Of a stretch of 64,000 nt of DNA, positions 1 through 64,000 are shown in pieces. The notes under the pieces are model-generated. The model did not search any database and was not told the DNA's origin. It saw nothing but the letters and a program-made list of their open reading frames with translations. The stretch is from Sphingobium sp. HWE2-09 (GTDB lineage: Bacteria > Pseudomonadota > Alphaproteobacteria > Sphingomonadales > Sphingomonadaceae). The position numbers and the translations under genes are program-made. Position 1 is the first letter of the stretch. Each line of letters begins with the position of its first letter. The stretch lies in the NCBI RefSeq assembly GCF_035989265.1, contig NZ_JAYKZX010000001.1, forward strand, positions 1,009,001-1,073,000, in the 5' to 3' direction.

Positions 1-1
1 C

Positions 2-2245
2 TCGGCGGAAACCCTGCAGGATGTCCCGGTCGCCGTTACGGCGCTCAGTGGCGACTTTATCGAGCGTCAGAATATCTCCAGCGCCGCTGATGTGCCGCAA
101 TTCGCCCCGAACCTCACCGTCGAGCAGCAGCCGTCCAGCCTTTCGGCGGCGACCGTCTATATTCGCGGCATTGGTAATCAGGAGCCGTCGGCCGTCTCCG
201 AACAGGGTGTCGGCATCTATCTCGATGGCATCTATCTGGCGCGCTCGGCAGGGGCGGTGTTCGATCTGATCGATCTGGAACGCATCGAGGTTTTGCGCGG
301 CCCGCAGGGTACATTATTCGGCCGCAACACGATCGGTGGCGCGCTGCAGCTGATTTCCAAGAAGCCGACCAACGACATGGGCGTCACTGCCAAGGCGGGC
401 TTTGCGCGTTTTAACGATTGGTATGTGCGGGCGCGGCTTGATACGGGCTACATCATCGGCGACGCGATCAAGGCGTCGATTTCGGGCCAGCATCGCCAGT
501 CGCACGGCTATGTCGATAATCTGCTCACGCCTTCGTCGCAGGATCCCGGCGCGCTCAAGGCGGACTCGATCGCCGTGGGTCTTCAGGGCGATTTCGGCGA
601 CCTCACCGTCAATTATAATTTCGACTATGATGACCGCAGCGGCTCCCCGGCCTTCTTCCAGATCGTCGCCGCGACCCCACTCGCACAGGCTTATTATGCG
701 CAGTCGCCCAGCTATGGTGGCGCGCCTTTCCTCGTTGATCCTGTACGGCAGGGGACGGTCCAGCAGGCGGGTTTTACCGATCGCAACGGCGATTTCCGTT
801 ATGGCAGCAAAACCCGGGTGCAGGGCCATGGCCTGACGATCAGCTATGAGCCCATCCCGGAGCTGACGATCAAATCGATCACCGGCTATCGCAAATTCTC
901 GCAGGACACGATCCTGAACCTGTCGGGCAATGGCGTCCTGCGCGGCCCCGTCGTGGACTTCACCTCGCCCACGCTGGTTTCGATCCAGTCGGTCACGCCC
1001 TATAACGGCAACAACGCGCCCCAGAAACAATGGCAGTTCAGCCAGGAACTCCAGGCGCTCGGGAAGGTCGGCGACATCAGCTACCTGCTTGGCATGTATT
1101 ATTTCTACGAAAAGGCGTCGGAATATAATCAGCAGGCGCTGACGTTGGTAACGCCGGTGTCCGGTCTGACCGCGCTCGGCTTCCCGCAAGCAGTGGTCGA
1201 TGGCATCGCCGCGCTCAATCCCGGCCTGGCAACGGTCGGCGTCAACGCCAACCCGCTTCAGGCCTTTGGCGGCACGTCGCAGTCGATGGCCGTTTTCGGG
1301 CAGGCAAGCTGGAAACCTTCGGCGCTCGATGACAAGCTGGAAGTCACGCTGGGCGGCCGTTATACCGGCGACGACAAGACCGCCTATCTGGCGGGCGACG
1401 TCAGCCCGGTGCAGCGCGGGCGCAAGAGCTTCGATAATTTCTCCTGGCTGGCATCTGTGTCCTATGACGTCGTCAAGGATGTGATGATCTACGGCCGCGT
1501 TTCCACCGGCTATCGGTCGGGCGGCATCAACCCCCGCGCCAGCGTCATCAACAGCTTCGATCCTGAAAAGGCGACCGCCTATGAAGCGGGCATCAAGTCG
1601 CAGTTCCTCGACAATAGACTGCGCCTCAATATCGCCGGTTACATCACCGACTATGACGATCTTCAGGTCCAGCAATTCGCAGCCGGCAGCGGCGGTGCGA
1701 CATCGCTGATCGTCAACGCGGGCAAGGTGCGATTGTCGGGTTTCGAAGCGGAACTGACCGCCCTGCCGTTTGCCGGTTTCCAGATCGACGGTTCGGTCGG
1801 TTATGTGAAGACGAAGTACAAGACGTTCCTGTTCCGTGATCCCGCGAGCAACGTGATCCTGGATGTCGCCAATGACGCCAAGCCGCTCTACACGCCGAAA
1901 TGGAGTGTCCATCTGGGCGCGGAATATGCCTATCCGGTCGGCGATTCACTGATCCGCCTGCGCGGCGATTATTCGCGTCGCACGAAAATCTATTTCAACG
2001 CGCTCGACAATACCGCACCCTTTAATCAGGATCTGATTTCGCCGCCACAAACCAACGTCAAGGCGCGCCTGTCGTTCGAAAATATTGCAATGGGCGGTGG
2101 CAAGCTAGATATCGGCCTGTGGGGCGACAATCTACTCAATCAGAAGCGGCTGACCTATGGCATCGACTTTGGTGCGCTCGGTTTTGCCGGCGCCACCTTC
2201 AACAAGCCGATATCCTATGGGATCGACGCCCGGGTTCAGTTCTGA
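2..2245 (+). CDS. TonB-dependent receptor, 5'-truncated by the window edge
   Basis: This is an outer-membrane active-transport receptor (plug plus 22-strand barrel family). The open frame runs from the first bases of the window, and the reading before the first internal ATG (92) already encodes plug-domain sequence (LQDVPVAVTAL...), so the start and signal peptide lie upstream. The plug signature LRGPQGTLFGRNTIGGAL is near the N-terminal end of what is visible, and the last residues (..GIDARVQF) form the usual aromatic-terminated final beta strand. About 747 residues are visible, so only the signal peptide and TonB box are missing. The plug lacks the cysteine and RGD-type features of siderophore receptors, and it resembles the many sphingomonad receptors for aromatic or terpenoid compounds. 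The substrate cannot be read from the sequence. It ends 217 bases before a convergent SDR gene. Confidence 0.93.
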   Translation, partial: SAETLQDVPVAVTALSGDFIERQNISSAADVPQFAPNLTVEQQPSSLSAATVYIRGIGNQEPSAVSEQGVGIYLDGIYLARSAGAVFDLIDLERIEVLRGPQGTLFGRNTIGGALQLISKKPTNDMGVTAKAGFARFNDWYVRARLDTGYIIGDAIKASISGQHRQSHGYVDNLLTPSSQDPGALKADSIAVGLQGDFGDLTVNYNFDYDDRSGSPAFFQIVAATPLAQAYYAQSPSYGGAPFLVDPVRQGTVQQAGFTDRNGDFRYGSKTRVQGHGLTISYEPIPELTIKSITGYRKFSQDTILNLSGNGVLRGPVVDFTSPTLVSIQSVTPYNGNNAPQKQWQFSQELQALGKVGDISYLLGMYYFYEKASEYNQQALTLVTPVSGLTALGFPQAVVDGIAALNPGLATVGVNANPLQAFGGTSQSMAVFGQASWKPSALDDKLEVTLGGRYTGDDKTAYLAGDVSPVQRGRKSFDNFSWLASVSYDVVKDVMIYGRVSTGYRSGGINPRASVINSFDPEKATAYEAGIKSQFLDNRLRLNIAGYITDYDDLQVQQFAAGSGGATSLIVNAGKVRLSGFEAELTALPFAGFQIDGSVGYVKTKYKTFLFRDPASNVILDVANDAKPLYTPKWSVHLGAEYAYPVGDSLIRLRGDYSRRTKIYFNALDNTAPFNQDLISPPQTNVKARLSFENIAMGGGKLDIGLWGDNLLNQKRLTYGIDFGALGFAGATFNKPISYGIDARVQF

Positions 2246-2306
2246 TCGAAGGCCGAGACAAGGACGGGTGACTTCGCAGGCATCCTGAAGTCACCAGGCA
2301 ATAATC

Positions 2307-2340
2307 AGGGCGCGAACCGGTCACTGCCGGTTCGCGCCCT
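2307..2340. terminator. Strong hairpin, probable terminator of the receptor gene
   Basis: A perfect 14-base inverted repeat (AGGGCGCGAACCGG and its complement) encloses a 6-base loop, 62 bases after the receptor stop codon. There is no long T tract, so it may work as a bidirectional hairpin between the convergent receptor and SDR genes. Confidence 0.75.
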
Positions 2341-2461
2341 TGTCATGTCTCCCTGCCTCTCCTCCCACTGAAATGCGAAGGTAAGGTGGGGTCACGCCGC
2401 CTGCGCAGATGCGAGGGCTTGGCCTTTCCTGAGAAGGCGCATGATATCGGACCGGCACCGC

Positions 2462-3244
2462 TCAGTTCAGCGTCGATCCTCCATCGACGGCGATGCACTG
2501 GCCGTTGATCCATGCCCCGTCCTCGCTCGCCAGATGCGCGACCATGGCGGCAATATCCGCGACTTCGCCGAGACGCGGCGAGCGCCCGCGTGCCAGCACC
2601 TCCGCCTGGAAATCATGGGGCATGGAGTCCCGCATTTCCGGCGTGACGACCAGTCCGGGCATGATGGCATTGGCGCGAACGCCTTTCTGGCCCCAAGCGC
2701 TGGCGACATGGCGGACCAGCGCGTTGATGCCCGCCTTCGCCATGGCATAGCAGGGCCGCACCGGTTCACCCCAGACGGCTGCGGCCGACGATGTGTAGAT
2801 GATTGCGCCGCCGCCCCGGTCCAGCAATCTGGGCACCGCATGGCGGGTGATCCGCAACATGCCCTTCAGGTTCACGTCAAGCGTGCGCTCCATGACTTCG
2901 TCGGACACGCTCAAAGCGTCACTATCCTCGAAGATGATGCGCAGATCGGCGAAATTCGCATGCACCACGTCGATACCGCCAAAGGCCTGCATCGCGCTTT
3001 CGACAAGATTTGCAATAGATGCATCGTCCGTCGCGTCGAAGGCCAGGCCGATGGCGCGACCGCCCGCGCCGGTAATTTCGTCCACCAGACTGTCGATCCT
3101 GGCCTTTTCACCGGTGGGCGACGCAACGGCCAGCGTCGCGCCCTCCGCCGCCAGGCGCAACGCCGTCGCCCGTCCAATGCCGGTTGCGGCGCCTGCGACG
3201 ATCGCGACCTTGTCGGTCATCCGCCGACATCCCATCCCGCTCAT
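2462..3244 (-). CDS. Short-chain dehydrogenase/reductase
   Basis: This is a classical SDR of 260 residues, probably an NAD(P)-dependent alcohol/ketone oxidoreductase in the cytoplasm. The glycine-rich cofactor motif (GAATGIG) is near residue 20, the catalytic Ser lies in YTSSAA, and the YAMAK sequence gives the Tyr-x3-Lys pair. One departure is HANFAD where most SDRs have NNAG. The start at 3244 has AGGAG six bases upstream; an internal Met nine codons on is closer to the usual SDR N-terminus but has a weak ribosome site. It follows the flavoprotein at 3268-5409 by 23 bases and is probably co-transcribed with it. In a steroid gene neighbourhood a hydroxysteroid dehydrogenase is plausible, but the substrate is not shown by the sequence. 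Confidence 0.88.
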   Translation of the reverse strand: MSGMGCRRMTDKVAIVAGAATGIGRATALRLAAEGATLAVASPTGEKARIDSLVDEITGAGGRAIGLAFDATDDASIANLVESAMQAFGGIDVVHANFADLRIIFEDSDALSVSDEVMERTLDVNLKGMLRITRHAVPRLLDRGGGAIIYTSSAAAVWGEPVRPCYAMAKAGINALVRHVASAWGQKGVRANAIMPGLVVTPEMRDSMPHDFQAEVLARGRSPRLGEVADIAAMVAHLASEDGAWINGQCIAVDGGSTLN

Positions 3245-3267
3245 GCTGTCTCCTCTGCTATGCGGTG

Positions 3268-5409
3268 TCAGCGACCCATGGCGGCGACCGCTTCCGCGGC
3301 CCCGCGAATGGCGCCTTCGATATAGGTGACGCCGGTGCCGTCGCCGATCTCGGTCACGTCATGTCCGCCGGTCCGCAACAGATCCGCCAGCGTCGAATCC
3401 CCGTGCGCGCCCATGGCCACGACGACATGATCGGCGGGGATGCCCTGCGATTGCCCCGACGCGTCTGTGAAGCGCACGACCTGCTTGTCGATGCGGATGT
3501 CGCTGATGCCGGGGAACATGGCAACGCCATGGTCGCGCAGTTCGGACAGCAGCCGCATGCGCCGCACCACCAGCAGCCCGCCGCCAAACTTGGTCGCCTC
3601 CCCGACGATTGTAACCTCCCGGCCACGCTCCATCAGGAACTCCGCCAGTTCGCAGCCGACCAGTTCGCCACCGATGATGACGACCCGCTTGCCCAGCGGC
3701 ATCCAGCTACGCGTTGCCTTGCGCACCAGTTCCAGATGGGCGGTCGCGCCGGTGGCTGCGCCGACCTTGGTCGCAATGCGCGTCGTCCAACTCGTCTTGC
3801 GGCGGATCGAAGCGCTGTCCTCGCCCAGCATCATACCGCGCAGATCATCGCCCGACAGCACGAAATCCTGATCATTGCCGGGAATAGGCGGCATGTCGCG
3901 CACCGCCCCCGTGGCGACGATCACCTTGTCCGGCTTCAAACTGGCGATCAGTTCAGGCGTCGCCTCCGTCTTCAACCGCACGTCCACCCGCGATGTGTCG
4001 ATTTCGCGCTTCAGCCAGTTCAACAGCCGCTCATTGGGTTCATAGGCCAGCGCCGCAAAGCGCAGCGTCCCGCCCAGCCGATCCGATTTCTCGATCAGCG
4101 TGACCTTCGCACCCGCCTGGCTCAGCCTGCGTGCGGCCTCCATTCCGCCAGGGCCACCGCCGACGATCACGACATGGCCGGGCACGACAGCAGGCGCCCA
4201 GTCCAGATCCTCATAACCCGTTTCCGATCGCACCGCGCAGCGCACCTGTTCGCGCAGATAGGCCGTCGACACGCAGGTATAGCAATAGATGCAGGGCCGA
4301 ATAGCGTCCGTCCGCCCCTCCGCCAGTTTAATCGGCAGGTCCGGGTCGGCCAGGATCTTGCGGCCCATCGCCAGAAAGTCGAACTGCCCATCGGCCAGCG
4401 CCTTTTGACCTCGGTCCAGTTCCACTCGACCCGATGCGATTACCGGTATGTCCACCACCTTGCGGATGGCCGCGGCGAATTCCAGATGAATGCCCGGTTC
4501 GTGCGGGATGTTGGACGCGGAATGCAGCTTGCCCTGCCCGACATCATGATAGGCGGTGACGGTGATGCCATCGGCACCGGCAGCCTCGACCATCGGGGCA
4601 AGTTCCCGCGCATGGTCGATGGTGATGCCATTCGGCTTGCCCATTTCGCGCGAGTCGATCTTGACCCACATTGGGAAGTCCAGGCCGACGGCGTCGCGCA
4701 CCGCGCGCACCACCTCCAGCAACAGCCGCGCGCGTCCCTTCAGGTCGCCGCCATATTCGTCGCCGCGCTTGTTGGTCGCGGGCGACAGGAAGGAGGACAG
4801 GAGGTAGCCATGACCGCCATGCACCTCGATCCCGTCGAACCCCGCGCTTTTCGCGCGGACGGCGGCAGCAGCGAATTGTCGCACCGCGATCGCGATGTCG
4901 TCCTTGGTCAATATCTTGACCTCCGGCACGACGCCGCCTGCGAAGGCCGCCATTTCTTCGGGCAGGAAATAATCCGGAAAATCCCCGGCGAAGGGTGGGG
5001 GCATAGACGGTCCCCAGATCGGATGACCATCCTGCGCCGAATGGGCCGCGACCAGCCCGCCATGATGAAGCTGCGTCGCGATCAGGCCTCCAGCGGCATG
5101 AACGGCATCGACCAGTCGCTTAAGACCGGGCAGGAATTGATCATCGGAAATCGCACTTTGTCGGGGTTGCACGGCTCCGACGGGCCAGGCCACGCCCATC
5201 ACGCCGGTCACGATCATGCCCGCGCCGCCCCTGGCCTGCGCCACATGATAGTCGATCAGGCGTTGGCCTACCATGCCATCCTCTTCGGCCAGGCTGACGC
5301 CCATCGCCGTTACGAAGATTCGGTTGGGGACGGTCAGCGCGCCGATCTGGCCGGGACTGGACAAAGTAAGCGATCCCGAGGAGGTCCGGGCGGCGGGGAC
5401 TGCGGACAT
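3268..5409 (-). CDS. Old-yellow-enzyme/trimethylamine-dehydrogenase-like flavin oxidoreductase
   Basis: This 713-residue modular flavoprotein has an N-terminal FMN-binding OYE TIM barrel (about residues 15-365), a cysteine cluster near residues 371-390 with spacing Cys-x2-Cys-x2-Cys-x11-Cys for a 4Fe-4S centre, and a C-terminal FAD/NAD(P)H dinucleotide-binding half starting with VVIVGGGPGGMEAARR. The cysteine spacing is nearer to trimethylamine dehydrogenase than to 2,4-dienoyl-CoA reductase (x2, x3, x11). The family reduces activated C=C bonds or demethylates amines; gut BaiCD/BaiH members act on delta-4 bile-acid intermediates. The role here is inferred only: enone reduction of a steroid or its fragment. 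AGGAG precedes the start. It heads a two-gene minus unit with the SDR at 2462-3244 and diverges from the NTF2-like gene at 5525. Confidence 0.9.
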   Translation of the reverse strand: MSAVPAARTSSGSLTLSSPGQIGALTVPNRIFVTAMGVSLAEEDGMVGQRLIDYHVAQARGGAGMIVTGVMGVAWPVGAVQPRQSAISDDQFLPGLKRLVDAVHAAGGLIATQLHHGGLVAAHSAQDGHPIWGPSMPPPFAGDFPDYFLPEEMAAFAGGVVPEVKILTKDDIAIAVRQFAAAAVRAKSAGFDGIEVHGGHGYLLSSFLSPATNKRGDEYGGDLKGRARLLLEVVRAVRDAVGLDFPMWVKIDSREMGKPNGITIDHARELAPMVEAAGADGITVTAYHDVGQGKLHSASNIPHEPGIHLEFAAAIRKVVDIPVIASGRVELDRGQKALADGQFDFLAMGRKILADPDLPIKLAEGRTDAIRPCIYCYTCVSTAYLREQVRCAVRSETGYEDLDWAPAVVPGHVVIVGGGPGGMEAARRLSQAGAKVTLIEKSDRLGGTLRFAALAYEPNERLLNWLKREIDTSRVDVRLKTEATPELIASLKPDKVIVATGAVRDMPPIPGNDQDFVLSGDDLRGMMLGEDSASIRRKTSWTTRIATKVGAATGATAHLELVRKATRSWMPLGKRVVIIGGELVGCELAEFLMERGREVTIVGEATKFGGGLLVVRRMRLLSELRDHGVAMFPGISDIRIDKQVVRFTDASGQSQGIPADHVVVAMGAHGDSTLADLLRTGGHDVTEIGDGTGVTYIEGAIRGAAEAVAAMGR

Positions 5410-5524
5410 GTCGTCTCTCCTGCTTCTATATGCGTAACTTTAACGTTTTCATATCACGCCTAATGACGCTAGTCTCAAATAATGATCCACTATCGCGTAG
5501 TTATGCATCATGTGGGAGAGAAAA
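5410..5524. promoter_or_regulatory. Divergent promoter region with two TACGC(A/G) sites
   Basis: The 115 bases between the divergent flavoprotein and NTF2-like genes are A/T-richer than the surroundings. They hold TGCGTA at 5431-5436 and CGCGTA at 5494-5499. The same hexamer recurs in other intergenic regions of this window, so these are candidate operators. The regulator is unknown. Confidence 0.5.
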
Positions 5525-6040
5525 ATGTTGCCACCTTGGCTTGACCGGGTCGCTCTGCACGATCTGGTGATGCGCTATTGCCGCGGATGCGACCGGCGCG
5601 ATTTCGCGCTCGTCCGCTCGCTCTATCATGACGATGCGATCGATGATCATGGCGCCATGTTTACAGGGGGACCGGACGCCTTCGTCGCCTGGTTGCCCGA
5701 AGCGACCGCGCATTGGGATTTGACGCGCCACAGTATCAGCAACAGCCTGTTCGCCATCGACGGCGACCGGGCGGAAGGCGAACATTATGTCGAGGCGTGG
5801 CACCGCACGCGCGGGCCGGATGCACAACAGTTCATCGTGCTTGGCCGCTATCTCGACCGCTATGAACGGCGTGAAGGCGTCTGGAAATTCAGCTATCGCA
5901 GCCTGGTCTACGATCATGGATCGATCGTCCCGGTGGACGAAGAGAGCATGACACGCATGAGCAATGACGCGCCCAATGGCCGGATAGGGCGCGATGACCC
6001 ATCCTTTGCCTTTCCCCTTCTGGCGGAACTGGGCGCATGA
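5525..6040 (+). CDS. NTF2-like (SnoaL-type) protein
   Basis: A small alpha+beta cone-fold protein of the SnoaL_4/NTF2 superfamily, about 171 residues. It shows the N-terminal helix pattern LxxLVMRYCRGCDRRDF, the following ..SLYHDDAIDDHG segment typical of the family, and a conserved HSISNS strand. Members of this superfamily isomerise, cyclise or dehydrate hydrophobic substrates, or bind them without catalysis, so no reaction is assigned. I chose the ATG at 5525 because GGGAGAG lies 6 bases before it; the ATG at 5510 has no ribosome site. The stop overlaps the next start (ATGA at 6037), so it is translationally coupled to the alcohol dehydrogenase. Confidence 0.8.
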   Translation: MLPPWLDRVALHDLVMRYCRGCDRRDFALVRSLYHDDAIDDHGAMFTGGPDAFVAWLPEATAHWDLTRHSISNSLFAIDGDRAEGEHYVEAWHRTRGPDAQQFIVLGRYLDRYERREGVWKFSYRSLVYDHGSIVPVDEESMTRMSNDAPNGRIGRDDPSFAFPLLAELGA

Positions 6041-7110
6041 AGGCCGCACTATGGGATGGCGCGGCGCTGATCGTCAGCGACCGGCTGACGCTGCGACCAC
6101 CCGGCGCTGGCGAAGTCCGCGTCCGGGTGCTGCGATCGGGCATCTGCCATAGCGATATCGCCATGATGACGCCGCACCTGCCCACATTGCCGATCGTGCT
6201 GGGGCATGAGGCCGCGGGCGAAGTCGCGCAGGTGGGGCTGGGCGTCGACGGCTGGGCCGTGGGCGATCGCGTCACCGTCGGTACGCAGACGCCGTGCGGA
6301 GAATGTCGCGAATGTCGCCGCGGGCAGCCGCATAATTGCGACATCAATTGGGGTTTCATGCCCCATTTCCCTTTTACGCTGGATGGCCAGCCAGTCGCCT
6401 CCTTCGCCAATGTGTCATCTTTTGCAGGTGAGATCATCGTGAAGGCATCGCAGTTGTTCGCGATCGAAGACATGCCGCCGGAGCAGGGGGCGCTCATCGG
6501 CTGCGCCGTATCGACCGGCGTCTGTGCCGCCCGCGTGCTTGGACGCGTGCGCGCGGGGGACAATGTGGTGGTGTTCGGGGTCGGCGGGATCGGCGTCAAC
6601 GCCATCCAGGGTTCAGCCCGAAGCGGCGCTAACGTCGTTGCGGTGGACAGCAACCCGGCCAAGGAGGCCGTCGCGCGGCAGTTCGGCGCGACCGGCTTCC
6701 TGCACGCCGATCGGGAACAGGATAGTAGAGCTGCGGCGGCCCAGTTGGCGCAGGCGCATGGGCCGATCGACATAGCGGTCGAATGCAGCGGTGCGGTCGG
6801 CGCGATCGACACGGCGCTGAGCTGCATCAAGCGGGGCGGCCGCGTTGTGCTGATCGGCATGTCCCGACCAGGATCGCAGGCATCGCTCCCGCTCGACAGC
6901 TTCGTCACGGGGGGTGAGGTGATCGCCACCATGAATGGCGGTGCGCTGCCGCATCGCGACTATCCCGATCTCATCGCCCAGGCGCGCGACGGACGGTTGA
7001 ACCTGGCCGATCAGGTCAGCGGCATCTGGCCGATCGACCGGATCGGGGAGGCGATCGCCGCACTCAAGGCAGGCGAGGTCACCCGCGCGCTGGTCGATCA
7101 CGAACGGTAG
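6037..7110 (+). CDS. Zinc-dependent medium-chain alcohol dehydrogenase
   Basis: An NAD(P)-dependent MDR-family alcohol dehydrogenase of 357 residues. The catalytic zinc ligands Cys37 and His57-Glu58 (GHEAAGE) are present, the structural zinc lobe has Cys87, Cys90, Cys93 and Cys101, and the Rossmann motif GVGGIG follows. The length and the CHSD motif place it near the class III/benzyl-alcohol-dehydrogenase branch. It oxidises a primary or secondary alcohol to an aldehyde or ketone in the cytoplasm. It is coupled to the NTF2-like gene by a 4-base overlap. A sapogenin or sterol side-chain alcohol is a possible substrate, by context only. Confidence 0.92.
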   Translation: MKAALWDGAALIVSDRLTLRPPGAGEVRVRVLRSGICHSDIAMMTPHLPTLPIVLGHEAAGEVAQVGLGVDGWAVGDRVTVGTQTPCGECRECRRGQPHNCDINWGFMPHFPFTLDGQPVASFANVSSFAGEIIVKASQLFAIEDMPPEQGALIGCAVSTGVCAARVLGRVRAGDNVVVFGVGGIGVNAIQGSARSGANVVAVDSNPAKEAVARQFGATGFLHADREQDSRAAAAQLAQAHGPIDIAVECSGAVGAIDTALSCIKRGGRVVLIGMSRPGSQASLPLDSFVTGGEVIATMNGGALPHRDYPDLIAQARDGRLNLADQVSGIWPIDRIGEAIAALKAGEVTRALVDHER

Positions 7111-7154
7111 AGCGATCTCTCGTCAGATGGAAACATCTGATGAGAAATCGCGGT
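7108..7154. repeat. Palindromic intergenic repeat (hairpin)
   Basis: A long imperfect inverted repeat at 7112-7151: GCGATCTCTCGTCAGATG, a GAAA loop, then the near-complement ending GAGAAATCGC. It sits directly at the end of the alcohol dehydrogenase. The outer arms (GCGAT.. / ..AATCGC) and inner CAGATG/CATCTG resemble the second element at 29413-29456, suggesting a dispersed REP-like unit. It may also end transcription here. Confidence 0.6.
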
Positions 7155-7167
7155 AAAACATGAAGGC

Positions 7168-7563
7168 TCAGCCTTTGAACGTTTGGAGCAATTCGATCCT
7201 ATGCCCCTGCGGATCGAAGATATAGGCCAGACGTAACCGATGTTCGGCGATCTCCGTGATGGGAACATCAACGGTCGCGCCCGCCGCTGTCGCCTTGTCT
7301 AGAGACGCTTCCAAATTCTCGACCATGAAACCAGTCGTCGCTTCGCCCGGCATTGGGCAGGCCGCATGGGGATAGCTGATGAGAATGAGGTTTGGGGAAG
7401 GGGGACGCGCGCCTGGCAGCGCCATAATCACCTCCACCATCATTTGCTCGCCTTCGCCGAAATTCACCCGGCCTACGACTTCCAGCCCCAGGCCGTCGCT
7501 GTAGAATGTCTCGGCGATACCGATATCCTTGACCTGGATTTTCGTGAAGGAGAAAGCCTGCAT
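7168..7563 (-). CDS. VOC-superfamily (glyoxalase/dioxygenase-fold) protein
   Basis: A single-module vicinal-oxygen-chelate protein of 131 residues, with paired beta-alpha-beta-beta-beta units. The first unit opens with FSFTKIQVKDIGIAETFY and the second ends with IFDPQGHRIELLQ, where the terminal Glu of the metal site is normally found. The residue at the usual first metal position is not a clear His, so metal-dependent chemistry is uncertain. Possible roles in this fold are lyase, isomerase or epimerase. It is divergent from the DUF1214 gene, and the shared intergenic region holds two copies of the TACGCA motif. Confidence 0.82.
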   Translation of the reverse strand: MQAFSFTKIQVKDIGIAETFYSDGLGLEVVGRVNFGEGEQMMVEVIMALPGARPPSPNLILISYPHAACPMPGEATTGFMVENLEASLDKATAAGATVDVPITEIAEHRLRLAYIFDPQGHRIELLQTFKG

Positions 7564-7671
7564 GAGTTATTCCAATCCCAAAATGTACGCATATCATCGA
7601 AAAAATTTGCATATTAGTGCATTGATATGAAATAAAATGCCATATTCAATACGCAAAATCAGGAGATGGTA
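7564..7671. promoter_or_regulatory. Divergent promoter region with two TACGCA sites
   Basis: This A/T-rich stretch separates the divergent VOC and DUF1214 genes. TACGCA occurs at 7586-7591 and 7650-7655, about 64 bases apart, close to each gene's start. The spacing is nearly the same as that of the pair at 5431/5494 (63 bases). Confidence 0.5.
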
Positions 7672-8763
7672 ATGGACGCGGAGCAAAAAGCCGATGGCGT
7701 GCGCCTGTCGGCAGAATGGCGAAAATTCTGCGATCAACTGGCGCAGGCGGGCGAGATTCTCGACCGGCCGAGTGCTCCGGGAACGCCGATCGACCAGGCC
7801 GAAGGGCTGCGTTACCTGTCGCGGCTGACCCGTACGGCGCTCAACATGCTGGTCGATTCGAGCGATCCCGATTTTCCGCGCATCTTTCTGTTGACCGACG
7901 ACGCGATCAAGATCGGCGCGGACAATCCCGACAATCTCTACCAGCAGATCGTCGTCCGGGGCGACCGCGATTATCGCATCACCGGCACGCGCAACAGCGT
8001 TCCCTATTTTTCCATCGGGTCGAAAGCGAACCGTTACGCCATAGACGGCACCATGGCCTCGACCGGAGAGATCGAACTGGCCGACATGGCCTTCGCCCCC
8101 GACGGCAGCTTCGAAATCCTGGTCAGCAAGGTGGAAAAGCCGGGCAACTGGCTGCCCATGGCGGATGATACGACGCTGCTCATCATCCGCCAGACGTTCA
8201 ACGACAAGCGGACCGAAGTTGCGGCGGACGTCCGGATCGAGCGGATTAGCGACGGACCTTCGGTGCCCGCGATCCTGGAACCGGACACCATCGCGGCGCA
8301 ACTCAACGGGTCTGCGGCATGGGTTCGCGGCACCGCCAACACCTTTGCCGACTGGTCGCAATGGTTCATGGAACAGCCCAACCGCATCTATGACGGCAAG
8401 CCGCAGTCCTTCTATCAGCGCGCGGGCGGCGACCCCAAAATCTGGTACGGCCATATCTATTATAATCTCGCCCCGGATGAGGCTTTGGTCATCACCGCCA
8501 AGCCACCGCCATGCCGGTTCTGGAATTTCCAGATCGACAATTGGTGGATGGAATCGATGGACCATGTGAACCGCAAAGTGTGGGTCAATGGTGCGCAGGC
8601 CACCTATGAGCAGGATGGCAGCGTCGTGGTCGTCTGTGCCGATCGCGATCCGGGCTATGGCAACTGGATCGACCTGTCGGGCCATCGCAGCGGCACGGGC
8701 CTGTGGCGCTGGATCGAAGCGAGCGAGCATCCGGTTCCGCACTGCAAGGTCGTGAAACTTTGA
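7672..8763 (+). CDS. DUF1214-domain protein
   Basis: A 363-residue protein whose C-terminal half matches the DUF1214 pattern: YYNLAPDEALVITAKPPPCRFWNFQIDNWW, followed by GNWIDLSGHRSGTGLWRW. The N-terminal part is mixed alpha/beta without a recognised catalytic motif. No signal peptide or membrane segment is visible, so it is probably cytoplasmic. DUF1214 proteins have no established general reaction; they recur in sphingomonad and actinobacterial gene clusters for sterol or aromatic degradation. The start at 7672 is preferred over 7666 because AGGAG ends six bases before it. Its stop overlaps the next gene, so the two products are made together. Confidence 0.8.
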   Translation: MDAEQKADGVRLSAEWRKFCDQLAQAGEILDRPSAPGTPIDQAEGLRYLSRLTRTALNMLVDSSDPDFPRIFLLTDDAIKIGADNPDNLYQQIVVRGDRDYRITGTRNSVPYFSIGSKANRYAIDGTMASTGEIELADMAFAPDGSFEILVSKVEKPGNWLPMADDTTLLIIRQTFNDKRTEVAADVRIERISDGPSVPAILEPDTIAAQLNGSAAWVRGTANTFADWSQWFMEQPNRIYDGKPQSFYQRAGGDPKIWYGHIYYNLAPDEALVITAKPPPCRFWNFQIDNWWMESMDHVNRKVWVNGAQATYEQDGSVVVVCADRDPGYGNWIDLSGHRSGTGLWRWIEASEHPVPHCKVVKL

Positions 8764-9233
8764 CCGACATACTGGCCGCGCGCCTGGCCGTGCTGGAGGA
8801 CCGCGAAGCCATTCGCGGTCTGATCGCCCGTTATGGGCCGCTGGCCGATGCGGGGGACTGTGCTGGCGCGGCGGCGCTATGGACGGAGGACGGCATCTAT
8901 GATGTCGGCGGCTTCGGCATCTATCGCGGCCGCCCCGCCATTCAGGCGCTATTGGAAGGGGAAAGCCATCAGGCGCTGATCCACGGCGGCGCGGCGCATC
9001 TGCTCAGCCCGCCGGTGATCACGCTGGATGGGGATCGGGCCACGGCGCAAAGCTATTCGGTCGTGTTCCGAAAGGTCGGGGAAAGCTGGCAAGCCCATCG
9101 CGTATCGAGCAATGGTTGGGATCTGATCCGCACGAAGGAGGGCTGGCGTGTCGCGCGGCGCGTCAATCGGCTGCTCGATGGATCGGCCGATGCGCGCGCC
9201 CTGATCGCAGGACAGGCTTTTCCGACCAACTGA
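8760..9233 (+). CDS. NTF2-like (SnoaL-type) protein with TTG start
   Basis: A cone-fold protein of about 157 residues in the SnoaL_4 group, with the family pattern LEDREAIRGLIARYGPLADAG and a following ..LWTEDGIYDVGG segment. I place the start at TTG 8760, which overlaps the stop of the DUF1214 gene by four bases. An ATG at 8703 is in frame but would extend the protein 19 residues into the upstream gene with non-family sequence. Function is unknown; the tight coupling to DUF1214 suggests a joint role in one step. It ends just before a bidirectional terminator. Confidence 0.78.
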   Translation: MTDILAARLAVLEDREAIRGLIARYGPLADAGDCAGAAALWTEDGIYDVGGFGIYRGRPAIQALLEGESHQALIHGGAAHLLSPPVITLDGDRATAQSYSVVFRKVGESWQAHRVSSNGWDLIRTKEGWRVARRVNRLLDGSADARALIAGQAFPTN

Positions 9234-9254
9234 CTTGTCCGGCACGAACGTTCA

Positions 9255-9289
9255 AAAAGCGGCCCCATCCTAAAGAGGGGGCCGCTTTT
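9255..9289. terminator. Bidirectional rho-independent terminator
   Basis: A 12-base perfect stem, AAAAGCGGCCCC with its complement GGGGCCGCTTTT, encloses an 11-base loop. A run of A on one side and T on the other serve both strands. It lies between the convergent NTF2-like gene (+) and esterase gene (-). Confidence 0.9.
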
Positions 9290-9305
9290 GCGTGCCGACT
9301 ATCGG

Positions 9306-10253
9306 TCAGGCGTCCTGACGCGCGGTGGCGAATTGCGTCTTGGCAAAGGCACAGGCATCGGCCATCGCCGCCTGCGCACCGGGCAGGAAGCCCAGCCAGG
9401 ACACGAAGCCATGGACCATGCCCGGATAGCGTTTCACCTCGACCGTAACACCGGCCTTCTCGAGCACAGGACCATAGGCTTCCACTGCGTCGCGAATGGG
9501 ATCGCACTCGGCGCTGGCGATGAATGTCGGGGGCAGGCCTTCATGACTGGCGGCCTTCATCGGGCTGGCGCGGACATCCTCATAGTCGCTCTCGCTTTTG
9601 ATGAACAATTCCCAGAAGAAATGCGCGTCATCCATACGCAGCACCGGCCCATCGGCATAGTCGATCGCTGACCCTTCCTCCGGGATCGGATGGATGCCGG
9701 GGCCATACCAGTTGATCACGGCGGATAATTTGGGGGCGCCGGCCTCCTTTGCCAGCAGCGCGCAGGCACTGGCAATGACGCCGCCGGCGCTGTCTCCCGC
9801 TACGCCGATCAACCCAGGGTCGCCGCCCAATTCCGCAGCATGGGCGGCCGCCCACTGGGTCGCGGCCCAGCTATCGTCGAACGCTGCAGGGAATTTATGT
9901 TCGGGCGCCAGCCGATAATCGACCGACACCACGATGCTGTCCGCACCCGCCGACAAGCCACGCGCGATCATGTCCTGCGTATCGAGATCACCGACGACGA
10001 AGCCGCCGCCATGGAAATAGGCGATGACGGGGAAGGGGCCAGACCCTTCGGGCGTGTAGATCCGCACCGCAATCTCGCCCGCCGGGCCGGGAATGGTGCG
10101 ATCGCTGATCGACGCCAGCGTGACAGAGGGTGGCGGAAGCTGGGTGGAACTGGAGCGCACGGCATCGCGCAGCATGGCGACGGGCATGGACCGCACCGGC
10201 GGCCATTCGGGTTGTCCAGCGAACATGGCTTCCAGTTGAGGGTCGAGGGGCAT
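9306..10253 (-). CDS. Alpha/beta-hydrolase, hormone-sensitive-lipase-type esterase
   Basis: A cytoplasmic carboxylic-ester hydrolase of 315 residues from the HSL (bacterial family IV) group. The oxyanion-hole motif HGGGFVVG is near residue 80, the nucleophile lies in GDSAGG, the acid in AECDPIRD and the His in GMVHGF. There is no signal peptide, in contrast to the two exported esterases at 56.9 and 60.4 kb. AGGAG precedes the start. It may remove acyl groups from a steroid or release a lactone, but the substrate is not visible from sequence. It is a single gene between a terminator and the promoter region at 10254-10568. Confidence 0.9.
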   Translation of the reverse strand: MPLDPQLEAMFAGQPEWPPVRSMPVAMLRDAVRSSSTQLPPPSVTLASISDRTIPGPAGEIAVRIYTPEGSGPFPVIAYFHGGGFVVGDLDTQDMIARGLSAGADSIVVSVDYRLAPEHKFPAAFDDSWAATQWAAAHAAELGGDPGLIGVAGDSAGGVIASACALLAKEAGAPKLSAVINWYGPGIHPIPEEGSAIDYADGPVLRMDDAHFFWELFIKSESDYEDVRASPMKAASHEGLPPTFIASAECDPIRDAVEAYGPVLEKAGVTVEVKRYPGMVHGFVSWLGFLPGAQAAMADACAFAKTQFATARQDA

Positions 10254-10568
10254 CCTATTTCTCCTGTTTGTTCCAGAACAACCGCGCCATCCGCAGCGCG
10301 CCGCCGCCTGCGTTGTGCGACTGGGCTGCGAGCATCGGCGCTATATAGTTCGCCATATTGCCGCGTGCCTAGCGGATAATGTCTCCCTCGCCAGACTTGC
10401 GCGAGGACACCTTGGAGAGGTGCATCCGCCTTGTTCCGCCAACCGTTAACGCGTAATCATTTCTCATTCAACCTGCATTTTGGATGGCTATATTCTGGCA
10501 TGTTGAAGCGAAAGTGGATAAACCGCTGCGAAATTCTACGCAGTTCAATGTAAACAAAGCAGGCGATT
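10254..10568. promoter_or_regulatory. 315-base divergent intergenic region with TACGCG and TACGCA sites
   Basis: No gene is credible in this gap. CGCGTA lies at 10450-10455 and TACGCA at 10537-10542, the latter about 27 bases before the CoA-transferase start. The segment 10440-10560 is markedly A/T-richer than its surroundings, as expected for a promoter. I could not fix the -35/-10 hexamers with confidence. Confidence 0.45.
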
Positions 10569-11810
10569 ATGACCATAAGGAAGGCAGCCCTCGACGGCAT
10601 TCGTATCATAGATATGACCCGCGTGCTCGCTGGCCCCGTCGGCGCACAGATATTGGGCGATCTGGGCGCTGACGTAATCAAGGTGGAGCGTCCGGGCGCA
10701 GGAGACGACGGCCGGGTCTATGGCCTTGCCGAGGTGAAGGGCAAGGATGGCATGGACCTGCGCCAAGCGGGCTTTTTCGCGGCGGCCAACCGCAACAAGC
10801 GATCGATCACCCTCAACCACAGCAAGCCGGAAGGGCAGGACATCCTGCGCAAGCTGGTCGCGGGCGCCGACGTGCTGATCGAAAATTACAAGGTCGGCGA
10901 CCTGAAGCGCTTCGGGCTGGATTATGACAGCCTCAAGGCGATCAATCCCGGCCTGATCTATTGTTCAGTAACAGGCTTTGGCCAGACCGGCCCGATGGCG
11001 GCGCGTCCTGGCTATGACGGTCTGTTCCAGGCAACCGGCGGCATGATGGCGGTCACCGGCATTCCGGACGGTCAGCCCGGAGCAGGGCCGTTGAAGGCAG
11101 GGCCGAGCCTGGTCGATTTCGTCACCGGCCATAATGTCGCCATCTCCGTCCTCGCCGCGCTCCAGCATCGCAACCAAACGGGTGAAGGACAGCATATCGA
11201 TATCGCCCTGCTGGACAGTTCGGTGGCGATGGTCAGCCATATCATGCAGGATTATCTGCTGAGCGGCGTCACGTCGCCGCGCCTGGGCAATGGCGGCAAT
11301 GGCGGCGGTCCGGCGGATCTCATTCATACCAGCGATGGCATGCTGTACCTCACCGCCGGTGGCGACGAACATTGGCGGCGGCTCACGGTGCTGATGGGTC
11401 AGCCCGAATTGTATCGCGACCCGCGCTTCGACGAGAATTACAAGCGGGGCAAACTGAACCGGCTGGAGTTGATTGACATCGTCAACGCATGGAGCCGGGG
11501 TTTCACATCCGAGGAGCTTCAGGCGAAATTCGATGCGGTGAGCATTCCCGCCGCCCGCTACAATGAGCTGCCGGAGGTCTGGGAAGATCCGCAGGTCCAG
11601 CATCGGGGTCTGCGCGTGACGACGCCGCACCCATGGTCGGCGACCGGTTCGGTCGATCTGATCGCCAGTCCGATGGCCAATATGTCGCAATCGCCCGCAA
11701 CCATCCGCCGCGCGCCGCCGCTGCTGGGCGAACACACCGCCGAAATATTGGCCGAACTGGGTTATGACGATGCGCGCATCGCCCAGTTGCAGGAGATGAA
11801 GATCCTCTGA
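10569..11810 (+). CDS. CaiB/BaiF family (class III) CoA-transferase
   Basis: A 413-residue class III CoA-transferase that moves CoA between carboxylic acids. The N-terminal Rossmann part has the signature IDMTRVLAGPVGAQILGDLG followed by DVIKVERPGAGDD. The middle contains GYDGLFQATGGMMAVTG, where the family's catalytic Asp occurs, and the C-terminal LGEHTAEILAELGY tail is typical. In this setting it could activate a steroid acid without ATP. It is one of two such enzymes in the window (the other is 41198-42448). It is transcribed alone and ends at a hairpin shared with the convergent fadE30-like gene. Confidence 0.9.
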   Translation: MTIRKAALDGIRIIDMTRVLAGPVGAQILGDLGADVIKVERPGAGDDGRVYGLAEVKGKDGMDLRQAGFFAAANRNKRSITLNHSKPEGQDILRKLVAGADVLIENYKVGDLKRFGLDYDSLKAINPGLIYCSVTGFGQTGPMAARPGYDGLFQATGGMMAVTGIPDGQPGAGPLKAGPSLVDFVTGHNVAISVLAALQHRNQTGEGQHIDIALLDSSVAMVSHIMQDYLLSGVTSPRLGNGGNGGGPADLIHTSDGMLYLTAGGDEHWRRLTVLMGQPELYRDPRFDENYKRGKLNRLELIDIVNAWSRGFTSEELQAKFDAVSIPAARYNELPEVWEDPQVQHRGLRVTTPHPWSATGSVDLIASPMANMSQSPATIRRAPPLLGEHTAEILAELGYDDARIAQLQEMKIL

Positions 11811-11818
11811 TCGGGTAA

Positions 11819-11851
11819 AGGCTCCGGCGGCTTTTGCGGCCGCCGGAGCCT
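11819..11851. terminator. Hairpin between convergent genes
   Basis: A 13-base perfect stem, AGGCTCCGGCGGC with its complement, encloses a 7-base loop. It lies between the stop codons of the CoA-transferase and the acyl-CoA dehydrogenase. It probably ends both transcripts, including the 16-kb steroid operon. Confidence 0.8.
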
Positions 11852-11855
11852 CACC

Positions 11856-13028
11856 TCATCCGCGCGGTTCCCTGGGCAGGCCAAGTCCGCGTTCGGAGAT
11901 GATGTTGCGCTGGATCTGGTCGGTCCCTGCATAAATGGTGTCGGACCGGCTCATCAGATACATGTTGGGCAGTCCTTCGAACCGTTCGTCGCTCGATCCG
12001 ATCTCGCCGACCTGGCCCAACACGTCCATCGCCAGTTCACCCAGCCCGACATGCCAGCGCGACCAGTATAGCTTGTAGCTATAGGCCGCACCTGACAGGT
12101 CTGCGCCGTCCTCGCCATCGGACAGCATGCGCAGGCCGTTATAGCGCATGATCTTCAGACCCGCATGGGCCTGGGCGATCTTCTGGCGGATGATCGGGTC
12201 GTTCGCCTTGCCGTTGGCCTTCGCCGCGGCGATGATCTCGTCCAGCTCATTCTTGAAATGCATCTGTTGCGCCAGGGTCGATACGCCCCGCTCGAAACCA
12301 AGGAGCGCCATAGCGACCTTCCAGCCTTCGCCTTCCGCGCCCACGCGGTCGATCGCCAGCGCCTTGGCCCCGTCGAAAAACACTTCGGCAAATTCCGCCT
12401 CGCCGGTCATCTGGCGGATCGGGCGGGGGTCGACGCCCGGCTGGTCCATCGGCACCATCAGGAAGGACAAGCCCTTATTGCCCACGCTCCCCGCTTCCGT
12501 GCGGCAAACGACGAAGCACCAGTCGGCGATCGTCCCCATCGACGTCCAGATCTTCTGCCCATCGATGATGTAGCTGTCGCCCTCGCGCCGGGCCTTGGTC
12601 TTGACGTTGGCCAGGTCCGATCCCGCGCCCGGTTCGGAATAGCCCTGGCACCAGATCGCCTTGCCGCTGGCGATATCGGGCAGGAAACGCGCCTTCTGAT
12701 CCTCGCTGCCCATGGCGATCAGCGTCGGTCCCATCAGCTCGACGCCCAGATGGCCTGCGCGTGGCGGCCCCTTGGCGCGGGCATATTCCTCCGCAAAGAT
12801 GATCTGCTGCGCGATGGAGGCATTGCGCCCGCCCCATTGCTCGGGCCAGCCCACTACGCTCCATCGCGCCTCGCCGAGCGCGGCTTCCCACGCGCGGCGT
12901 TCCTCGACATTGTCGACCTGGTTGGTCTGGCCGCGTATCGCCTTGAAGGGACCTGCGAGCTGGCTGTTCAGCCAGTCCGCCGCTTCTGCGCGAAACGCTT
13001 TCAATTCGGGGGCAAAGGCCAGTTGCAT
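11856..13028 (-). CDS. fadE30: Acyl-CoA dehydrogenase, FadE30-like (steroid C/D-ring)
   Basis: A 390-residue FAD-dependent acyl-CoA dehydrogenase. The FAD/substrate segment [15 protein letters not shown], the helix [11 protein letters not shown], the LGELAMDV stretch and the C-terminus [18 protein letters not shown] match the actinobacterial FadE30 pattern that I recall, rather than a general fatty-acid enzyme. FadE30 introduces a double bond into the CoA ester of the HIP intermediate (C/D rings with a propionate side chain). It is the last gene of the long minus operon, three bases after the thiolase. The FadE30 identity rests on remembered sequence and should be confirmed by a tree. Confidence 0.85.
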
Positions 13029-13031
13029 GGA

Positions 13032-14234
13032 TCAGGCGACCTCGAACAGACCGGCGGCGCCCATGCCGCCCGCGACGCACATCGATACGACGACATATTT
13101 GACGCCCCGGCGCTTGCCCTCGATCAGGGCGTGGCCGACTAGCCGCGATCCGGTCATGCCGAACGGATGGCCGATGGCGATGCCGCCGCCATTGACGTTC
13201 AGCTTTTCCGGATCGATGCCCAGTTCGCGCTGGCAGTAGATGGCCTGGCTGGCGAAGGCTTCGTTGATTTCGAACAGGCCGATATCGTCGATCGTCAGGC
13301 CGGCGCGCTTGAGCAGCTTAGGAATGGCGAAGACCGGACCGATGCCCATTTCCTCGGCCTTGCAGCCCGCGACCTGGAAGCCGCGATACAGCCCCAGGAT
13401 CGGCAGCCCTTCCTTCTGCGCGGTGGCCAGGTCCATGACGACTTGCGCCGATGCGCCGTCCGACAGCTGACTGGCATTACCGGCGGTGATATGCCTGCCT
13501 TCCTTGATGACCAACCCGTCCTTGAACACGGGCTTCAACGCCGACAGCTTTTCGAACGTCGTGTCGCCGCGCACGCCTTCGTCGCGGTCGAGCGTCACCT
13601 CTTCCTTGCCGCTTTCCGTCCCGTCCTTTTCGAACAAGGCCTTGGTGACGGTGATCGGCACGATCTCGTCGGAGAACTTGCCGGCGGCCTGTGCGGCGGC
13701 GGCGCGCTGTTGGCTGAGGGCGGAGAAACGGTCCTGGTCTTCGCGGCTGACATTGTAGCGGTCAGCGACGATCTCAGCGGTTTCGATCATCACCATATAG
13801 GCATGGGGGTCTGCTGCCTTGATGAACTCCGACCGGTTACGGAAGGCGGGCGCATGCTTGTTGATGGTCAGCGAGATGCTTTCCATGCCGCCAGCCACCG
13901 CGACGTCGATCTCGTCGGCGATGATGCCGCGTGCCGCGAGCGCGATCGCGTTGAGGCCCGAGGAGCATTTGCGGTCGAGCGTGAAACCGGCGGTGGTGTC
14001 GGGCAGGACCGAGCCATGGACCGTCAGCCGCCCCAGATTATAGCTTTGCGTATTCCAGTGATTGCCGACGCCCAGATAGACATCGTCCACCCGCGCCGGA
14101 TCGATGCCCGCGCGCTCGATCGCCGCATTGACGACATGACTCGACAGGACCGGCGCTTCGGTGTCGTTGAACGCGCCCCGATAGGCTTTGCCGACGCCGG
14201 TGCGGGCGGTGGAGACGATGGCTGCTTCACGCAT
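13032..14234 (-). CDS. Acetyl-CoA acetyltransferase-type thiolase
   Basis: A 400-residue degradative thiolase. The acyl-accepting Cys90 (DRKCSSG), His356 (GHPFGMTG) and proton-relay Cys386 (SMCVAGG) are all present. It cleaves a 3-ketoacyl-CoA to release acetyl- or propionyl-CoA. It is distinct from FadA6 at 19070-20224, so the operon has two thiolases, one perhaps for the side chain or the last ring fragments. AAGGA lies before the ATG. It sits between the ketosteroid isomerase and the fadE30-like gene. Confidence 0.92.
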
Positions 14235-14262
14235 GGGTAATTCCTTGTTCGAAAAAAGCGGA

Positions 14263-14637
14263 TCAGAAACCCGTCATGTTTGTGGGGCCCCAAAAGGCGC
14301 GCATTTCGACGACTTCGTCGGCTTCGTTGAAGCGGAATGTGTCGATCACGTCGATGCGCTTGGCGCCGCCGTCATAGTTGAGGTGAACTGCAAAGGGGAA
14401 CACCGCATAGTCACCGGCGATGCGCACCGGCCCTTCCAACGTCAGCTTCGCGCCTGTCTGCATCAATTCGGCATAAAAGGCGCGGATCGCCTCACGACCA
14501 TGATGAATTGGCGCGCCGATCGGGTCTTCGACCGTGGCGTCCTGCGCATAAAGCGCGGCAACGGCATCGGCACTGCCAGCATCGAATGCGGCGACATAGG
14601 CATGGACGGCGGCTTCCATCTTTTGCGGGTTCGGCAT
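14263..14637 (-). CDS. ksi: Steroid delta5-3-ketoisomerase (ketosteroid isomerase)
   Basis: A 124-residue NTF2-fold enzyme with the Comamonas/Pseudomonas KSI pattern. Tyr14 (HAYVAAF), Asp38 (ATVEDPIG) and Asp99 (VIDTFRF) fall at exactly the positions of the catalytic triad of the Comamonas testosteroni enzyme. It shifts the double bond of a delta5-3-ketosteroid to delta4 by dienolate chemistry. That step follows 3-beta-hydroxyl oxidation of plant sapogenins and sterols. It differs from the other NTF2-like proteins of the window, which lack this triad. GGAG precedes the start, and it is 4 bases downstream of the MaoC gene in the long operon. Confidence 0.9.
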
Positions 14638-14641
14638 TGGG

Positions 14642-15103
14642 TTACTCCGGAAAATAGCGGGTGATGGCGTCGACCACGAGCGCAGGCTTGTACGCGCCCT
14701 CGATCTCCACGGTGATGCGGATGACGCACTGGATGGTGTCGCCCTTGGCCTCTTCGACCGACTGGATAACGCCGGTGCCGCGAATGCGCGACCCGACCTT
14801 CACCGGCATCAGGAACCGCGTACGGTCCATGCCGACATTGAGGCCGTTCGTGAACCCGCGCACCTCGATCATCTGCGGCATGAACAGGTTGGTGAGGCTG
14901 AGCGTCAGATAACCGTGCGCGATGGTCGCGCCGAACGGGCCGTCCTGGGCCTTGACGGGATCGACATGGATCCACTGATGATCGCCCGTGCAGTCGGCAA
15001 AGGCGTCGATCCGGTCCTGTTCGATCGTCAGCCATTCGCTGGCGTGCAGCGCCGTGCCGTCCTTGCCGATCAGGTCGCGCGGGCTTTCGAAGATCAACGG
15101 CAT
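14642..15103 (-). CDS. MaoC-like (R)-specific enoyl-CoA hydratase
   Basis: A 153-residue single hot-dog hydratase. The family's catalytic motif is present as DHQWIHVDPVKA..., giving the Asp-x4-His pair, followed by FGATIAHGYLTLSL. It hydrates a trans-2-enoyl-CoA, or acts in reverse. In steroid pathways such hydratases pair with the acyl-CoA dehydrogenases and Hsd4A-like dehydrogenases of side-chain or ring-fragment beta-oxidation. One base separates it from ipdF upstream. Confidence 0.9.
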   Translation of the reverse strand: MPLIFESPRDLIGKDGTALHASEWLTIEQDRIDAFADCTGDHQWIHVDPVKAQDGPFGATIAHGYLTLSLTNLFMPQMIEVRGFTNGLNVGMDRTRFLMPVKVGSRIRGTGVIQSVEEAKGDTIQCVIRITVEIEGAYKPALVVDAITRYFPE

Positions 15104-15104
15104 G

Positions 15105-15899
15105 TCAAGCTCTCTGGCTCGACACGGCCACGATCTCGCCGGTCATGTAGGAGGACAGGTCGCTCGCCAGGAACATCATGACATTGGCGATTTCCCACAC
15201 TTCGGCCGGGCGCTTGAACGCTTCCTTCTCGACCAGCTTGTCGAGCGCGTCCTGCGTCGTCACCTTGGCGAGGAAGGGGTGCATGGCGAGGCTGGGCGAG
15301 ACGGCATTGATGCGCACGCCATGCTCCGCCGCCTCGATCGCGGCGCAGCGGGTGAAGGCCATGACGCCCGCCTTGGCCGCGGCATAATGGGCTTGGCCCT
15401 TCTGCGCGCGCCAGCCCAACACTGACGCATTGTTGACCATGACACCGGACTTCGCCGCATACATGGGCGGCAGGAAGGCGCGGGTCATGCGGAACAGCGA
15501 CGTCAGCGTGACGTCGAACACGCGGTTCCACTGGTCGTCGGTCATATCGACAATGTCGGCCTCTCCGCCAAGACCCGCGTTATTGATCAGCACGTCCACT
15601 TTGCCCAGCGCCGCGATCGCCGCATCGCGCAAGCCTTGCACGGCGTCCTCGTTGGTCACGTCGCATACGAACAGGCCAGGGCGCTCGCCACCCACTTCGT
15701 CCGCAATCCGATCCGCCGCTTCGTTCAGGCGGCGTTCGTGGAAATCGCTGATGAAGACCTTTGCGCCTTCCTCGGCCGCGCGCTTGGCAGCGGAAAAGCC
15801 GATGCCGGTGCCCGCCGCCGCAGTGATGACGACCGTCTTGCCCTTGAGCAGCCCGCGCGGCTCGGGATAGGGCGGCACGGGGGAGGTGGGGGTAATCAT
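15105..15899 (-). CDS. ipdF: IpdF-like SDR, 5-hydroxy-HIP-CoA pathway
   Basis: A 264-residue SDR with the cofactor motif TAAAGTGIG, Asn107 of NNAG, Ser159, Tyr172 and Lys176. The extended stretches GLLKGKTVVITAAAGTGIG, SDFHERRL, NNASVLGWRAQ and YAAAKAGVM match the IpdF pattern I recall from Mycobacterium (Rv3559c). IpdF acts on the 5-hydroxy group of the HIP-CoA intermediate before ring opening. The start overlaps the stop of the upstream acyl-CoA dehydrogenase (ATGA). Neighbours IpdA, IpdB, IpdC and EchA20 in the same operon support the call. Confidence 0.88.
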   Translation of the reverse strand: MITPTSPVPPYPEPRGLLKGKTVVITAAAGTGIGFSAAKRAAEEGAKVFISDFHERRLNEAADRIADEVGGERPGLFVCDVTNEDAVQGLRDAAIAALGKVDVLINNAGLGGEADIVDMTDDQWNRVFDVTLTSLFRMTRAFLPPMYAAKSGVMVNNASVLGWRAQKGQAHYAAAKAGVMAFTRCAAIEAAEHGVRINAVSPSLAMHPFLAKVTTQDALDKLVEKEAFKRPAEVWEIANVMMFLASDLSSYMTGEIVAVSSQRA

Positions 15900-17047
15900 G
15901 CAAAATCCTTCGCTGTTGCCAGGGCGCTTGCGGCCCCATGCTGATCGTCCGTCGCGTCGGCCTCGCCCGCCTGCTCGGCGTCCAGCAGCAGGCTAGCCAG
16001 CGCCTCACGATGCTGGTCGGGCGTGCCCAGCCAGCTGCTCGTCGCGCGCGCGCGCTTGAAATAGAGATGGGCGTGATGTTCCCAGGTAAAGCCGATGCCG
16101 CCATGCAGCTGGATCGCGTCGCCCGTGACAGACCGATAGGCGTCGGACGCATAGCTGCGGGCGATATGGCAGGCCTCCGCCATTTCCACGCCATCCTCGT
16201 CAATCGCGGCGGCGGCATAATAAGCAGCGGAGCGCGACGCCTCGATCAGCAGCATCATATCGGCCAGCATATGCTTATAAGCCTGGAACGATCCGATCAG
16301 ACGGCCGAACTGCACCCGCTGCTTGGCGTAATCGACCGTGGCATCCAAGCTATATTGCATCCCGCCCGTCTGCTCGGCGGCCAGCAGCCCCGCGCCGATG
16401 GTCAGCGTCCGGGCGATCGCCGCCTTCGCACTGCCCGGCTCGCCCAGCAGCATGGCGGGCGTCACATCGCAATCGAACCGCAACGTGGCGAAACGCCGCG
16501 TGCGGTCGAGGCTAGGCAGCATCTCGATAGTCAGGCCCGGCGTCCCCGCTTCCAGCACGACCAGACTGTCGTCGGCGGTGGCGACCAGGATCAGGTCCGC
16601 GACATGACCGAACGGCACGAAATCGGCCGTGCCCGTCAGCCGCCCTTCCGACAGGGTCGGGCGGGCGGCCGTTCCGGCAAAACAGGCCCGCGTGCCCGAT
16701 GCCAGAAGCGGAAGGAGTGTCGTACGCTGCCCCTCGTCTCCCGCCGCCAGCACCACCTGCACCGCCAGCACCGCCGTCTCGAAATAGGGCACGGGCGCAA
16801 GGACGCGGCCCGTTTCCTCCAGCACAAGCGCCATTTCGACCGCGCCCAGCCCCAGCCCGCCAAATTCCTCCGGCACCATCAGTCCGGCAAAACCCATCTC
16901 GCCCGCCAGCGCCTGCCACAGGCCGTCGTCAAAGCCGTCCGGCCCTTCCACTGCAGCGCGGATCACGTCGGGATTGGCCGCGTCGGTCAGGAAATCGCGT
17001 GCGGCGTCCTGGATGGCGCGCTGGTCGTCGCTGAGCGCAAAGTCCAT
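15896..17047 (-). CDS. Acyl-CoA dehydrogenase, steroid-type subunit
   Basis: A 383-residue acyl-CoA dehydrogenase. The N-terminal all-alpha domain begins MDFALSDDQRAIQDAARDFL, and the C-terminal helices hold the RVQFGRLIGSFQAYKHMLADM segment and QLHGGIGFTWEHHAHLYFKRA. Proteins of this type often form alpha2-beta2 heterotetramers with a second dehydrogenase in steroid catabolism (FadE28/29, FadE31-33). It may partner one of the other dehydrogenases in the operon. The start at 17047 overlaps the stop of the Hsd4A-like gene (ATGA). A continuous frame upstream of the start is a shadow of that gene. Confidence 0.9.
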   Translation of the reverse strand: MDFALSDDQRAIQDAARDFLTDAANPDVIRAAVEGPDGFDDGLWQALAGEMGFAGLMVPEEFGGLGLGAVEMALVLEETGRVLAPVPYFETAVLAVQVVLAAGDEGQRTTLLPLLASGTRACFAGTAARPTLSEGRLTGTADFVPFGHVADLILVATADDSLVVLEAGTPGLTIEMLPSLDRTRRFATLRFDCDVTPAMLLGEPGSAKAAIARTLTIGAGLLAAEQTGGMQYSLDATVDYAKQRVQFGRLIGSFQAYKHMLADMMLLIEASRSAAYYAAAAIDEDGVEMAEACHIARSYASDAYRSVTGDAIQLHGGIGFTWEHHAHLYFKRARATSSWLGTPDQHREALASLLLDAEQAGEADATDDQHGAASALATAKDFA

Positions 17048-17952
17048 CAGGCCGCTCCGTAAACCGGCTTGGCGGGTTCGCGGGTCTGGATCAAGCCGCG
17101 CACGATCCCGTCCATCTCGCTCGCCTCGATCCGCGCGCCCTTGTCGTAGGCGGGACTGTCGGTCCAGCCCTGCGAGAGGAAGACCTGACCGCCCTTCAGT
17201 TCGAACACCTGGCCGGTGACGCCCTTCGACTGTTCGGACACCAGATAGGCGACCAGCGGCGCCATATTCTCGGGCGCGAACAGGTCGAACTCGCCTTCCT
17301 TGGCTTCCATGTCGAAGGCACCGGTATTGGTCATCCGCGTGCGGGCATTGGGCGCCAGTGCATTGGCGGTGATGCCCAACCGCCCGAGTTCCGCCGCCTG
17401 GACCAGCGTCAGCCCGGCGATCCCCGCCTTGGCGGTGGAGTAGGCCGACTGACCAACCGACCCTTGCAGGCCCGCGCCGCTCGTCGTGTTGATGATGCGC
17501 GCATCGACCGGATGACCAGCCTTGCTCTGCGCGCGCCAATATTCCGCGGCATGGCGGCTCGTGCAGAAATGGCCGCGCAGATGGACGCGCAACACGGCGT
17601 CCCATTCCTCGGGCGAGCAGGTGAAGAACATCCGATCGCGCACGAAACCTGCATTGTTGACGACGGCGTGCAGCGCGCCGAACGTGTCGAGTGCCGCCTC
17701 GACCATGCGCTTGCCCGCATCCCAGTCGGCGACGTCATCGGTATTGGCGATGGCTTCACCGCCCATGGCGCGGATTTCATCGACCACCTGCTCGGCCGCG
17801 CCTTTGGTTTCGCCCGCCTCGCCATGGGTGCCCACGCCCAGATCGTTGACGACGACCTTCGCGCCTTCCGCCGCCAGGCCCAGCGCATAGGCCTTGCCCA
17901 GGCCATTGCCGGCCCCGGTTACGATCGCAACACGTCCTTCGCAGATACCCAC
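17047..17952 (-). CDS. Hsd4A/multifunctional-enzyme-2-like 3-hydroxyacyl-CoA dehydrogenase (SDR)
   Basis: A 301-residue SDR with the start pattern GRVAIVTGAGNGLGKAYALGLA and KVVVNDLG, which characterises the dehydrogenase domain of peroxisomal multifunctional enzyme 2 and bacterial Hsd4A. Catalytic Ser (TTSGAG), Tyr (QSAYSTAK) and Lys are intact. It has a C-terminal extension of about 45 residues beyond the core SDR. The expected reaction is NAD-dependent oxidation of a 3-hydroxyacyl-CoA in side-chain or ring-fragment beta-oxidation; 17-beta-hydroxysteroid activity is a second possibility. Confidence 0.88.
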   Translation of the reverse strand: MGICEGRVAIVTGAGNGLGKAYALGLAAEGAKVVVNDLGVGTHGEAGETKGAAEQVVDEIRAMGGEAIANTDDVADWDAGKRMVEAALDTFGALHAVVNNAGFVRDRMFFTCSPEEWDAVLRVHLRGHFCTSRHAAEYWRAQSKAGHPVDARIINTTSGAGLQGSVGQSAYSTAKAGIAGLTLVQAAELGRLGITANALAPNARTRMTNTGAFDMEAKEGEFDLFAPENMAPLVAYLVSEQSKGVTGQVFELKGGQVFLSQGWTDSPAYDKGARIEASEMDGIVRGLIQTREPAKPVYGAA

Positions 17953-17965
17953 GTCTTCTACTCCT

Positions 17966-18412
17966 TCATTGCGCCGGGACGGGGATCAGCAGATGCTGAC
18001 TGACGTCCCCGACCAGATCGAGCAGCGCATAATCGCGCTCGGAAAAATGCCATTGCCCGTCCATCCGGACGAACGCGTCATGGTAACGGCCTACGCAGAT
18101 CGCCTGTAAAGGCAGCGTCGGCGTGGCCTGGAAAACGGTGTAATAGGACCGGCAGGTGGCCGTGTCGGCTGCTTCATCCACCTCCACGATCGGATTGGTG
18201 ATGACATGCTTGGTGCGCGGCGTGCCGCAGGGATAGAGGTGCACATGCGCGCGCCACAGCGCCAGCATCGGCGCCGATCCCTCCACCACATCGCCGTCGC
18301 CGGTCCGGATGCGCGCGCGTTCGAACAAAGCGGCGACCGCTTCCAGATCGCCTGCGTCCATCAGTTCGGCATAGCGATACAGCAGGTTCGTAATGAGCGT
18401 CGCACTGTTCAT
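17966..18412 (-). CDS. NTF2-like (SnoaL-type) protein in the steroid operon
   Basis: A 148-residue cone-fold protein with the SnoaL_4 pattern (LLYRYAELMDAGDLEAVAALF) and a C-terminal GQWHFSERDYALLDLVG. It lacks the Tyr/Asp/Asp triad seen in the ketosteroid isomerase nearby. The start overlaps the stop of the hexapeptide-repeat gene by ATGA, so it is translated with the operon. The function is not known; binding or isomerising a steroid-derived CoA ester is an inference from context. Confidence 0.78.
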   Translation of the reverse strand: MNSATLITNLLYRYAELMDAGDLEAVAALFERARIRTGDGDVVEGSAPMLALWRAHVHLYPCGTPRTKHVITNPIVEVDEAADTATCRSYYTVFQATPTLPLQAICVGRYHDAFVRMDGQWHFSERDYALLDLVGDVSQHLLIPVPAQ

Positions 18413-19053
18413 GCCTGCGACTCCGCCGCCTTGCGCTGGCGCGCCTGGGCCGTTTCGCCGGTGAGGCGGACGGCGATCGCGTCGGACGCGACGCGCTGCG
18501 CTTGGCGTTCGTCGCCTGCCGCAGCAAGCGGCTCGGCCTCGATCAGATCGGTCAACGCGGCGCGCGCCAGTTTCTGATACTCGCCCTGGCCGTCATTCTT
18601 CCACGTCACCTGATGCGGTTCGAACGTCTTGACCACCTTGGCCGGATTGCCGACCACCAGGCTGCGCGGCGGAGTCTGCGTATCGGACTTCACCAGGCTG
18701 AGCGCCGCGACCAGATTTTCCGGCCCGATGATCGCATTGTCCAGGATGACCGCATTCATGCCGATCAGGCTGTTCTCGCCAATCTCGCAGCCATGGATGA
18801 TCGACCCGTGCGCGATCGTCGCGCCCCGGCGGATGATCGTGTCGCGCAACTGGTTGGCGTGAACCGTCACGCTGTCCTGGATGCTGCTGTCGCCTTCCAC
18901 TACGATCCGCCCGAAATCGCCGCGCAGCGACGCACCCGGCGCGATGAAGCAGCCCGGCCCCACGATCACGTCGCCGATCAGCGACGCCAGCGGATGGACG
19001 TAGCTGGTCGGGTCAACCACGGGGACGATCCCCTGATAGGCGTAGCAGGGCAT
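18409..19053 (-). CDS. PaaY/gamma-carbonic-anhydrase-like hexapeptide-repeat protein
   Basis: A 214-residue left-handed beta-helix protein. Imperfect hexapeptide repeats run through about residues 12-170, and His65, His82 and His87 (VHAN, IAHGSIIHG) match the metal-binding histidines of gamma-carbonic anhydrases and PaaY. PaaY is a thioesterase that frees CoA trapped in dead-end intermediates of phenylacetate degradation; a similar rescue role for ring-derived CoA esters would fit this operon. The ATG at 19053 is preferred because upstream sequence in the frame is a shadow of fadA6. The C-terminal 45 residues are charged and helical. Confidence 0.82.
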   Translation of the reverse strand: MPCYAYQGIVPVVDPTSYVHPLASLIGDVIVGPGCFIAPGASLRGDFGRIVVEGDSSIQDSVTVHANQLRDTIIRRGATIAHGSIIHGCEIGENSLIGMNAVILDNAIIGPENLVAALSLVKSDTQTPPRSLVVGNPAKVVKTFEPHQVTWKNDGQGEYQKLARAALTDLIEAEPLAAAGDERQAQRVASDAIAVRLTGETAQARQRKAAESQA

Positions 19054-19069
19054 GGGGCGGGCCTTCCGA

Positions 19070-20224
19070 TTACAGCCGCTCGATGATGGTGACGTTGGCC
19101 TGCCCGCCGCCCTCGCACATCGTCTGCAGGCCATAGCGGCCGCCGGTGCGCTCCAGTGCATTCAGCAGCGTCGTCATGATCCGCGCGCCGGTGGCGCCGA
19201 TCGGATGGCCGAGCGCAATGCCGCCGCCCTGCACGTTCACCTTTTCATGCGGTACGCCCAGTTCCTGCATCCACGCCAGAGGAATGGACGCAAAGGCCTC
19301 GTTACATTCGAACAGGTCGATGTCGTCCACCGTCAGGCCCGTCTTGGCCAGCGCGTGCTGGGTCGCCGGGATAGGTCCGGTCAGCATCCAGACGGGATTG
19401 GCCGCCCGCACCGAAATATGATGGATGCGCGCGCGGGGCTTGAGGCCATAGTCCTTCACGGCACGTTCGCCTGCGATCAGCAGGGCGGCGGCCCCGTCGC
19501 AATTCTGGCTGGCCACGCCCGCCGTCACCTTGCCGCCTTCGCGCACCGGCTTGAGGCTGGCCATCCCTTCCAGCGTGCTGGTCGGACGGATCGTTTCGTC
19601 CTTCGCCAGCCCCTCGAATGGCGCGACCTCATTGTCGAACCAGCCATTGTCCCAAGCCGCCTGCGCGCGCAGATGGCTCGCCAGCGAGAATTGCTCCATC
19701 GCCTCGCGGCTGATGTTCCATTTGTCGGCGATCATCTCCGCCGATCGAATCTGGTCGATCTCCTCGTCGCCATAGCGTGCGTCCCAGCCTTTGGAGCCGC
19801 GGAACGGCCCTTTGTCGAAGCCGAATTGCGGACCGACATGCATCGCGGACGAAATGGGAATCTGGTTCATCGCCTGGCTCCCGCCCGCGACGACGATATC
19901 CTGCGTACCACTCATCACACCCTGCGCTGCAAAATGCACCGACTGTTGCGAGGAGCCGCATTGACGATCGATCGTCACGCCCGGAACATGCTCCGGCAGG
20001 CCAGCGACCAGCCAGGCGGTGCGGGCGATATCGCCTGCCTGTCCGCCGATGGTGTCGTTGCAACCCCACACCACATCGTCCACCAGATTGGCGTCCACCC
20101 CGGTACGGCGGATCAGTTCGGCGATGGGAAACGCCGCCAGGTCGGCGGGGTGGACATGGGCCAGGCTGCCCTTCTTGCGGCCGATCGGGGCACGGACGGC
20201 GTCGATGATATAGGCTTCAGCCAT
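19070..20224 (-). CDS. fadA6: FadA6-like thiolase
   Basis: A 384-residue thiolase with Cys89 (DRQCGSSQQ), His340 (LGHPIGATG) and Cys370 (TMCEGGG). Stretches such as AEAYIIDAVRAPIG, the IGGQAGDIAR segment, PISSAM and MLTGPIPATQHALAKTGL match the FadA6 (Rv3556c) pattern I remember. FadA6 acts after IpdAB opens the last steroid ring, cleaving acetyl-CoA from the resulting keto-acyl-CoA. The start overlaps the end of the preceding dehydrogenase gene by 8 bases, indicating coupling. Confidence 0.88.
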   Translation of the reverse strand: MAEAYIIDAVRAPIGRKKGSLAHVHPADLAAFPIAELIRRTGVDANLVDDVVWGCNDTIGGQAGDIARTAWLVAGLPEHVPGVTIDRQCGSSQQSVHFAAQGVMSGTQDIVVAGGSQAMNQIPISSAMHVGPQFGFDKGPFRGSKGWDARYGDEEIDQIRSAEMIADKWNISREAMEQFSLASHLRAQAAWDNGWFDNEVAPFEGLAKDETIRPTSTLEGMASLKPVREGGKVTAGVASQNCDGAAALLIAGERAVKDYGLKPRARIHHISVRAANPVWMLTGPIPATQHALAKTGLTVDDIDLFECNEAFASIPLAWMQELGVPHEKVNVQGGGIALGHPIGATGARIMTTLLNALERTGGRYGLQTMCEGGGQANVTIIERL

Positions 20225-21248
20225 TTTTTGTCTCTCGTGCAAAGGTCTGGTCCGGCCCCATGGGCTGGTCGAACATGCGCGCGGCGATGCGCGCGCGATG
20301 GAAGGCGGGCGTGCCCCATGTCTGCGTCAGCGCGACCGTGCGCTTGAGGAAGAGGTGGACGTCCACCTCCCAGCTATAGCCCATCGCGCCATGCACCTGG
20401 ATGGAGGCGCGGGCGGCCTTGTCTGCGGCTTCCAGCGCGACGATCTTGGCATGGCTGACGCGTGCGCGGCTCTGCACATCCTGCGCGCCGATTTCCGCCG
20501 CTGCAGCCGCCACGACCGGCTTGGCGAATTCGATGGCGGTCTGCGCGGAGGCGAGATGATGCTTGACCGCCTGATAGCTGCCGATCGGCTTGCCGAACTG
20601 CTGGCGCTCCTTCGCATAATCGACCGCCAGATCGACCGCGCGCTGGGCCAGACCCAGCGCCTGCGCGGCGGAAAACAGCGCGGCGCGATCCAGCGCCAGA
20701 TCCCAGTCGCCCTTGCCGAGGGCGGTAGCATCGGCCGCGTCCCACGCCACCGAAAACAGGCGGCGGAACGGATCGATGCTGGGCTGCGCGGTCAATGTCA
20801 CCTGATCGGGCGTGGCGAGGAAGGTTTCGCCATCCTTTTCCAGCAGGATCGCCGCCGCGCTATCGGCATTGGCGACGAAGGGATTGGCCGGATGGGCGAT
20901 CGCGATGGTCGCGGTCGGATCGGTCAGGATCGCATGGTCGGGCGCCAGCGCCGCCAGCAGCGGCGCGGCCACGCCCGCGCTTTCGACCAGCGGTTCGGGC
21001 AGGGCGACATAGCCCGCTTCCTGCGCGATAAGGGCGAAGTCGGTTTCGGCAAGGCCGATGCCGCCCGCCGCTTCGGGCAGCAGCACCAGCGTCAGCCCGG
21101 TTTCGACGATTCCGGCCCAGCGCGCATCGTCGCGCGCGACGCCCGCTTCCATCATCTTGCGCCAATGGTCGGGCGTGCAGCTATCGGCGAACAGCGTCCG
21201 CGCCGTTTCCGCAAACATCAGTTGCTCGTCGTTCAGGGTGAAGTCCAT
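20217..21248 (-). CDS. Acyl-CoA dehydrogenase, small steroid-type subunit
   Basis: A 343-residue acyl-CoA dehydrogenase family member, shorter than the usual 380-390. It begins MDFTLNDEQLMFAETARTLF and has the FGKPIGSYQAVKHHLAS and QVHGAMGYSWEVDVHLFLKR segments. The residues between the two halves are reduced, as in the beta subunits of steroid heterotetrameric dehydrogenases, which may lack the catalytic base. It directly follows the larger dehydrogenase at 21263-22417 (14-base gap), so the two may form one alpha2-beta2 enzyme, comparable to FadE31-33. Confidence 0.88.
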   Translation of the reverse strand: MDFTLNDEQLMFAETARTLFADSCTPDHWRKMMEAGVARDDARWAGIVETGLTLVLLPEAAGGIGLAETDFALIAQEAGYVALPEPLVESAGVAAPLLAALAPDHAILTDPTATIAIAHPANPFVANADSAAAILLEKDGETFLATPDQVTLTAQPSIDPFRRLFSVAWDAADATALGKGDWDLALDRAALFSAAQALGLAQRAVDLAVDYAKERQQFGKPIGSYQAVKHHLASAQTAIEFAKPVVAAAAAEIGAQDVQSRARVSHAKIVALEAADKAARASIQVHGAMGYSWEVDVHLFLKRTVALTQTWGTPAFHRARIAARMFDQPMGPDQTFARETKNG

Positions 21249-21262
21249 CTGCGCTCCTCCCT

Positions 21263-22417
21263 TTAGCGTGGCAGGCCGAGCATGCGCTCGGCGATGATGT
21301 TGCGCTGAATCTCGTTCGACCCGGCATAGATAGGACCGGCGAGCGCGAAGATATAGTCGTCGATCCAATCCACCGGCGCCGCGTCCGGCGCGTCGTGCGT
21401 CAATTCCGCCAATGGGCCAAGGATGGCCAGCGCCGTCTGGGTCAGGTGGATGTCCATTTCCGACCAGAAGATCTTGTTGGTGCTCGCTTCCGGCCCGATC
21501 TTCGCGCCCGCGATCAGGCGCGACGCGGTTTGATAGATGTTAAGCGCGTAAGCGTCCGCATTCATGTGCGCGCGCACGACATCGGCTTCCAGCGCGGGAT
21601 CGGCGCTGTTGCCATGCGCGGTCCACAGATCGGCCAGCTTGGCCGCCGCCACCTGATAGCGGGCAGGGGAGCGCAGCATCAGCCCGCGCTCGAAACCGGC
21701 CGTCGCCATGCAGATATGCCAGCCCTGGCCTTCGTCACCCAGCCGGTTGAAGGCGGGAACGCGGACATCCTCCAGGAAAATTTCGGCGAACCCGATATGG
21801 CCGTTGATCTTCTTGATCGCATTGACGGTCACGCCGGGCGCATCGAGCGGGAAGAAGATGAGGCTCAGCCCCTTGTGCCGTTCCGTTCCGGGCGTGCGGA
21901 ACAGACCGAATGCCCAGTCGGCGAACACGGCGCGGCTCGACCAGATCTTGTGGCCGTTCAGCACATAGTCGTCGCCATCCTGCACGCAGGTGGCGCGCAC
22001 CCCTGCCAGATCGCTGCCCGCCTGCGGCTCCGACCAGGCCTGCGCCCAGATTTCCTCGCCGCTCGCCATCTTGGGCAGGAAGCGCTGCTTCTGTTCATGC
22101 GTGCCGAATTCGATCAGCGTGGGTCCGAGCAGGAAGATGCCGTTCTGGTTGACCCGCCCCGGTGCCCCGGCGCGATAATATTCCTCCTCGAAGATCAGCC
22201 ATTGGATCAGGTCCAGGCCACGCCCGCCATATTCGGTGGGCCATGTCACCATGCCCCAGTCGCCGGATTTTAGCGTCTTTTCCCATTGGCGATGGGCTTC
22301 GAAGCCTTCGCGGGTCGCGTCGAAATGCTCCAGCGGCGCGGCTGGCACATTGGCGGCCAGCCAGGCGCGCACTTCGGCGCGAAACGCCTGCTGCTGGGGG
22401 GTGTAAGTCAGGTCCAT
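21263..22417 (-). CDS. Acyl-CoA dehydrogenase, large steroid-type subunit
   Basis: A 384-residue acyl-CoA dehydrogenase with the FAD/substrate motif WAQAWSEPQAGSDLAG, the KIWSSRAVFADW region, and a C-terminus of AGSNEIQRNIIAERMLGLPR. It probably desaturates a ring-fragment or side-chain CoA ester. The start codon shares one base with the stop of echA20. It pairs by position with the 343-residue dehydrogenase that follows. Confidence 0.9.
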   Translation of the reverse strand: MDLTYTPQQQAFRAEVRAWLAANVPAAPLEHFDATREGFEAHRQWEKTLKSGDWGMVTWPTEYGGRGLDLIQWLIFEEEYYRAGAPGRVNQNGIFLLGPTLIEFGTHEQKQRFLPKMASGEEIWAQAWSEPQAGSDLAGVRATCVQDGDDYVLNGHKIWSSRAVFADWAFGLFRTPGTERHKGLSLIFFPLDAPGVTVNAIKKINGHIGFAEIFLEDVRVPAFNRLGDEGQGWHICMATAGFERGLMLRSPARYQVAAAKLADLWTAHGNSADPALEADVVRAHMNADAYALNIYQTASRLIAGAKIGPEASTNKIFWSEMDIHLTQTALAILGPLAELTHDAPDAAPVDWIDDYIFALAGPIYAGSNEIQRNIIAERMLGLPR

Positions 22418-23166
22418 CAGAACTTCGCCGTGCCCTTTCCGTCGGCAAAGGCGTCGCGCGCCTTCTGGCTGTCTTCATGCATATACATTTCCAGGGTGAA
22501 GCCCTGTTCGATGCGGTAATGGGCGGATGGGTCGGTCGGCTCGATCAGGTTCAGCGCCTGCTTGGCGATGACGAGCGCCGCGCGGCTCTTGGACGCGATG
22601 ATCTCGCAGAAGGCATAGGCCTCGTCCTTCAACTGCTCCAGCGGCACGACCTTGTGGATCGACCCGTGGCGATGCGCATCCTCGACCGATATTCTTCCGC
22701 CGGTGAAGAAATTGGCGCGGACCATCTGGACCGGCAGCATCCGGCTCATGAAGGCCGCGCCGCCCATCGCGCCGCGATCAATCTCTGGCAGCGAGAAATA
22801 GGCGCCCTCCGCCGCGATCAGCGCGTCGCAGGCGCCTGCGATATTGACGCCGCCGCCGATGACGAAACCGTGCAGCGCGCCGACCACGGGGATCGCGCAT
22901 TCGCGGATCGCCTTGAAGGTCTGATAATTATCGCGGTTGAGCTTGGCGATCCGCTCGGGATGCGCCGCCATTTCCTTGATGTCGACGCCGCCGCAAAAGC
23001 CGCGACCCTCGGCGCGGATCAGGATGCAGCGCACATCCTCGTTCGCCGCCGCTTCCCACACCAGCGCGGGGATCGATTCCCAGCCCAGCGTGTCGAAGGC
23101 GTTGACCGGCGGATGGTCGAACAGGATTTCGGCGATGCGGTCCTTGACCGTCAGGGTAATGGGCAT
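22417..23166 (-). CDS. echA20: EchA20-like steroid ring hydrolase (crotonase fold)
   Basis: A 249-residue crotonase-fold protein. The oxyanion-hole segment RAEGRGFCGGVDIKEM and the C-terminal YRIEQGFTLEM match the EchA20 (Rv3550) pattern I recall, rather than a fatty-acid hydratase. EchA20 hydrolyses the D ring of the 5-oxo HIC-CoA intermediate. The true start is the ATG at 23166 (MPITLTVKDR); the frame upstream is a shadow of ipdC. Adjacent ipdC, ipdB and ipdA support the identity. Confidence 0.88.
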   Translation of the reverse strand: MPITLTVKDRIAEILFDHPPVNAFDTLGWESIPALVWEAAANEDVRCILIRAEGRGFCGGVDIKEMAAHPERIAKLNRDNYQTFKAIRECAIPVVGALHGFVIGGGVNIAGACDALIAAEGAYFSLPEIDRGAMGGAAFMSRMLPVQMVRANFFTGGRISVEDAHRHGSIHKVVPLEQLKDEAYAFCEIIASKSRAALVIAKQALNLIEPTDPSAHYRIEQGFTLEMYMHEDSQKARDAFADGKGTAKF

Positions 23167-23179
23167 GTCTTGTCCTCTC

Positions 23180-24283
23180 TCAGGCGACCGGCGCCGAAGC
23201 GGGCAGGGGTTCACGGCCCAGCGCGGCCAGCGATGCAAGCCGCTCATGTGCTTCGGCGACGATGCGGTCGACCAGTTCCTGGCAACTCGGGATCTCGCCA
23301 ATCCGGCCACCCACGACGCCGGTCGCCATCACGCCCTGTTCGATGTCGCCATCGACCACCGCCTTCTGGATCAGCATCGGCATGGTCGCGGACATCATCG
23401 CCTGCTTGAGCGGCATGGCGCCATGGGCGGTCATGCCGCGCGCCGCCTTGATGAGGCCGAGCCAGGACGCGCCGGTCTGCTTCTTCATCGCAAGGCTCGC
23501 TTCGAAGGCGCGCAGCCACAGGCCGATTTCGCCGGACTTTTCGATCCGGTCCATCAGCTTGGTCCGCACCATGCGCTGCGGGATGCCGTCCAGCTTGGTG
23601 GTGACGACGATGCCGTCGGTCGACGCCTTGAGATATTCCGCCTTGGCGCTGTCGGGCACCGGGCTTTCCTTCGTCAGCAGGAAGCGCGTGCCCATGGCAA
23701 TGCCGACCGCGCCATAAGCCATCGCCGCCGCCAAGCCACGCCCGTCGGCAAAGCCGCCGCTCGCGATCACCGGCACCTTCACCGCGTCCAGCACCTGCGG
23801 CAGCAGCACGGTGGTGGGCACCGATCCGGTATGCCCGCCGCCTTCGCCGCCCTGGACATTGACCATGTCGACACCCAGTTCGACCATCTTCTGCGCATGC
23901 TTCACCGCGCCGACGGTGGGCACGCACAAGATGCCCGCGTCCTTGAACCGCCCGATCATCTTGGCGTTGGGCCCACGCCCGAAGCTGACCGCGCGCACCT
24001 GGTCCTTATTCTCCAGGATCAGGTCGACGATTGCGTCCGCGCCCGGCTGGAAACTGTGGAAATTGACGCCGAACGGCTTGTCCGTGCCCCGCCGCACCGC
24101 CAGCAGCTTTTCGCGCGCCTCCGGCGGGGTCATCACCGCCGCGCCCAGAAAGCCGAACGCGCCCGCATTGCTCGACCCGATCACCAGCGACGGCTCGGCG
24201 ACCCAGCCCATTGCGGTCTGGATGATCGGCCAGCGGCAGCCCAGTCGTTCGGTCAGAATCGTGTGCAGCGGCTCGCCCATCAT
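23180..24283 (-). CDS. ipdC: IpdC-like flavin-dependent reductase (nitronate-monooxygenase fold)
   Basis: A 367-residue FMN-binding TIM-barrel protein of the 2-nitropropane-dioxygenase family, with the phosphate-binding GGEGGGHTG and the PVIASGGFADGRG segments. In steroid catabolism IpdC works with IpdF to set up the C ring for hydrolysis. Family membership is clear; the IpdC role follows from its position between ipdB/ipdA and echA20, and from its C-terminal extension (..KAARGMTAHGAMPL..) that generic nitronate monooxygenases lack. Two adjacent ATGs (24283 and 24280) start it, overlapping the stop of the crotonase gene. Confidence 0.88.
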   Translation of the reverse strand: MMGEPLHTILTERLGCRWPIIQTAMGWVAEPSLVIGSSNAGAFGFLGAAVMTPPEAREKLLAVRRGTDKPFGVNFHSFQPGADAIVDLILENKDQVRAVSFGRGPNAKMIGRFKDAGILCVPTVGAVKHAQKMVELGVDMVNVQGGEGGGHTGSVPTTVLLPQVLDAVKVPVIASGGFADGRGLAAAMAYGAVGIAMGTRFLLTKESPVPDSAKAEYLKASTDGIVVTTKLDGIPQRMVRTKLMDRIEKSGEIGLWLRAFEASLAMKKQTGASWLGLIKAARGMTAHGAMPLKQAMMSATMPMLIQKAVVDGDIEQGVMATGVVGGRIGEIPSCQELVDRIVAEAHERLASLAALGREPLPASAPVA

Positions 24284-25212
24284 TCGCTCGCCTGCTTCTT
24301 GTCCGCGGGCGTTTCGCCCGCCTCACGCTTGTTCGCCGCGGCCATTTCCTTGGCGCCCAGCCCGGCGATGGAACTGCCCTGGACCAGGTCGTTCTGCGCA
24401 TGAGCGAAATGGTGCATATGATATTGCGCGTCCATCGCGTTGCGCTTGCCCATCAGTTCCTCGACATGGTTGATAGCCTGCTTGGTCAGCCAGTTGCCGA
24501 GGCGCGGCTGCGCGACCAGCTTGGCCGCCATCGCCGCCACCGTCTCGCGCAGCGCCTCGCGCGACACGATCTTGTTGACCATGCCGAACTGTTCGGCGCG
24601 CTGTGCGCTCATCCGTTCGCCCAGCAGCAGAAATTCCTTGGCGACGCGCGGCGGCAGTTCATAGGCGTGGGCGAAATATTCGACGCCCGGAATGCCCATG
24701 CGGTTGACCGGGTCCTGGAAGAAGGCATCGTCGGTCGCGACGATCAGGTCGCAGACCCAGGCGAGCATCAGCCCGCCCGCGACACAAGCGCCCTGCACCA
24801 TGGCGATGGTCGGCTTGGCCACGTCGCGCCAGCGTCGGCACATGCCGACATATTGCTCCTTCTCGCGCGTGTAAAGCAGTTCGGCGGCGGGCTTGTTGAC
24901 ATGCCCCGGCACCATCAGCCGGTTCTCGAAATGCTGATGCACGTCGCGGCCCGGCGTCCCGATGTCGTGCCCGGCGGAAAAATGCTTGCCGTTGCCGCCC
25001 AGCACGATGCAGCGCACGTCGTCGTCCGCCGACGCGCGGATGAACGCATCGTCTAGTGCATAGGTCATCTGGCCATTCTGGGCATTGTTGAAGCCCGGCC
25101 GGTTTAGCATGATCCACGCGACCTGGTCGATCACCTCATAGGTGACCGGCATGTCGGTCTCATAGACGATGTCGACCTGCTGCGGTTCGACAAGGCGATC
25201 GGTCTCGTTCAT
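24280..25212 (-). CDS. Crotonase-family enoyl-CoA hydratase of the steroid operon
   Basis: A 310-residue crotonase, longer than the common 250-260 because of an N-terminal arm of about 20 residues and a helical C-terminus. The oxyanion segments KHFSAGHDIG and GACVAGGLMLAWVCDL are present. It differs from the EchA20-like protein at 22417-23166 and may be the hydratase for an acyl-CoA dehydrogenase product in ring-fragment or side-chain oxidation. The start at 25212 follows the ipdB stop by one base; the longer frame (to 25269) overlaps ipdB and is rejected. Confidence 0.86.
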   Translation of the reverse strand: MNETDRLVEPQQVDIVYETDMPVTYEVIDQVAWIMLNRPGFNNAQNGQMTYALDDAFIRASADDDVRCIVLGGNGKHFSAGHDIGTPGRDVHQHFENRLMVPGHVNKPAAELLYTREKEQYVGMCRRWRDVAKPTIAMVQGACVAGGLMLAWVCDLIVATDDAFFQDPVNRMGIPGVEYFAHAYELPPRVAKEFLLLGERMSAQRAEQFGMVNKIVSREALRETVAAMAAKLVAQPRLGNWLTKQAINHVEELMGKRNAMDAQYHMHHFAHAQNDLVQGSSIAGLGAKEMAAANKREAGETPADKKQASE

Positions 25213-25213
25213 G

Positions 25214-26011
25214 TCAGGCGGCTTTCCGGTCTCCGGCGGGATTGTCCTTGAACACGGTCGCCCGCACATTGTTGGGGTCGATCTGCGCGATGATCGCCAG
25301 TTGTTCGGTCGTGGGCGCGGGGGTCGTCGGAATCTCGTCGGCGATCTTCGCCAACGGGAAGCCGGTATTGTCCTGCACCTCCTCGAAGGTGACGCCGGGA
25401 TGCAGCGACACGACGCGGATCTGGTGGTCGGGACCGCCGAAATCCATCACGCACAGGTTGGTGACGATGATGCGCAGGTCCAGCCCCTTGGGCGGCTGGC
25501 CGTTGACATAGCGCGCCGGATTATAGCCCGCCATGCACACGAAATCGACTTCGCCCTCAATGAAGGACCGCTTGTTATGATTGGGAAAGAAGAAGCTGTT
25601 GGGATGACTGATCGAGTTGCCGGGAAAGCCGCGCGCGCCCAGCATGGCGATCTTGGGCTTCTTATGATCACCGATCGCACTGATGTTCGCCTGACCATAG
25701 CGGTCCAGCTGCACCGGGCCGACCAGTGCATGGCGCTTGCCGCTCCACAGCGCGGAAAAGACGCGGTCATAATTGGCGATGCCCTCGAACTCCGGTTCGG
25801 CGGTACGCTTGCCCGGGCCGACCGGCTCACTGGTATAATAGACTTCGCCGTCCGTGGTCTGGATGGCGGGGGCGAAGGTCAGCTTAGCGAGGCCCGCGCC
25901 GATCCGGGGCAGGGGGCCGATGCCGGTCGCCATCACCTCGCCATTGTCGCGCCAGGCTTGCGCGCAGGCGACGATGACGAGTTCAGCGAGCGAATAGGGG
26001 GTGTCGGTCAT
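25214..26011 (-). CDS. ipdB: IpdB, beta subunit of the steroid C-ring hydrolase (CoA-transferase fold)
   Basis: A 265-residue CoA-transferase-I-family beta subunit. The segments LAKLTFAPAIQTTDGEVYY, LDRYGQANISAIG, SHPNSFFF and DFGGPDHQIRVVSLHPGV match the IpdB pattern I recall (Rv3552). IpdAB is not a transferase: it hydrolytically opens the C ring of COCHEA-CoA. It lies 15 bases after ipdA, so the two subunits are made together. No signal peptide is present. Confidence 0.9.
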   Translation of the reverse strand: MTDTPYSLAELVIVACAQAWRDNGEVMATGIGPLPRIGAGLAKLTFAPAIQTTDGEVYYTSEPVGPGKRTAEPEFEGIANYDRVFSALWSGKRHALVGPVQLDRYGQANISAIGDHKKPKIAMLGARGFPGNSISHPNSFFFPNHNKRSFIEGEVDFVCMAGYNPARYVNGQPPKGLDLRIIVTNLCVMDFGGPDHQIRVVSLHPGVTFEEVQDNTGFPLAKIADEIPTTPAPTTEQLAIIAQIDPNNVRATVFKDNPAGDRKAA

Positions 26012-26026
26012 GGCTCTGGCTCTCGC

Positions 26027-26926
26027 TCAATAGATGGGGACGGGCAGGGCAGCGACGGCATCCGCGCCGCCGATCGCGGCCTGATAGTCGGCCTCGGACA
26101 CGTCGATATATTTGGCCTTATAGTCCGCCCAGGCGTCGGGCGAAGCGGCGCTGTCGACATAGGTCTTGATGTGTTTCAGATCGAGCTGATAGTCCGGATC
26201 GGCGCTCGTGGGATGCGCACCCAGCGGCGTTTCGGCGACGCCGGTGATCATCGCGCGCTCCACTAGATTATAGCGGCTGTTGGCCTTCATATCCAGATCG
26301 GCGGTCGAGACGATCTTTTCGACCGTGGCAAAGCTCTTGCCCGCAGCGCGGACCAGCAATTCGTCGAACAGGGCGTCCTTGCTGAGCGTCAGTAGGTTGC
26401 CGCGTTCGTCGGACCGGTGCGCGTGGATCAGCGCGACGTCGGGGACCAGCGCGGGCATGGCGACCAGTTCCTCGCCATCGCCATAGGGGCTTTTGACGAA
26501 TTTGAAGTCGAAACCTGATTGTTTGATGATGTCGGTGCCGATGCCCACGCGCGTCGGCAGGAAGGGCAGCTTCATCGCCCCGGCGCGCAGACCCCAGTGA
26601 TACAGGCCTTCATCCAGTTCCAGCACTTCGAACGCGCCCGACTGGCGGCCGTTGCGGAAATGCGGCTCCAGCGGAAAATGGTCGAGGCTGGCGAAGGCGA
26701 ACACCAGTTTCCTGATCTTGCCCGACGCAGCCAGGATGCCGACGTCCGGCCCGCCATAGCCCGCCATCACCGTCAGATCCTTCAGTCCCGAACGTGCAAT
26801 CGCGCGGATCAGCGCCATGGGCTTGCGCCGCGTCGCCCAGCCACCGATGCCGATGGTCATGCCGTCGGAAAGTTGATCGACGATGTCGTCCACCGTCATG
26901 CGCTTGTCGAGCATAGTCTCAGTCAT
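26027..26926 (-). CDS. ipdA: IpdA, alpha subunit of the steroid C-ring hydrolase
   Basis: A CoA-transferase-I alpha-subunit homologue of about 299 residues. The start region KRMTVDDIVDQLSDGMTIGI followed by GGWATRRKPMALIRAI is nearly that of mycobacterial IpdA (Rv3551) as I remember it, and GYGGPDVGIL follows. It forms the heterodimeric COCHEA-CoA hydrolase with IpdB. The start could be the ATG at 26926 or 26914; neither has a perfectly placed ribosome site, and alignment with IpdA favours the shorter form. It is 8 bases downstream of hsaC. Confidence 0.9.
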   Translation of the reverse strand: MTETMLDKRMTVDDIVDQLSDGMTIGIGGWATRRKPMALIRAIARSGLKDLTVMAGYGGPDVGILAASGKIRKLVFAFASLDHFPLEPHFRNGRQSGAFEVLELDEGLYHWGLRAGAMKLPFLPTRVGIGTDIIKQSGFDFKFVKSPYGDGEELVAMPALVPDVALIHAHRSDERGNLLTLSKDALFDELLVRAAGKSFATVEKIVSTADLDMKANSRYNLVERAMITGVAETPLGAHPTSADPDYQLDLKHIKTYVDSAASPDAWADYKAKYIDVSEADYQAAIGGADAVAALPVPIY

Positions 26927-26934
26927 CCTTTGAG

Positions 26935-27849
26935 TTAGTCCTGTTCGTGGGCCCATTTATGGCCCCAATCGCTTACGCCCAGGCTGGTCGTCGGCACCCA
27001 GGTCGCCGGATCGATGACCAGGCCGTTCCATCCATATTCAATGTCGAACCCGCCCGGCGTCTGCATATAGAAAGACGTCATCTTGTCGTTCACATGCCGT
27101 CCCAGCGTCGCCGACAGCGGCACCTTGCCCTTGCTCTTGAGCACCCGATCATAGGCGCGGCCGACATCTTCCAGCGCCCCGACTTCCAGCATCATATGCA
27201 CCGCGCCATTGGGGCTTTCGGGCAATTGACCCAGCGCCAGGCTGTGGTGACGGCTATTGCAGTGGAGAAACGCAAAGCCGACCCCCGGATCGTCCGCCCC
27301 GCCACCCATCAGGTAGAAGCGGCCAAGGTCGGTATCGCCAAAGCCCAGCACATCCTTGTAGAATTGATGCGTTTCCTCGAAATTTGGCGCGGTCAGGACG
27401 ATATGGCCCAGTCCCATGTCGCCATTGTCGCCCGTAACGAAACGGGTGACGGCGGCGGGCGATACGAACGGCGCATAATCGACGAAGCGACCATAGAATA
27501 ATTCCATGGCATTGCCCGCCGGGTCCGACGATCGCGCCAGTTCATACACCTGGCGCGCGCGCGCTTCCATGACGTCGGCGCGTTCCACCGGGCGGCCTGC
27601 CGCCTCCAATGCCGCAAGCGCCGCCTCGAAATCCGCGCGAGTCGCACATTCCCAGCCCGGCGCGACGAAAGCATCGCGATCGCTCTGCTGCACCCAGAGG
27701 CGAAAGGGCCGGTCGTCCATGCGGAACAGCGCAACATCGGCCCGATCCGACTGCGCAGGCATCAATCCCGCAACATCACAGGCGAAATCCCGCCAAGCCG
27801 ACAGGTCGCGCGCCTCGATAATCACATAGCCCAGCGATTTTACTGCCAT
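26935..27849 (-). CDS. hsaC: 3,4-DHSA extradiol dioxygenase (HsaC/TesB)
   Basis: A 304-residue two-module type I extradiol dioxygenase that meta-cleaves the catechol 3,4-DHSA formed from the steroid A ring. The iron ligands are visible as His149 (GLGHIVL), His218 (NGAVHMMLEV) and Glu271 (GFDIEYGWNG), and the active-site His200-range segment SRHHSLAL is intact. The C-terminal region after the last ligand is about 33 residues, as in HsaC/BphC enzymes. It is the first gene of the long minus operon, and its start faces the divergent hsaA promoter across the region 27850-28137. Confidence 0.93.
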   Translation of the reverse strand: MAVKSLGYVIIEARDLSAWRDFACDVAGLMPAQSDRADVALFRMDDRPFRLWVQQSDRDAFVAPGWECATRADFEAALAALEAAGRPVERADVMEARARQVYELARSSDPAGNAMELFYGRFVDYAPFVSPAAVTRFVTGDNGDMGLGHIVLTAPNFEETHQFYKDVLGFGDTDLGRFYLMGGGADDPGVGFAFLHCNSRHHSLALGQLPESPNGAVHMMLEVGALEDVGRAYDRVLKSKGKVPLSATLGRHVNDKMTSFYMQTPGGFDIEYGWNGLVIDPATWVPTTSLGVSDWGHKWAHEQD

Positions 27850-28137
27850 TTCCTGCTGCCCTGCCCCATTGTCCCTCTATCGTTCGCGGCTTGTCACTTG
27901 CATCGTTAAACCGTCAATTTGACTACGCAAATCTTTTCGCGATACGCATGTCGGCCATCAAATCTCGCACGACGATCATGGTCATGCAACGATCCAATGG
28001 TAATTCGTTCGTGAATCGACTATAAGCATCGCGCAGAATGTGCAAGCCCTGTTTGTCTTGACGTTTTGCGTAAAGAAGAATTATATAAGCTACGCATGTT
28101 GCCGATATGGGTGACGCAGCTTTTGATGGAGACGATG
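27850..28137. promoter_or_regulatory. hsaC/hsaA divergent regulatory region with four TACGCA-type sites
   Basis: The region between the two divergent steroid operons is A/T-rich. It holds TACGCA at 27924-27929 and 27943-27948 (direct, 19 bases apart), TGCGTA at 28067-28072 and TACGCA at 28091-28096 (inverted, 24 bases apart). The first pair lies on the hsaC side and the second overlaps the predicted hsaA promoter. The arrangement suggests control of both operons by one DNA-binding protein. Confidence 0.6.
28058..28086 (+). promoter_or_regulatory. Predicted hsaA operon promoter
   Basis: TTGACG (28058-28063) and TTATAT (28081-28086) are separated by 17 bases, a good sigma-70-type match. A TGCGTA site lies in the spacer and TACGCA begins 5 bases after the -10. 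A protein bound to both would block RNA polymerase, so repression is the likely mode. Predicted from sequence only. Confidence 0.6.
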
Positions 28138-29358
28138 ATGGCGGGATTGGCGGCAAGTCCACTGACGGGTGCGGTAGAGGCGGCCGTGCCATCGCCTGAG
28201 ACGCTGGTTGAGCGCGCCCGCGCCATGATCCCGGTCCTACGGGAACGCGCCCGCGCCTGCGTCAAGGCTGGCAATGTGTCCGACGAAACCATTGCGGAGA
28301 TGAAGGCGGCCGGCTTCTTCCTCATTCTTCAGCCGCGCCGCTGGGGCGGCTATGAAATGCATCCCAATGTCTTTTTCGACGTGCAAAAGGCGCTGGCCGA
28401 AGGCTGCATGTCGACCGGATGGATGTATGGCGTCGTCGGATGCCACCCCTATGAACTCGCGCTGTTCCACGACGAAGCGCAGGCGGAGGTGTGGACCGAC
28501 AATCCCGACATGCTCGTATCGTCCACCTATCAGCCGGTGGGCAAGGTCGAAACGGCCGAAGGCGGCTTCTATCTGTCCGGACGCTGGGGCTTCTCGACCG
28601 GATCGACCCATTGCGGCTGGGTGCTATTGGGCGCGATCAATTTCGACACCAATGGCGGCCCGCCCGACATGCGCACCTTCCTGCTGCCGCGCACCGATTA
28701 TCAGGTGATCGAAGGCGCATGGGACACATTCGGTCTTCAGGGCACGGGCAGCTTCGACATCCTGGTCGACCGCGTATTCGTCCCCGATTATCGCACGCAC
28801 AAGGCCAGCGACGGTTTTGCCTGCGCCAATCCGGGGCAGAAGGAAAATGACGGTCCGCTCTATCGTCTGCCCTGGGCGCAGGTGTTCATGCGCTCGGTTT
28901 CGACGGCAGCCTTCGGTGGCGCGCGCGCCGCGACCAATGCGGCGATAGAGATCATGCAGAACCGGGTGTCCACCAACACGGGCAAGGCGGCCAAGGCCGA
29001 TCCCTTCCTTCACGCCGCGATCGCGCGGGCGATCGCCGAAGTGAACGAGATGGAACTGACTCATCGCAGCGCCTTTGATGAGATGATGGGCTATGCGGAG
29101 CGCGGCGAACCCGTGCCGATGGAACGGCGCGGCCTGTTTGCCTATCAGTCGGCCAGCGTCGTGCGGCGCATGGCGGATCTGGTCGATGACATGGTGAAGC
29201 TGCTGGGCGGCCGGGCGGTCTATATGTCCAGCCCGATCCTCCAGCCCTGGCTCGATCTGCACGCGGCCCGCGCGCATGTTGCCAATGATCCGGCCAACCG
29301 TACCAGCGACGTCATCGGCACGATGCACGGCGAACCGCCCGCCTTCACGTTCATCTAG
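28138..29358 (+). CDS. hsaA: 3-HSA hydroxylase, oxygenase component (HsaA/TesA2)
   Basis: A flavin-dependent monooxygenase of about 406 residues with an acyl-CoA-dehydrogenase fold. The N-terminal helical segment (AGFFLILQPRRWGGYEM), the TGWMYGVVG region and the central beta domain (GRWGFSTGSTHCGWVLL) are typical of HsaA and related group D monooxygenases. It hydroxylates 3-HSA to the catechol 3,4-DHSA, using reduced flavin from HsaB, which is encoded two genes downstream. The start at 28138 has GGAG six bases before it; 28135 is also possible, and an in-frame TTG at 28066 lies inside the promoter. First gene of the plus-strand operon. Confidence 0.9.
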   Translation: MAGLAASPLTGAVEAAVPSPETLVERARAMIPVLRERARACVKAGNVSDETIAEMKAAGFFLILQPRRWGGYEMHPNVFFDVQKALAEGCMSTGWMYGVVGCHPYELALFHDEAQAEVWTDNPDMLVSSTYQPVGKVETAEGGFYLSGRWGFSTGSTHCGWVLLGAINFDTNGGPPDMRTFLLPRTDYQVIEGAWDTFGLQGTGSFDILVDRVFVPDYRTHKASDGFACANPGQKENDGPLYRLPWAQVFMRSVSTAAFGGARAATNAAIEIMQNRVSTNTGKAAKADPFLHAAIARAIAEVNEMELTHRSAFDEMMGYAERGEPVPMERRGLFAYQSASVVRRMADLVDDMVKLLGGRAVYMSSPILQPWLDLHAARAHVANDPANRTSDVIGTMHGEPPAFTFI

Positions 29359-29398
29359 AGCGGTTTGTGATCCGATTGCATCGGCCCAACCGCTCTAG
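29355..29398. repeat. Palindromic intergenic repeat
   Basis: An 11-base perfect outer stem (CTAGAGCGGTT / AACCGCTCTAG) encloses an inner CCGAT-TGC-ATCGG hairpin. It starts inside the hsaA stop codon and may attenuate or stabilise the hsaA mRNA within the operon. Confidence 0.6.
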
Positions 29399-29412
29399 AT
29401 TATTGGTTTTAC

Positions 29413-29456
29413 GCGATTTCCGAGTCATCGGATGAGTCCATCTGATTGGAAATCGC
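29413..29456. repeat. Second palindromic intergenic repeat
   Basis: A 9-base outer stem (GCGATTTCC / GGAAATCGC) encloses an inner imperfect GGATG/CATCT hairpin. Its arms resemble the element at 7112-7151. It lies just before the hsaD ribosome site, so it may also affect translation. Confidence 0.55.
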
Positions 29457-29472
29457 TCTAGGAGGAGCCATC

Positions 29473-30288
29473 ATGGCAGAGGCATTGGCCCGCAAGACGT
29501 ACAGCGTCACGGGCGGATATGATATTTCGGTTGCCGAACTGGGCGCCGGTCCGGTCGTCGTGTTCATCCATGGCAGCGGCCCGGGCGCGTCGGGCGCGTC
29601 CAACTTCCGGCAGAATGCGCAGGCCTTTGCTGACGCAGGCTATCGCGTCGTGCTGCCGGACCTGATCGGCTACGGCCAATCCTCCAAGCCGGAGGGGCTG
29701 GACTATACGCTTCAGCTCTTCACCGACACGCTCTACGAAGCGCTGCTCGCTCATGGCGTGGAAAAGGCGACTCTGGTCGGCAATTCGCTCGGCGGCGGGA
29801 TCGCCATTCAGATCGCGCTCGACCATCCGGAATTTGTCGATCGTCTGATCCTGATGGCGCCGGGCTGCATCCACCCGCGCGAGGAATATTTCAAGATGCC
29901 GGGTATCGCCGGCATGGTCAGTTCCTTTGGCGGCGAAGATTTCAGCGAAGATGAGCAGCGTCGTCTCATAACCAATCTGGTATATGATCCCGTCCATGTC
30001 ACCGACGCCCTGGTGAAGGAGCGCTTCGCGGTCGCCCGCACCCAGCCCAAGGACGTGATCGTCCGTATGCGCACCCCGGACCTCGGGCCGCGTCTGGGCG
30101 AACTCAAGATGCCGATCCTGCTCTTCTGGGGCTATAATGAACGCTTCATGCCGCTGGAAGGGATCACGCTGTTCTTCGAGGCGTGCGACGATGTCCGCTG
30201 CATCACCTTCAACAAGGTCGGCCATTGGGTGCAGGTAGAGCGCGCCGCGGAATTCAACCGCGCGTCGCTGGATTTCCTGCGTGGCTAG
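29473..30288 (+). CDS. hsaD: Meta-cleavage product hydrolase (HsaD/TesD)
   Basis: A 271-residue alpha/beta-hydrolase of the C-C bond hydrolase group, acting on 4,9-DSHA, the ring-cleaved product of HsaC. The HGSGPGASG oxyanion segment, nucleophile Ser105 (GNSLGGG) and His251 (VGHWVQVER) are clear. At the place of the usual triad Asp (GxxDR) the sequence reads GYNER, so Glu223 seems to replace Asp. AGGAGGAG lies 6 bases before the ATG at 29473. It overlaps hsaB by 8 bases. Function is well supported by the neighbours despite the unusual acid. Confidence 0.9.
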   Translation: MAEALARKTYSVTGGYDISVAELGAGPVVVFIHGSGPGASGASNFRQNAQAFADAGYRVVLPDLIGYGQSSKPEGLDYTLQLFTDTLYEALLAHGVEKATLVGNSLGGGIAIQIALDHPEFVDRLILMAPGCIHPREEYFKMPGIAGMVSSFGGEDFSEDEQRRLITNLVYDPVHVTDALVKERFAVARTQPKDVIVRMRTPDLGPRLGELKMPILLFWGYNERFMPLEGITLFFEACDDVRCITFNKVGHWVQVERAAEFNRASLDFLRG

Positions 30289-30781
30289 CAATCCCGACCC
30301 GATCGCCGCTGCCATGGACATAAGCATGGACTTTCGCGGCGCGATGCGGCGTCTGGCGTCGGGCGTGGCGATCGTCGTCGCGCGCGGCGACGGCGCGCCG
30401 GTCGGCATGGCGGCCACTTCGATCACGTCGCTGACGATGGACCCGCCCGCTCTGCTGGTCTGCGTCAACCAGTCGGCGGGCATCCATCCCTGCCTGTCGC
30501 CCGGCTGCCCGATCAGCATCAACATCCTGTCGCGGCATCAGCAGCATGTCTCGGCTGCGTTCGGCGGCGCGGTGGCGCGGGACAAGCGGTTCGAGGTCGG
30601 CCAATGGATCGCGGACGATGCTGATCTGCCGATACTGAACGAAGCGCAGGCCAATATGAGCTGCACGATCGACAGCATGACGCCCTTTGGCACGCACAGC
30701 ATCGTCGTCGCCCGCGTCAACGCCGTGCGCTTGTCCGAAACGGTCCAACCCCTCATCTACCAGGATGGAGTCTATTTGTGA
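30281..30781 (+). CDS. hsaB: Flavin reductase component (HsaB-like)
   Basis: A 166-residue flavin-reductase-like protein that supplies reduced FMN/FAD to the HsaA oxygenase. The flavin-binding pattern GMAATSITSLTMDPPALLVC and the FGTHSIVVARV strand are present. The start is GTG at 30281, inside the end of hsaD, and its stop overlaps the hsaE start, so the operon is strongly coupled here. In mycobacteria hsaB lies at the end of the operon; here it sits between hsaD and hsaE. Confidence 0.9.
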   Translation: MASNPDPIAAAMDISMDFRGAMRRLASGVAIVVARGDGAPVGMAATSITSLTMDPPALLVCVNQSAGIHPCLSPGCPISINILSRHQQHVSAAFGGAVARDKRFEVGQWIADDADLPILNEAQANMSCTIDSMTPFGTHSIVVARVNAVRLSETVQPLIYQDGVYL

Positions 30782-31572
30782 GCGACATAGAAGCGCAAAG
30801 CCTGAATGACAGCCTTGCGGACGAACTGTATCGCGCCCTGCGGGACGAACGCACCGTCGCGCCACTGATGGGCCGCTATCCGGACCTGACGATAGACGAC
30901 GCATATAGGATTTCGCTCGGCGCGCTCGAACGGCGCAAGGCGGACGGCGAACGCGTCGTGGGCAAGAAGATCGGCGTCACGTCCAAGGCGGTGCAGGATA
31001 TGCTGGGCGTGCATCAGCCCGATTTCGGTTTCCTGACCGACCGGATGTTCGTGCAGGGGGATATCGACGTCAAGGCGAACGGCCTCATCCAGCCGCGCGC
31101 CGAAGCGGAAATCGGCTTCATCCTCAAGCACAGCCTGAAAGGACCGGGCGTTACCGCGCAACAGGTGATCGACGCGACGGAAGCGATCGTCCCCTGTTTC
31201 GAAATCGTCGATAGCCGTATCCAGGACTGGAAGATCGGCATCGTCGACACGGTGGCCGACAATGCGTCCTGCGGCGTCTATGTGCTGGGCGACGCCCGCG
31301 CCGATCCCCGCGATCACGACCTGCCCAATCTCCACGTCACCGTGACCAAGAACGGCCAGCCGCTCTCGGAAGGCTATGGTCATGCGGTCCAAGGCTCTCC
31401 CGCCGAAGCCGTAGCATGGCTTGCCAATACGCTGGGCGCTCATGGCGTAACGCTGGACGCGGGCGACGTGATTCTCTCGGGCAGCCTGGTGCCGCTCGAA
31501 CCGGCAAAGGCCGGGGATATATTTGAAATGCAGTTGCATGGCGTCGGCGCCTGCACTGCGCGCTTCGTTTAA
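30778..31572 (+). CDS. hsaE: 2-hydroxypentadienoate-type hydratase (HsaE/TesE)
   Basis: A 264-residue hydratase of the MhpD/DmpE family, which hydrates 2-hydroxyhexa-2,4-dienoate from the steroid A ring to 4-hydroxy-2-oxohexanoate. Key segments are KIGVTSKAVQDMLGV, the metal-ligand region AEAEIGFIL, and the C-terminal DVILSGSLVPLEPAKAGD. The GTG start overlaps hsaB by 4 bases. Next to hsaG and hsaF it completes the lower meta pathway. Confidence 0.92.
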   Translation: MSDIEAQSLNDSLADELYRALRDERTVAPLMGRYPDLTIDDAYRISLGALERRKADGERVVGKKIGVTSKAVQDMLGVHQPDFGFLTDRMFVQGDIDVKANGLIQPRAEAEIGFILKHSLKGPGVTAQQVIDATEAIVPCFEIVDSRIQDWKIGIVDTVADNASCGVYVLGDARADPRDHDLPNLHVTVTKNGQPLSEGYGHAVQGSPAEAVAWLANTLGAHGVTLDAGDVILSGSLVPLEPAKAGDIFEMQLHGVGACTARFV

Positions 31573-31584
31573 GCTGGAGGATTT

Positions 31585-32532
31585 ATGACGGACAAGGTCA
31601 AGGCGGCGATCATCGGGTCGGGCAATATCGGCACCGATCTGATGATCAAGATGATCAAATATCCGCAAAATATGGAGCTGGTGGCGGTCGTCGGCGTCGA
31701 TGAGGCGTCCGAAGGCCTTGCCATGGCCCGCACACGCGGCGTGGCGACCACCCATCAAGGGCTGGAAGGCCTGCAGAAGATGGACGTCTATCCCGACATC
31801 GGGATCGTGTTCGACGCGACCAGCGCCTATGCGCACAAGGTGCATGACGCCGCGCTGCGCGCCGACGGCAAGCAGGTGGTGGACCTCACCCCTGCGGCGA
31901 TCGGACCCTATACGATCCCGACGGTCAATGGCGACGCCAATCTCGATCAGCCCAACGTCAACATGGTGACCTGCGGCGGCCAGGCGACGATCCCGATGGT
32001 CGCCGCCGTCAGCCAGGTGGCGACCGTCCATTATGCGGAGATCGTCGCATCGGTGTCGTCCCGCTCGGCTGGCCCCGGCACCCGCGCCAATATCGATGAA
32101 TTCACCCGCACTACGGCGGGCGCGATCGAAAAGGTCGGCGGCGCGGCGCAGGGCAAGGCGATCATCATCCTCAATCCCGCCGAACCGCCGATGATCATGC
32201 GCGACACGGTCTTCACCCTGTCCGAAGGCGCCGACGAAGACGCCATCCGCGCCTCGGTCGAGGCGATGGTGAAGAAGGTGCAGGCCTATGTTCCAGGCTA
32301 TCGCCTGAAGCAGGAAGTCCAGTTCGAACGCTTCGGCGACAACAACAAGCTCAAGATCCCCGGCCGCGGCGAATTTACCGGCATCAAGACGATGATCCTG
32401 CTCGAAGTCGAAGGGGCGGGCGATTACCTCCCCAGCTATTCGGGCAATCTCGACATCATGACCGCCGCCGCCAAGGCGACCGGCGAGCTGCTGGCGCAGC
32501 GTATCATTGCAGGAAAGAAGGTGGCGGCATGA
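31585..32532 (+). CDS. hsaG: Acylating acetaldehyde/propionaldehyde dehydrogenase (HsaG/TesF)
   Basis: A 315-residue acylating aldehyde dehydrogenase (MhpF/DmpF type) with the NAD-binding GSGNIG motif at residue 11 and catalytic Cys130 (NMVTCGGQA). In the steroid pathway it converts the propionaldehyde released by HsaF to propionyl-CoA, with channelling between the two enzymes. Its stop overlaps the hsaF start (ATGA), consistent with complex formation. Confidence 0.93.
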
Positions 32533-33575
32533 ATAGCGGTTTCAACGTCGAAGCGGGCGACAAACTCTACATTCAGGACGTTACCCTGCGCGACGGGATG
32601 CACGCCATCCGCCATATGTACGGCATCGATCATGTCGCCGCGATCGCCAAGGCGCTGGACGACGCCGGTGTCGACGCGATCGAGGTCGCCCATGGCGATG
32701 GCCTGAACGGCGCCAGCTTCAACTATGGCTTTGGCGCGCATACCGACTGGGAATGGCTGGAGGCGGTCGCCGCAGTGCTGACCAAATCGGTGCTGACCAC
32801 GCTGATTCTGCCCGGCGTCGGCACGGTCGATGAACTGCGCCGCGCCTATGAAATCGGCGTGCGCTCGGTCCGCGTCGCGACGCACTGCACCGAAGCCGAC
32901 GTGTCGAAACAGCATATCGGCATCGCCCGCGACCTGGGCATGGACGTGTCGGGCTTCCTGATGATGAGCCACATGATCGAGCCGGAACTGCTCGCCAAAC
33001 AGGCGCTGCTGATGGAAAGCTATGGCGCGCAATGCGTCTATGTCACCGACAGCGGCGGCGCGCTCGACATGGATGGCGTCCGCGCCCGGTTCGAAGCCTA
33101 TGACCGCGTGCTCAAGCCCGAAACCCAGCGCGGCATGCACGCGCATCACAATCTCTCGCTCGGCACCGCCAATTCGATCGTCGCGGCGCAATGCGGCGCG
33201 GTACGGATCGACGCATCGCTGACCGGCATGGGCGCAGGCGCGGGCAATGCCCCGCTCGAAGTGTTTATCGCTGCCGCAGACCGCAAGGGCTGGAACCATG
33301 GCTGCGACGTCAATGCGTTGATGGATGCGGCCGAAGATCTCGTCCGCCCGCTGCAGGTCCGCCCGGTCCGGGTCGATCGCGAAACGCTCGCACTGGGCTA
33401 TGCCGGCGTCTATTCCAGCTTCCTGCTCCACGCGGAAAAGGCGGCCCAGACCTACGATCTCGACACCCGCACCATCCTGGTCGAACTGGGCCGTCGCAAG
33501 ATGGTCGGCGGTCAGGAGGATATGATCGTGGACGTCGCGCTCGACATGGTAAAGGCCCGCGAAGCCGCCGTCTGA
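32529..33575 (+). CDS. hsaF: 4-hydroxy-2-oxoacid aldolase (HsaF/TesG)
   Basis: A 348-residue DmpG/MhpE-type metal-dependent aldolase. The N-terminal [13 protein letters not shown] carries Arg21, Asp22 and His25, and the metal-binding HAHHN motif is near residue 205. The C-terminal domain binds the HsaG dehydrogenase. It cleaves 4-hydroxy-2-oxohexanoate to pyruvate and propionaldehyde. It is the last gene before a hairpin. Confidence 0.93.
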
Positions 33576-33587
33576 CGCCTGACAATC

Positions 33588-33618
33588 GCTCCGGTCGGGC
33601 ATCTGTCCCGACCGGAGC
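33588..33618. terminator. Hairpin after hsaF
   Basis: A 12-base perfect stem (GCTCCGGTCGGG and its complement) encloses a 7-base loop, 13 bases after the hsaF stop. No T tract follows, so it may only attenuate transcription into the downstream genes. Confidence 0.6.
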
Positions 33619-33639
33619 CTATGCAATAAGGAGAGGGGT

Positions 33640-34457
33640 GTGACGGCGAAGCGAAGCCTGTCGCTCGACCATATCACCGTCACCGACACGACCCCCTGGC
33701 AACTGGCCGAGTTGGCGGCGGAGACGGGTTGTTCGGGTATCTGCCCCTTCCTCCATGCGATGGCGGTCCTGCCCGCGATGCCGCCTTATGATCTGGTGCG
33801 CGATGCCAGCGCGCGTCGGACCATGCGCGATACGCTGGCGGCGACGGGCATGAGCGTCGATCTCATCTACCCCTTCACCGTGGCGGGCCGATCCCTGATC
33901 GCCGATTTCGCCCCCGCGCTGGAAGCCGGTGCGGACATTGGCGCGACGCTCGCCAATATCCTCTGCTACGATCGTGATCCGGCGCGCCGATCGGACAATC
34001 TGTCGGCGCTGGCGGAACTGGCCGCGGGGTTCGGCATCGGTCTGGCGATCGAATTTTACCCCCCTCGCAGGTGCGCACCCTTGCCCAGGCCATTGCAGAG
34101 ATCGACCAAATCGGCCGCGCGGACATCGGGGTAACAGCGGACCTGCTGCACATCATGCGCGGCGGCGATGCAGAGGCGAGCATCGCGCTGCTGTCCCATC
34201 CGGCCATCCGGATCGGCCAGATTGCCGATGGCCCCGCAGACATGCCAACCGACAGGATCGAGTGGGAAGCAGGCATTCAGCGCCTGTTGCCCGGCGAAGG
34301 CGCGTTCGGCATCCCCGCCTTCGTCGCCGCGCTCGCCCCCCAGGTGCCGCTCAGCGTCGAAGTCCCGCAACAATCCGCCATCGAAGCAGGCCTCTCCCCC
34401 CTGGATCGCGCGCGCGCGGCGGTGGACGCGGCCCGCGCCGCCCTCCGCACCCCATGA
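33640..34457 (+). pseudogene. Xylose-isomerase-like TIM-barrel protein, frameshifted
   Basis: Two frames together read as one sugar-phosphate-isomerase/epimerase-type TIM-barrel protein of about 272 residues. The first runs from GTG 33640 (after AAGGAGAGG) to ..AIEFYPP, the second continues as QVRTLAQAIAEIDQIG to 34457. Adding one C to the C run at 34059-34064 joins them without a gap. The loss could be real inactivation or a homopolymer sequencing error. The family includes isomerases and dehydratases of sugars and related polyols; no steroid role is known to me. Confidence 0.75.
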
Positions 34458-34485
34458 CACAGCATAAAAGCAGGAGAGTGAAGCA

Positions 34486-35301
34486 ATGGCAGGCAGGTTG
34501 GAGGGCAAGGTCGCGATCGTGACCGGCGCCGGTCGGGATGGCAATATCGGCGTTGCAATCTGTGAGGCCTATCTGCGCGAAGGCGCCCGCGTCATCGCCA
34601 CCGATTTTCGCGACGAAGAACGGGCCGCCATTGTCGCGCGCATGGAGCGGGTCGCCCCGGCGGACGCCTTCCGCTTCATGGCCCATGATGTCACCAGCGA
34701 AGCCGACTGGGCGCGGGTGGCGCAGGATACGGAAGCGGCTTTTGGCGGCATCGACATCTTGGTCAACAATGCCGGCATCGCCATCCATGCCGGGATCGAA
34801 CATTCCTCGCTCGATGACCTGCGCAAAGTGATGGCGGTCAATCATGACGCGCTGTTCCTGGGCATGAAGGCCTGCCTGCCTGCGCTCAAGCAGAGCGTGG
34901 AGCGGTTTCCCGGCGGCGGCGCGATCATCAACAATCTGTCGATGGCCTCCTATATGCCCAGCGCTATCAATATCGGCTATCACACGTCCAAGGCGGCGGG
35001 CCGAATGCTGACGCTGTGCGCAGCGATCGAGTTCGGGCCGATGAAGATCCGCGTCAATTCCGTCCACCCCGGCCTCACCATGACGCCGCTGATCCGCGAA
35101 GGCCTGGCCGATTATGTGAAGCTGGGCGCCTATGAAAGCGTCGAGGCGGCAGCAGCAAGCATTGCGGGCATGGGCGCGCTCGGCATCAGCAGCGATCCGG
35201 AAGATACCGCCCACGCTTTCGTCTATCTGGCGTCGGAAGAGGCGCGCTTCGTCACCGGCGCGTCCATCTATCATGACGGCGCCATCGGCCAGCGTTACTG
35301 A
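34486..35301 (+). CDS. 3-beta/17-beta-hydroxysteroid-dehydrogenase-like SDR
   Basis: A 271-residue SDR. The pattern MAHDVTSEADWARV, LVNNAGI, GGAIINNLSMASYMP, YHTSKAAG and IRVNSVHPGLTMTPL is close to bacterial 3-beta/17-beta-hydroxysteroid dehydrogenase (Comamonas) as I recall it. Tyr-x3-Lys is intact. If it oxidises the 3-beta-hydroxyl, the product is the substrate of the ketosteroid isomerase at 14263-14637. It lies in the hsa direction after a frameshifted gene. The steroid specificity is inferred. Confidence 0.85.
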   Translation: MAGRLEGKVAIVTGAGRDGNIGVAICEAYLREGARVIATDFRDEERAAIVARMERVAPADAFRFMAHDVTSEADWARVAQDTEAAFGGIDILVNNAGIAIHAGIEHSSLDDLRKVMAVNHDALFLGMKACLPALKQSVERFPGGGAIINNLSMASYMPSAINIGYHTSKAAGRMLTLCAAIEFGPMKIRVNSVHPGLTMTPLIREGLADYVKLGAYESVEAAAASIAGMGALGISSDPEDTAHAFVYLASEEARFVTGASIYHDGAIGQRY

Positions 35302-35322
35302 TCCCGCGAAAGGACGAATATC

Positions 35323-36267
35323 ATGCGTCACCTTGTCGATCCGGCGCTGTTGCCCGGACTGGACCTTATGCCCTCGCTCGACCTCAATGCGCAAAGCCTG
35401 CCCCTGATCCGGCAGGGCATGGCGCAGATGACCGCGATGGTCCCCGAACCCCAGGGCACCGGCGTCATTTGGCGGGATGAGCAGGTGGAAACCGCCGATG
35501 GCCGTCTCGTACCCGTGCGCATCTATACGCCCACTGGGGGAGCGCCCTCCGCGCTGCCCGCCATCCTGCACATCCATGGCGGCGGCTATGTGATGGGATC
35601 GGTCGGGACCAATCATGTCGCAAACATGCTGCTGGCGGCTGATGTCGGCGCGGTGATCGTCTCCGTCGATTATCGCCTGGCGCCGGAAACCACTGCGCCC
35701 GGCGCGGTGGAGGATTGCTATGCCGCCTTATGCTGGTTGCATGGGCAATCCGGGCCGCTAGGTATCGATCCCGCCCGGGTCGCGGTGCGTGGCGAAAGCG
35801 CGGGCGGGGGTTTGGCGGCCGCTCTGTGCCTGCTGGCGCGCGATCGGGGCTTTCCGGCGATCGCGCATCAAAATCTCATCTACCCCATGCTGGACGATCG
35901 AACCTGCATCGCGCGGCAGCTCAATCATCTGGGCGCCTTCGTCTGGACCCCGCAGGCCAATGACTTTGGCTGGCGTTCGCTCTTGGGGCAGGCGCCGGGC
36001 GGGGCCGATGTGTCACCCTATGCCGCGCCGGCCCGCGCCGTCGATCTGGCCGGCCTCCCGCCTGCCTTCATCGCAGTCGGCGCGCTCGATCTCTTCTTGG
36101 TAGAGGATATGGATTATGCCCGCCGCCTGATCGAAGCGGGCGTGACCACGGAGTTGCATGTCTATCCGGGCGCCTATCATGGCTTCGACATATTGCCCGA
36201 CGCGCCGCCATCCATCCGCATGAAGCAGGACGCGACGACGGCGCTGCGCAGCGCTCTTAACGCATGA
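35323..36267 (+). CDS. HSL-type alpha/beta-hydrolase (esterase)
   Basis: A 314-residue family IV esterase with the oxyanion HGGGYVMG motif, the nucleophile in GESAGGG, the acid in GALDLFLVED and His in AYHGF. It has no signal peptide and is cytoplasmic. It is 21 bases downstream of the SDR and probably co-transcribed with it, ending at a hairpin. It resembles the exported esterase at 56894-57919 in its YPMLDDRT and GESAGGG regions, which may reflect paralogy. Confidence 0.9.
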   Translation: MRHLVDPALLPGLDLMPSLDLNAQSLPLIRQGMAQMTAMVPEPQGTGVIWRDEQVETADGRLVPVRIYTPTGGAPSALPAILHIHGGGYVMGSVGTNHVANMLLAADVGAVIVSVDYRLAPETTAPGAVEDCYAALCWLHGQSGPLGIDPARVAVRGESAGGGLAAALCLLARDRGFPAIAHQNLIYPMLDDRTCIARQLNHLGAFVWTPQANDFGWRSLLGQAPGGADVSPYAAPARAVDLAGLPPAFIAVGALDLFLVEDMDYARRLIEAGVTTELHVYPGAYHGFDILPDAPPSIRMKQDATTALRSALNA

Positions 36268-36276
36268 TGTAAAAGA

Positions 36277-36301
36277 GCGGGGCGGCAGTCATCCGCCCCG
36301 C
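36277..36301. terminator. Hairpin between convergent genes
   Basis: A 9-base stem (GCGGGGCGG / CCGCCCCGC) encloses a 7-base loop, located between the esterase (+) and the aldo/keto reductase (-). Confidence 0.65.
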
Positions 36302-36309
36302 CTCCCTCG

Positions 36310-37278
36310 TCATTCGGCGCGCAACTCGGCCAGTTCCTCCGGCGACAGGGTGATGGCGGCGGCCTTGACGCTTTCCTCGATCCGCGCCGGGCTGGATGCG
36401 CCGAAGATCGGGATCACCTGCCCCGGCTGATTGAGCAGATAGGCCAGTACGATTTCGGATACGCTCGCGCCATGCCGCGCAGCTACCGCCTTGGCGGCTT
36501 CGAAACGCGCCTGGTTGGCCGGATTGTCGTAAAAGCCCTTAAGCGCGTCGGATACCGCATCCTCGCCCTTTTCCAGCATCGCGAAATAGCCGCGGCTCTG
36601 CGCGCAATAGGGGATGACGGCCAGGCCAGCATCCTTGAGCGCGCCGCCATGATCCTCGAAATATAGCTGGTAACCCTGCTGCATGGCGTTCATTTCATTG
36701 GGCTTGGCCAGACCCCAAAAGGGTTCGACCGCAACGAAGCCGGTCTTGCCATTGGCCTTGGCATAGGCGTTGGCTTCCAGCAGGCGCGCGTCGCTCCAGT
36801 TGGATGCGCCGAACCAGCGTATCTTGCCCGCATCCTTGGCATCGTTCAGGAAATCGATCAGTTCGCTGACCGGGGTTTCCGGATTGTCCATATGCACCCA
36901 ATAAAGGTCGATCGTGTCGACGCCCAGATGGCTCAGGCTCTCGTCCAGATCGCTGGCGATATCGGTAGCGTTGACGCGATTGCGATAATCGCCCACGCGC
37001 ATGTCGAAATGGCCTCCCTTGGTCGCGATGACGAAATCGTCGCGGGTCTTGCCCTTCAGCCAGGCGCCGATCGCGCGCTCGCTCGCGCCCTTGGGTGCAT
37101 CGGGCATCCAGTCGCCATAGGACCGCGCAGTATCGATGAAATTACCGCCGAGGTCCGCGAAGCGATCGAGGATGGCGTTGGAATGATCCTGGTCGATCTG
37201 CCAGCCCAGCATGTTGGTGCCATAGCATAGGCGGCTGACGGTGAGGTCGGTGTTGGCAATCGTCACTTTCGAAAGCAT
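36310..37278 (-). CDS. Aldo/keto reductase
   Basis: A 322-residue NADPH-type aldo/keto reductase. The tetrad is visible as Asp49 (FIDTA), Tyr54 (SYGDW), Lys87 (ATKGG) and His129 (YWVHMD). The start at 37278 follows AGGAG by six bases; the longer frame to 37368 has no ribosome site. It reduces carbonyls to alcohols or the reverse; 3-alpha-hydroxysteroid activity occurs in the superfamily but cannot be read here. It is divergent from the Lrp/AsnC pair. Confidence 0.9.
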   Translation of the reverse strand: MLSKVTIANTDLTVSRLCYGTNMLGWQIDQDHSNAILDRFADLGGNFIDTARSYGDWMPDAPKGASERAIGAWLKGKTRDDFVIATKGGHFDMRVGDYRNRVNATDIASDLDESLSHLGVDTIDLYWVHMDNPETPVSELIDFLNDAKDAGKIRWFGASNWSDARLLEANAYAKANGKTGFVAVEPFWGLAKPNEMNAMQQGYQLYFEDHGGALKDAGLAVIPYCAQSRGYFAMLEKGEDAVSDALKGFYDNPANQARFEAAKAVAARHGASVSEIVLAYLLNQPGQVIPIFGASSPARIEESVKAAAITLSPEELAELRAE

Positions 37279-37361
37279 GGCTGTCTCCTGCATGGATCGG
37301 TCGGCCGTCGCCGCATGGCGGGCAACGGCGTCAATTTTCTGTGGCAAACACCGGCATTCGG

Positions 37362-37367
37362 TACGCA
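37362..37367. promoter_or_regulatory. Single TACGCA site upstream of the aldo/keto reductase and AsnC genes
   Basis: One TACGCA lies in the 265-base A/T-rich gap between the divergent genes. It is the only copy I saw in this gap. It could be an auto-regulatory site if one of the AsnC proteins binds this motif. Confidence 0.4.
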
Positions 37368-37543
37368 TTGTAGCGATTAATTGGAAGGGTATTATGCCGA
37401 TATCTCAAATAACTCGTATAATGCTGCGATTATGACAGGTGGCTCGCAAGTCCGTCACGGAAGCGACACAGTTTTGCGCATCAAGTCTGGCGCCATGCAT
37501 TTCACCGCGCTATGCTGTCCTGCGCAAATGGAGGCGGTACGGA

Positions 37544-38026
37544 ATGCAGATCAGAAGCGGGCGGTCGCTGACACCGCCTTCGTTGGACGCCCTTGATAAC
37601 AGCATCATCGATATTCTTCGTACCAATGGCCGCGTGACCAATCAAGATATCGCCAAGCAATTGTCGGTCACCGCGGCAACGGTTTCGGCGCGCTTGCAGA
37701 AGATGGAGGATGCCCGCGCCATGCGGGTGGTCGCCGTCACGGATTTTTCCGCGCTGGGCTACAACGTCATCATCGCCGTCGGCGTCAAGGTGCAGGAACG
37801 CAGCGTTCAGGCCGTCGGCCATGACCTGGCGAAATTCTCCGAAGTGCTCAGCGTGAACGTCATGAACGGGCGCTACGATATCGAATTGATGGTCGCCTTG
37901 CACGACTTTAGCGAAGTGCAGCAATTTCTCTACGACCATATCGCCAGCATTGCCGGCGTCGCCCAGATCGATGCGGGCATTGCCGTCGATATCGCCAAAT
38001 ATGAATTCAACGTGGTGCCGCTATGA
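37544..38026 (+). CDS. Lrp/AsnC-family transcriptional regulator (first of a pair)
   Basis: A 160-residue regulator with an N-terminal winged helix-turn-helix (VTNQDIAKQLSVTAATVSAR, residues about 25-50) and a C-terminal RAM ligand-binding domain. The ATG at 37544 has GGAGGCGG upstream; the frame to 37439 is unlikely. Lrp/AsnC proteins form octamers and respond to small molecules, often amino acids; here a steroid catabolite is possible. Its stop overlaps the next regulator's start. Confidence 0.9.
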   Translation: MQIRSGRSLTPPSLDALDNSIIDILRTNGRVTNQDIAKQLSVTAATVSARLQKMEDARAMRVVAVTDFSALGYNVIIAVGVKVQERSVQAVGHDLAKFSEVLSVNVMNGRYDIELMVALHDFSEVQQFLYDHIASIAGVAQIDAGIAVDIAKYEFNVVPL

Positions 38027-38514
38027 CCGATACCGACTGGCAGCGCCTCGATGCGCTCGATCATAAGATCGTGGACAAACTCGCAGTGGACGCGCGCATC
38101 TCCAATCGCGCGATCGCGGCCGAACTGGGCGTGACGGAAGGGACGATCCGTACGCGGATCAAGCGCCTGCAGAATGAAGGCCTGATCCAGTTTACGGTCG
38201 TGACGGATTTCCGCATGGCCGGCTCGCCCAACCTGTGCATGATGGGTATCGACGTCGATCCCTCGCGCGTGACGGAGGTCGCCGCACGGTTGAAGCAGAT
38301 GCCGGAGATCAACTGCGTGGTGCTGATGCTCGGCCGTTTCAATCTGCTCGCCATGGGCCTTTTCACCAATATCGAGCAGCTGAACGAAATCATCACCGAA
38401 CGCATCCGCGGCTTGCCGGGGGTCCAGCGGGTGGAAACCTCCATCTCCGTACACAATCTCAAATATGACGCCGGTGTGGCGAAGATCGCGTCGGCGTCCG
38501 CTATTCCCGACTAA
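38023..38514 (+). CDS. Lrp/AsnC-family transcriptional regulator (second of a pair)
   Basis: A 163-residue regulator with the HTH segment ISNRAIAAELGVTEGTIRTR and a RAM domain. The ATG lies in the stop of the first regulator (ATGA), so the two are made in fixed ratio and could form mixed oligomers. It is convergent with the TetR gene, with only nine bases between the stops. Confidence 0.9.
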   Translation: MTDTDWQRLDALDHKIVDKLAVDARISNRAIAAELGVTEGTIRTRIKRLQNEGLIQFTVVTDFRMAGSPNLCMMGIDVDPSRVTEVAARLKQMPEINCVVLMLGRFNLLAMGLFTNIEQLNEIITERIRGLPGVQRVETSISVHNLKYDAGVAKIASASAIPD

Positions 38515-38523
38515 CCCGGTTGC

Positions 38524-39168
38524 TCACCAACCGGCGCGGGCCAGCAGGAACAGGTCGACGATCCGTCGAGCGACCCCTTCCAACTCGATATCGGTCATGG
38601 TCCGGGCCGCGCCTTCCTGCAATTGCCATCCGGTCATGGCCGACATGAACAGCTTCGCGATCATCGCCGGATCGCGCACCGGCATATCCTCCAGTCGCGC
38701 CGCCTCGGCGATGTCCAGGGCGATCTTCTCGACGAAAGGGCGCGTGCCGCTTTCATACATGGCCAAAGACAGTTCGGGAAACCGCTCGCGCGTGGCGATC
38801 AGCAGGCGTTGAAAGGCATGCACCTCCGGATGGGACAGCGTCCGGGCGATCAATATGCCATGGTGCAGCAATCGTTCGCGCAGGCTATGCCCTTCGGCGG
38901 GGTCGTGCCATTCGGCCATCTGCGCCCATTGGGCGACCCGGTCCTGAATGACGGCCCGAAACAGATCGCTCTTGGCCGCATAGCGCGCATAAAGCGTCGC
39001 CTTCGACACGCCTGCTGCCGCGGCGATCGTTTCCATCGCTGTCGCGTCATAGCCTTCTTCCAGGAAAAAGCGGCGCGCGGCCGTCAGGATCGCGCGGTCG
39101 ATCGCGGCCATCTGCTTGGCGTCCGGTCGGCCGCGGCGCGGTTTATAGGCGGTCAGGCTCTGGGTCAT
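38524..39168 (-). CDS. TetR-family transcriptional regulator
   Basis: A 214-residue TetR/AcrR regulator with the N-terminal HTH AMETIAAAAGVSKATLYARY and a helical ligand-binding domain. I placed the start at 39168 (MTQSLTAYKPRRGRPD); a continuous frame upstream runs into the AEC transporter and is spurious. It is a candidate local repressor; steroid regulators KstR and KstR2 belong to the same family, but the operator in this window (TACGCA) does not look like theirs. Confidence 0.9.
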   Translation of the reverse strand: MTQSLTAYKPRRGRPDAKQMAAIDRAILTAARRFFLEEGYDATAMETIAAAAGVSKATLYARYAAKSDLFRAVIQDRVAQWAQMAEWHDPAEGHSLRERLLHHGILIARTLSHPEVHAFQRLLIATRERFPELSLAMYESGTRPFVEKIALDIAEAARLEDMPVRDPAMIAKLFMSAMTGWQLQEGAARTMTDIELEGVARRIVDLFLLARAGW

Positions 39169-39227
39169 ATAGGGTCTTTGGCCGATCCGCTGCGGCCAGG
39201 CAATGACGCCATGCGCCCGACATGCGC

Positions 39228-40166
39228 CTAAGCGCCCAGCCACCACAGGATCGCGATCAGCGAAACCGACGCCAATGTCGTGGTCAGCGTCACCGCCCAG
39301 GCGCTCAGTTCCATGGCCCAGCGTCCCGCCTTGCCCGCCAGCACGAAGCTGGACGCGCCGCTTGGCATCGCCGCCATCAGGATCGCCATCTTCGCCCATA
39401 GCGTCGGCATGGGCGGCAGGATCAGGATAAAGCCCGCGGTCAGCACAGGATGCACGCCCAGCTTCAGCAACAATGCCCGTCCGATCGGTCCCGGTGCCGC
39501 CTTTTCGCGGGGCAGGGCGATGAAGATGCCGATCGCGGTCAGCGCACAAGGCGCGGTCGCCTGCGCCAGGGTGGACAGCAGCACGTCGAACGGCCCATCC
39601 AGCGGCACGCGGAGCAGGCACCAGACGACGCCCAGCGATGACAGCAGGATCAGCGGATTGCGCAGCACCGATCGCCCCGCCAGTTTCAATCCCGCCTTCG
39701 CGCCATGACCATGATTGGCCGCCATCTCGCTCATGACCACGCCGATGGTGAACACGACGGACGAATAGAGCAGCATCGTCACGGCCACCGGCGCAATCAC
39801 GCCCTTGCCGAATGTCAGCAGCGCGATCGGCAGGCCGACGAACCCGGTATTGCTGAAACAGGCGCATAGTCCCGCAATATTCGCCTCGCCGCCGCTGCGT
39901 CCCAAGGCCTTCTCGATCGCAAAACCGATCGCATAGGTTGCCAGCGCGCCGCCCACGACCGCGATCATCATCCATGGCTGCGCCAGATCGTGCGGATCCA
40001 TGCGAGCGATCGAGCGAAAGGTCAGGACCGGCAGCGTGACTGCGATGACGAACCGGTTGAGCACTTCAAAGGCCCGATCGCCCAATATATTGGTGCGCCC
40101 GCAGAAATAGCCCAGCAGGATCAGCCCGAAGACCGGCACCAACGCGCCGAAGATGGTCATCGCCAT
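39228..40166 (-). CDS. AEC-family (auxin efflux carrier-like) transporter
   Basis: A 312-residue membrane protein with about ten hydrophobic segments, such as VFGLILLGYFCG and the terminal LTTTLASVSLIAILWWL. AEC transporters move small carboxylates such as malonate or malate. Next to a steroid-catabolism regulator it may export or import an acidic intermediate. It lies just upstream of the TetR gene on the same strand (59-base gap), so the two may be co-transcribed. Confidence 0.88.
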   Translation of the reverse strand: MAMTIFGALVPVFGLILLGYFCGRTNILGDRAFEVLNRFVIAVTLPVLTFRSIARMDPHDLAQPWMMIAVVGGALATYAIGFAIEKALGRSGGEANIAGLCACFSNTGFVGLPIALLTFGKGVIAPVAVTMLLYSSVVFTIGVVMSEMAANHGHGAKAGLKLAGRSVLRNPLILLSSLGVVWCLLRVPLDGPFDVLLSTLAQATAPCALTAIGIFIALPREKAAPGPIGRALLLKLGVHPVLTAGFILILPPMPTLWAKMAILMAAMPSGASSFVLAGKAGRWAMELSAWAVTLTTTLASVSLIAILWWLGA

Positions 40167-40271
40167 GAACGCATGTCACCTGAACAGGGGGAAAGGAGAG
40201 GGCGCTACCGCCTCGCGACGGGCAGGGCAAGGCCATCGGATGCCCAGTCCGCCGCCTGCAACGCCTTTCCC

Positions 40272-41171
40272 TTACCCCATGCGCGGCGTTTCAACCCCGG
40301 CATTCTCGCACGCATAGTTGAGCAGCGCGGAATAATCCTTCGTTGCATAATCCCTCGCCCTCGCCCCGCCATACACGGCGTGCGCGGCCGCGCCCATGGG
40401 CAGGCCCACCCGATTCTCCGCCGCCGCGTTCATCGCCAGCGTCAGATCCTTGAACGCCAGGTCGATGGTGAAGCCCGGCTCGACATCGCCCTTCAACGCC
40501 TTGTTGACCATCAGCACATGGAACTGGCCGTTGCGCGCGGTGGTGCCGCCCGTCACGTCATGGATCGTCTGGATGTCGAGGCCTAGCTTGGTGCCCAGCG
40601 CAATCGATTCCGCCACAATCTGCGCGGTCGACAGCAGCATGAAATTGTTGATGACCTTCATCCGGCTGCCCATGCCCGGCGCGCCGCAGCGAAAAATGTC
40701 CGTGCCCATGGCGTTGAGCGCCGGTTCGACCCGCGCGAAATCCGCGTCGGTTGCACCGACCATGAACAGCGATTCGCCCCGTTCGGCGTGCAGCGCCAGA
40801 CGGCCGATCGGCGCATCGACAAAGGCGATACCCTTCGCCGCGCACGCCGCCGCGACCCGGTCGGTGCCATTGGCGTCGATGGTGGACAAATCCATCAGCA
40901 ACGCGCCCGCGTCGATATGCGTCAGCACCCCATCGTCGCCCAACACCACCGCATCGACATGCTGCGTCGCGGGCAGCACGGTGATGACGATGTCCTGCCC
41001 GCGGCTTGCGTCGGCGATGCTGGCGGCCTTCGTCGCGCCCAGCGCCGCGACCTTGTCCATCTTGGCTTGGTCGATGTCGAAAACGGTGACGGCAAAGCCC
41101 TTGCGCTGCAGGTTGGACGACATGGGCAGGCCCATGGCGCCAAGGCCGATGAAACCGATCTTCGTGGTCAT
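40272..41171 (-). CDS. 3-hydroxyisobutyrate-dehydrogenase-like oxidoreductase
   Basis: A 299-residue beta-hydroxyacid dehydrogenase. The NAD(P) motif is IGFIGLGAMGLPMSSN at the N-terminus, and the catalytic Lys sits in RMKVINNFMLLS. The start at 41171 is preceded by GAGAGG. It oxidises a 3-hydroxy acid, or reduces a semialdehyde. It could handle branched C3-C4 side-chain fragments from steroid breakdown, by context. It is 26 bases downstream of the CoA-transferase. Confidence 0.9.
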   Translation of the reverse strand: MTTKIGFIGLGAMGLPMSSNLQRKGFAVTVFDIDQAKMDKVAALGATKAASIADASRGQDIVITVLPATQHVDAVVLGDDGVLTHIDAGALLMDLSTIDANGTDRVAAACAAKGIAFVDAPIGRLALHAERGESLFMVGATDADFARVEPALNAMGTDIFRCGAPGMGSRMKVINNFMLLSTAQIVAESIALGTKLGLDIQTIHDVTGGTTARNGQFHVLMVNKALKGDVEPGFTIDLAFKDLTLAMNAAAENRVGLPMGAAAHAVYGGARARDYATKDYSALLNYACENAGVETPRMG

Positions 41172-41197
41172 GGGAAATCCTCTCTCAAACGCGTTTG

Positions 41198-42448
41198 TTA
41201 ATGCAATCGCTCGGCGATCACGCCGGCCTCGATCAATGCGGCAAGGTCCGCCTCGCTGACGCCCGTCAGGCTGCTCAGCACATCGCATGTGTCCTCTCCC
41301 GACCGGGGCGGCGCGTGGCGATAATCGGCGGGTGTCTTCGACAATTTGCCGGGAAAACCCAGAATCTTGACCGGCGTGCCGTCGGATCGCGCCATATTTT
41401 GGATCACTCCGCGTGCGGCGATGTGCGGATCGGCCAGAATGTGCGGAATGTCGTTGACGCGCCCACCGGGCAGCTTGGCCGCCTCCATCGCCGCAATCAG
41501 ATCATCCGACTTCCACCGGGCGATGGCCGGGCGCATCTCCTCCTGCAAGGCATGGCGATTGGGCGACCGCCCGCCATTGTCGACAAAGCGCGGATCGTCG
41601 GGCAGGTCGGGCCGACCGATCAACGTGCAAAAGCTGCGAAACTGCCGGTCGTTGCCAAGCGCCACCAATATGTCGCCATCGGCGCAGGCGAAATCCTGAT
41701 AAGGCACGGTATTGGGATGTTCATTGCCCAGCCTCCGGGGCAGCATCCCGCCGTTCAGATAATTGCTGGCCTGATTGGCGAGCAGCGCGACCTGCGTGTC
41801 CAGCAACGCCATGTCGATCTGCTGCCCTTCGCCGGTGCGATCGCGATGGGTGAGTGCGGCCAGGATCGAAATGGCGGAATATAGCCCCGTCACCAGATCG
41901 CTGATCGGAATGCCAACCTTCATCGGCCCGCCGCCCGGCTCGTCGTCAGGTCGGCCGGTTATCGACATGAGGCCGCTCATCCCCTGGATCAGGAAATCAT
42001 ATCCGCCCCGATCCTTATAGGGACCATCTTGTCCGAAACCTGTGATCGAACAATAGATGAGCTTGGAATTGATCTGCGACAGCGCCGCATAGTCCAGGCC
42101 ATATTTGGCAAGACCCCCGACGCGGAAATTCTCCACCACGATGTCCACGCCCAGCGCGATCTCGCGGATCAGCGCCGCGCCGCGCGGGTCGGCCATGTTG
42201 ATCGCCACCGATTTCTTGTTGCGGTTGGCGCACAGATAATAGGCCGCGTCCTTCGACCCGTCGTCCAGAAAGGGCGGTCCCCAGCGGCGCGTATCGTCGC
42301 CCTGTCCGGGTTGCTCGATCTTGATGACCTCCGCCCCCAGATCGCCCAATATCTGCGTGCACCATGGTCCGGCCAGCACGCGCGATAGGTCCAACACCTT
42401 GATCCCGGCCAGGGGACCGGTCGATTGCTCGGGGGCGGTATCGCTCAC
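41198..42448 (-). CDS. CaiB/BaiF family (class III) CoA-transferase
   Basis: A 416-residue class III CoA-transferase with IKVLDLSRVLAGPWCTQILG, EVIKIEQPGQGDD and the GGYDFLIQGMSGLMSITG region where the catalytic Asp lies. Its start overlaps the stop of the crotonase gene upstream (ATGA), forming a crotonase/CoA-transferase/hydroxyacid-dehydrogenase unit on the minus strand. It could put CoA on a steroid side-chain acid in place of an ATP-dependent ligase. Confidence 0.92.
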   Translation of the reverse strand: MSDTAPEQSTGPLAGIKVLDLSRVLAGPWCTQILGDLGAEVIKIEQPGQGDDTRRWGPPFLDDGSKDAAYYLCANRNKKSVAINMADPRGAALIREIALGVDIVVENFRVGGLAKYGLDYAALSQINSKLIYCSITGFGQDGPYKDRGGYDFLIQGMSGLMSITGRPDDEPGGGPMKVGIPISDLVTGLYSAISILAALTHRDRTGEGQQIDMALLDTQVALLANQASNYLNGGMLPRRLGNEHPNTVPYQDFACADGDILVALGNDRQFRSFCTLIGRPDLPDDPRFVDNGGRSPNRHALQEEMRPAIARWKSDDLIAAMEAAKLPGGRVNDIPHILADPHIAARGVIQNMARSDGTPVKILGFPGKLSKTPADYRHAPPRSGEDTCDVLSSLTGVSEADLAALIEAGVIAERLH

Positions 42449-43244
42449 TTGTCCTCGAACTCCGGCGCGCGCTTGCCCAAAAAGGCGGCAATCGCTTCAT
42501 GATGATCATGCGTATGATGGGCCATGGCCTGATACCCCGCCGCCAGTTCCAGTAGCGATGGTAAGGTCATATGCGCACCCTCGCGCATCAGGCGCTTGGC
42601 CATGCGGGTCGCATGACCGGGGTTGGCCGCGATCTTGCCCGCCAGTTCCAGCGCACGGTGCATTAGCTGATCACCGGCAACGACTTCCGCCACCAACCCA
42701 TAGTCCAGCGCGGTCGCGGCGTTTATCGCATCGCCCGTCAGCGTCATCAGGCTGGCGCGCTGCGGCCCGATCAGGCGGGGAGCAGCCAGCCGCCACCACC
42801 GCCCGGAATGATGCCCAGTTTCACATAGCTTTCCGCCACCACGGCATGGTCCGCCATGATGCGAATGTCGCACATGCACGCGATGTCGAGGCCTAGGCCG
42901 ATGGCCGGGCCGTTGATCGCAGCGATGATGGGCACTTCCAGGTCCAGCAGCGCGGGACCGATCATCTGCACGCTGGTGCGATAGCTGTTGCGGATGTCAT
43001 AGGGACTGCCGCCGAACATGCCGGTTCGGTCCTGCATATTCTTCACATTGCCGCCCGCGCAGAAAGCCTTGCCTTCGCCGGTGAGTATGATCGCGCGCAC
43101 CGACGTGTCGCGGGCCATGGCGCGGCAGAAGGCGACGATCTTCTCGCTATGGGCGACTTCGGAAATGGCGTTGCGTTCTTCGGGGCGGTTGAAGCGGGCA
43201 ATGGCGATCGGGCCGTTACGTTCGACCAGCAGGAACGGGTCCAA
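42445..43244 (-). pseudogene. Enoyl-CoA hydratase (crotonase), frameshifted
   Basis: The two parts read as one crotonase of about 266 residues. The N-terminal part starts at TTG 43244 after AGGAGAG and contains GKAFCAGGNVKNM and INGPAIGLGLDIA. It breaks after GGGGWLLP. The C-terminal part continues as RLIGPQRASLMTLTGDAI to 42445. One extra C on the coding strand (G run at 42777-42780 of the plus strand) restores the frame. It is either a real knockout or a homopolymer error; the rest of the protein shows no decay. Confidence 0.78.
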
Positions 43245-43351
43245 GTCAGGCTCTCCTCATGAGGCAGGACGAATAGTCTCGTGCCAAACTAGGCGTAGCG
43301 CTCATTCCGCGCTAATATTGATTTTCGCTCAAACGATACACAGGAACTATC

Positions 43352-44223
43352 GTGGATCTGCGCCAGCTTCGCTATTTCGTGACCCTTGCCGACACCCGCA
43401 ACTTCCATCGTGCGGCGGAACGGCTCCACATGTCGCAGCCGCCTCTGACGGTCGCGATCCGCAAGCTGGAGGAGGAACTGGGCGCGCCCCTGTTCGATCG
43501 CGGCGCGCGCGGCGTCACCTTGACGCCGGCGGGCGCGACGTCGCTGGAGATCGCCCGCGCCACGCTGGCGCAGGCCGACCGTTTCAAGGAAGCCGTGCGT
43601 GAAGGCGCGGCGGGGAGAGGGGGCGGCTCCGCGTCGGCTTCGTCGGCTCCGCGACCTTCGAACTGCTGCCACGCATCATCCCCGAATATCGCCACCGCTA
43701 TCCGGCCGTCGAACTGGTGCTGGAAGAAGCGACCAGCATTGACATCGCCCGCAAACTGGCAGCCGGTGAACTGGACGTAGGTCTTGTCCGCCTGCCGCTG
43801 CTGGAGATCGCCGCCATCGACACCCGGTCGATCGATCCCGACGAGCTGTACGCCGCCCTGCCGGACGCCAGCCCGTTCGCCGATCGCGACACGGTGGACC
43901 TTGCCGCGCTCGCGGCCGAACCTTTCGTGCTGCAAAGCCGGATCAGCGTGCTGCATTCGATCACCCTGACCGCCTGCCACGATGCAGGCTTCGTCCCGAT
44001 CGTGGCGCAGGAGGCCGCGCAATTGAGCGCCGTTCTGGCCCTGGTTCGCTCGGGCCTTGGCGTGGCGTTGGTCCCATCGCGTGCCGCGCGGGCGGTGCCG
44101 CACGGCGTCACGCTCGTCCGTCTCGCGCGTCGCGTCGCGATCGAAACCGGCGTCGCACTCCCGCGTGGCGGCGGAAGTCCGGTCGCCCGCAATTTCGCGG
44201 CGATCGCCATCGATAGTGATTGA
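43352..44223 (+). pseudogene. LysR-family transcriptional regulator, frameshifted
   Basis: Two frames together give a LysR regulator of about 290 residues. The first, from GTG 43352, holds the winged HTH (LRQLRYFVTLADTRNFHRAA, ..SQPPLTVAIRKLEEELGAPLF). The second begins at RLRVGFVGSATFELLPRI and forms the ligand-binding domain. One G added to the run at 43612-43615 joins them. The regulator is divergent from the crotonase/CoA-transferase unit, the classical position for control of that unit. Confidence 0.78.
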
Positions 44224-45479
44224 GTATTGATATTAGGCAATTTGATATTGGACATGGTTGGACCGAAAATGCGATTCAACTGTCTCCTTCGCTGTCGCAT
44301 CGTCGCTCTTTTTCCGAGGCTGATTTGTTCGAAACATTGACCCTTTCCGCGCTTCCGCCGGAAGATGAAGCGCTTCGTCCCGCCCTGCGCGCGCTGATCG
44401 CTGAAGCGATTGCGGACATGCCCATCCATCGGCGCGCCCGATCCTGGCAGGGGTTCGACGCTGCCTTCAGTCGGAAGCTGGGTCAGGCCGGTTATCTCGG
44501 CCTGTCGCTGCCGACCGAATATGGCGGTGTCGGTCGCGGCCCCTTCACGCGCTTCGTCGTCGTGGAAGAACTCCTGTCCGCGGGCGCCCCGGTCGCAGGC
44601 CACTGGATCGCCGATCGCCAGAGCGGTCCGCTGATCCGGCACTACGGCACGGAAGCGCAACGGCAATTCTACCTCCCCCGCATATCGAAGGGGGAGGCGC
44701 TGTTCTGCATCGGCATGAGCGAGCCAGGTTCCGGCTCCGATCTCGCCAGCGTCCGCAGCCGCGCCGACCGGCAGGATGACGGCGGCTGGCTGCTCAACGG
44801 CCAGAAAATCTGGACCACCAACGCGATGCACAGCGATTATATGATCGCGCTGGTCCGCACCTCGGGCACCAGCGGCGACCGGCAATCGGGTCTGTCGCAG
44901 ATGATCGTCGATCTCAAACTGCCCGGCATCACCATCCGCCCGATCATCGACCTGACCGGCGACGCCCATTTCGCTGAAGTCTTTTTCGACAATGTCCGTC
45001 TCGCCCCCGACGCTTTGATCGGGGAAGAAGGGCAGGGATGGAGCCAAGTCACCGCCGAACTCGCCTTCGAACGCAGCGGACCCGAACGCATCTATTCATC
45101 GGTCGTCCTGATCGACGCCTGGGCCAGGCATCTCGACACGGTCGGTCGCAAGGACAGCGCCACCTTGCGCCTGCTAGGTTCCTTGACCGCCCAATTGGCG
45201 GTGCTGCGCGAAATGTCGCTGGCCGTCACCGCGCGGCTGGTGGCGGGCGAAAGCCCGGTCGTGGAAGCGTCGCTCATGAAGGACCTGGGAACCGGCTTCG
45301 AACAGGCGGTGCCGCAATGTATCGGTGACGATCTGGCGGCCCATCCGGATGAGGCGGTCGATGCCGAACTCTATCGGACCCTGCTCTACGTCACCCATAT
45401 CGCGCCCAGCTTCTCGCTGCGGGGCGGCACGCGCGAAATCCTGCGCGGCATCATCGCCCGTGGCCTTGGGCTTCGTTAA
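44220..45479 (+). CDS. Acyl-CoA dehydrogenase
   Basis: An acyl-CoA dehydrogenase of up to 419 residues. FAD/substrate segments CIGMSEPGSGSDLASV and GQKIWTTNAMHSDYM, the FERSGPERIYSSV helix and the C-terminal GGTREILRGIIARGLGLR are all present. The start is uncertain: the frame is open from TTG 44220, which overlaps the LysR stop, while family alignment suggests a start 80-120 bases further on. It forms a pair with the smaller dehydrogenase at 45501-46424, as in heteromeric steroid side-chain dehydrogenases. Confidence 0.87.
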   Translation: MSIDIRQFDIGHGWTENAIQLSPSLSHRRSFSEADLFETLTLSALPPEDEALRPALRALIAEAIADMPIHRRARSWQGFDAAFSRKLGQAGYLGLSLPTEYGGVGRGPFTRFVVVEELLSAGAPVAGHWIADRQSGPLIRHYGTEAQRQFYLPRISKGEALFCIGMSEPGSGSDLASVRSRADRQDDGGWLLNGQKIWTTNAMHSDYMIALVRTSGTSGDRQSGLSQMIVDLKLPGITIRPIIDLTGDAHFAEVFFDNVRLAPDALIGEEGQGWSQVTAELAFERSGPERIYSSVVLIDAWARHLDTVGRKDSATLRLLGSLTAQLAVLREMSLAVTARLVAGESPVVEASLMKDLGTGFEQAVPQCIGDDLAAHPDEAVDAELYRTLLYVTHIAPSFSLRGGTREILRGIIARGLGLR

Positions 45480-45500
45480 GCGGCAAGAAGGAAGACCATC

Positions 45501-46424
45501 ATGGACATGGCTGAACTGATCGATCCCTTCACCCGCCTGATCGAGGATGTCTGCACCCCCGCCGCCATCCGCGGGGTGGAGGAGGGCGGCGATAGCGCCC
45601 CCATGTGGCAGGCCTTTTCCGAATTGGGCTTTCTCGACGCACTCGTGGCGGAAGATGCCGGTGGCGCGGGCTTGTCACTGGCCGACGCCGCGCCGCTTAT
45701 CGCGCTGCTGGGTCATTATGCGGTGCCGCTACCGGTGGGCGATACGATGATCGCGCGCGCGCTGCTTGCCGCTGCCGGGATCGAAGCGCCTGACGGGCCG
45801 ATCGCCATCGTCACCGGCAAGGGGGCAGCGCCCTTCGCCGGGGTCGCCAGCCACATCCTGTCCGGCACGCCCGACGCGCCGGTGCTGACCCCCGCCGATG
45901 CCCAGCCAACCGGCGTGCGCCACGACACCGACGCCTTTATCCCTGACATCGACGGCACCGCCTTGCGGCCGATCGCCGCCATGGTGCGCGCCCTGCTGAT
46001 CTCCGGCGCAGCAGGCCGCGTCATGGACATGACCATCGCCTACGCCAATGAACGCAGCCAGTTCGGCAAGCCCATCGGCAAGCAGCAGGCGGTGCAGCAA
46101 CAGCTGGCGGTCCTTGCCGAACAGGCCGTCGCCGCGCGTATCGCCGCCGCCATCGGCGCACGATCCGGCCTGTCGCCGCGCCTGGCCGATGTCGCCATCG
46201 CCAAACATGGCGCCAGCGTCGCCGCCGTTCAGATTGCGGCGATCGCCCATGCGGTTCATGGTGCGATCGGCATCAGTGAGGAATATGACCTGCAATTGCT
46301 CACTCGCCGCCTGCACGGTTGGCGTCTGGCCGATGGGTCGGAAAGCTATTGGGCGGGGGTGCTGGGCGACCTGCGCGCCGCCGCGCTGTCCATGCCGACC
46401 GCCGATTTCATCCGGGCCGCCTGA
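45501..46424 (+). CDS. Short acyl-CoA dehydrogenase-family subunit
   Basis: A 307-residue member of the acyl-CoA dehydrogenase family, clearly shorter than the 380-residue standard. The central beta domain is condensed (..PIAIVTGKGAAPFAGVASHIL..). The FGKPIGKQQAVQQQLA and AVHGAIGISEEYDLQLLTRRL segments of the C-terminal domain are kept. The small size and missing regions suggest the non-catalytic or beta partner of the preceding enzyme. It is 21 bases downstream of it. Confidence 0.85.
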   Translation: MDMAELIDPFTRLIEDVCTPAAIRGVEEGGDSAPMWQAFSELGFLDALVAEDAGGAGLSLADAAPLIALLGHYAVPLPVGDTMIARALLAAAGIEAPDGPIAIVTGKGAAPFAGVASHILSGTPDAPVLTPADAQPTGVRHDTDAFIPDIDGTALRPIAAMVRALLISGAAGRVMDMTIAYANERSQFGKPIGKQQAVQQQLAVLAEQAVAARIAAAIGARSGLSPRLADVAIAKHGASVAAVQIAAIAHAVHGAIGISEEYDLQLLTRRLHGWRLADGSESYWAGVLGDLRAAALSMPTADFIRAA

Positions 46425-46450
46425 CCCGACAGGACGAGAGGATTAATTTC

Positions 46451-47881
46451 ATGTCGACGCCCCGCCCGATATTCGATGGCCAGGAACGCAGCACCGGCTC
46501 GCTGGGTACGATGGATCTGATGAACCCGGCCACGGGCGACGTCATCGCCGTCATCCCCAAATGCGGGGAAGAGGAAGCGTTGGAAGCCGCCCGCCTGTCG
46601 GTGCAGGGCTTTGCGACCTGGTCCACCATGGCCGCCTTCGATCGCGCCAAGATCATGCGCCGGGCCGCCGACCTCATGCGCGCCGAGGCGGATGACGCCG
46701 CCGTCGAAATGACCCGCGAACAGGGCAAGCCGCTCGCGCAGGCCAAGGGCGAATGGCTGGGGTCGGCCGATCTGCTCGACTGGTATGCGGACGAGGGGCG
46801 TCGCGCCTATGGTCGGCTGATCCCCACCCGGGCGTCCGACATGCGCTGGGCGGTCCATCGCCGCCCGATCGGCCCGGTCGCGGCCTTCACGCCGTGGAAT
46901 TTCCCTGCCTGGACGCCGATGCAGAAGATCGCCCCGGCACTGAGCGCGGGTTGTTCGATGGTGTTGAAGTGCGCGGAAGAAACGCCCAGCACCACCTGGC
47001 GCATCGCTCGGGCGCTACTGGCTGCCGGGCTGCCGCCCAAGGTTCTTACTATCCTCTGGGGCGACGCCCCCGCCATTTCGGCGGCCCTGTGCGCCGCGCC
47101 GGAAATTCACAAAGTCACGCTCACCGGCTCCACCCGCGTCGGTCGCATCCTCGCCAGTGCGGCGGGCCATCATCTGAAGAAGGTGACGATGGAGTTGGGC
47201 GGCCACAATCCGGTCATCGTCGCGCGCGACGCCGACCTAGCCACCGTCGTCCCGCTGGCCAGCGAGTTCAAGTTCCGCAACGCGGGCCAGGTCTGTGTCT
47301 CGCCCACCCGCTTCATCGTCGAACAGCCGCTCTACGCCGATTTCGTCGCGGGCGTGACCGAAGCTGCAAAACAGCTGCGCGTGGGCAATGGCATGGATGC
47401 CGACACGCAAATGGGACCGCTTGCTACCGCCGGTCAATTGTCCAAGATCGAAGCGCTCAGCGCCGACGCGGTGCAGCATGGCGCCACGCTGGAAACCGGC
47501 GGATCGCGGATCGGCAACAGCGGCTATTTCTTCGAGCCCACCATCCTGTCTGGCATGACGCCGGACATGCTGGCGATGAACGAGGAGCCGTTCGGCCCGC
47601 TGATGCTGATCATGCCGGTGCCCGATATCGATGCTGCGCTCGCCGAAGCCAACCGCTTGCCCTACGGCCTCGCCTCCTACGCCTTCACCAACGATATGCG
47701 GACCGAACGAAAGATCGTGGCGGAAATGCATGCGGGGATGCTGGGCATCAACCATTTCGCCATGGCGATGCCCGAAACGCCCTTTGGCGGCGTAGGCGAC
47801 AGCGGCCTGGGGTCGGAAGGCGGAATCGAGGGGATGGACGCCTATCTCCGGCCGTTCCTGGTCAGCGCCAAGGTCGGATAA
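46451..47881 (+). CDS. NAD(P)-dependent aldehyde dehydrogenase
   Basis: A 476-residue aldehyde dehydrogenase of the succinate-semialdehyde/betaine-aldehyde type. The general base Glu lies near residue 248 (MELGGHNP) and the catalytic Cys near residue 282 (AGQVCVSPT). It oxidises an aldehyde to the carboxylic acid. With the alcohol dehydrogenase at 6037 and the CoA-transferase at 41198 it would form alcohol-aldehyde-acid-CoA steps for a terminal side-chain carbon. The ATG at 46451 is used because earlier in-frame sequence is a shadow of the dehydrogenase gene. Confidence 0.93.
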   Translation: MSTPRPIFDGQERSTGSLGTMDLMNPATGDVIAVIPKCGEEEALEAARLSVQGFATWSTMAAFDRAKIMRRAADLMRAEADDAAVEMTREQGKPLAQAKGEWLGSADLLDWYADEGRRAYGRLIPTRASDMRWAVHRRPIGPVAAFTPWNFPAWTPMQKIAPALSAGCSMVLKCAEETPSTTWRIARALLAAGLPPKVLTILWGDAPAISAALCAAPEIHKVTLTGSTRVGRILASAAGHHLKKVTMELGGHNPVIVARDADLATVVPLASEFKFRNAGQVCVSPTRFIVEQPLYADFVAGVTEAAKQLRVGNGMDADTQMGPLATAGQLSKIEALSADAVQHGATLETGGSRIGNSGYFFEPTILSGMTPDMLAMNEEPFGPLMLIMPVPDIDAALAEANRLPYGLASYAFTNDMRTERKIVAEMHAGMLGINHFAMAMPETPFGGVGDSGLGSEGGIEGMDAYLRPFLVSAKVG

Positions 47882-48096
47882 GGTCTCGCCACGCGCATTG
47901 ATCAGTTGCTATCAACGGTTCGCCGGGTCGGCCTGATCAGCATAAAACCACGCGAAGCTGCCCTCGTCAGCCGAGCGGACGGAGCACAGAACCGATTTTC
48001 CACCCGAAAGCATATGCAGCCTGCCGGATTTAATTGAACGTAACCGTATAATGAAATAAGATGCGGCCAACCGTAGATGAATCAGGAGAGGTTCTC

Positions 48097-49179
48097 ATGC
48101 TCGACCGTTCGCAACGCCGGACTTTGTCCGACATCCTCCAGCCCGTATCGGCGCCCCGTCAGCTGGATAATATCTTTACCGAGGATCAGCGCCGCCGCCT
48201 GCTCGATGTCGTCCACGATCAGGGCGAATGGAAACTGATCATCGCCCAGCATTTCGCCAATGCCGAAGAATTGATCGCCACCTTCGCAGGCGGGTTCCCC
48301 GAGGGGTTCGAGCCGACGCTCGACATGTTCCTGACGCCTACGTTCCGTGGCTTCTACGCCAATTATTCGACTGCGCTCTATCCGGAAGTGCATGACGTCT
48401 TCTACAATCAGACGTTCATCGACTATGCCAAATCCTACTGGAACGCGGACTATGCCAAGCCGCAGATGATGTTGTTCAACATCAATGGTCCCTGCGGCAA
48501 CAATGATCCGGGCCATCTGGATTCGCCCAGCTTCCGCGGTATCCGCTACGAAAATTCGCCGACCTGGCTCTGCTCGATCATGGGGCGTTCGGGCTTGTTT
48601 CAGGATTATCTGATCAAGATGGCGCAGGTCATCACCTGGTTTAGCAATGATCCCGCCAGCGGCTTTACCTATTGGCCCAAGGGGCCGTTGGAAAAGCCCG
48701 AACGGCTCGCCTCGCCCATCTATAACCGTGGGGTTCTCGTCCAGAATGAGATGATGGTGCATCGGGGCGAAGCCAATGGTCCGCTCGAACGCCAGCGGCC
48801 TGCCGGTCTAGGCTTCGACAGTGTCTTCACGGGCGAGGCGGGCGATCGCGATGGGTGGATCGTCAAGACCGGCGATCAGGTCATCGAACGCTATCACACC
48901 GACGACCTGCGTTTCCTCGTCCACTGGTCGGCCGAAGTGTTCGAGGATTATGCCGAGTTGAAGAAGAATATGGACGGTTCGGACAATCTGACGCAGGATC
49001 GGGTTTTCGACACGCTGATCAAGGATGTGCGCGCGCGTGGCATCGCCATCGAAACGCCGACCAATCCGCTCCATGATCCGATCTTCATCAAGACTTTGAA
49101 CGACGCCTATGATTATGGTGGACCGGCCGAATATCCGGTCGAGGCGCCGCGTGGCGGCGTCTATGCCGACGCCGCTTGA
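48097..49179 (+). CDS. Putative Fe(II)/2-oxoglutarate-dependent oxygenase
   Basis: A 360-residue protein of no family that I can name with certainty. It carries the pattern of a 2-oxoglutarate oxygenase: His140-x-Asp142 (DPGHLDSPSF), a distal His222 (MMVHRGEA) 80 residues later, and Arg232 ten residues after it in the position that binds the 2-oxoglutarate carboxylate in PhyH-like enzymes. No signal peptide is visible. The ATG at 48097 follows AGGAG by 8 bases; an in-frame ATG at 48061 has no ribosome site. It is a single gene with a strong terminator, between the aldehyde dehydrogenase and the glycosidase locus. A hydroxylation or ring-opening step on the aglycone is an inference. Confidence 0.72.
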   Translation: MLDRSQRRTLSDILQPVSAPRQLDNIFTEDQRRRLLDVVHDQGEWKLIIAQHFANAEELIATFAGGFPEGFEPTLDMFLTPTFRGFYANYSTALYPEVHDVFYNQTFIDYAKSYWNADYAKPQMMLFNINGPCGNNDPGHLDSPSFRGIRYENSPTWLCSIMGRSGLFQDYLIKMAQVITWFSNDPASGFTYWPKGPLEKPERLASPIYNRGVLVQNEMMVHRGEANGPLERQRPAGLGFDSVFTGEAGDRDGWIVKTGDQVIERYHTDDLRFLVHWSAEVFEDYAELKKNMDGSDNLTQDRVFDTLIKDVRARGIAIETPTNPLHDPIFIKTLNDAYDYGGPAEYPVEAPRGGVYADAA

Positions 49180-49186
49180 TAGCTGA

Positions 49187-49225
49187 ATTTTGGCGGCGGC
49201 GGCGTGGAAACGCTGCCGCCAAAAT
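49187..49225. terminator. Rho-independent terminator
   Basis: The stem ATTTTGGCGGC / GCCGCCAAAAT (11 bases) encloses a 17-base loop, seven bases after the oxygenase stop. A/T runs at both ends allow termination on either strand. Confidence 0.85.
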
Positions 49226-49471
49226 CGATATGGCCGGGCGGTCTCCCGCGTAAGCCACTAGGTTTGGCGTTATCCGCGCGCGTACGATGTGGCCACCCGC
49301 GAGCGCCCGCAGTTCAGTCCCATTGTCATACGCGTAACATTAATAGCGCACCTCCCAAAATTAAATCGAACGGTATCGATCCAATATTGACAGCGCTGCC
49401 ATAGCTTGGGTAGGCGCGGTGAAACGGTGTGGCCGAGATCCGCTTAACGGGCCGGACCGATGGGGAGGATT
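49226..49471 (+). promoter_or_regulatory. Promoter region of the glycosidase locus with a TACGCG site
   Basis: No gene is apparent in these 246 bases. The overlapping palindrome TACGCGTA is at 49329-49336, about 136 bases before the receptor start. The motif matches those in front of the steroid operons. I could not place -35 and -10 hexamers with confidence. This is the only candidate promoter seen for the whole receptor-glycosidase series. Confidence 0.5.
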
Positions 49472-51787
49472 ATGAAGTATAATTTCGCGCGAGGTGCGTC
49501 TCTTTCTTTGGCTGCCGTGATGGCCGCCATGGGCATCCCGATGACCGCCAACGCTCAGGCCGCCGCGCCGCAGGGCGACGCGCTTGGCAGCGCGGAAATC
49601 ATCGTCACCGCTTCAAAACGTGCAGAGCGCCTTCAGGACGTGACCCGCACGGTTGACGTGGTGCAGGGTGAAACGCTGCAAAAGCTGAACCTCAAGACGT
49701 TCAGCGATATCCAGCAGCTTTCGCCGGGCCTGAGCCTGAATGCCAAGGAGCCTTCGAACAATTCGGTGACGTTGCGCGGTGTCGGCTTCGACCCGCAGTC
49801 CGCATCGTCGCCGACCGTCGATATCTATTTCAACGAAACGCCGTTGGACACCAACAGCGCGTTCCGCGGCCTGTATGACGTCGGCCAGATCGAAGTGCTG
49901 CGCGGGCCGCAGGGCACGCTGCGCGGTCGCACATCGCCATCCGGCGCTATCACCATCGCGACGCGGAAAGCCGACCTTGAAAAGGTGGACGGCTATTTTC
50001 AGCAGACCCTGACCACGCAGGAAGGCATCAACTCGCAGGGCGCCGTCAGCGTGCCGGTGATCCAGGATGTGCTGGCCGTGCGCGTTGCTGGTCTGTTCGA
50101 CCGTAATATCGGTCTGGGCGGCAAGAATATCAGTAACGGCATCGACGATAGCGACAAGACCGAAAGCGCCCGCATCAGCGTCGCGTTCCGGCCCGTGACC
50201 AACTTCACGGTGGATCTGACCTACCAGTATCTGAACAACCGCACCGTTTCGACACCGCTGCTCTTCACTCTGCCCGGTAACGTCACCGATCCGGTGCTGG
50301 AGCCGTCCGACCGCATCAGCAAAGCGACGGGCGCGGGGCATTATGACTATCGCGGCCATGTCGGCACGCTGTCCGCCAATTGGGATCTGGGCGCGGCGTC
50401 GATCAACTATATCGGGGGATATCAGGACATCGTTCAGGGCCGGGCAACCGATCTGGCCTATGGCGGCAGCGTGCGGGGCTATTCGCAGCCCCAGGCCTAC
50501 GATACCGCATCGACGCAGCTTTCGCAGGAATTGCGCCTGACCTCTCAGGGCAAGCGTATGTGGAATTATCTGTTCGGCGTCTATTATGAGGATTCCGACA
50601 GCAAAACCACGCTGACCCAGCGGCAGGTTCTGCCTTTCGGCTTCGTTGCCGGCGCCACCCCGCCGCTCGACATCGCCGTGCTGAACGTAGGCGTCTCGAT
50701 ACCATCAAAGGTGAAGACGTACGCGGCCTTCACCGATCACCGCTTCCAGCTGACCGAAAAACTTCAGTTGCAGGCGGGTCTGCGGTATCAGGAAACCCAT
50801 GTAAAGCGGGACTTCATTCAGACGCTGAGCGGTCCTTTGCTCGGCCCGGTGCCGATCGTGTCGTCCAACATCAGTCCCGAAAATCGCGATGTGACCTATC
50901 GTCAGCTGACGGGCGGGGCGAGCATCAAATATGATTTCAGTCGCGCGCTGACCGCCTATGCCAGCTACGGTCGCTCCTATCGTCCGGGCGGCGTGAACGC
51001 CGTGGCGGCGAAGCTTGATGAGGATATACTCGTCTTCCAGCCGGAAACCTCGAACAATTATGAGATCGGTTTGAAAGGCTCGCTCGCGGACCGACGGGTA
51101 ACCTTCGCCCTGGCCGTCTATCAGCAGGATTTCAAAAATTATCTGGCTTATACCGGGTCTTTCCTGTCGGTTTCGACCGGCAAGGATGGCGTGGCCGACA
51201 ATAATGCCGCGCTTACTTTCAACGCTGACGCTCAGGTCCGCGGTATCGAAGGCAGCATTTCCGGCAAGGTCACAGACAGGTTCCAGCTAGGCTTGAGCGC
51301 CACTTATAACGACGCCAAATTCAAGAATGCGCTGGCCCCCTGTAACGATTATAATGGCGATGGCGTCCCGGACTCGGTCGGCACGCCCAACGTGCCGATC
51401 GGCCAGAACGTCGCGCAATGCCGCCTGTCGGGTCGCTTGAGCGATCAGGCCAAATGGGGGGTGAGCGTGAACGCTGAATATAGCATCCCGGTCAGCGGCG
51501 ATCGCGAGTTGTTCGTACGTGGGCTGGCCAGCTACGTGCCCAAGCGCAGCGACCCGTTCCAGAACGTCTCGTATGACGATCTGCTCAACAACAGCGTCTT
51601 CATTGGCTTCCGTGGTCCGAACAACGCCTATGAATTTTCTGTATTCGGCAAGAACCTCGCCAATGTCGCTACTTTGACGACGCGCGGCGCAGCGCAGGTC
51701 GATTATAGCACCTTCAATTCGGGCTATGCGGTGGGTACGCCGGTTCGTCCCCGCGAGTTCGGCATTATCGGGCGGGTGAACTTCTGA
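49472..51787 (+). CDS. TonB-dependent receptor of the glycosidase locus
   Basis: A 771-residue outer-membrane receptor with a signal peptide (cleavage probably after ANAQA), the plug motif LRGPQGTLRGRTSPSG and a C-terminal barrel ending in ..GIIGRVNF. The start at 49472 follows GGGGAGG by a few bases. It is the first gene of the GH3-GH106-esterase-GH78-esterase series, and its stop overlaps the GH3 start by one base. By position it imports the glycoside, or an oligosaccharide or aglycone released from it. No SusD-like partner is present, as is normal outside Bacteroidetes. Confidence 0.93.
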   Translation: MKYNFARGASLSLAAVMAAMGIPMTANAQAAAPQGDALGSAEIIVTASKRAERLQDVTRTVDVVQGETLQKLNLKTFSDIQQLSPGLSLNAKEPSNNSVTLRGVGFDPQSASSPTVDIYFNETPLDTNSAFRGLYDVGQIEVLRGPQGTLRGRTSPSGAITIATRKADLEKVDGYFQQTLTTQEGINSQGAVSVPVIQDVLAVRVAGLFDRNIGLGGKNISNGIDDSDKTESARISVAFRPVTNFTVDLTYQYLNNRTVSTPLLFTLPGNVTDPVLEPSDRISKATGAGHYDYRGHVGTLSANWDLGAASINYIGGYQDIVQGRATDLAYGGSVRGYSQPQAYDTASTQLSQELRLTSQGKRMWNYLFGVYYEDSDSKTTLTQRQVLPFGFVAGATPPLDIAVLNVGVSIPSKVKTYAAFTDHRFQLTEKLQLQAGLRYQETHVKRDFIQTLSGPLLGPVPIVSSNISPENRDVTYRQLTGGASIKYDFSRALTAYASYGRSYRPGGVNAVAAKLDEDILVFQPETSNNYEIGLKGSLADRRVTFALAVYQQDFKNYLAYTGSFLSVSTGKDGVADNNAALTFNADAQVRGIEGSISGKVTDRFQLGLSATYNDAKFKNALAPCNDYNGDGVPDSVGTPNVPIGQNVAQCRLSGRLSDQAKWGVSVNAEYSIPVSGDRELFVRGLASYVPKRSDPFQNVSYDDLLNNSVFIGFRGPNNAYEFSVFGKNLANVATLTTRGAAQVDYSTFNSGYAVGTPVRPREFGIIGRVNF

Positions 51788-54003
51788 TGACCCATCTGCG
51801 CAAGCTGCTCGTCCTGTCGTTTCTGGCCAGTGTCGCATGTCCGGCATTGGCTCAGCAAAAGACGGCCGCCTCTCCGGACAAGCGCGCGGACGAGGCACTT
51901 GCGCAGATGACCGCAGACGAGAAGCTCCAGCTTCTCAGCGGTCCCATGACCCAATTTTTGGCCCCTGCCAAAAGGCCGGCCGGTGTACCGGTGAGCGCGG
52001 GATATATCGAGGGCATCCCTCGCCTCGGCGTGCCGATGCTGGTCGAAAGCGATGCCAGCCTGGGCGTGTCGAACCTGATGGACATGCGCAAGGGGGACGT
52101 GGCGACGGCGCTCCCCTCCGGCCTTGCGCTGGCGGCCAGCTGGGACGTGGGCATCGCCCACAAGGGCGGCGTGATGATCGGCAGCGAGGCGCGGGCCAAA
52201 GGCTTCAACGTCATGCTGGTGGGTGGCGTGAACCTGGTCCGCGACCCGCGCGCGGGCCGCAACTTCGAATATCTGGGCGAAGACCCTCTGCTGGCCGGTA
52301 CGCTGGTGGGTAGTCAGATCGATGGCGTCCAGTCCAACAACATCATCGGCACGATCAAGCATTTCGCGCTGAACAATCAGGAAACCGGCCGCAACGTCGC
52401 CTCGGTCGAAATGGACGAAGCAGCGATGCGCGAAAGCGACCTGCTGGCGTTCCAGATCGGTATCGAAAAGGGGAAACCCGGATCGGTGATGTGCGCCTAT
52501 AATCGGGTCGGGGGCATCTATGCCTGCGAACAGCCCTTCCTGCTCAACGACGTCTTACGCCGGGACTGGGGTTTCAAAGGCTTCGTAATGTCCGACTGGG
52601 GCGCTGTCCATTCGACCAAGGCCATTCTTGCGGGCCTTGATCAGCAGTCGGGCTATCAGCTGGACGGCAAGCGCTATTTCGGCCTGCTGATGCAGCAGGC
52701 GGTCGCCGATGGCAGCGTGCCGCAGGCCGCCGTCGATATGGCGGCGCGTCGGATTTTGCGCACAATCTATGCCCATGGCGTGGCGGATCATCCGCTGACC
52801 TCCGGCACGACCATCGACTATGATGCCGATGCAGCCGTCGCGCAGCGTGCGGCGGAAGCCGGCATCGTCCTGCTGCGCAATGAGGGCGGCATCCTGCCGC
52901 TGGCCGCCAGCGTGAAAACCATCGCGGTCATTGGCGGCAATGCCGATATCGGCGTGCCCAGCGGCGGCGGGTCCAGCCAGGTAGCCCCTGTTGGCGGCCT
53001 CAAGCGCGTCGTGCCAGGCGCCGCCAGCGGTCCCGCAGCCGCCTTCGCCAAGCGCGGCTATGGCGGGGTGGCGCCGCTCGCCGCATTGCAGGCCGAATTG
53101 CCGAATGCGCAAATTCGCTATCTGGACGGCAAAGATGTGACGGCGGCCATCGCCGCGGCAAAGGCCGCCGACATGGTCATCGTATTTGCTGAAAAATATG
53201 CCGCCGAAGCCATCGACCATGCCGACATTATGCTGGGCGAGGGGCAGGATGCGCTGATCGACGCCGTCGCCAGCGCCAATGGCAAAACGGTCGTCGTGCT
53301 GGAAACGGGCAATCCCGTGGTGATGCCATGGCTGAACAAAGTGCCAGCTGTCCTGTCTGCCTGGTATGGCGGCCAGCGCGGCGGGGTTGCGATCGCCCGG
53401 GTATTGACCGGCGCGGTCAATCCATCGGGGCATTTGCCCGTGACTTTCCCGGCTTCGGTCGATCAACTGCCCAACCCGGTGTTGCCGGGGTCCGATGCGC
53501 CAGCAGCCGACAAGGAGACGCGGGCCGTCTATGGCCTTCAAGCCGGGACCAAGCCGTTCGACATCCATTATCCCGAAGGGTCCGATGCGGGCTATCGCTG
53601 GTTCGATCGCAAAGGGTTGAAGCCGCTTTATCCGTTCGGCCATGGGCTTAGCTACACCAGCTTTGCCTATTCCGGACTGACGGTGAAGGGCGGCAAGGCG
53701 CTCACCATCAAGTTTAAAGTCACCAATAGCGGCAACCGCGCGGGCGCGGACGTGCCGCAGATTTATGTCGTGCGAGCGGGCAATGCCAAGCGGCTGATCG
53801 GCTGGGGCAAACCTGATCTGCAGCCTGGAGAAACCGGCGAAGTCAGCGTGACGGCAGACCCGCGGCTGCTGGCTGATTTCGATACAAAGGCACAACGGTG
53901 GGTGATAACACCGCAGCAGGTGCGGATCGAGGTTGCAACCTCTGCTACAGACCCGGTGCTGACCGCGACGACCCGCCTGAAGGCCCAGACCATAAAGCCC
54001 TGA
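51787..54003 (+). CDS. Exported GH3 beta-glucosidase
   Basis: A 738-residue glycoside hydrolase family 3 protein with a signal peptide (cleavage after ALAQ, residue 23). The (beta/alpha)8 domain contains Lys191-His192-Phe193 and the nucleophile Asp270 in the VMSDWGA motif. The alpha/beta sandwich domain follows (about 350-590), then a fibronectin-III-like domain (about 640-735, with LYPFGHGLSYTSF). Retaining beta-glucosidase, beta-xylosidase and related activities occur in GH3. Periplasmic removal of a beta-linked glucose is the natural role beside two rhamnosidases. Confidence 0.93.
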   Translation: MTHLRKLLVLSFLASVACPALAQQKTAASPDKRADEALAQMTADEKLQLLSGPMTQFLAPAKRPAGVPVSAGYIEGIPRLGVPMLVESDASLGVSNLMDMRKGDVATALPSGLALAASWDVGIAHKGGVMIGSEARAKGFNVMLVGGVNLVRDPRAGRNFEYLGEDPLLAGTLVGSQIDGVQSNNIIGTIKHFALNNQETGRNVASVEMDEAAMRESDLLAFQIGIEKGKPGSVMCAYNRVGGIYACEQPFLLNDVLRRDWGFKGFVMSDWGAVHSTKAILAGLDQQSGYQLDGKRYFGLLMQQAVADGSVPQAAVDMAARRILRTIYAHGVADHPLTSGTTIDYDADAAVAQRAAEAGIVLLRNEGGILPLAASVKTIAVIGGNADIGVPSGGGSSQVAPVGGLKRVVPGAASGPAAAFAKRGYGGVAPLAALQAELPNAQIRYLDGKDVTAAIAAAKAADMVIVFAEKYAAEAIDHADIMLGEGQDALIDAVASANGKTVVVLETGNPVVMPWLNKVPAVLSAWYGGQRGGVAIARVLTGAVNPSGHLPVTFPASVDQLPNPVLPGSDAPAADKETRAVYGLQAGTKPFDIHYPEGSDAGYRWFDRKGLKPLYPFGHGLSYTSFAYSGLTVKGGKALTIKFKVTNSGNRAGADVPQIYVVRAGNAKRLIGWGKPDLQPGETGEVSVTADPRLLADFDTKAQRWVITPQQVRIEVATSATDPVLTATTRLKAQTIKP

Positions 54004-54035
54004 ACGGCTAACGACATCAAGAGGACCATATCGTC

Positions 54036-56897
54036 ATGCCGCACCGCAGATTTTTGGGAGGGGCATGTGTCCTGGCCCTGTGCCTTTCGTCGCTCCCCGC
54101 CTTTGCCCAGACGCTGGAGCAGCGTTTCGAGGCGCCATCGAAAGAGGCGCGCCCGCGGGTACGCTGGTGGTGGCCGGGGGCGGCGGTAAGCGATGAGGAA
54201 CTGCGTCGCGAGGTGCAACTGCTGGACGCGCAGGGTTTTGGCGGCGCGGAAATCCAGTCCTTCACGCCCAATTTCGTGACTCTGACGCCCGAGGAGCGGG
54301 CCGTCGTCAACGATTATGCGGAACCCCGCTTTTTTAATTCCGTGCGCGTGGCGGGGGAGGCGGCCAAGGCGGCTGGCCTGACGCTCGATTATACGCTGGG
54401 GTCATCCTGGCCGTCGGGCGGCGGCTTTGCCATCACCCCTGAAAAGGCGTTCGTAGAACTGGCGATGGCGCGCACGGCGGTACAGGGCGGGCAGGCCGGG
54501 CCGATCAAGGTGGCAATCCCGTCGCGGACCAGGCGGCTGGGCGCGCTCAGTATGTTGGATGCACGGGTGAAAGACCCCGCGGTCGCCGATTGGGGCAAAC
54601 GGCTCGCCGACCGGGCGCATATCGTGGCCGTCGTCGCGGTAAAGGGGCAGGCGCCGCAACTGGTTCCGGTCGGACCGACGGCGGGCTTCAAACTCTATCC
54701 CTGGGACGATGTGGTGACCCCGGGCGCGCTCGACATGCAGAGCCGGGTCGTGCTGACCGACCGCTTGAAGGATGACGGCACGCTGGACTGGACCCCGCCG
54801 CCGGGCGACTGGCAGGTGTTCGTATATAAGCAATATGCCTCCGACGTTGGCGTGCTGGGCGCGGCGGGCAAGGGGCCGCAACTGATCCTGGATCATATGA
54901 AGCCCGAGGCATTTGCCGCCCATGCCGCGCGCGTCGGCGATCCGCTGGGGGACAAGCCGGTTGCGATGCGATCGACCTTCGTCGACAGCTTGGAACTGAT
55001 GCAGGATCTGCCGTGGAGCGACGCGTTCCTGGCGCAATTTCGCAAACGGCGCGGCTACGAGCTGACACCCTATCTGCCCCTCGTCCTCCAGCCCGGCTGG
55101 ATGCAGGCCTGGGGCGAACATTATTCACCGCCCTATTTCGATGCGTCGGGCAGCGACGTGGGCGACAGGGTGCGTGCCGACTATCGCCGGACCATATCCG
55201 ACATGATGTTCGACGGCTTCCTCAAGCCTTTCGTCGCGTGGAACCACAGTAAAGGGCTAAAGGCCAAGTTCCAGGCGCATGGCGGCGCGATCGATATCCT
55301 TCGCGGCTATGGCATCGCCGACATCCCCGAAACCGAGGATCTGGTGCATGATGGCGATCCCATCTTCATGCGCTTCGCCCGATCGGCGGCCAACCTTTAC
55401 GGTCGGCCGATCGTGTCGGCGGAAAGCCTGGTGTGGAAGAACCGCCCCTATGAAGTGACGCCGGACGAGATGCGCCGCCGGGTCGATCTGATCCTGTCGG
55501 GCGGGGTCAATTCGATGATCCTGCACGGGCTGGACTATCGCTTCCACGCGGAGGACTGGCCGGGCTGGCACGCCTTTTCGCCCAGCCCCTACGCGCTGGG
55601 TTTCAGCACGATGTTCACCGAAACCAACCCGATCTGGCCCGCGGTCAAGCCGCTCGCCGCCTATATCGGCCGGTTGCAAGCCGTGTTGCAGGCTGGGACA
55701 AACATTGTGCCGGTCGCCTATTTCTATGGCCAGACCGGCTATTATGTCGGCATCGAGGATAAGGGCGCTGGCGCCCAGGCGGCGGAAAAGGCGTTTCTGG
55801 CGGCGGGCTATGATTTCGACCGGATCAATCCCGATTCCATCGCCAATGCCAGCGTCGTGGCGAAGCAGCTGGTCGCCGCCAGCGGCTATCGCTATCCGGT
55901 GCTGGTGCTGCCCCCGCTGGAGGGCATTCGCGCTGAAACGGCCGAATCCATCGCCAAATATGCGAGGGCCGGCCTGCCGATATTCTTTGCCGATCGTGCG
56001 CCCGACAGAGACGAAGGGCTGGCCGATGCCGCACGTCGCGATGCGCGGGTCAGGCGCGCCATTGCGTCGGCCCTGCGCGCAGGCGCAAAGATCGTGCCCG
56101 CAGCGCAGGTGCCGCAAGCGCTGCGCAATGCAGGCATAACGGCAAATCTGACCTTCACCGGCCCGGATGCGTCGAACCTCTATTATGTCCAGCGCCTCCT
56201 GGATGGCCGTACCATCACCTTCCTCTATAATCGCGGCGATCAGGCCCGCGACGCCAGCCTCGTGCTGCCCGCGATGGGCGGCGTTGAGCGCTGGAATGCA
56301 ATGGGCGGGGGCAAAACGCCCGTCAGCACGAGTGCGGATGGCAGGGGCACGCGGATCACTCTGGCCCTCGCTCCGGGCGAAAGCGCACTGCTGGTCCAGG
56401 ATCCCAAAAGCCCGCTGGCAAGTATGACGACACCCCAACCCGTTGCCCGGCTCGCCATCCCCTCCGATGGCTGGTCGCTCAAGGTCGATGGCCATGTCCT
56501 GCGCAAGGCCTTCGCCAGTGATATGGGCACTGCCACCCTGAAAGACTGGCGCGACGTGCGCGGACTGGAGAATTTTTCGGGCACCGCCACCTATCGTCGG
56601 GCGATCACCGTTGATCCGGCCTGGCTGCAACAGGGCAAGCACGTCACGCTCGATCTGGGCGCCGTGCATGATATCGCAACGGTCAGCGTGAACGGCACGA
56701 CGCTGCCGACGTTGATCACCGCGCCTTTTCGTGTGGACCTGACCGGTACGCTCAAGCCCGGCGCCAACGATCTGGTCGTCACCATCGCCAATACGCCGCA
56801 AAATGCGATGCTGGATGCCAAGGCACCCGGCTTTAAGATGTTGAAGCCCGTGCCAGCGGGCTGGGTCGGGCCAGTGGCGCTGGAGGCTGGAAGATGA
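54036..56897 (+). CDS. Exported GH106-type alpha-L-rhamnosidase
   Basis: A 953-residue exported protein with a signal peptide (cleavage after AFAQ, residue 25). The opening RPRVRWWWPGAAVSDEEL (residue about 39) followed by GFGGAEIQSF is the hallmark of GH106 barrels. A C-terminal beta-sandwich with WRDVRGLENFSGTATYRR and LDLGAVHDIATVSVNGT resembles a galactose-binding/GH2-type accessory domain. GH106 was first described from Sphingomonas, and known members cleave alpha-1,2- and other alpha-L-rhamnosides. The catalytic acids cannot be assigned by eye. It overlaps the next gene by 4 bases. Confidence 0.9.
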   Translation: MPHRRFLGGACVLALCLSSLPAFAQTLEQRFEAPSKEARPRVRWWWPGAAVSDEELRREVQLLDAQGFGGAEIQSFTPNFVTLTPEERAVVNDYAEPRFFNSVRVAGEAAKAAGLTLDYTLGSSWPSGGGFAITPEKAFVELAMARTAVQGGQAGPIKVAIPSRTRRLGALSMLDARVKDPAVADWGKRLADRAHIVAVVAVKGQAPQLVPVGPTAGFKLYPWDDVVTPGALDMQSRVVLTDRLKDDGTLDWTPPPGDWQVFVYKQYASDVGVLGAAGKGPQLILDHMKPEAFAAHAARVGDPLGDKPVAMRSTFVDSLELMQDLPWSDAFLAQFRKRRGYELTPYLPLVLQPGWMQAWGEHYSPPYFDASGSDVGDRVRADYRRTISDMMFDGFLKPFVAWNHSKGLKAKFQAHGGAIDILRGYGIADIPETEDLVHDGDPIFMRFARSAANLYGRPIVSAESLVWKNRPYEVTPDEMRRRVDLILSGGVNSMILHGLDYRFHAEDWPGWHAFSPSPYALGFSTMFTETNPIWPAVKPLAAYIGRLQAVLQAGTNIVPVAYFYGQTGYYVGIEDKGAGAQAAEKAFLAAGYDFDRINPDSIANASVVAKQLVAASGYRYPVLVLPPLEGIRAETAESIAKYARAGLPIFFADRAPDRDEGLADAARRDARVRRAIASALRAGAKIVPAAQVPQALRNAGITANLTFTGPDASNLYYVQRLLDGRTITFLYNRGDQARDASLVLPAMGGVERWNAMGGGKTPVSTSADGRGTRITLALAPGESALLVQDPKSPLASMTTPQPVARLAIPSDGWSLKVDGHVLRKAFASDMGTATLKDWRDVRGLENFSGTATYRRAITVDPAWLQQGKHVTLDLGAVHDIATVSVNGTTLPTLITAPFRVDLTGTLKPGANDLVVTIANTPQNAMLDAKAPGFKMLKPVPAGWVGPVALEAGR

Positions 56898-57919
56898 TCG
56901 CGCGGAAGGCTGTTCTTGCGATTGCGGCCGGTGCGGTTCTGGCCCTGTCCGGCGCGGTGCAGGGCGCAAGCGACGATCTGTCCTATGTGAACCCGGAACT
57001 GCGGCAGGTCGCCCGCGGCATAGCCCGTGCGCAGGCAGCGGCAGAAGGATCTCTCGCCCTGTCCCGGCCCCCGGCATCTTTCCCGCTGCTTCCGTCGGGG
57101 ATCGTGGAACGCCAGGTTCCGGGCATGGCGGGGCAGCCGCCCGTCACCGTCTATATTGTCGATCCGGGACAACCCGGCGCGGCGCGGCGCGGCGCCATCC
57201 TGTTCATCCACGGCGGCGGCTTCATCGCAGGGGACGCCCGCGAATCGCTGCGGATGCTCCAGGGGATGGCCACGCGGCTCGATTGTGTAATCGTCAGCGT
57301 GCAATATCGGATCGCACCGGCAACCCGCTTCCCCGGATCGCTTGAAGACAATTACGCGGCCCTGAAATGGCTGCATGATGATGCCGCGACGCTGGGTGTC
57401 GATCCCGCAAGAATCGCGGTCGTGGGCGAAAGCGCTGGTGGCGGTCATGCCGCCATGCTGACCATCGCCGCCAGGGACAGGGGCGAAATCCCCATCGCCT
57501 TTCAGGCGCTGATCTATCCGATGCTGGACGATCGAACCGGGTCGAGCCGCCCGGTTATCCCAACGATCGGCACGCTGGTCTGGCGGCCCGCCGACAATCG
57601 CAAGGGATGGAGCGCGCTTCTGGGCCAGCCAGCAGGACAAAGGCGCGTGCCGAACGGATCGGTGCCCGCCCGTGTGGCCGACCTGTCGCGCCTGCCGCCG
57701 ACCTGGATCGGGGTTGGATCGATCGACCTGTTCGCGCAGGAAGATATCGACTTTGCCGGACGCCTGGTAGGGGCTGGCGTGCCGACCGAATTGCTGGTCG
57801 TCCCCGGCGCATTTCACGGCTTTCAGATGATCATGCCCAAGGCCGCGATATCCCAACAATTTAATGGCGCGCTGGAGGCTGCCTTGGCCCGCGCACTGTC
57901 CCCGGAGAAGAAGCCATGA
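56894..57919 (+). CDS. Exported HSL-type esterase
   Basis: A 341-residue alpha/beta-hydrolase with a signal peptide (about 25 residues). It has the oxyanion motif HGGGFIAG, nucleophile in GESAGGG, acid in SIDLFAQED and His in GAFHGF. Its YPMLDDRTG and RRVPNGSVPARVADLSRLPP segments resemble the cytoplasmic esterase at 35323-36267. It lies between the GH106 and GH78 genes with ATGA overlaps on both sides, so it is made with them. Removal of acyl groups from the sugar chain, which block glycosidases, is a likely role. Confidence 0.9.
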   Translation: MIARKAVLAIAAGAVLALSGAVQGASDDLSYVNPELRQVARGIARAQAAAEGSLALSRPPASFPLLPSGIVERQVPGMAGQPPVTVYIVDPGQPGAARRGAILFIHGGGFIAGDARESLRMLQGMATRLDCVIVSVQYRIAPATRFPGSLEDNYAALKWLHDDAATLGVDPARIAVVGESAGGGHAAMLTIAARDRGEIPIAFQALIYPMLDDRTGSSRPVIPTIGTLVWRPADNRKGWSALLGQPAGQRRVPNGSVPARVADLSRLPPTWIGVGSIDLFAQEDIDFAGRLVGAGVPTELLVVPGAFHGFQMIMPKAAISQQFNGALEAALARALSPEKKP

Positions 57920-60360
57920 CCCTTCGCGCTACGTTTGTCGCTGGTGTCGCGGCCATAATGGCCAGTCAGCCCGCCCTAGCGCAGGACGGTCCGGCGCAGG
58001 GATGGATTAGTCAGGCGCAGGCAGGGCAGCAGGCCAAGCCGATCGTGCTGCATTTCCGCCGTATGGTCGATCTGCCTGCAAAGCCGGGTCGCTATCCGGT
58101 GCGGGTCACGGCGGACAACCGATTTATCCTTTACGTCAATGGCGCGCGGGTCGCATCCGGCCCCTCGACTGGCGATATCGCGCATTGGCGGGAATCGACG
58201 ATCGACATTGCCCCCTATCTCAAGCGCGGACGCAATGTCGTCGCAGCGGTGGTATGGGACGGGGTCAAACCGCTCAAACTGCCGCCCAATGCTACGCCTG
58301 ATCAGATGACGGCCGCGCAGGGTGCAGCATTGTTCAGCAACACAGCGCCATTGTTCCAGCAGAATGTCGCCACGGGCTTTCGCCTGATCGGGGAAGGCGA
58401 TGCTGCCGCCATTTCGACCGACCGCCCCGGCTGGCGCGTCAAGGCCGATGCGGGGCATGGTTTCCGCAATGGCTGGGCGCAGACCAAGCGCTGGTATTAT
58501 GTCGCAGGCAATCCGGAAGTGATCGACGCGGCCAAGGCCGATTTCGACTGGACCGGCGTTCAGGAAAAGGGCGACGGCTGGCAGGATGCGGTGCCAGCGC
58601 CCGATGCGGCCAAGCGCACGCTCGTCGCCGATCGGCTGCCGCCGCAACGTTATGACGCGACATCCCCTGGCAAGGTGGTGCGCAGCGATCTTGTCGTCGG
58701 ACAGGGGTTCCCCGCGCGCCCCATTACCATCCCCGCCAACAGCAAGGCGACCCTGCTGATCCAGCGCGACGCGATGGTATCGGCCTATCCGCAACTCGAC
58801 ATATCGGGGGGCGCGGGCGCGACGATCAAGATGACTTGGTCGGAAGCGCTGTACGACAAGGATTATAAGAAGGGCGACCGTAACCTGATCGAGGATCGCA
58901 AGCCTTTTGGCCCATCCGATCTGTTCACCGCCGATGGCGCGGCCCGCACGTTCGAACCGCTATGGTGGCGAACATGGCGTTACGCCGAAATTGCGGTGGA
59001 AACGAAGGACCAGCCGCTGACCCTCAAGGCGCTGCGGGCCTATGAAACCGGCTATCCCTTTGCCCAGGTCGGCCGTTTCGACAGCGACGATCCGGACCTC
59101 AAGCGCATTTTCGATATCGGCTGGCGCACCGCAAAGATCGACGCGCACGAAACCTATATGGACACTGCCTTTTGGGAACAGCTGCAATATGCAGGCGACA
59201 CCCGCCTGCAGATGCTGATCTCCTACGCCGTGTCGGGCGACGCGCGACTGGCCGAACAGGCGATCGACGCCTTTGCCGGATCGCACGAAGATGGCGGTCT
59301 GATGGAAGGCGCCTATCCCACGCGCGGCCACAACGTCATCGCGCCCTTTGCGCTATTGTGGGTCGGCATGCTGGACGACTGGCGCATGGCGCAGCGTGAT
59401 CCAACCCCGATCGTACGCAACATCGCCCGGATGCGGGAGGTGATCGACTGGTTCGCCAAATATCGCCAACCTAGTGGATTGCTGGGCAAGAACCCGCAAT
59501 GGAACTTCATCGACTGGGTGGGACAACCCGCCACCGATCGGGACCAGTTCCCCTCTTACAGCCAATCCAACGAAAGCTGCCTCGTCAGCGTCAGCTGGCT
59601 GGGCGCACTGCAGCAGGGCGCTGCGATCGAGCGCGCTTTGGGCGACAAGGCGCAGGGCGACCGCTATGCACAGCAGGCCGATGCCTTGAAGCAAGCCATA
59701 CGCGCCCGCTGCTGGGTTCCCGCGCGCGGCCTGTTTGCGGACAATCCCGATGGCGACAGGTTCAGCCAGCATATGAATGCGTTGGCGATCCTGTACGATG
59801 TGGCTGACAAGGATGAGGCGCCCGCCATTCTCGACAGGATCGTCGCGCCGGGCAAGGGCATCAGCGCGCCGGAAGGGATTTCGACCACCAGCTATTATTT
59901 CGCCTGGTATCTGGTGCGCGCCTATCTCCATGCCGGGCTGGCGGATCGGTATCTGGGCCTGCTTCAGACCTGGCGCGACCTGCTGAAACTGAACTACACG
60001 ACCTGGCCGGAAGAACGCGACGATGCGGGGCAGGCGGGCAAAGGCAGCTCGACCCGGTCGGATAGCCACGCATGGAGCGCGCACCCGACGCCCGATCTGC
60101 TGGGTATCGTCGCTGGCATCCAGTCTTCCGCGCCCGGCTATGCGCGCCTGCGCGTCGCGCCTGCCCTTGGTACGCTCAAGCGGGTCGAGGCGACGGCCGC
60201 GACACCCTATGGTCCAGTGAGCGTAAGCTACCGTATCAAGGGCCAAACTCTGTCGGCTGATATCACGCGACCAAAGGATCTGCCCGGCGATTTCGTCTGG
60301 GCGGGTAAATCCTATCCGCTGACGGGCGCGCGTACGCGTCTGACCGTGCCGACACGCTAA
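57916..60360 (+). CDS. Exported GH78-type alpha-L-rhamnosidase
   Basis: An 814-residue exported protein with a signal peptide (cleavage after ALAQ). Beta-sandwich domains at the N-terminus (LYVNGARVASGP, AEIAVETKDQPL) are followed by an (alpha/alpha)6 barrel. ETYMDTAFWEQLQYAGDTR near residue 411 and RSDSHAWSAHPT near residue 715 correspond to the GH78 active-site regions, and a C-terminal beta domain closes the protein. The family hydrolyses terminal alpha-L-rhamnose by inversion. With GH106 it provides two rhamnosidases, perhaps one for each linkage of a branched rhamnose-containing chain. Confidence 0.9.
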   Translation: MTLRATFVAGVAAIMASQPALAQDGPAQGWISQAQAGQQAKPIVLHFRRMVDLPAKPGRYPVRVTADNRFILYVNGARVASGPSTGDIAHWRESTIDIAPYLKRGRNVVAAVVWDGVKPLKLPPNATPDQMTAAQGAALFSNTAPLFQQNVATGFRLIGEGDAAAISTDRPGWRVKADAGHGFRNGWAQTKRWYYVAGNPEVIDAAKADFDWTGVQEKGDGWQDAVPAPDAAKRTLVADRLPPQRYDATSPGKVVRSDLVVGQGFPARPITIPANSKATLLIQRDAMVSAYPQLDISGGAGATIKMTWSEALYDKDYKKGDRNLIEDRKPFGPSDLFTADGAARTFEPLWWRTWRYAEIAVETKDQPLTLKALRAYETGYPFAQVGRFDSDDPDLKRIFDIGWRTAKIDAHETYMDTAFWEQLQYAGDTRLQMLISYAVSGDARLAEQAIDAFAGSHEDGGLMEGAYPTRGHNVIAPFALLWVGMLDDWRMAQRDPTPIVRNIARMREVIDWFAKYRQPSGLLGKNPQWNFIDWVGQPATDRDQFPSYSQSNESCLVSVSWLGALQQGAAIERALGDKAQGDRYAQQADALKQAIRARCWVPARGLFADNPDGDRFSQHMNALAILYDVADKDEAPAILDRIVAPGKGISAPEGISTTSYYFAWYLVRAYLHAGLADRYLGLLQTWRDLLKLNYTTWPEERDDAGQAGKGSSTRSDSHAWSAHPTPDLLGIVAGIQSSAPGYARLRVAPALGTLKRVEATAATPYGPVSVSYRIKGQTLSADITRPKDLPGDFVWAGKSYPLTGARTRLTVPTR

Positions 60361-60377
60361 GATGGGGGAGGGGATAT

Positions 60378-61445
60378 ATGCCAAAGCCGTTTCGAATACG
60401 GAAGATCGCAGGGATCGCCCTCTCCATAGTGGCGATCCCTGCCCTGGCGCAATCGACGCCCAATCCGATCGAAGCGGACGGCACCGTCAATGTCCCCGGT
60501 TATCGCTTGCCGCCTTCGGTCTATCTGAGCGAGGAGGCGCGGAAATCGCTTCCGCGTCGCCCTCTCGATGCAAACGACATGCTGACCCAGCTGATCGAAA
60601 AGGGCCGCGTTCCAGCGGCGCGTCAGGGAATGGCGCGCGGTCTTGCCGGGCAGATCCGCAAAATGGCGCAGGATTATCATGTCAGCTATCGCGAAGTGAC
60701 GGTCGGTGGCGTGCACGGTTTTCTGGTCTCACCGGCCAGGCGCGGCAAGCGCAACAATATCCTGATAAACCTCCGGGGCGGCGGCTTCATCATGGCCAAT
60801 GCCGCGGCAGGCGGATTGCAGGAATTGATCCCACTCGCCAGCCGGACGGGCTTTGATATACTGACGACCGATTACCGGCAGGCGCCCGAGGCGGTCTTCC
60901 CCGCCGCCAGTGAGGATGTCGCCTCGGTCTATCGCGAACTGCTCAAGACCCATAAGGCGTCGCAGATCGGCATATTCGGCAGTTCCGCCGGCGGCCTGTT
61001 GACCGCCCAAGCGATCGCCTGGTTCCAGCATGTGAAGTTGCCCGCGCCGGGTGCTGCCGGAATCTTCTGCGCATCGGCGGATGCACGATGGGCAGGGGAT
61101 AGCTGGTATTCGTTCAAGCCGATGCAGGGTCTGACGGCGCCAGCCACGCTGGATGAACGTTTCTATTATGGCGACCATGATCTGTTAGACCCGCTGATGT
61201 CGCCGATGATGTCGCAGGACGTGCTGCGGTTTTTCCCGGCGACCCTGTTGCTGACCTCGACACGCGCAGGAGAGGTCAGTGCGGCCGTCAACACGCATCG
61301 CGAGTTGATCAAGGCGAAGGTCGATGCCGATCTTCATGTCTGGGACGGGTTGGACCATTGTTTCTTCGGCAATCACGCCCTGCCCGAAGCGCGCGAGGCA
61401 TTGGACGTCATGACCGATTTCTTCGTCCGCACACTGCGCCGATAA
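60378..61445 (+). CDS. Exported alpha/beta-hydrolase with altered catalytic motifs
   Basis: A 355-residue alpha/beta-hydrolase-3-type protein with a signal peptide (cleavage after ALAQ). The nucleophile motif GSSAGG and the terminal DHCFFGN (His) are present. The usual HGGG oxyanion motif reads RGGGF, and the acid position of the usual GTRD/STRD pattern reads STRAGE, so the standard Asp is not in place. It may still work as an esterase with a Glu acid, or be altered in substrate use. It is 17 bases after GH78 and ends the series, with no clear hairpin before the convergent SDR gene. Confidence 0.82.
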   Translation: MPKPFRIRKIAGIALSIVAIPALAQSTPNPIEADGTVNVPGYRLPPSVYLSEEARKSLPRRPLDANDMLTQLIEKGRVPAARQGMARGLAGQIRKMAQDYHVSYREVTVGGVHGFLVSPARRGKRNNILINLRGGGFIMANAAAGGLQELIPLASRTGFDILTTDYRQAPEAVFPAASEDVASVYRELLKTHKASQIGIFGSSAGGLLTAQAIAWFQHVKLPAPGAAGIFCASADARWAGDSWYSFKPMQGLTAPATLDERFYYGDHDLLDPLMSPMMSQDVLRFFPATLLLTSTRAGEVSAAVNTHRELIKAKVDADLHVWDGLDHCFFGNHALPEAREALDVMTDFFVRTLRR

Positions 61446-61470
61446 GGATCGCGGCGCTACCGTTTCGGCA

Positions 61471-62892
61471 TCAGCCGGCCGCGTCGCTCCAAACCTGCGC
61501 GAAGAAGGGATTGCGCCGCGCTTCGGCATCGTAGTGGGCCGGATCGACCATCGTCGTGGGGCACCAGTGGCCGCCCTTCATATAGAGGTTGGGCGTCATC
61601 GAAAAGCGTTGCCCTGACGCCGACTGCCATTCCACCGGCACATGCAGCCCTTCGAAGGCGGTCGCCAGGCATTTGCCGCCGCGATATTCCGCCGCCCCGC
61701 GCAGGTCGTCCAGCCGCCATGCGTCGGGCGTGCGGCTTTCGTCATAGCCATGGTTCAGCAGGCTGGGTTCACGCGATGGCTGGGCAAAGATGAAGTCATC
61801 CCAGTTGCGTGGAATGGCTTCCCACGCGGCACGCGACCCGAAATAATGGGCGATCTTCTCCTGCTCGTCTTGCGCCATCCAATACAGCGATCCACCCGGC
61901 GCTTTTGCAAGCCCCTCGATCCGTTTGCTCACCATGCCCGGCGCATAGCGGGATACGGCACGGGCGATCCAGGGCATGTGGCGCGGAGCCTCGGCGAAAT
62001 AGGCATCGAGCGACTGCTCTCGAAACGGCACCAGCGCCTCCAGACGGTCGGAATTGGCATACCATTGGCCATGGAAATTGCGGGTGGCAAACCAGTGTGG
62101 CTTCAGCGCCTTGCGATAGTTGGGCATGGATTGGGTCATGAACTCATGGTTCACGACCCGCGATGTCGCGCCGCCGCCGATGTTGTAGAAGCCGCGCCAG
62201 AACGCCTCTGGCACGCTATCGTCGCATACCGCTGCCATCAGCCGACCGCTGTCGTTCGCCGTCGACCACTCGAAAACGCCATTGATCGGATTGTGAAACA
62301 TGATCGGATCGAACATTTTCCACATGTCGAAATGGGCCATGCCGCTCTGGCGCAGCGACACCCAGTGGCGGATGCCGCTTTCCGCCACGATCGCTTCGGC
62401 CTGGGTCTTGGTGACGGCATAATGGTCGTAGGCGCTGATCTTGATGGGATCGCCCGTGCGGCCCCAATGTACCGGGGCGTTGCGGCTGCCGGTTTCGGCT
62501 ACAGTGCCGATATAGATCAAGCGGGTCTGTTCCGGGTCGCCCACAGTCTTGATGGCATTCACGATATTGCGTGCGCCGCCGACATTGACATGGGTAACGA
62601 CATCTTTTGGCATATTGTCGGCAAGGGGGGACACCAGCCCACCGACATGAAGGACGACGTCGGCACCGCGCACGCCGTCTTCGATCGATGCCGCGTCGGT
62701 CAGGTCGCCCCAAACGATCTCCGCCAGGCCGCGTGTCTCGACATCGCGCACGACCGGATGGCTCTTTTCCTGCGGCCGGACGAGGATACGCAGGCGCAAG
62801 CTGTCGCTCTTGGCCGCGATACGCTTGATGGCTTCACGGCCCATATTTCCGGTCGCGCCGGTGAGAAAAATAATCTTGCGGCTATCGGACAC
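61471..62892 (-). CDS. Extended SDR (NAD-dependent epimerase/3-beta-HSD-like)
   Basis: A 473-residue extended SDR with the N-terminal TGATGNMG motif (residues 11-18), and Tyr158 and Lys162 of the YxxxK pair (DHYAVTK). The C-terminal substrate-binding part is long, about 160 residues more than the core. The superfamily includes sugar epimerases, dihydroflavonol reductases and 3-beta-hydroxysteroid dehydrogenases, so a role in aglycone or sugar conversion is possible. It is transcribed towards the glycosidase locus and alone. Confidence 0.85.
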   Translation of the reverse strand: MSDSRKIIFLTGATGNMGREAIKRIAAKSDSLRLRILVRPQEKSHPVVRDVETRGLAEIVWGDLTDAASIEDGVRGADVVLHVGGLVSPLADNMPKDVVTHVNVGGARNIVNAIKTVGDPEQTRLIYIGTVAETGSRNAPVHWGRTGDPIKISAYDHYAVTKTQAEAIVAESGIRHWVSLRQSGMAHFDMWKMFDPIMFHNPINGVFEWSTANDSGRLMAAVCDDSVPEAFWRGFYNIGGGATSRVVNHEFMTQSMPNYRKALKPHWFATRNFHGQWYANSDRLEALVPFREQSLDAYFAEAPRHMPWIARAVSRYAPGMVSKRIEGLAKAPGGSLYWMAQDEQEKIAHYFGSRAAWEAIPRNWDDFIFAQPSREPSLLNHGYDESRTPDAWRLDDLRGAAEYRGGKCLATAFEGLHVPVEWQSASGQRFSMTPNLYMKGGHWCPTTMVDPAHYDAEARRNPFFAQVWSDAAG

Positions 62893-63041
62893 TGGCCTCT
62901 CCCTTTGAAAAATTATTAGAACAGTTGCGTTCGAATAACAAGGGTTTCGGCTGCTCGCCCGGCAAGGCCGCTATCGGCGTCACATCCGGCGATCCATAGT
63001 CCGGGAACCTGCCACAAGGCGCATCTATAGTCAGACGTCTT

Positions 63042-63068
63042 GGCACCAGACCGAACGGGCCTGGTGCC
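63042..63068. terminator. Hairpin after the small exported protein
   Basis: GGCACCAG / CTGGTGCC (8 bases, extendable) with an 11-base loop lies just downstream of the minus-strand gene at 63077-63406. No strong T tract is present. Confidence 0.55.
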
Positions 63069-63076
63069 GATGACCG

Positions 63077-63406
63077 TCATTTTTTCGGCATCTTGGCGAA
63101 GTCCGCGTCGATCGCTGCCAGGCGCGCATCGGTGACGTCATCAGGCGAATATTGCTGAATTGCCTTGAGCGTCATGCCGCGAGCCATGTCGATCTGGTCG
63201 TTGGTCGTCATGCCGGGGATATGCTTTTCAATGATCGCCTTGGCGGCCGGATTATCCAGCAATGTGCCGAGATCCGTGTCCGCAGTTGTGAACGCCTGCG
63301 GGGCGGCCGCCGCCGCCGCGGGGGGTGTAGGCGCCGCAGGCGTCTGTGCAAAGGCAGACGTGGCGGCAGTCAGCGCAACCAATGCACCGATCAGAATCTT
63401 ACGCAT
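63077..63406 (-). CDS. Small exported Pro/Ala-rich protein
   Basis: A 109-residue protein with a signal peptide (MRKILIGALVALTAATSAFAQ). A Pro/Ala-rich linker (residues about 22-38) precedes a helical domain with NPAAKAIIEKHIPG, MARGMTLKAIQQYSPDDVT and LAAIDADFAKM. I have seen similar short domains in sphingomonad proteins near esterases or SDRs, but no function is known to me. The start at 63406 is preferred to 63415, because the GAGG ribosome site abuts the earlier ATG. Confidence 0.75.
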   Translation of the reverse strand: MRKILIGALVALTAATSAFAQTPAAPTPPAAAAAAPQAFTTADTDLGTLLDNPAAKAIIEKHIPGMTTNDQIDMARGMTLKAIQQYSPDDVTDARLAAIDADFAKMPKK

Positions 63407-63522
63407 CCAAAACATCCTCTTCCATTGATTCTAATCTATCTATCGAACGTTTGTGTTCTAATATCAAGATGCTCGCCCATATGGCGGTGACGGCTATTCA
63501 GGGCCATGAGCATAGAACTACC

Positions 63523-64000
63523 CTATACGCCGAAGCCACCTGACACGGATATGCGTTGTCCGGTCACATAGCCGGCTTCATTCGACGCGAAAAACACGCA
63601 GGCGTGGCCGATCTCTTCTGCCGTCCCCCAGCGCTTGAGGCAAAGCAGGCGATGCGTATTGTCGATCCAGCGCTGGTCGATCTGCCCGATGCGGGTGAGT
63701 TCATGCAACTGCCCAGCGTCTATGACCCCTACCAGGACGGAATTTGCCCGAATCTTGTACCGGCCTTCTTCTTTTGCGATGCCCTTCATCAACTGCTCGT
63801 TGGAAGCCTTCACCGCAACCGACATGCCATCGCGTTGCGGCCACCAATCGTGACCGGCCGATCCCAAGGTAACGAAGCTGCCGCCGCCCACTTCCCGAAA
63901 ATGGGGAATGACCGTTTGGGCGACGGCTAAAAACCCATGCACTTCCACCTCAAAGGCATGGCGCCACTCCTTCATCGGCGTTGACGCAAGATAGCGTTGA
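63523..64000 (-). CDS. SDR-family protein, 5'-truncated by the window edge
   Basis: The frame runs past the last base of the window with SDR-like sequence (LASTPMKEWRHAFEVEVHGFL), so the true start and NAD-binding motif lie outside. The visible part is about 158 residues. In the active-site region the Ser is in GSAGHDWW, but 13 residues on, where Tyr is expected, the sequence has Ser (DGMSVAVK) with the Lys four residues later. The C-terminus ends with GGFGV, as SDRs do. Activity is doubtful without the Tyr; it may have a non-dehydrogenase role. Confidence 0.82.
   Translation of the reverse strand, partial: QRYLASTPMKEWRHAFEVEVHGFLAVAQTVIPHFREVGGGSFVTLGSAGHDWWPQRDGMSVAVKASNEQLMKGIAKEEGRYKIRANSVLVGVIDAGQLHELTRIGQIDQRWIDNTHRLLCLKRWGTAEEIGHACVFFASNEAGYVTGQRISVSGGFGV

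Follow-up and report, generated by a model that had tools for sequence, protein, structure and literature searches.

A probable steroidal-saponin utilisation locus of the RC1 type, with a predicted operator, in Sphingobium sp. HWE2-09

Our analysis indicates, with high confidence, that an operon of Sphingobium sp. HWE2-09 serves the utilisation of steroidal saponins and belongs to the locus type known from Sphingobium sp. RC1. The operon lies in the window, by which we mean the whole 64,000-nucleotide stretch of contig NZ_JAYKZX010000001.1 that was analysed. By open reading frame coordinates and Pfam matches, its receptor, GH3, GH106, esterase, GH78 and esterase genes, all on the plus strand, form one tightly coupled unit, in which neighbouring genes overlap by 1 or 4 bp or stand 17 or 32 bp apart. 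The TonB-dependent receptor (49472–51787; Pfam barrel 8e-32, plug 5e-12) has its likely start at 49472 behind GGGGAGG, and is followed by a predicted exported GH3 glycosidase (51787–54003; Pfam), a predicted exported GH106 alpha-L-rhamnosidase (54036–56897; Pfam 4.6e-63), a predicted exported alpha/beta-hydrolase (esterase A, 56894–57919; Pfam Abhydrolase_3), a predicted exported GH78 alpha-L-rhamnosidase (57916–60360; Pfam) and a second predicted exported alpha/beta-hydrolase (esterase B, 60378–61445; Pfam). Inspected by eye, the N-termini of the enzymes resemble Sec signal peptides. The first-pass annotation had described a coupled receptor, GH3, GH106 and GH78 with two esterases; the gene set, the order and the Sec-like N-termini agree with that description, but the product of the gene at 48097–49179 is a separate protein and not the receptor. 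Alignments indicate that the catalytic residues are kept in GH106, GH78 and GH3: E320 and E463 of the GH106 align with E506 and E644 of 6q2f, D416 and E421 of the GH78 align with D567 and E572 of 2okx (for a second GH78 glutamate the alignment misses by one position), and the SDW nucleophile motif of the GH3 aligns with solved beta-glucosidases. The residue numbers of 6q2f and 2okx are those that we take to be catalytic.

The first-pass annotation did not know of this enzyme set as described, but it is already in the literature, from tomato-root relatives of this soil bacterium. Nakayasu et al. 2023 (PMC10653915) report a cluster of SpGH3-1, SpGH106-1 and SpGH78-1 in RC1, where the locus tags _03247, _03248 and _03250 fit GH3, GH106, one gene and GH78. 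The three exported glycosidases of HWE2-09 follow this order too, likewise with a single gene separating GH106 from GH78, and by position and identity each is assigned as the orthologue of its SpGH counterpart. The order GH3-GH106-esterase-GH78-(other)-epimerase is common to TomTYG74, an isolate that Nakayasu et al. name, and TomTYG64, of the same name series; in S. herbicidovorans MH it is GH3-GH106-esterase-GH78-epimerase. Identity to the TomTYG64 and TomTYG74 clusters is about 76% for GH3, 68–69% for GH106 and 74–75% for GH78, and the paralogues in the own genome are far lower (other GH3 at most 53%, other GH106 27%). Orthology to the characterised enzymes was set by these isolates of the same series, whose clusters are on plasmids, at 68–76% identity and with gene order, rather than by RC1's own sequences.

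On dioscin, the RC1 GH106 probably removes the alpha-1,2-rhamnose, GH78 probably the alpha-1,4-rhamnose, and GH3 the glucose (PMC10653915). The earlier proposal that two rhamnosidases and a beta-glucosidase remove a branched Rha-Rha-Glc chain carried by a steroid aglycone is supported by this action of the orthologous RC1 cluster, although the activities are known from the RC1 enzymes and here are predicted from sequence, and specificity can shift at 68–76% identity. In the same article, alpha-solanine is a substrate of the RC1 GH106 and GH3 and not of GH78, neither RC1 rhamnosidase is active on alpha-tomatine, and alpha-chaconine is not mentioned, in the part available to us, as a substrate tried on the RC1 enzymes. 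The RC1 cluster is induced by alpha-tomatine, and S. herbicidovorans MH converts alpha-tomatine to intermediates (PMC10653915). A search for GH39 gave no matches in the HWE2-09 genome, with a control search positive in 2 of 14 genomes; the full alpha-tomatine set (GH3-4, GH39-1, GH3-3) is thus not present, and alpha-tomatine may not be fully stripped here.

Beyond the glycosidases, the locus shares with the RC1 cluster and its relatives an epimerase-like neighbour (in the isolate series), a large secondary replicon and genomic steroid-ring genes, with 65–80% identity over the shared genes. It differs in that its own receptor heads the operon, no TetR gene is adjacent, esterase B is extra and the tomatine set lacks GH39. 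The receptor is 69–71% identical to those of matching operons in Sphingomonas parapaucimobilis, Candidatus S. excrementigallinarum and Sphingobium Sx8-8, but only 33–36% identical to the receptors near the Tom clusters, to which it is not orthologous. Esterase A occupies the same slot between GH106 and GH78 in relatives (63–68%), whereas esterase B is missing from most of the related loci examined; among the loci scanned it was found only in genome G047 (62%), there between GH3 and GH106, and its best plasmid match is 53%. The plasmid locus of S. parapaucimobilis YK209 has the same receptor-GH3-GH106-GH78-epimerase set with the same operator ahead, but there is no esterase within the unit, and L-rhamnonate dehydratase and other sugar-acid genes adjoin, also behind an operator-like site. 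A further parallel comes from an actinomycete, Glutamicibacter halophytocola. The alpha-chaconine/alpha-solanine trisaccharide locus of its strain S2 (PMC9597252) is likewise a cluster of rhamnosidase and beta-glucosidase (and beta-galactosidase) that strips steroidal glycoalkaloids, but its families are given in the available text of PMC10653915 as GH2, GH3 and GH78, with no GH106 named.

On this basis we propose that the receptor binds, and possibly imports, the saponin or a partly trimmed form of it. In the periplasm or at the cell surface, GH106 would remove the alpha-1,2-rhamnose, GH78 the alpha-1,4-rhamnose and GH3 the steroid-proximal sugar, and acyl groups would probably be cleaved by the esterases. 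Oxidation of the released sapogenin, in which the epimerase-like dehydrogenase perhaps acts first, would lead into the 9,10-seco ring pathway encoded nearby. Expression of the operon, and also of the epimerase-like gene and the gene for a small exported protein, is probably repressed by a TetR protein at a 22-bp operator directly next to the -35 box, until this repressor is released, presumably by saponin, sapogenin or sugar.

The most plausible of the alternatives, although itself improbable, is a flavonoid-glycoside locus whose rhamnosidases and glucosidase would take the sugars off rutinosides and neohesperidosides. Flavonoid and saponin linkages overlap, the alpha-1,2 linkage occurring in neohesperidosides, and GH78 enzymes that act on flavonoids are known. 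The enzyme of PDB entry 6q2f is, we assume, the GH106 of Novosphingobium PP1Y. That GH106 is cited in PMC10653915 as flavonoid-active; however, it is a separate GH106 of HWE2-09, on contig C3, that matches 6q2f at 1342 bits, and the GH106 of the operon, at 177 bits, is not closely similar to it. The latter groups by identity with the saponin-cluster proteins, and its co-occurrence is with steroid catabolism. Still less probable is a locus for the use of rhamnose-containing polysaccharides (pectin or bacterial polymers): such loci usually pair a receptor with exported enzymes, and GH106 and GH78 are known from rhamnogalacturonan loci as well, but the unit holds only exo-acting families, with no lyase or endo-enzyme, and its relatives at 68–76% identity are saponin clusters that co-occur with steroid genes. 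A triterpenoid-saponin locus (ginsenoside or oleanane) is equally hard to credit even though PMC10653915 cites GH3 and GH78 ginsenosidases, since soyasaponin Bb and glycyrrhizin were attacked neither by RC1 cells nor by the six RC1 enzymes (the available text makes no mention of trials with dammarane saponins) and steroid-ring genes lie near the operon.

The preferred reading, a steroidal-saponin locus, is consistent with these ring genes. HsaA-, HsaD- and HsaB-like genes, a hydratase, an acylating aldehyde dehydrogenase and an aldolase of steroid ring A/B meta-cleavage (28066–33575, plus strand; NCBIfam) lie on the same contig about 16–23 kb upstream of the operon, together with an HsaC-like extradiol dioxygenase (26935–27849, minus strand; NCBIfam 1e-86, under the curated cut-off); acyl-CoA enzymes of ring C/D type are found further up. 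The HsaA, HsaD, HsaB and hydratase matches are under the curated NCBIfam cut-offs and those of the aldehyde dehydrogenase and aldolase above. HsaA was present in 10 of the 11 GH106 genomes among 198 genomes, the exception being Sphingobium Sx8-8, with Fisher values of 5e-11 overall and 3e-8 within an assumed 84 congeners, both too small because the genomes are related. That the locus lies near steroid-ring genes, as was claimed at first, holds for this contig (about 20 kb) and for genome co-occurrence. In the nine other genomes with both genes, however, the HsaA-GH106 distance is 59–65 kb (two), 292 and 909 kb (two), or the genes are on separate contigs (five), so the close neighbourhood is not conserved. 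An intergenic motif had also been claimed as common to the saponin and ring genes, and this claim fails: the best stretch shared by the saponin intergenic regions and the ring genes has an ungapped score of 11, equal to shuffle maxima of 9–12 in 10 trials, and against the region upstream of hsaA the best match is 9 bp long, CGATCCAAT.

The motif that does mark the saponin genes, and not the ring genes, is a predicted 22-bp inverted-repeat operator, AATCGAACGGTATCGATCCAAT, at 49364–49385 ahead of the receptor-GH3-GH106 operon, for which we found no description in the literature. Under a matrix trained on other genomes only, it scores 28.2 bits, the best in the window, and a -35-like TTGACA begins one base later, so that the repeat abuts the -35 box. 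The second and third best predicted sites in the window are at 62915–62936 (21.5 bits), ahead of the epimerase-like gene, and at 63441–63462 (16.7 bits), ahead of the small exported-protein gene, and both occupy the same place in relatives. Four of the five held-out genomes with a GH3-GH106 operon (HWE2-09, G072, G047 and G003) have the operator at the operon head with 26.7–31.0 bits, and in three of them this operator lies beside a TetR gene. The matrix scan found no operator at the receptor-GH3-GH106 operon of Sphingobium Sx8-8 and no site above 14 bits at three second-type GH106 loci; rhmD has an operator ahead of it in S. parapaucimobilis and in Candidatus Sphingomonas excrementigallinarum, and none above 14 bits in the own genome. 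Across 79,916 positions in four stretches of the HWE2-09 genome the background did not exceed 10.4 bits; these stretches were chosen after an earlier scan gave no site above 11 in them, while three other stretches had sites above 14. No site above 20 bits appeared in 1.9 million Markov positions, and in a separate set one of 40 Markov copies reached 22.4. When the genome was searched with the degenerate 22-bp consensus and one mismatch was allowed, 5 sites were found in forward and 4 in reverse orientation, against 4 and 4 for the reversed control, and GAAC-N6-GTTC was uninformative (33 sites against 26 for the reversed pattern). The sites are therefore separable only by the matrix together with position and conservation; they probably mark a regulon.

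No TetR gene adjoins the operon in this genome. The recognition region of a TetR at 958 kb of contig C1 is near-identical to those of the cluster TetRs, and this and the proximity of TetR genes to the operator argue for a probable TetR-operator pairing. A TetR paralogue in the window (38527–39165, minus strand) is 54% identical to the TetR beside GH3 in TomTYG74, but it departs from the cluster TetRs in the recognition region; it is probably not the cognate regulator and, given the almost full agreement of the C1 protein, is ranked second.

The conserved locus extends beyond 61445 into the operator-marked genes on the other strand. The convergent partner of the operon encodes an extended-SDR, epimerase-like protein (61471–62892, minus strand; 3Beta_HSD Pfam match) that is 78–80% identical in TomTYG64, TomTYG74 and S. 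herbicidovorans and 73–74% in the S. parapaucimobilis type, and its gene was found on all 14 plasmids with a GH106 of 60–80% identity. The small predicted exported protein of unknown function (63077–63415, minus strand) has no Pfam match and is 63–74% identical to six relatives, in several of which its gene adjoins the TetR gene. At the other end, the locus membership of the uncharacterised 360-aa protein encoded at 48097–49179 (plus strand) is uncertain: among the fetched loci compared it is present only in Novosphingobium P6W, and a site upstream of it at 48032 scores 13.8 bits, inside the shuffle range (mean maximum 14.5), so we do not count it as a member. It has no match in Pfam or NCBIfam and no PDB sequence match. 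H140-x-D142 and H222 are invariant across 20 aligned homologues (of 594, with 120 listed), and many of its weak fold matches (best E 2.8e-3, none below 0.001) are to 2OG oxygenases, a mere hint at a possible Fe(II)/2-oxoglutarate dioxygenase because the model has a pLDDT of 63.

The glycosidase part of this locus agrees with published work, and it adds another layout of the saponin-stripping cluster, next to steroid-ring genes; the probable regulon is one for which we found no description. A concrete operator makes the saponin response of root-associated sphingomonads testable and missing members findable, and two genes, the conserved epimerase-like one and that of a GH5 with an operator ahead, may stand for steps not yet described. 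The predicted operator also stands ahead of this endoglycoceramidase-like GH5 elsewhere in the genome, on contig C3. Of 198 genomes, 5 have relatives of the GH5, each of them together with a saponin GH106, and the operator ahead of it is strong in two of the five (26.6 and 22.6 bits), weak in one (11.7) and absent from two. It is conceivable, though we lean against it, that a TetR regulon for steroidal saponins, spread across replicons and not described so far, has this locus as its core and also controls the GH5, which may cut the whole sugar chain off the steroid, the epimerase-like protein as a dedicated sapogenin dehydrogenase, and a small exported module, stretches similar to which are fused to that GH5. 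If so, the GH5, the dehydrogenase and the module would be new steps of saponin catabolism.

Gene calls and Pfam matches place a TonB receptor, GH3, GH106, an alpha/beta-hydrolase (esterase A, 56894-57919), GH78 and a second alpha/beta-hydrolase (esterase B, 60378-61445), in that order, at 49472-61445, with junctions that are 1- or 4-bp overlaps or else gaps of 17 and 32 bp. The first-pass annotation had drawn a receptor, glycosidase and esterase unit over 48097-61445; we confirm it, with its tightly spaced genes, for 49472-61445, and 48097-49179 encodes a separate, unclassified protein. The latter belongs to a strongly conserved 360-residue family of 594 homologues with no Pfam match, in which an HxD and an H are invariant among 20 aligned sequences; on a low-confidence model, it may represent a novel family of Fe(II)/2-oxoglutarate dioxygenases. 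One of the three contigs making up the 4.44-Mb genome, C1 (1,156,749 bp), contains the window. The window also holds steroid ring A/B genes at 26.9-33.6 kb (HsaC-, HsaA-, HsaD- and HsaB-like, hydratase, dehydrogenase and aldolase, several of the matches falling under curated cut-offs) and ring C/D-type acyl-CoA enzymes at 11.9-25.3 kb.

Enzymes of this kind have been assayed from Sphingobium strain RC1. In the sections of PMC10653915 drawn on here, RC1 GH3, GH106 and GH78 (tags _03247, _03248 and _03250) sit near one another on a plasmid; signal peptides are predicted for all three, and alpha-tomatine induces them. With dioscin in vitro, GH106 probably removes the alpha-1,2-rhamnose and GH78 the alpha-1,4-rhamnose, and GH3 afterwards removes glucose; alpha-solanine is a substrate of GH106 and GH3 and not of GH78, and alpha-tomatine is attacked by neither rhamnosidase. 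The same sections report the gene set in every tomatine-degrading isolate and an incomplete version of it in three public genomes; of these, GCF_009720145.1 is without GH39, as is the present genome. The earlier guess that the window enzymes strip sugars from saponins is probably right, matching the RC1 activities on dioscin; its suggestion that the set had not been described fails, this trio being already in print there.

Using tblastn against PLSDB, we found GH106 relatives in 47 plasmid records. Among the best 20 of these, 14 plasmids are 60-80% identical to the window GH106: those of S. herbicidovorans, eleven Tom strains (an isolate series of PMC10653915), S. parapaucimobilis and Novosphingobium P6W. 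Five such loci were retrieved. Against TomTYG74, TomTYG64 and S. herbicidovorans, identity is about 76% for GH3, 68-69% for GH106, 74-75% for GH78, 65-67% for esterase A and 78-80% for the epimerase-like gene (61471-62892, minus strand), and paralogues within the genome are far lower (next best GH3 53%, other GH106 27%). Alignment to solved enzymes shows that the GH106 catalytic pair, the first GH78 pair and the GH3 nucleophile motif are retained; a second GH78 glutamate aligns one position away. The other GH106, on contig C3, is of the type of the solved enzyme 6q2f (1342 bits, versus 177 bits for the window GH106); its separate presence there makes it less likely that the window enzyme acts mainly on flavonoids. 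On the Novosphingobium P6W plasmid (L026 14685-32850), GH106, GH3, a receptor and a 48097-type gene are dispersed between IS66 elements, as if the cluster had been broken up.

Of 198 genomes, our own among them, 11 have GH106 (E up to 1e-100) and 19 have HsaA. Among the HsaA genomes, three lie outside the genus and one (G043) has only a 43% relative. All GH106 genomes except G048 have HsaA; the Fisher p is 5e-11 over the 198 and 3e-8 assuming 84 genus members, both optimistic given shared ancestry. Nine further genomes have both genes: at a distance of 59-65 kb in two (G066 and G010), of 292 and 909 kb in another two, and on separate contigs in the remaining five. Thirteen GH106 places lie outside our genome, and we retrieved all of them but one, at a contig edge in G046. 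Of the 12, six have GH3-GH106-esterase A-GH78, and one each has receptor-GH3-GH106, GH106 with GH78, and GH106 alone; three hold a second GH106 type, two of these with a 55% epimerase-like gene. Esterase B appears at one, between GH3 and GH106 in G047.

The locus type is already known; what can be tested beyond it is a candidate operator, a GH5 on C3 and the epimerase-like gene. A 22-bp inverted repeat like AATCGnACGnnnnCGnnCnAAT is common to upstream regions of relatives. With a matrix of ten sites, all from other genomes, the top window positions are 49364 ahead of the receptor (28.2 bits), 62915 at the epimerase-like gene (21.5) and 63441 at a small gene for an exported protein (63077-63415, minus strand; 16.7), followed by a weaker site upstream of the 48097 protein (13.8); all four are intergenic. 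Forty Markov copies of the window gave a mean maximum of 14.5 bits and a highest of 22.4, so that, taken singly, only the receptor site exceeds the null; the case for the others rests on position and conservation. Among held-out genomes, G072, G047 and G003 score 31.0, 30.6 and 26.7 bits at the operon head and 17.4, 18.7 and 19.8 at the small gene, and G072 and G003 score 14.0 and 21.6 on the epimerase side. The operon-head site is thus present in four of five held-out genomes with the GH3-GH106 operon, counting our own, and no site is found in the fifth, G048/Sx8-8. Held-out G083 has a 20.2-bit site about 180 bp ahead of GH106, and the scan gives none above 14 bits at second-type GH106 loci. 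Four stretches of our genome (79,916 positions), picked after an earlier scan had shown nothing above 11 bits there, reach at most 10.4. Three further stretches each contain sites above 14 bits, two of them accounted for by GH5 and by a TetR/small-gene group with its receptor; the third has an unexplained 16.6-bit operator-like site (C1:1008674-1008695, L044:8674), about 300 bp upstream of the window start. TTGAC comes directly after the repeat in the window and likewise in TomTYG74 and in S. herbicidovorans; this placement, abutting the candidate operator, would fit repression. Separately, an L-rhamnonate dehydratase gene (C1:943378-944553) is 91% identical to the one (L025 5196-6431) beside the S. 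parapaucimobilis saponin locus; an operator-like site stands ahead of that copy, and ours has none above 14 bits.

A TetR gene is divergent from GH3 in TomTYG74, S. herbicidovorans, Chol11, G072, G047, G003 and G010. Our orthologue (C1:958649-959293), about 100 kb from the GH locus, is 64% identical to that of TomTYG74 and 75% to those of G072 and G047; its recognition region reads GVSKGTLYVRYPSKEALF, versus GVSKGTLYARYPSKEALF in TomTYG74. In the literature listings consulted, we found no published account of this TetR or the operator, and the PMC10653915 main text, by word count, contains TetR, operon, TonB and esterase zero times. The upstream stretch with this orthologue (L041, C1:945001-965000) also groups a small-gene copy and a TonB receptor, and carries a 3-ketosteroid-delta4-5alpha-dehydrogenase-like gene (4at0, 333 bits).

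The operator-marked GH5 is the most interesting candidate lead. This secreted protein with a GH5_C domain (C3:536072-538074, L046:10072-12074) has a 26.6-bit site ahead, and its closest PDB relatives are endoglycoceramidases. Relatives (E up to 1e-60) occur in five of the 198 genomes, all within the 11 with GH106 (Fisher 2e-7, optimistic given shared ancestry), and the operator ahead is strong in two of the five and weak in one. The C-terminal part of the C3 GH5 contains a stretch resembling the small exported protein, which itself has no Pfam match; GH5 copies of G023, G010 and G003 have two, one and none, and in G083 there is merely a 15-residue, chance-level match located elsewhere. In several relatives a member of this small-protein family lies next to the TetR gene, and some GH5 copies contain it as a module.

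Finally, the N-terminal third of the epimerase-like protein matches 3Beta_HSD and extended SDRs, and the remainder has no PDB match by sequence; we infer a sapogenin dehydrogenase. Sp3betaHSD1 and 2 of PMC10653915 are excluded as its counterparts by gene number, their tags (_03057/_02694) lying off the cluster in the parts of that paper used here. The gene was not found in the G047 stretch examined and is present in the other five of the six full GH3-GH106-esterase A-GH78 clusters. It also occurs, at 71-81%, in fifteen plasmid records, namely the 14 plasmids with 60-80% GH106 and a second TomMM15 plasmid.
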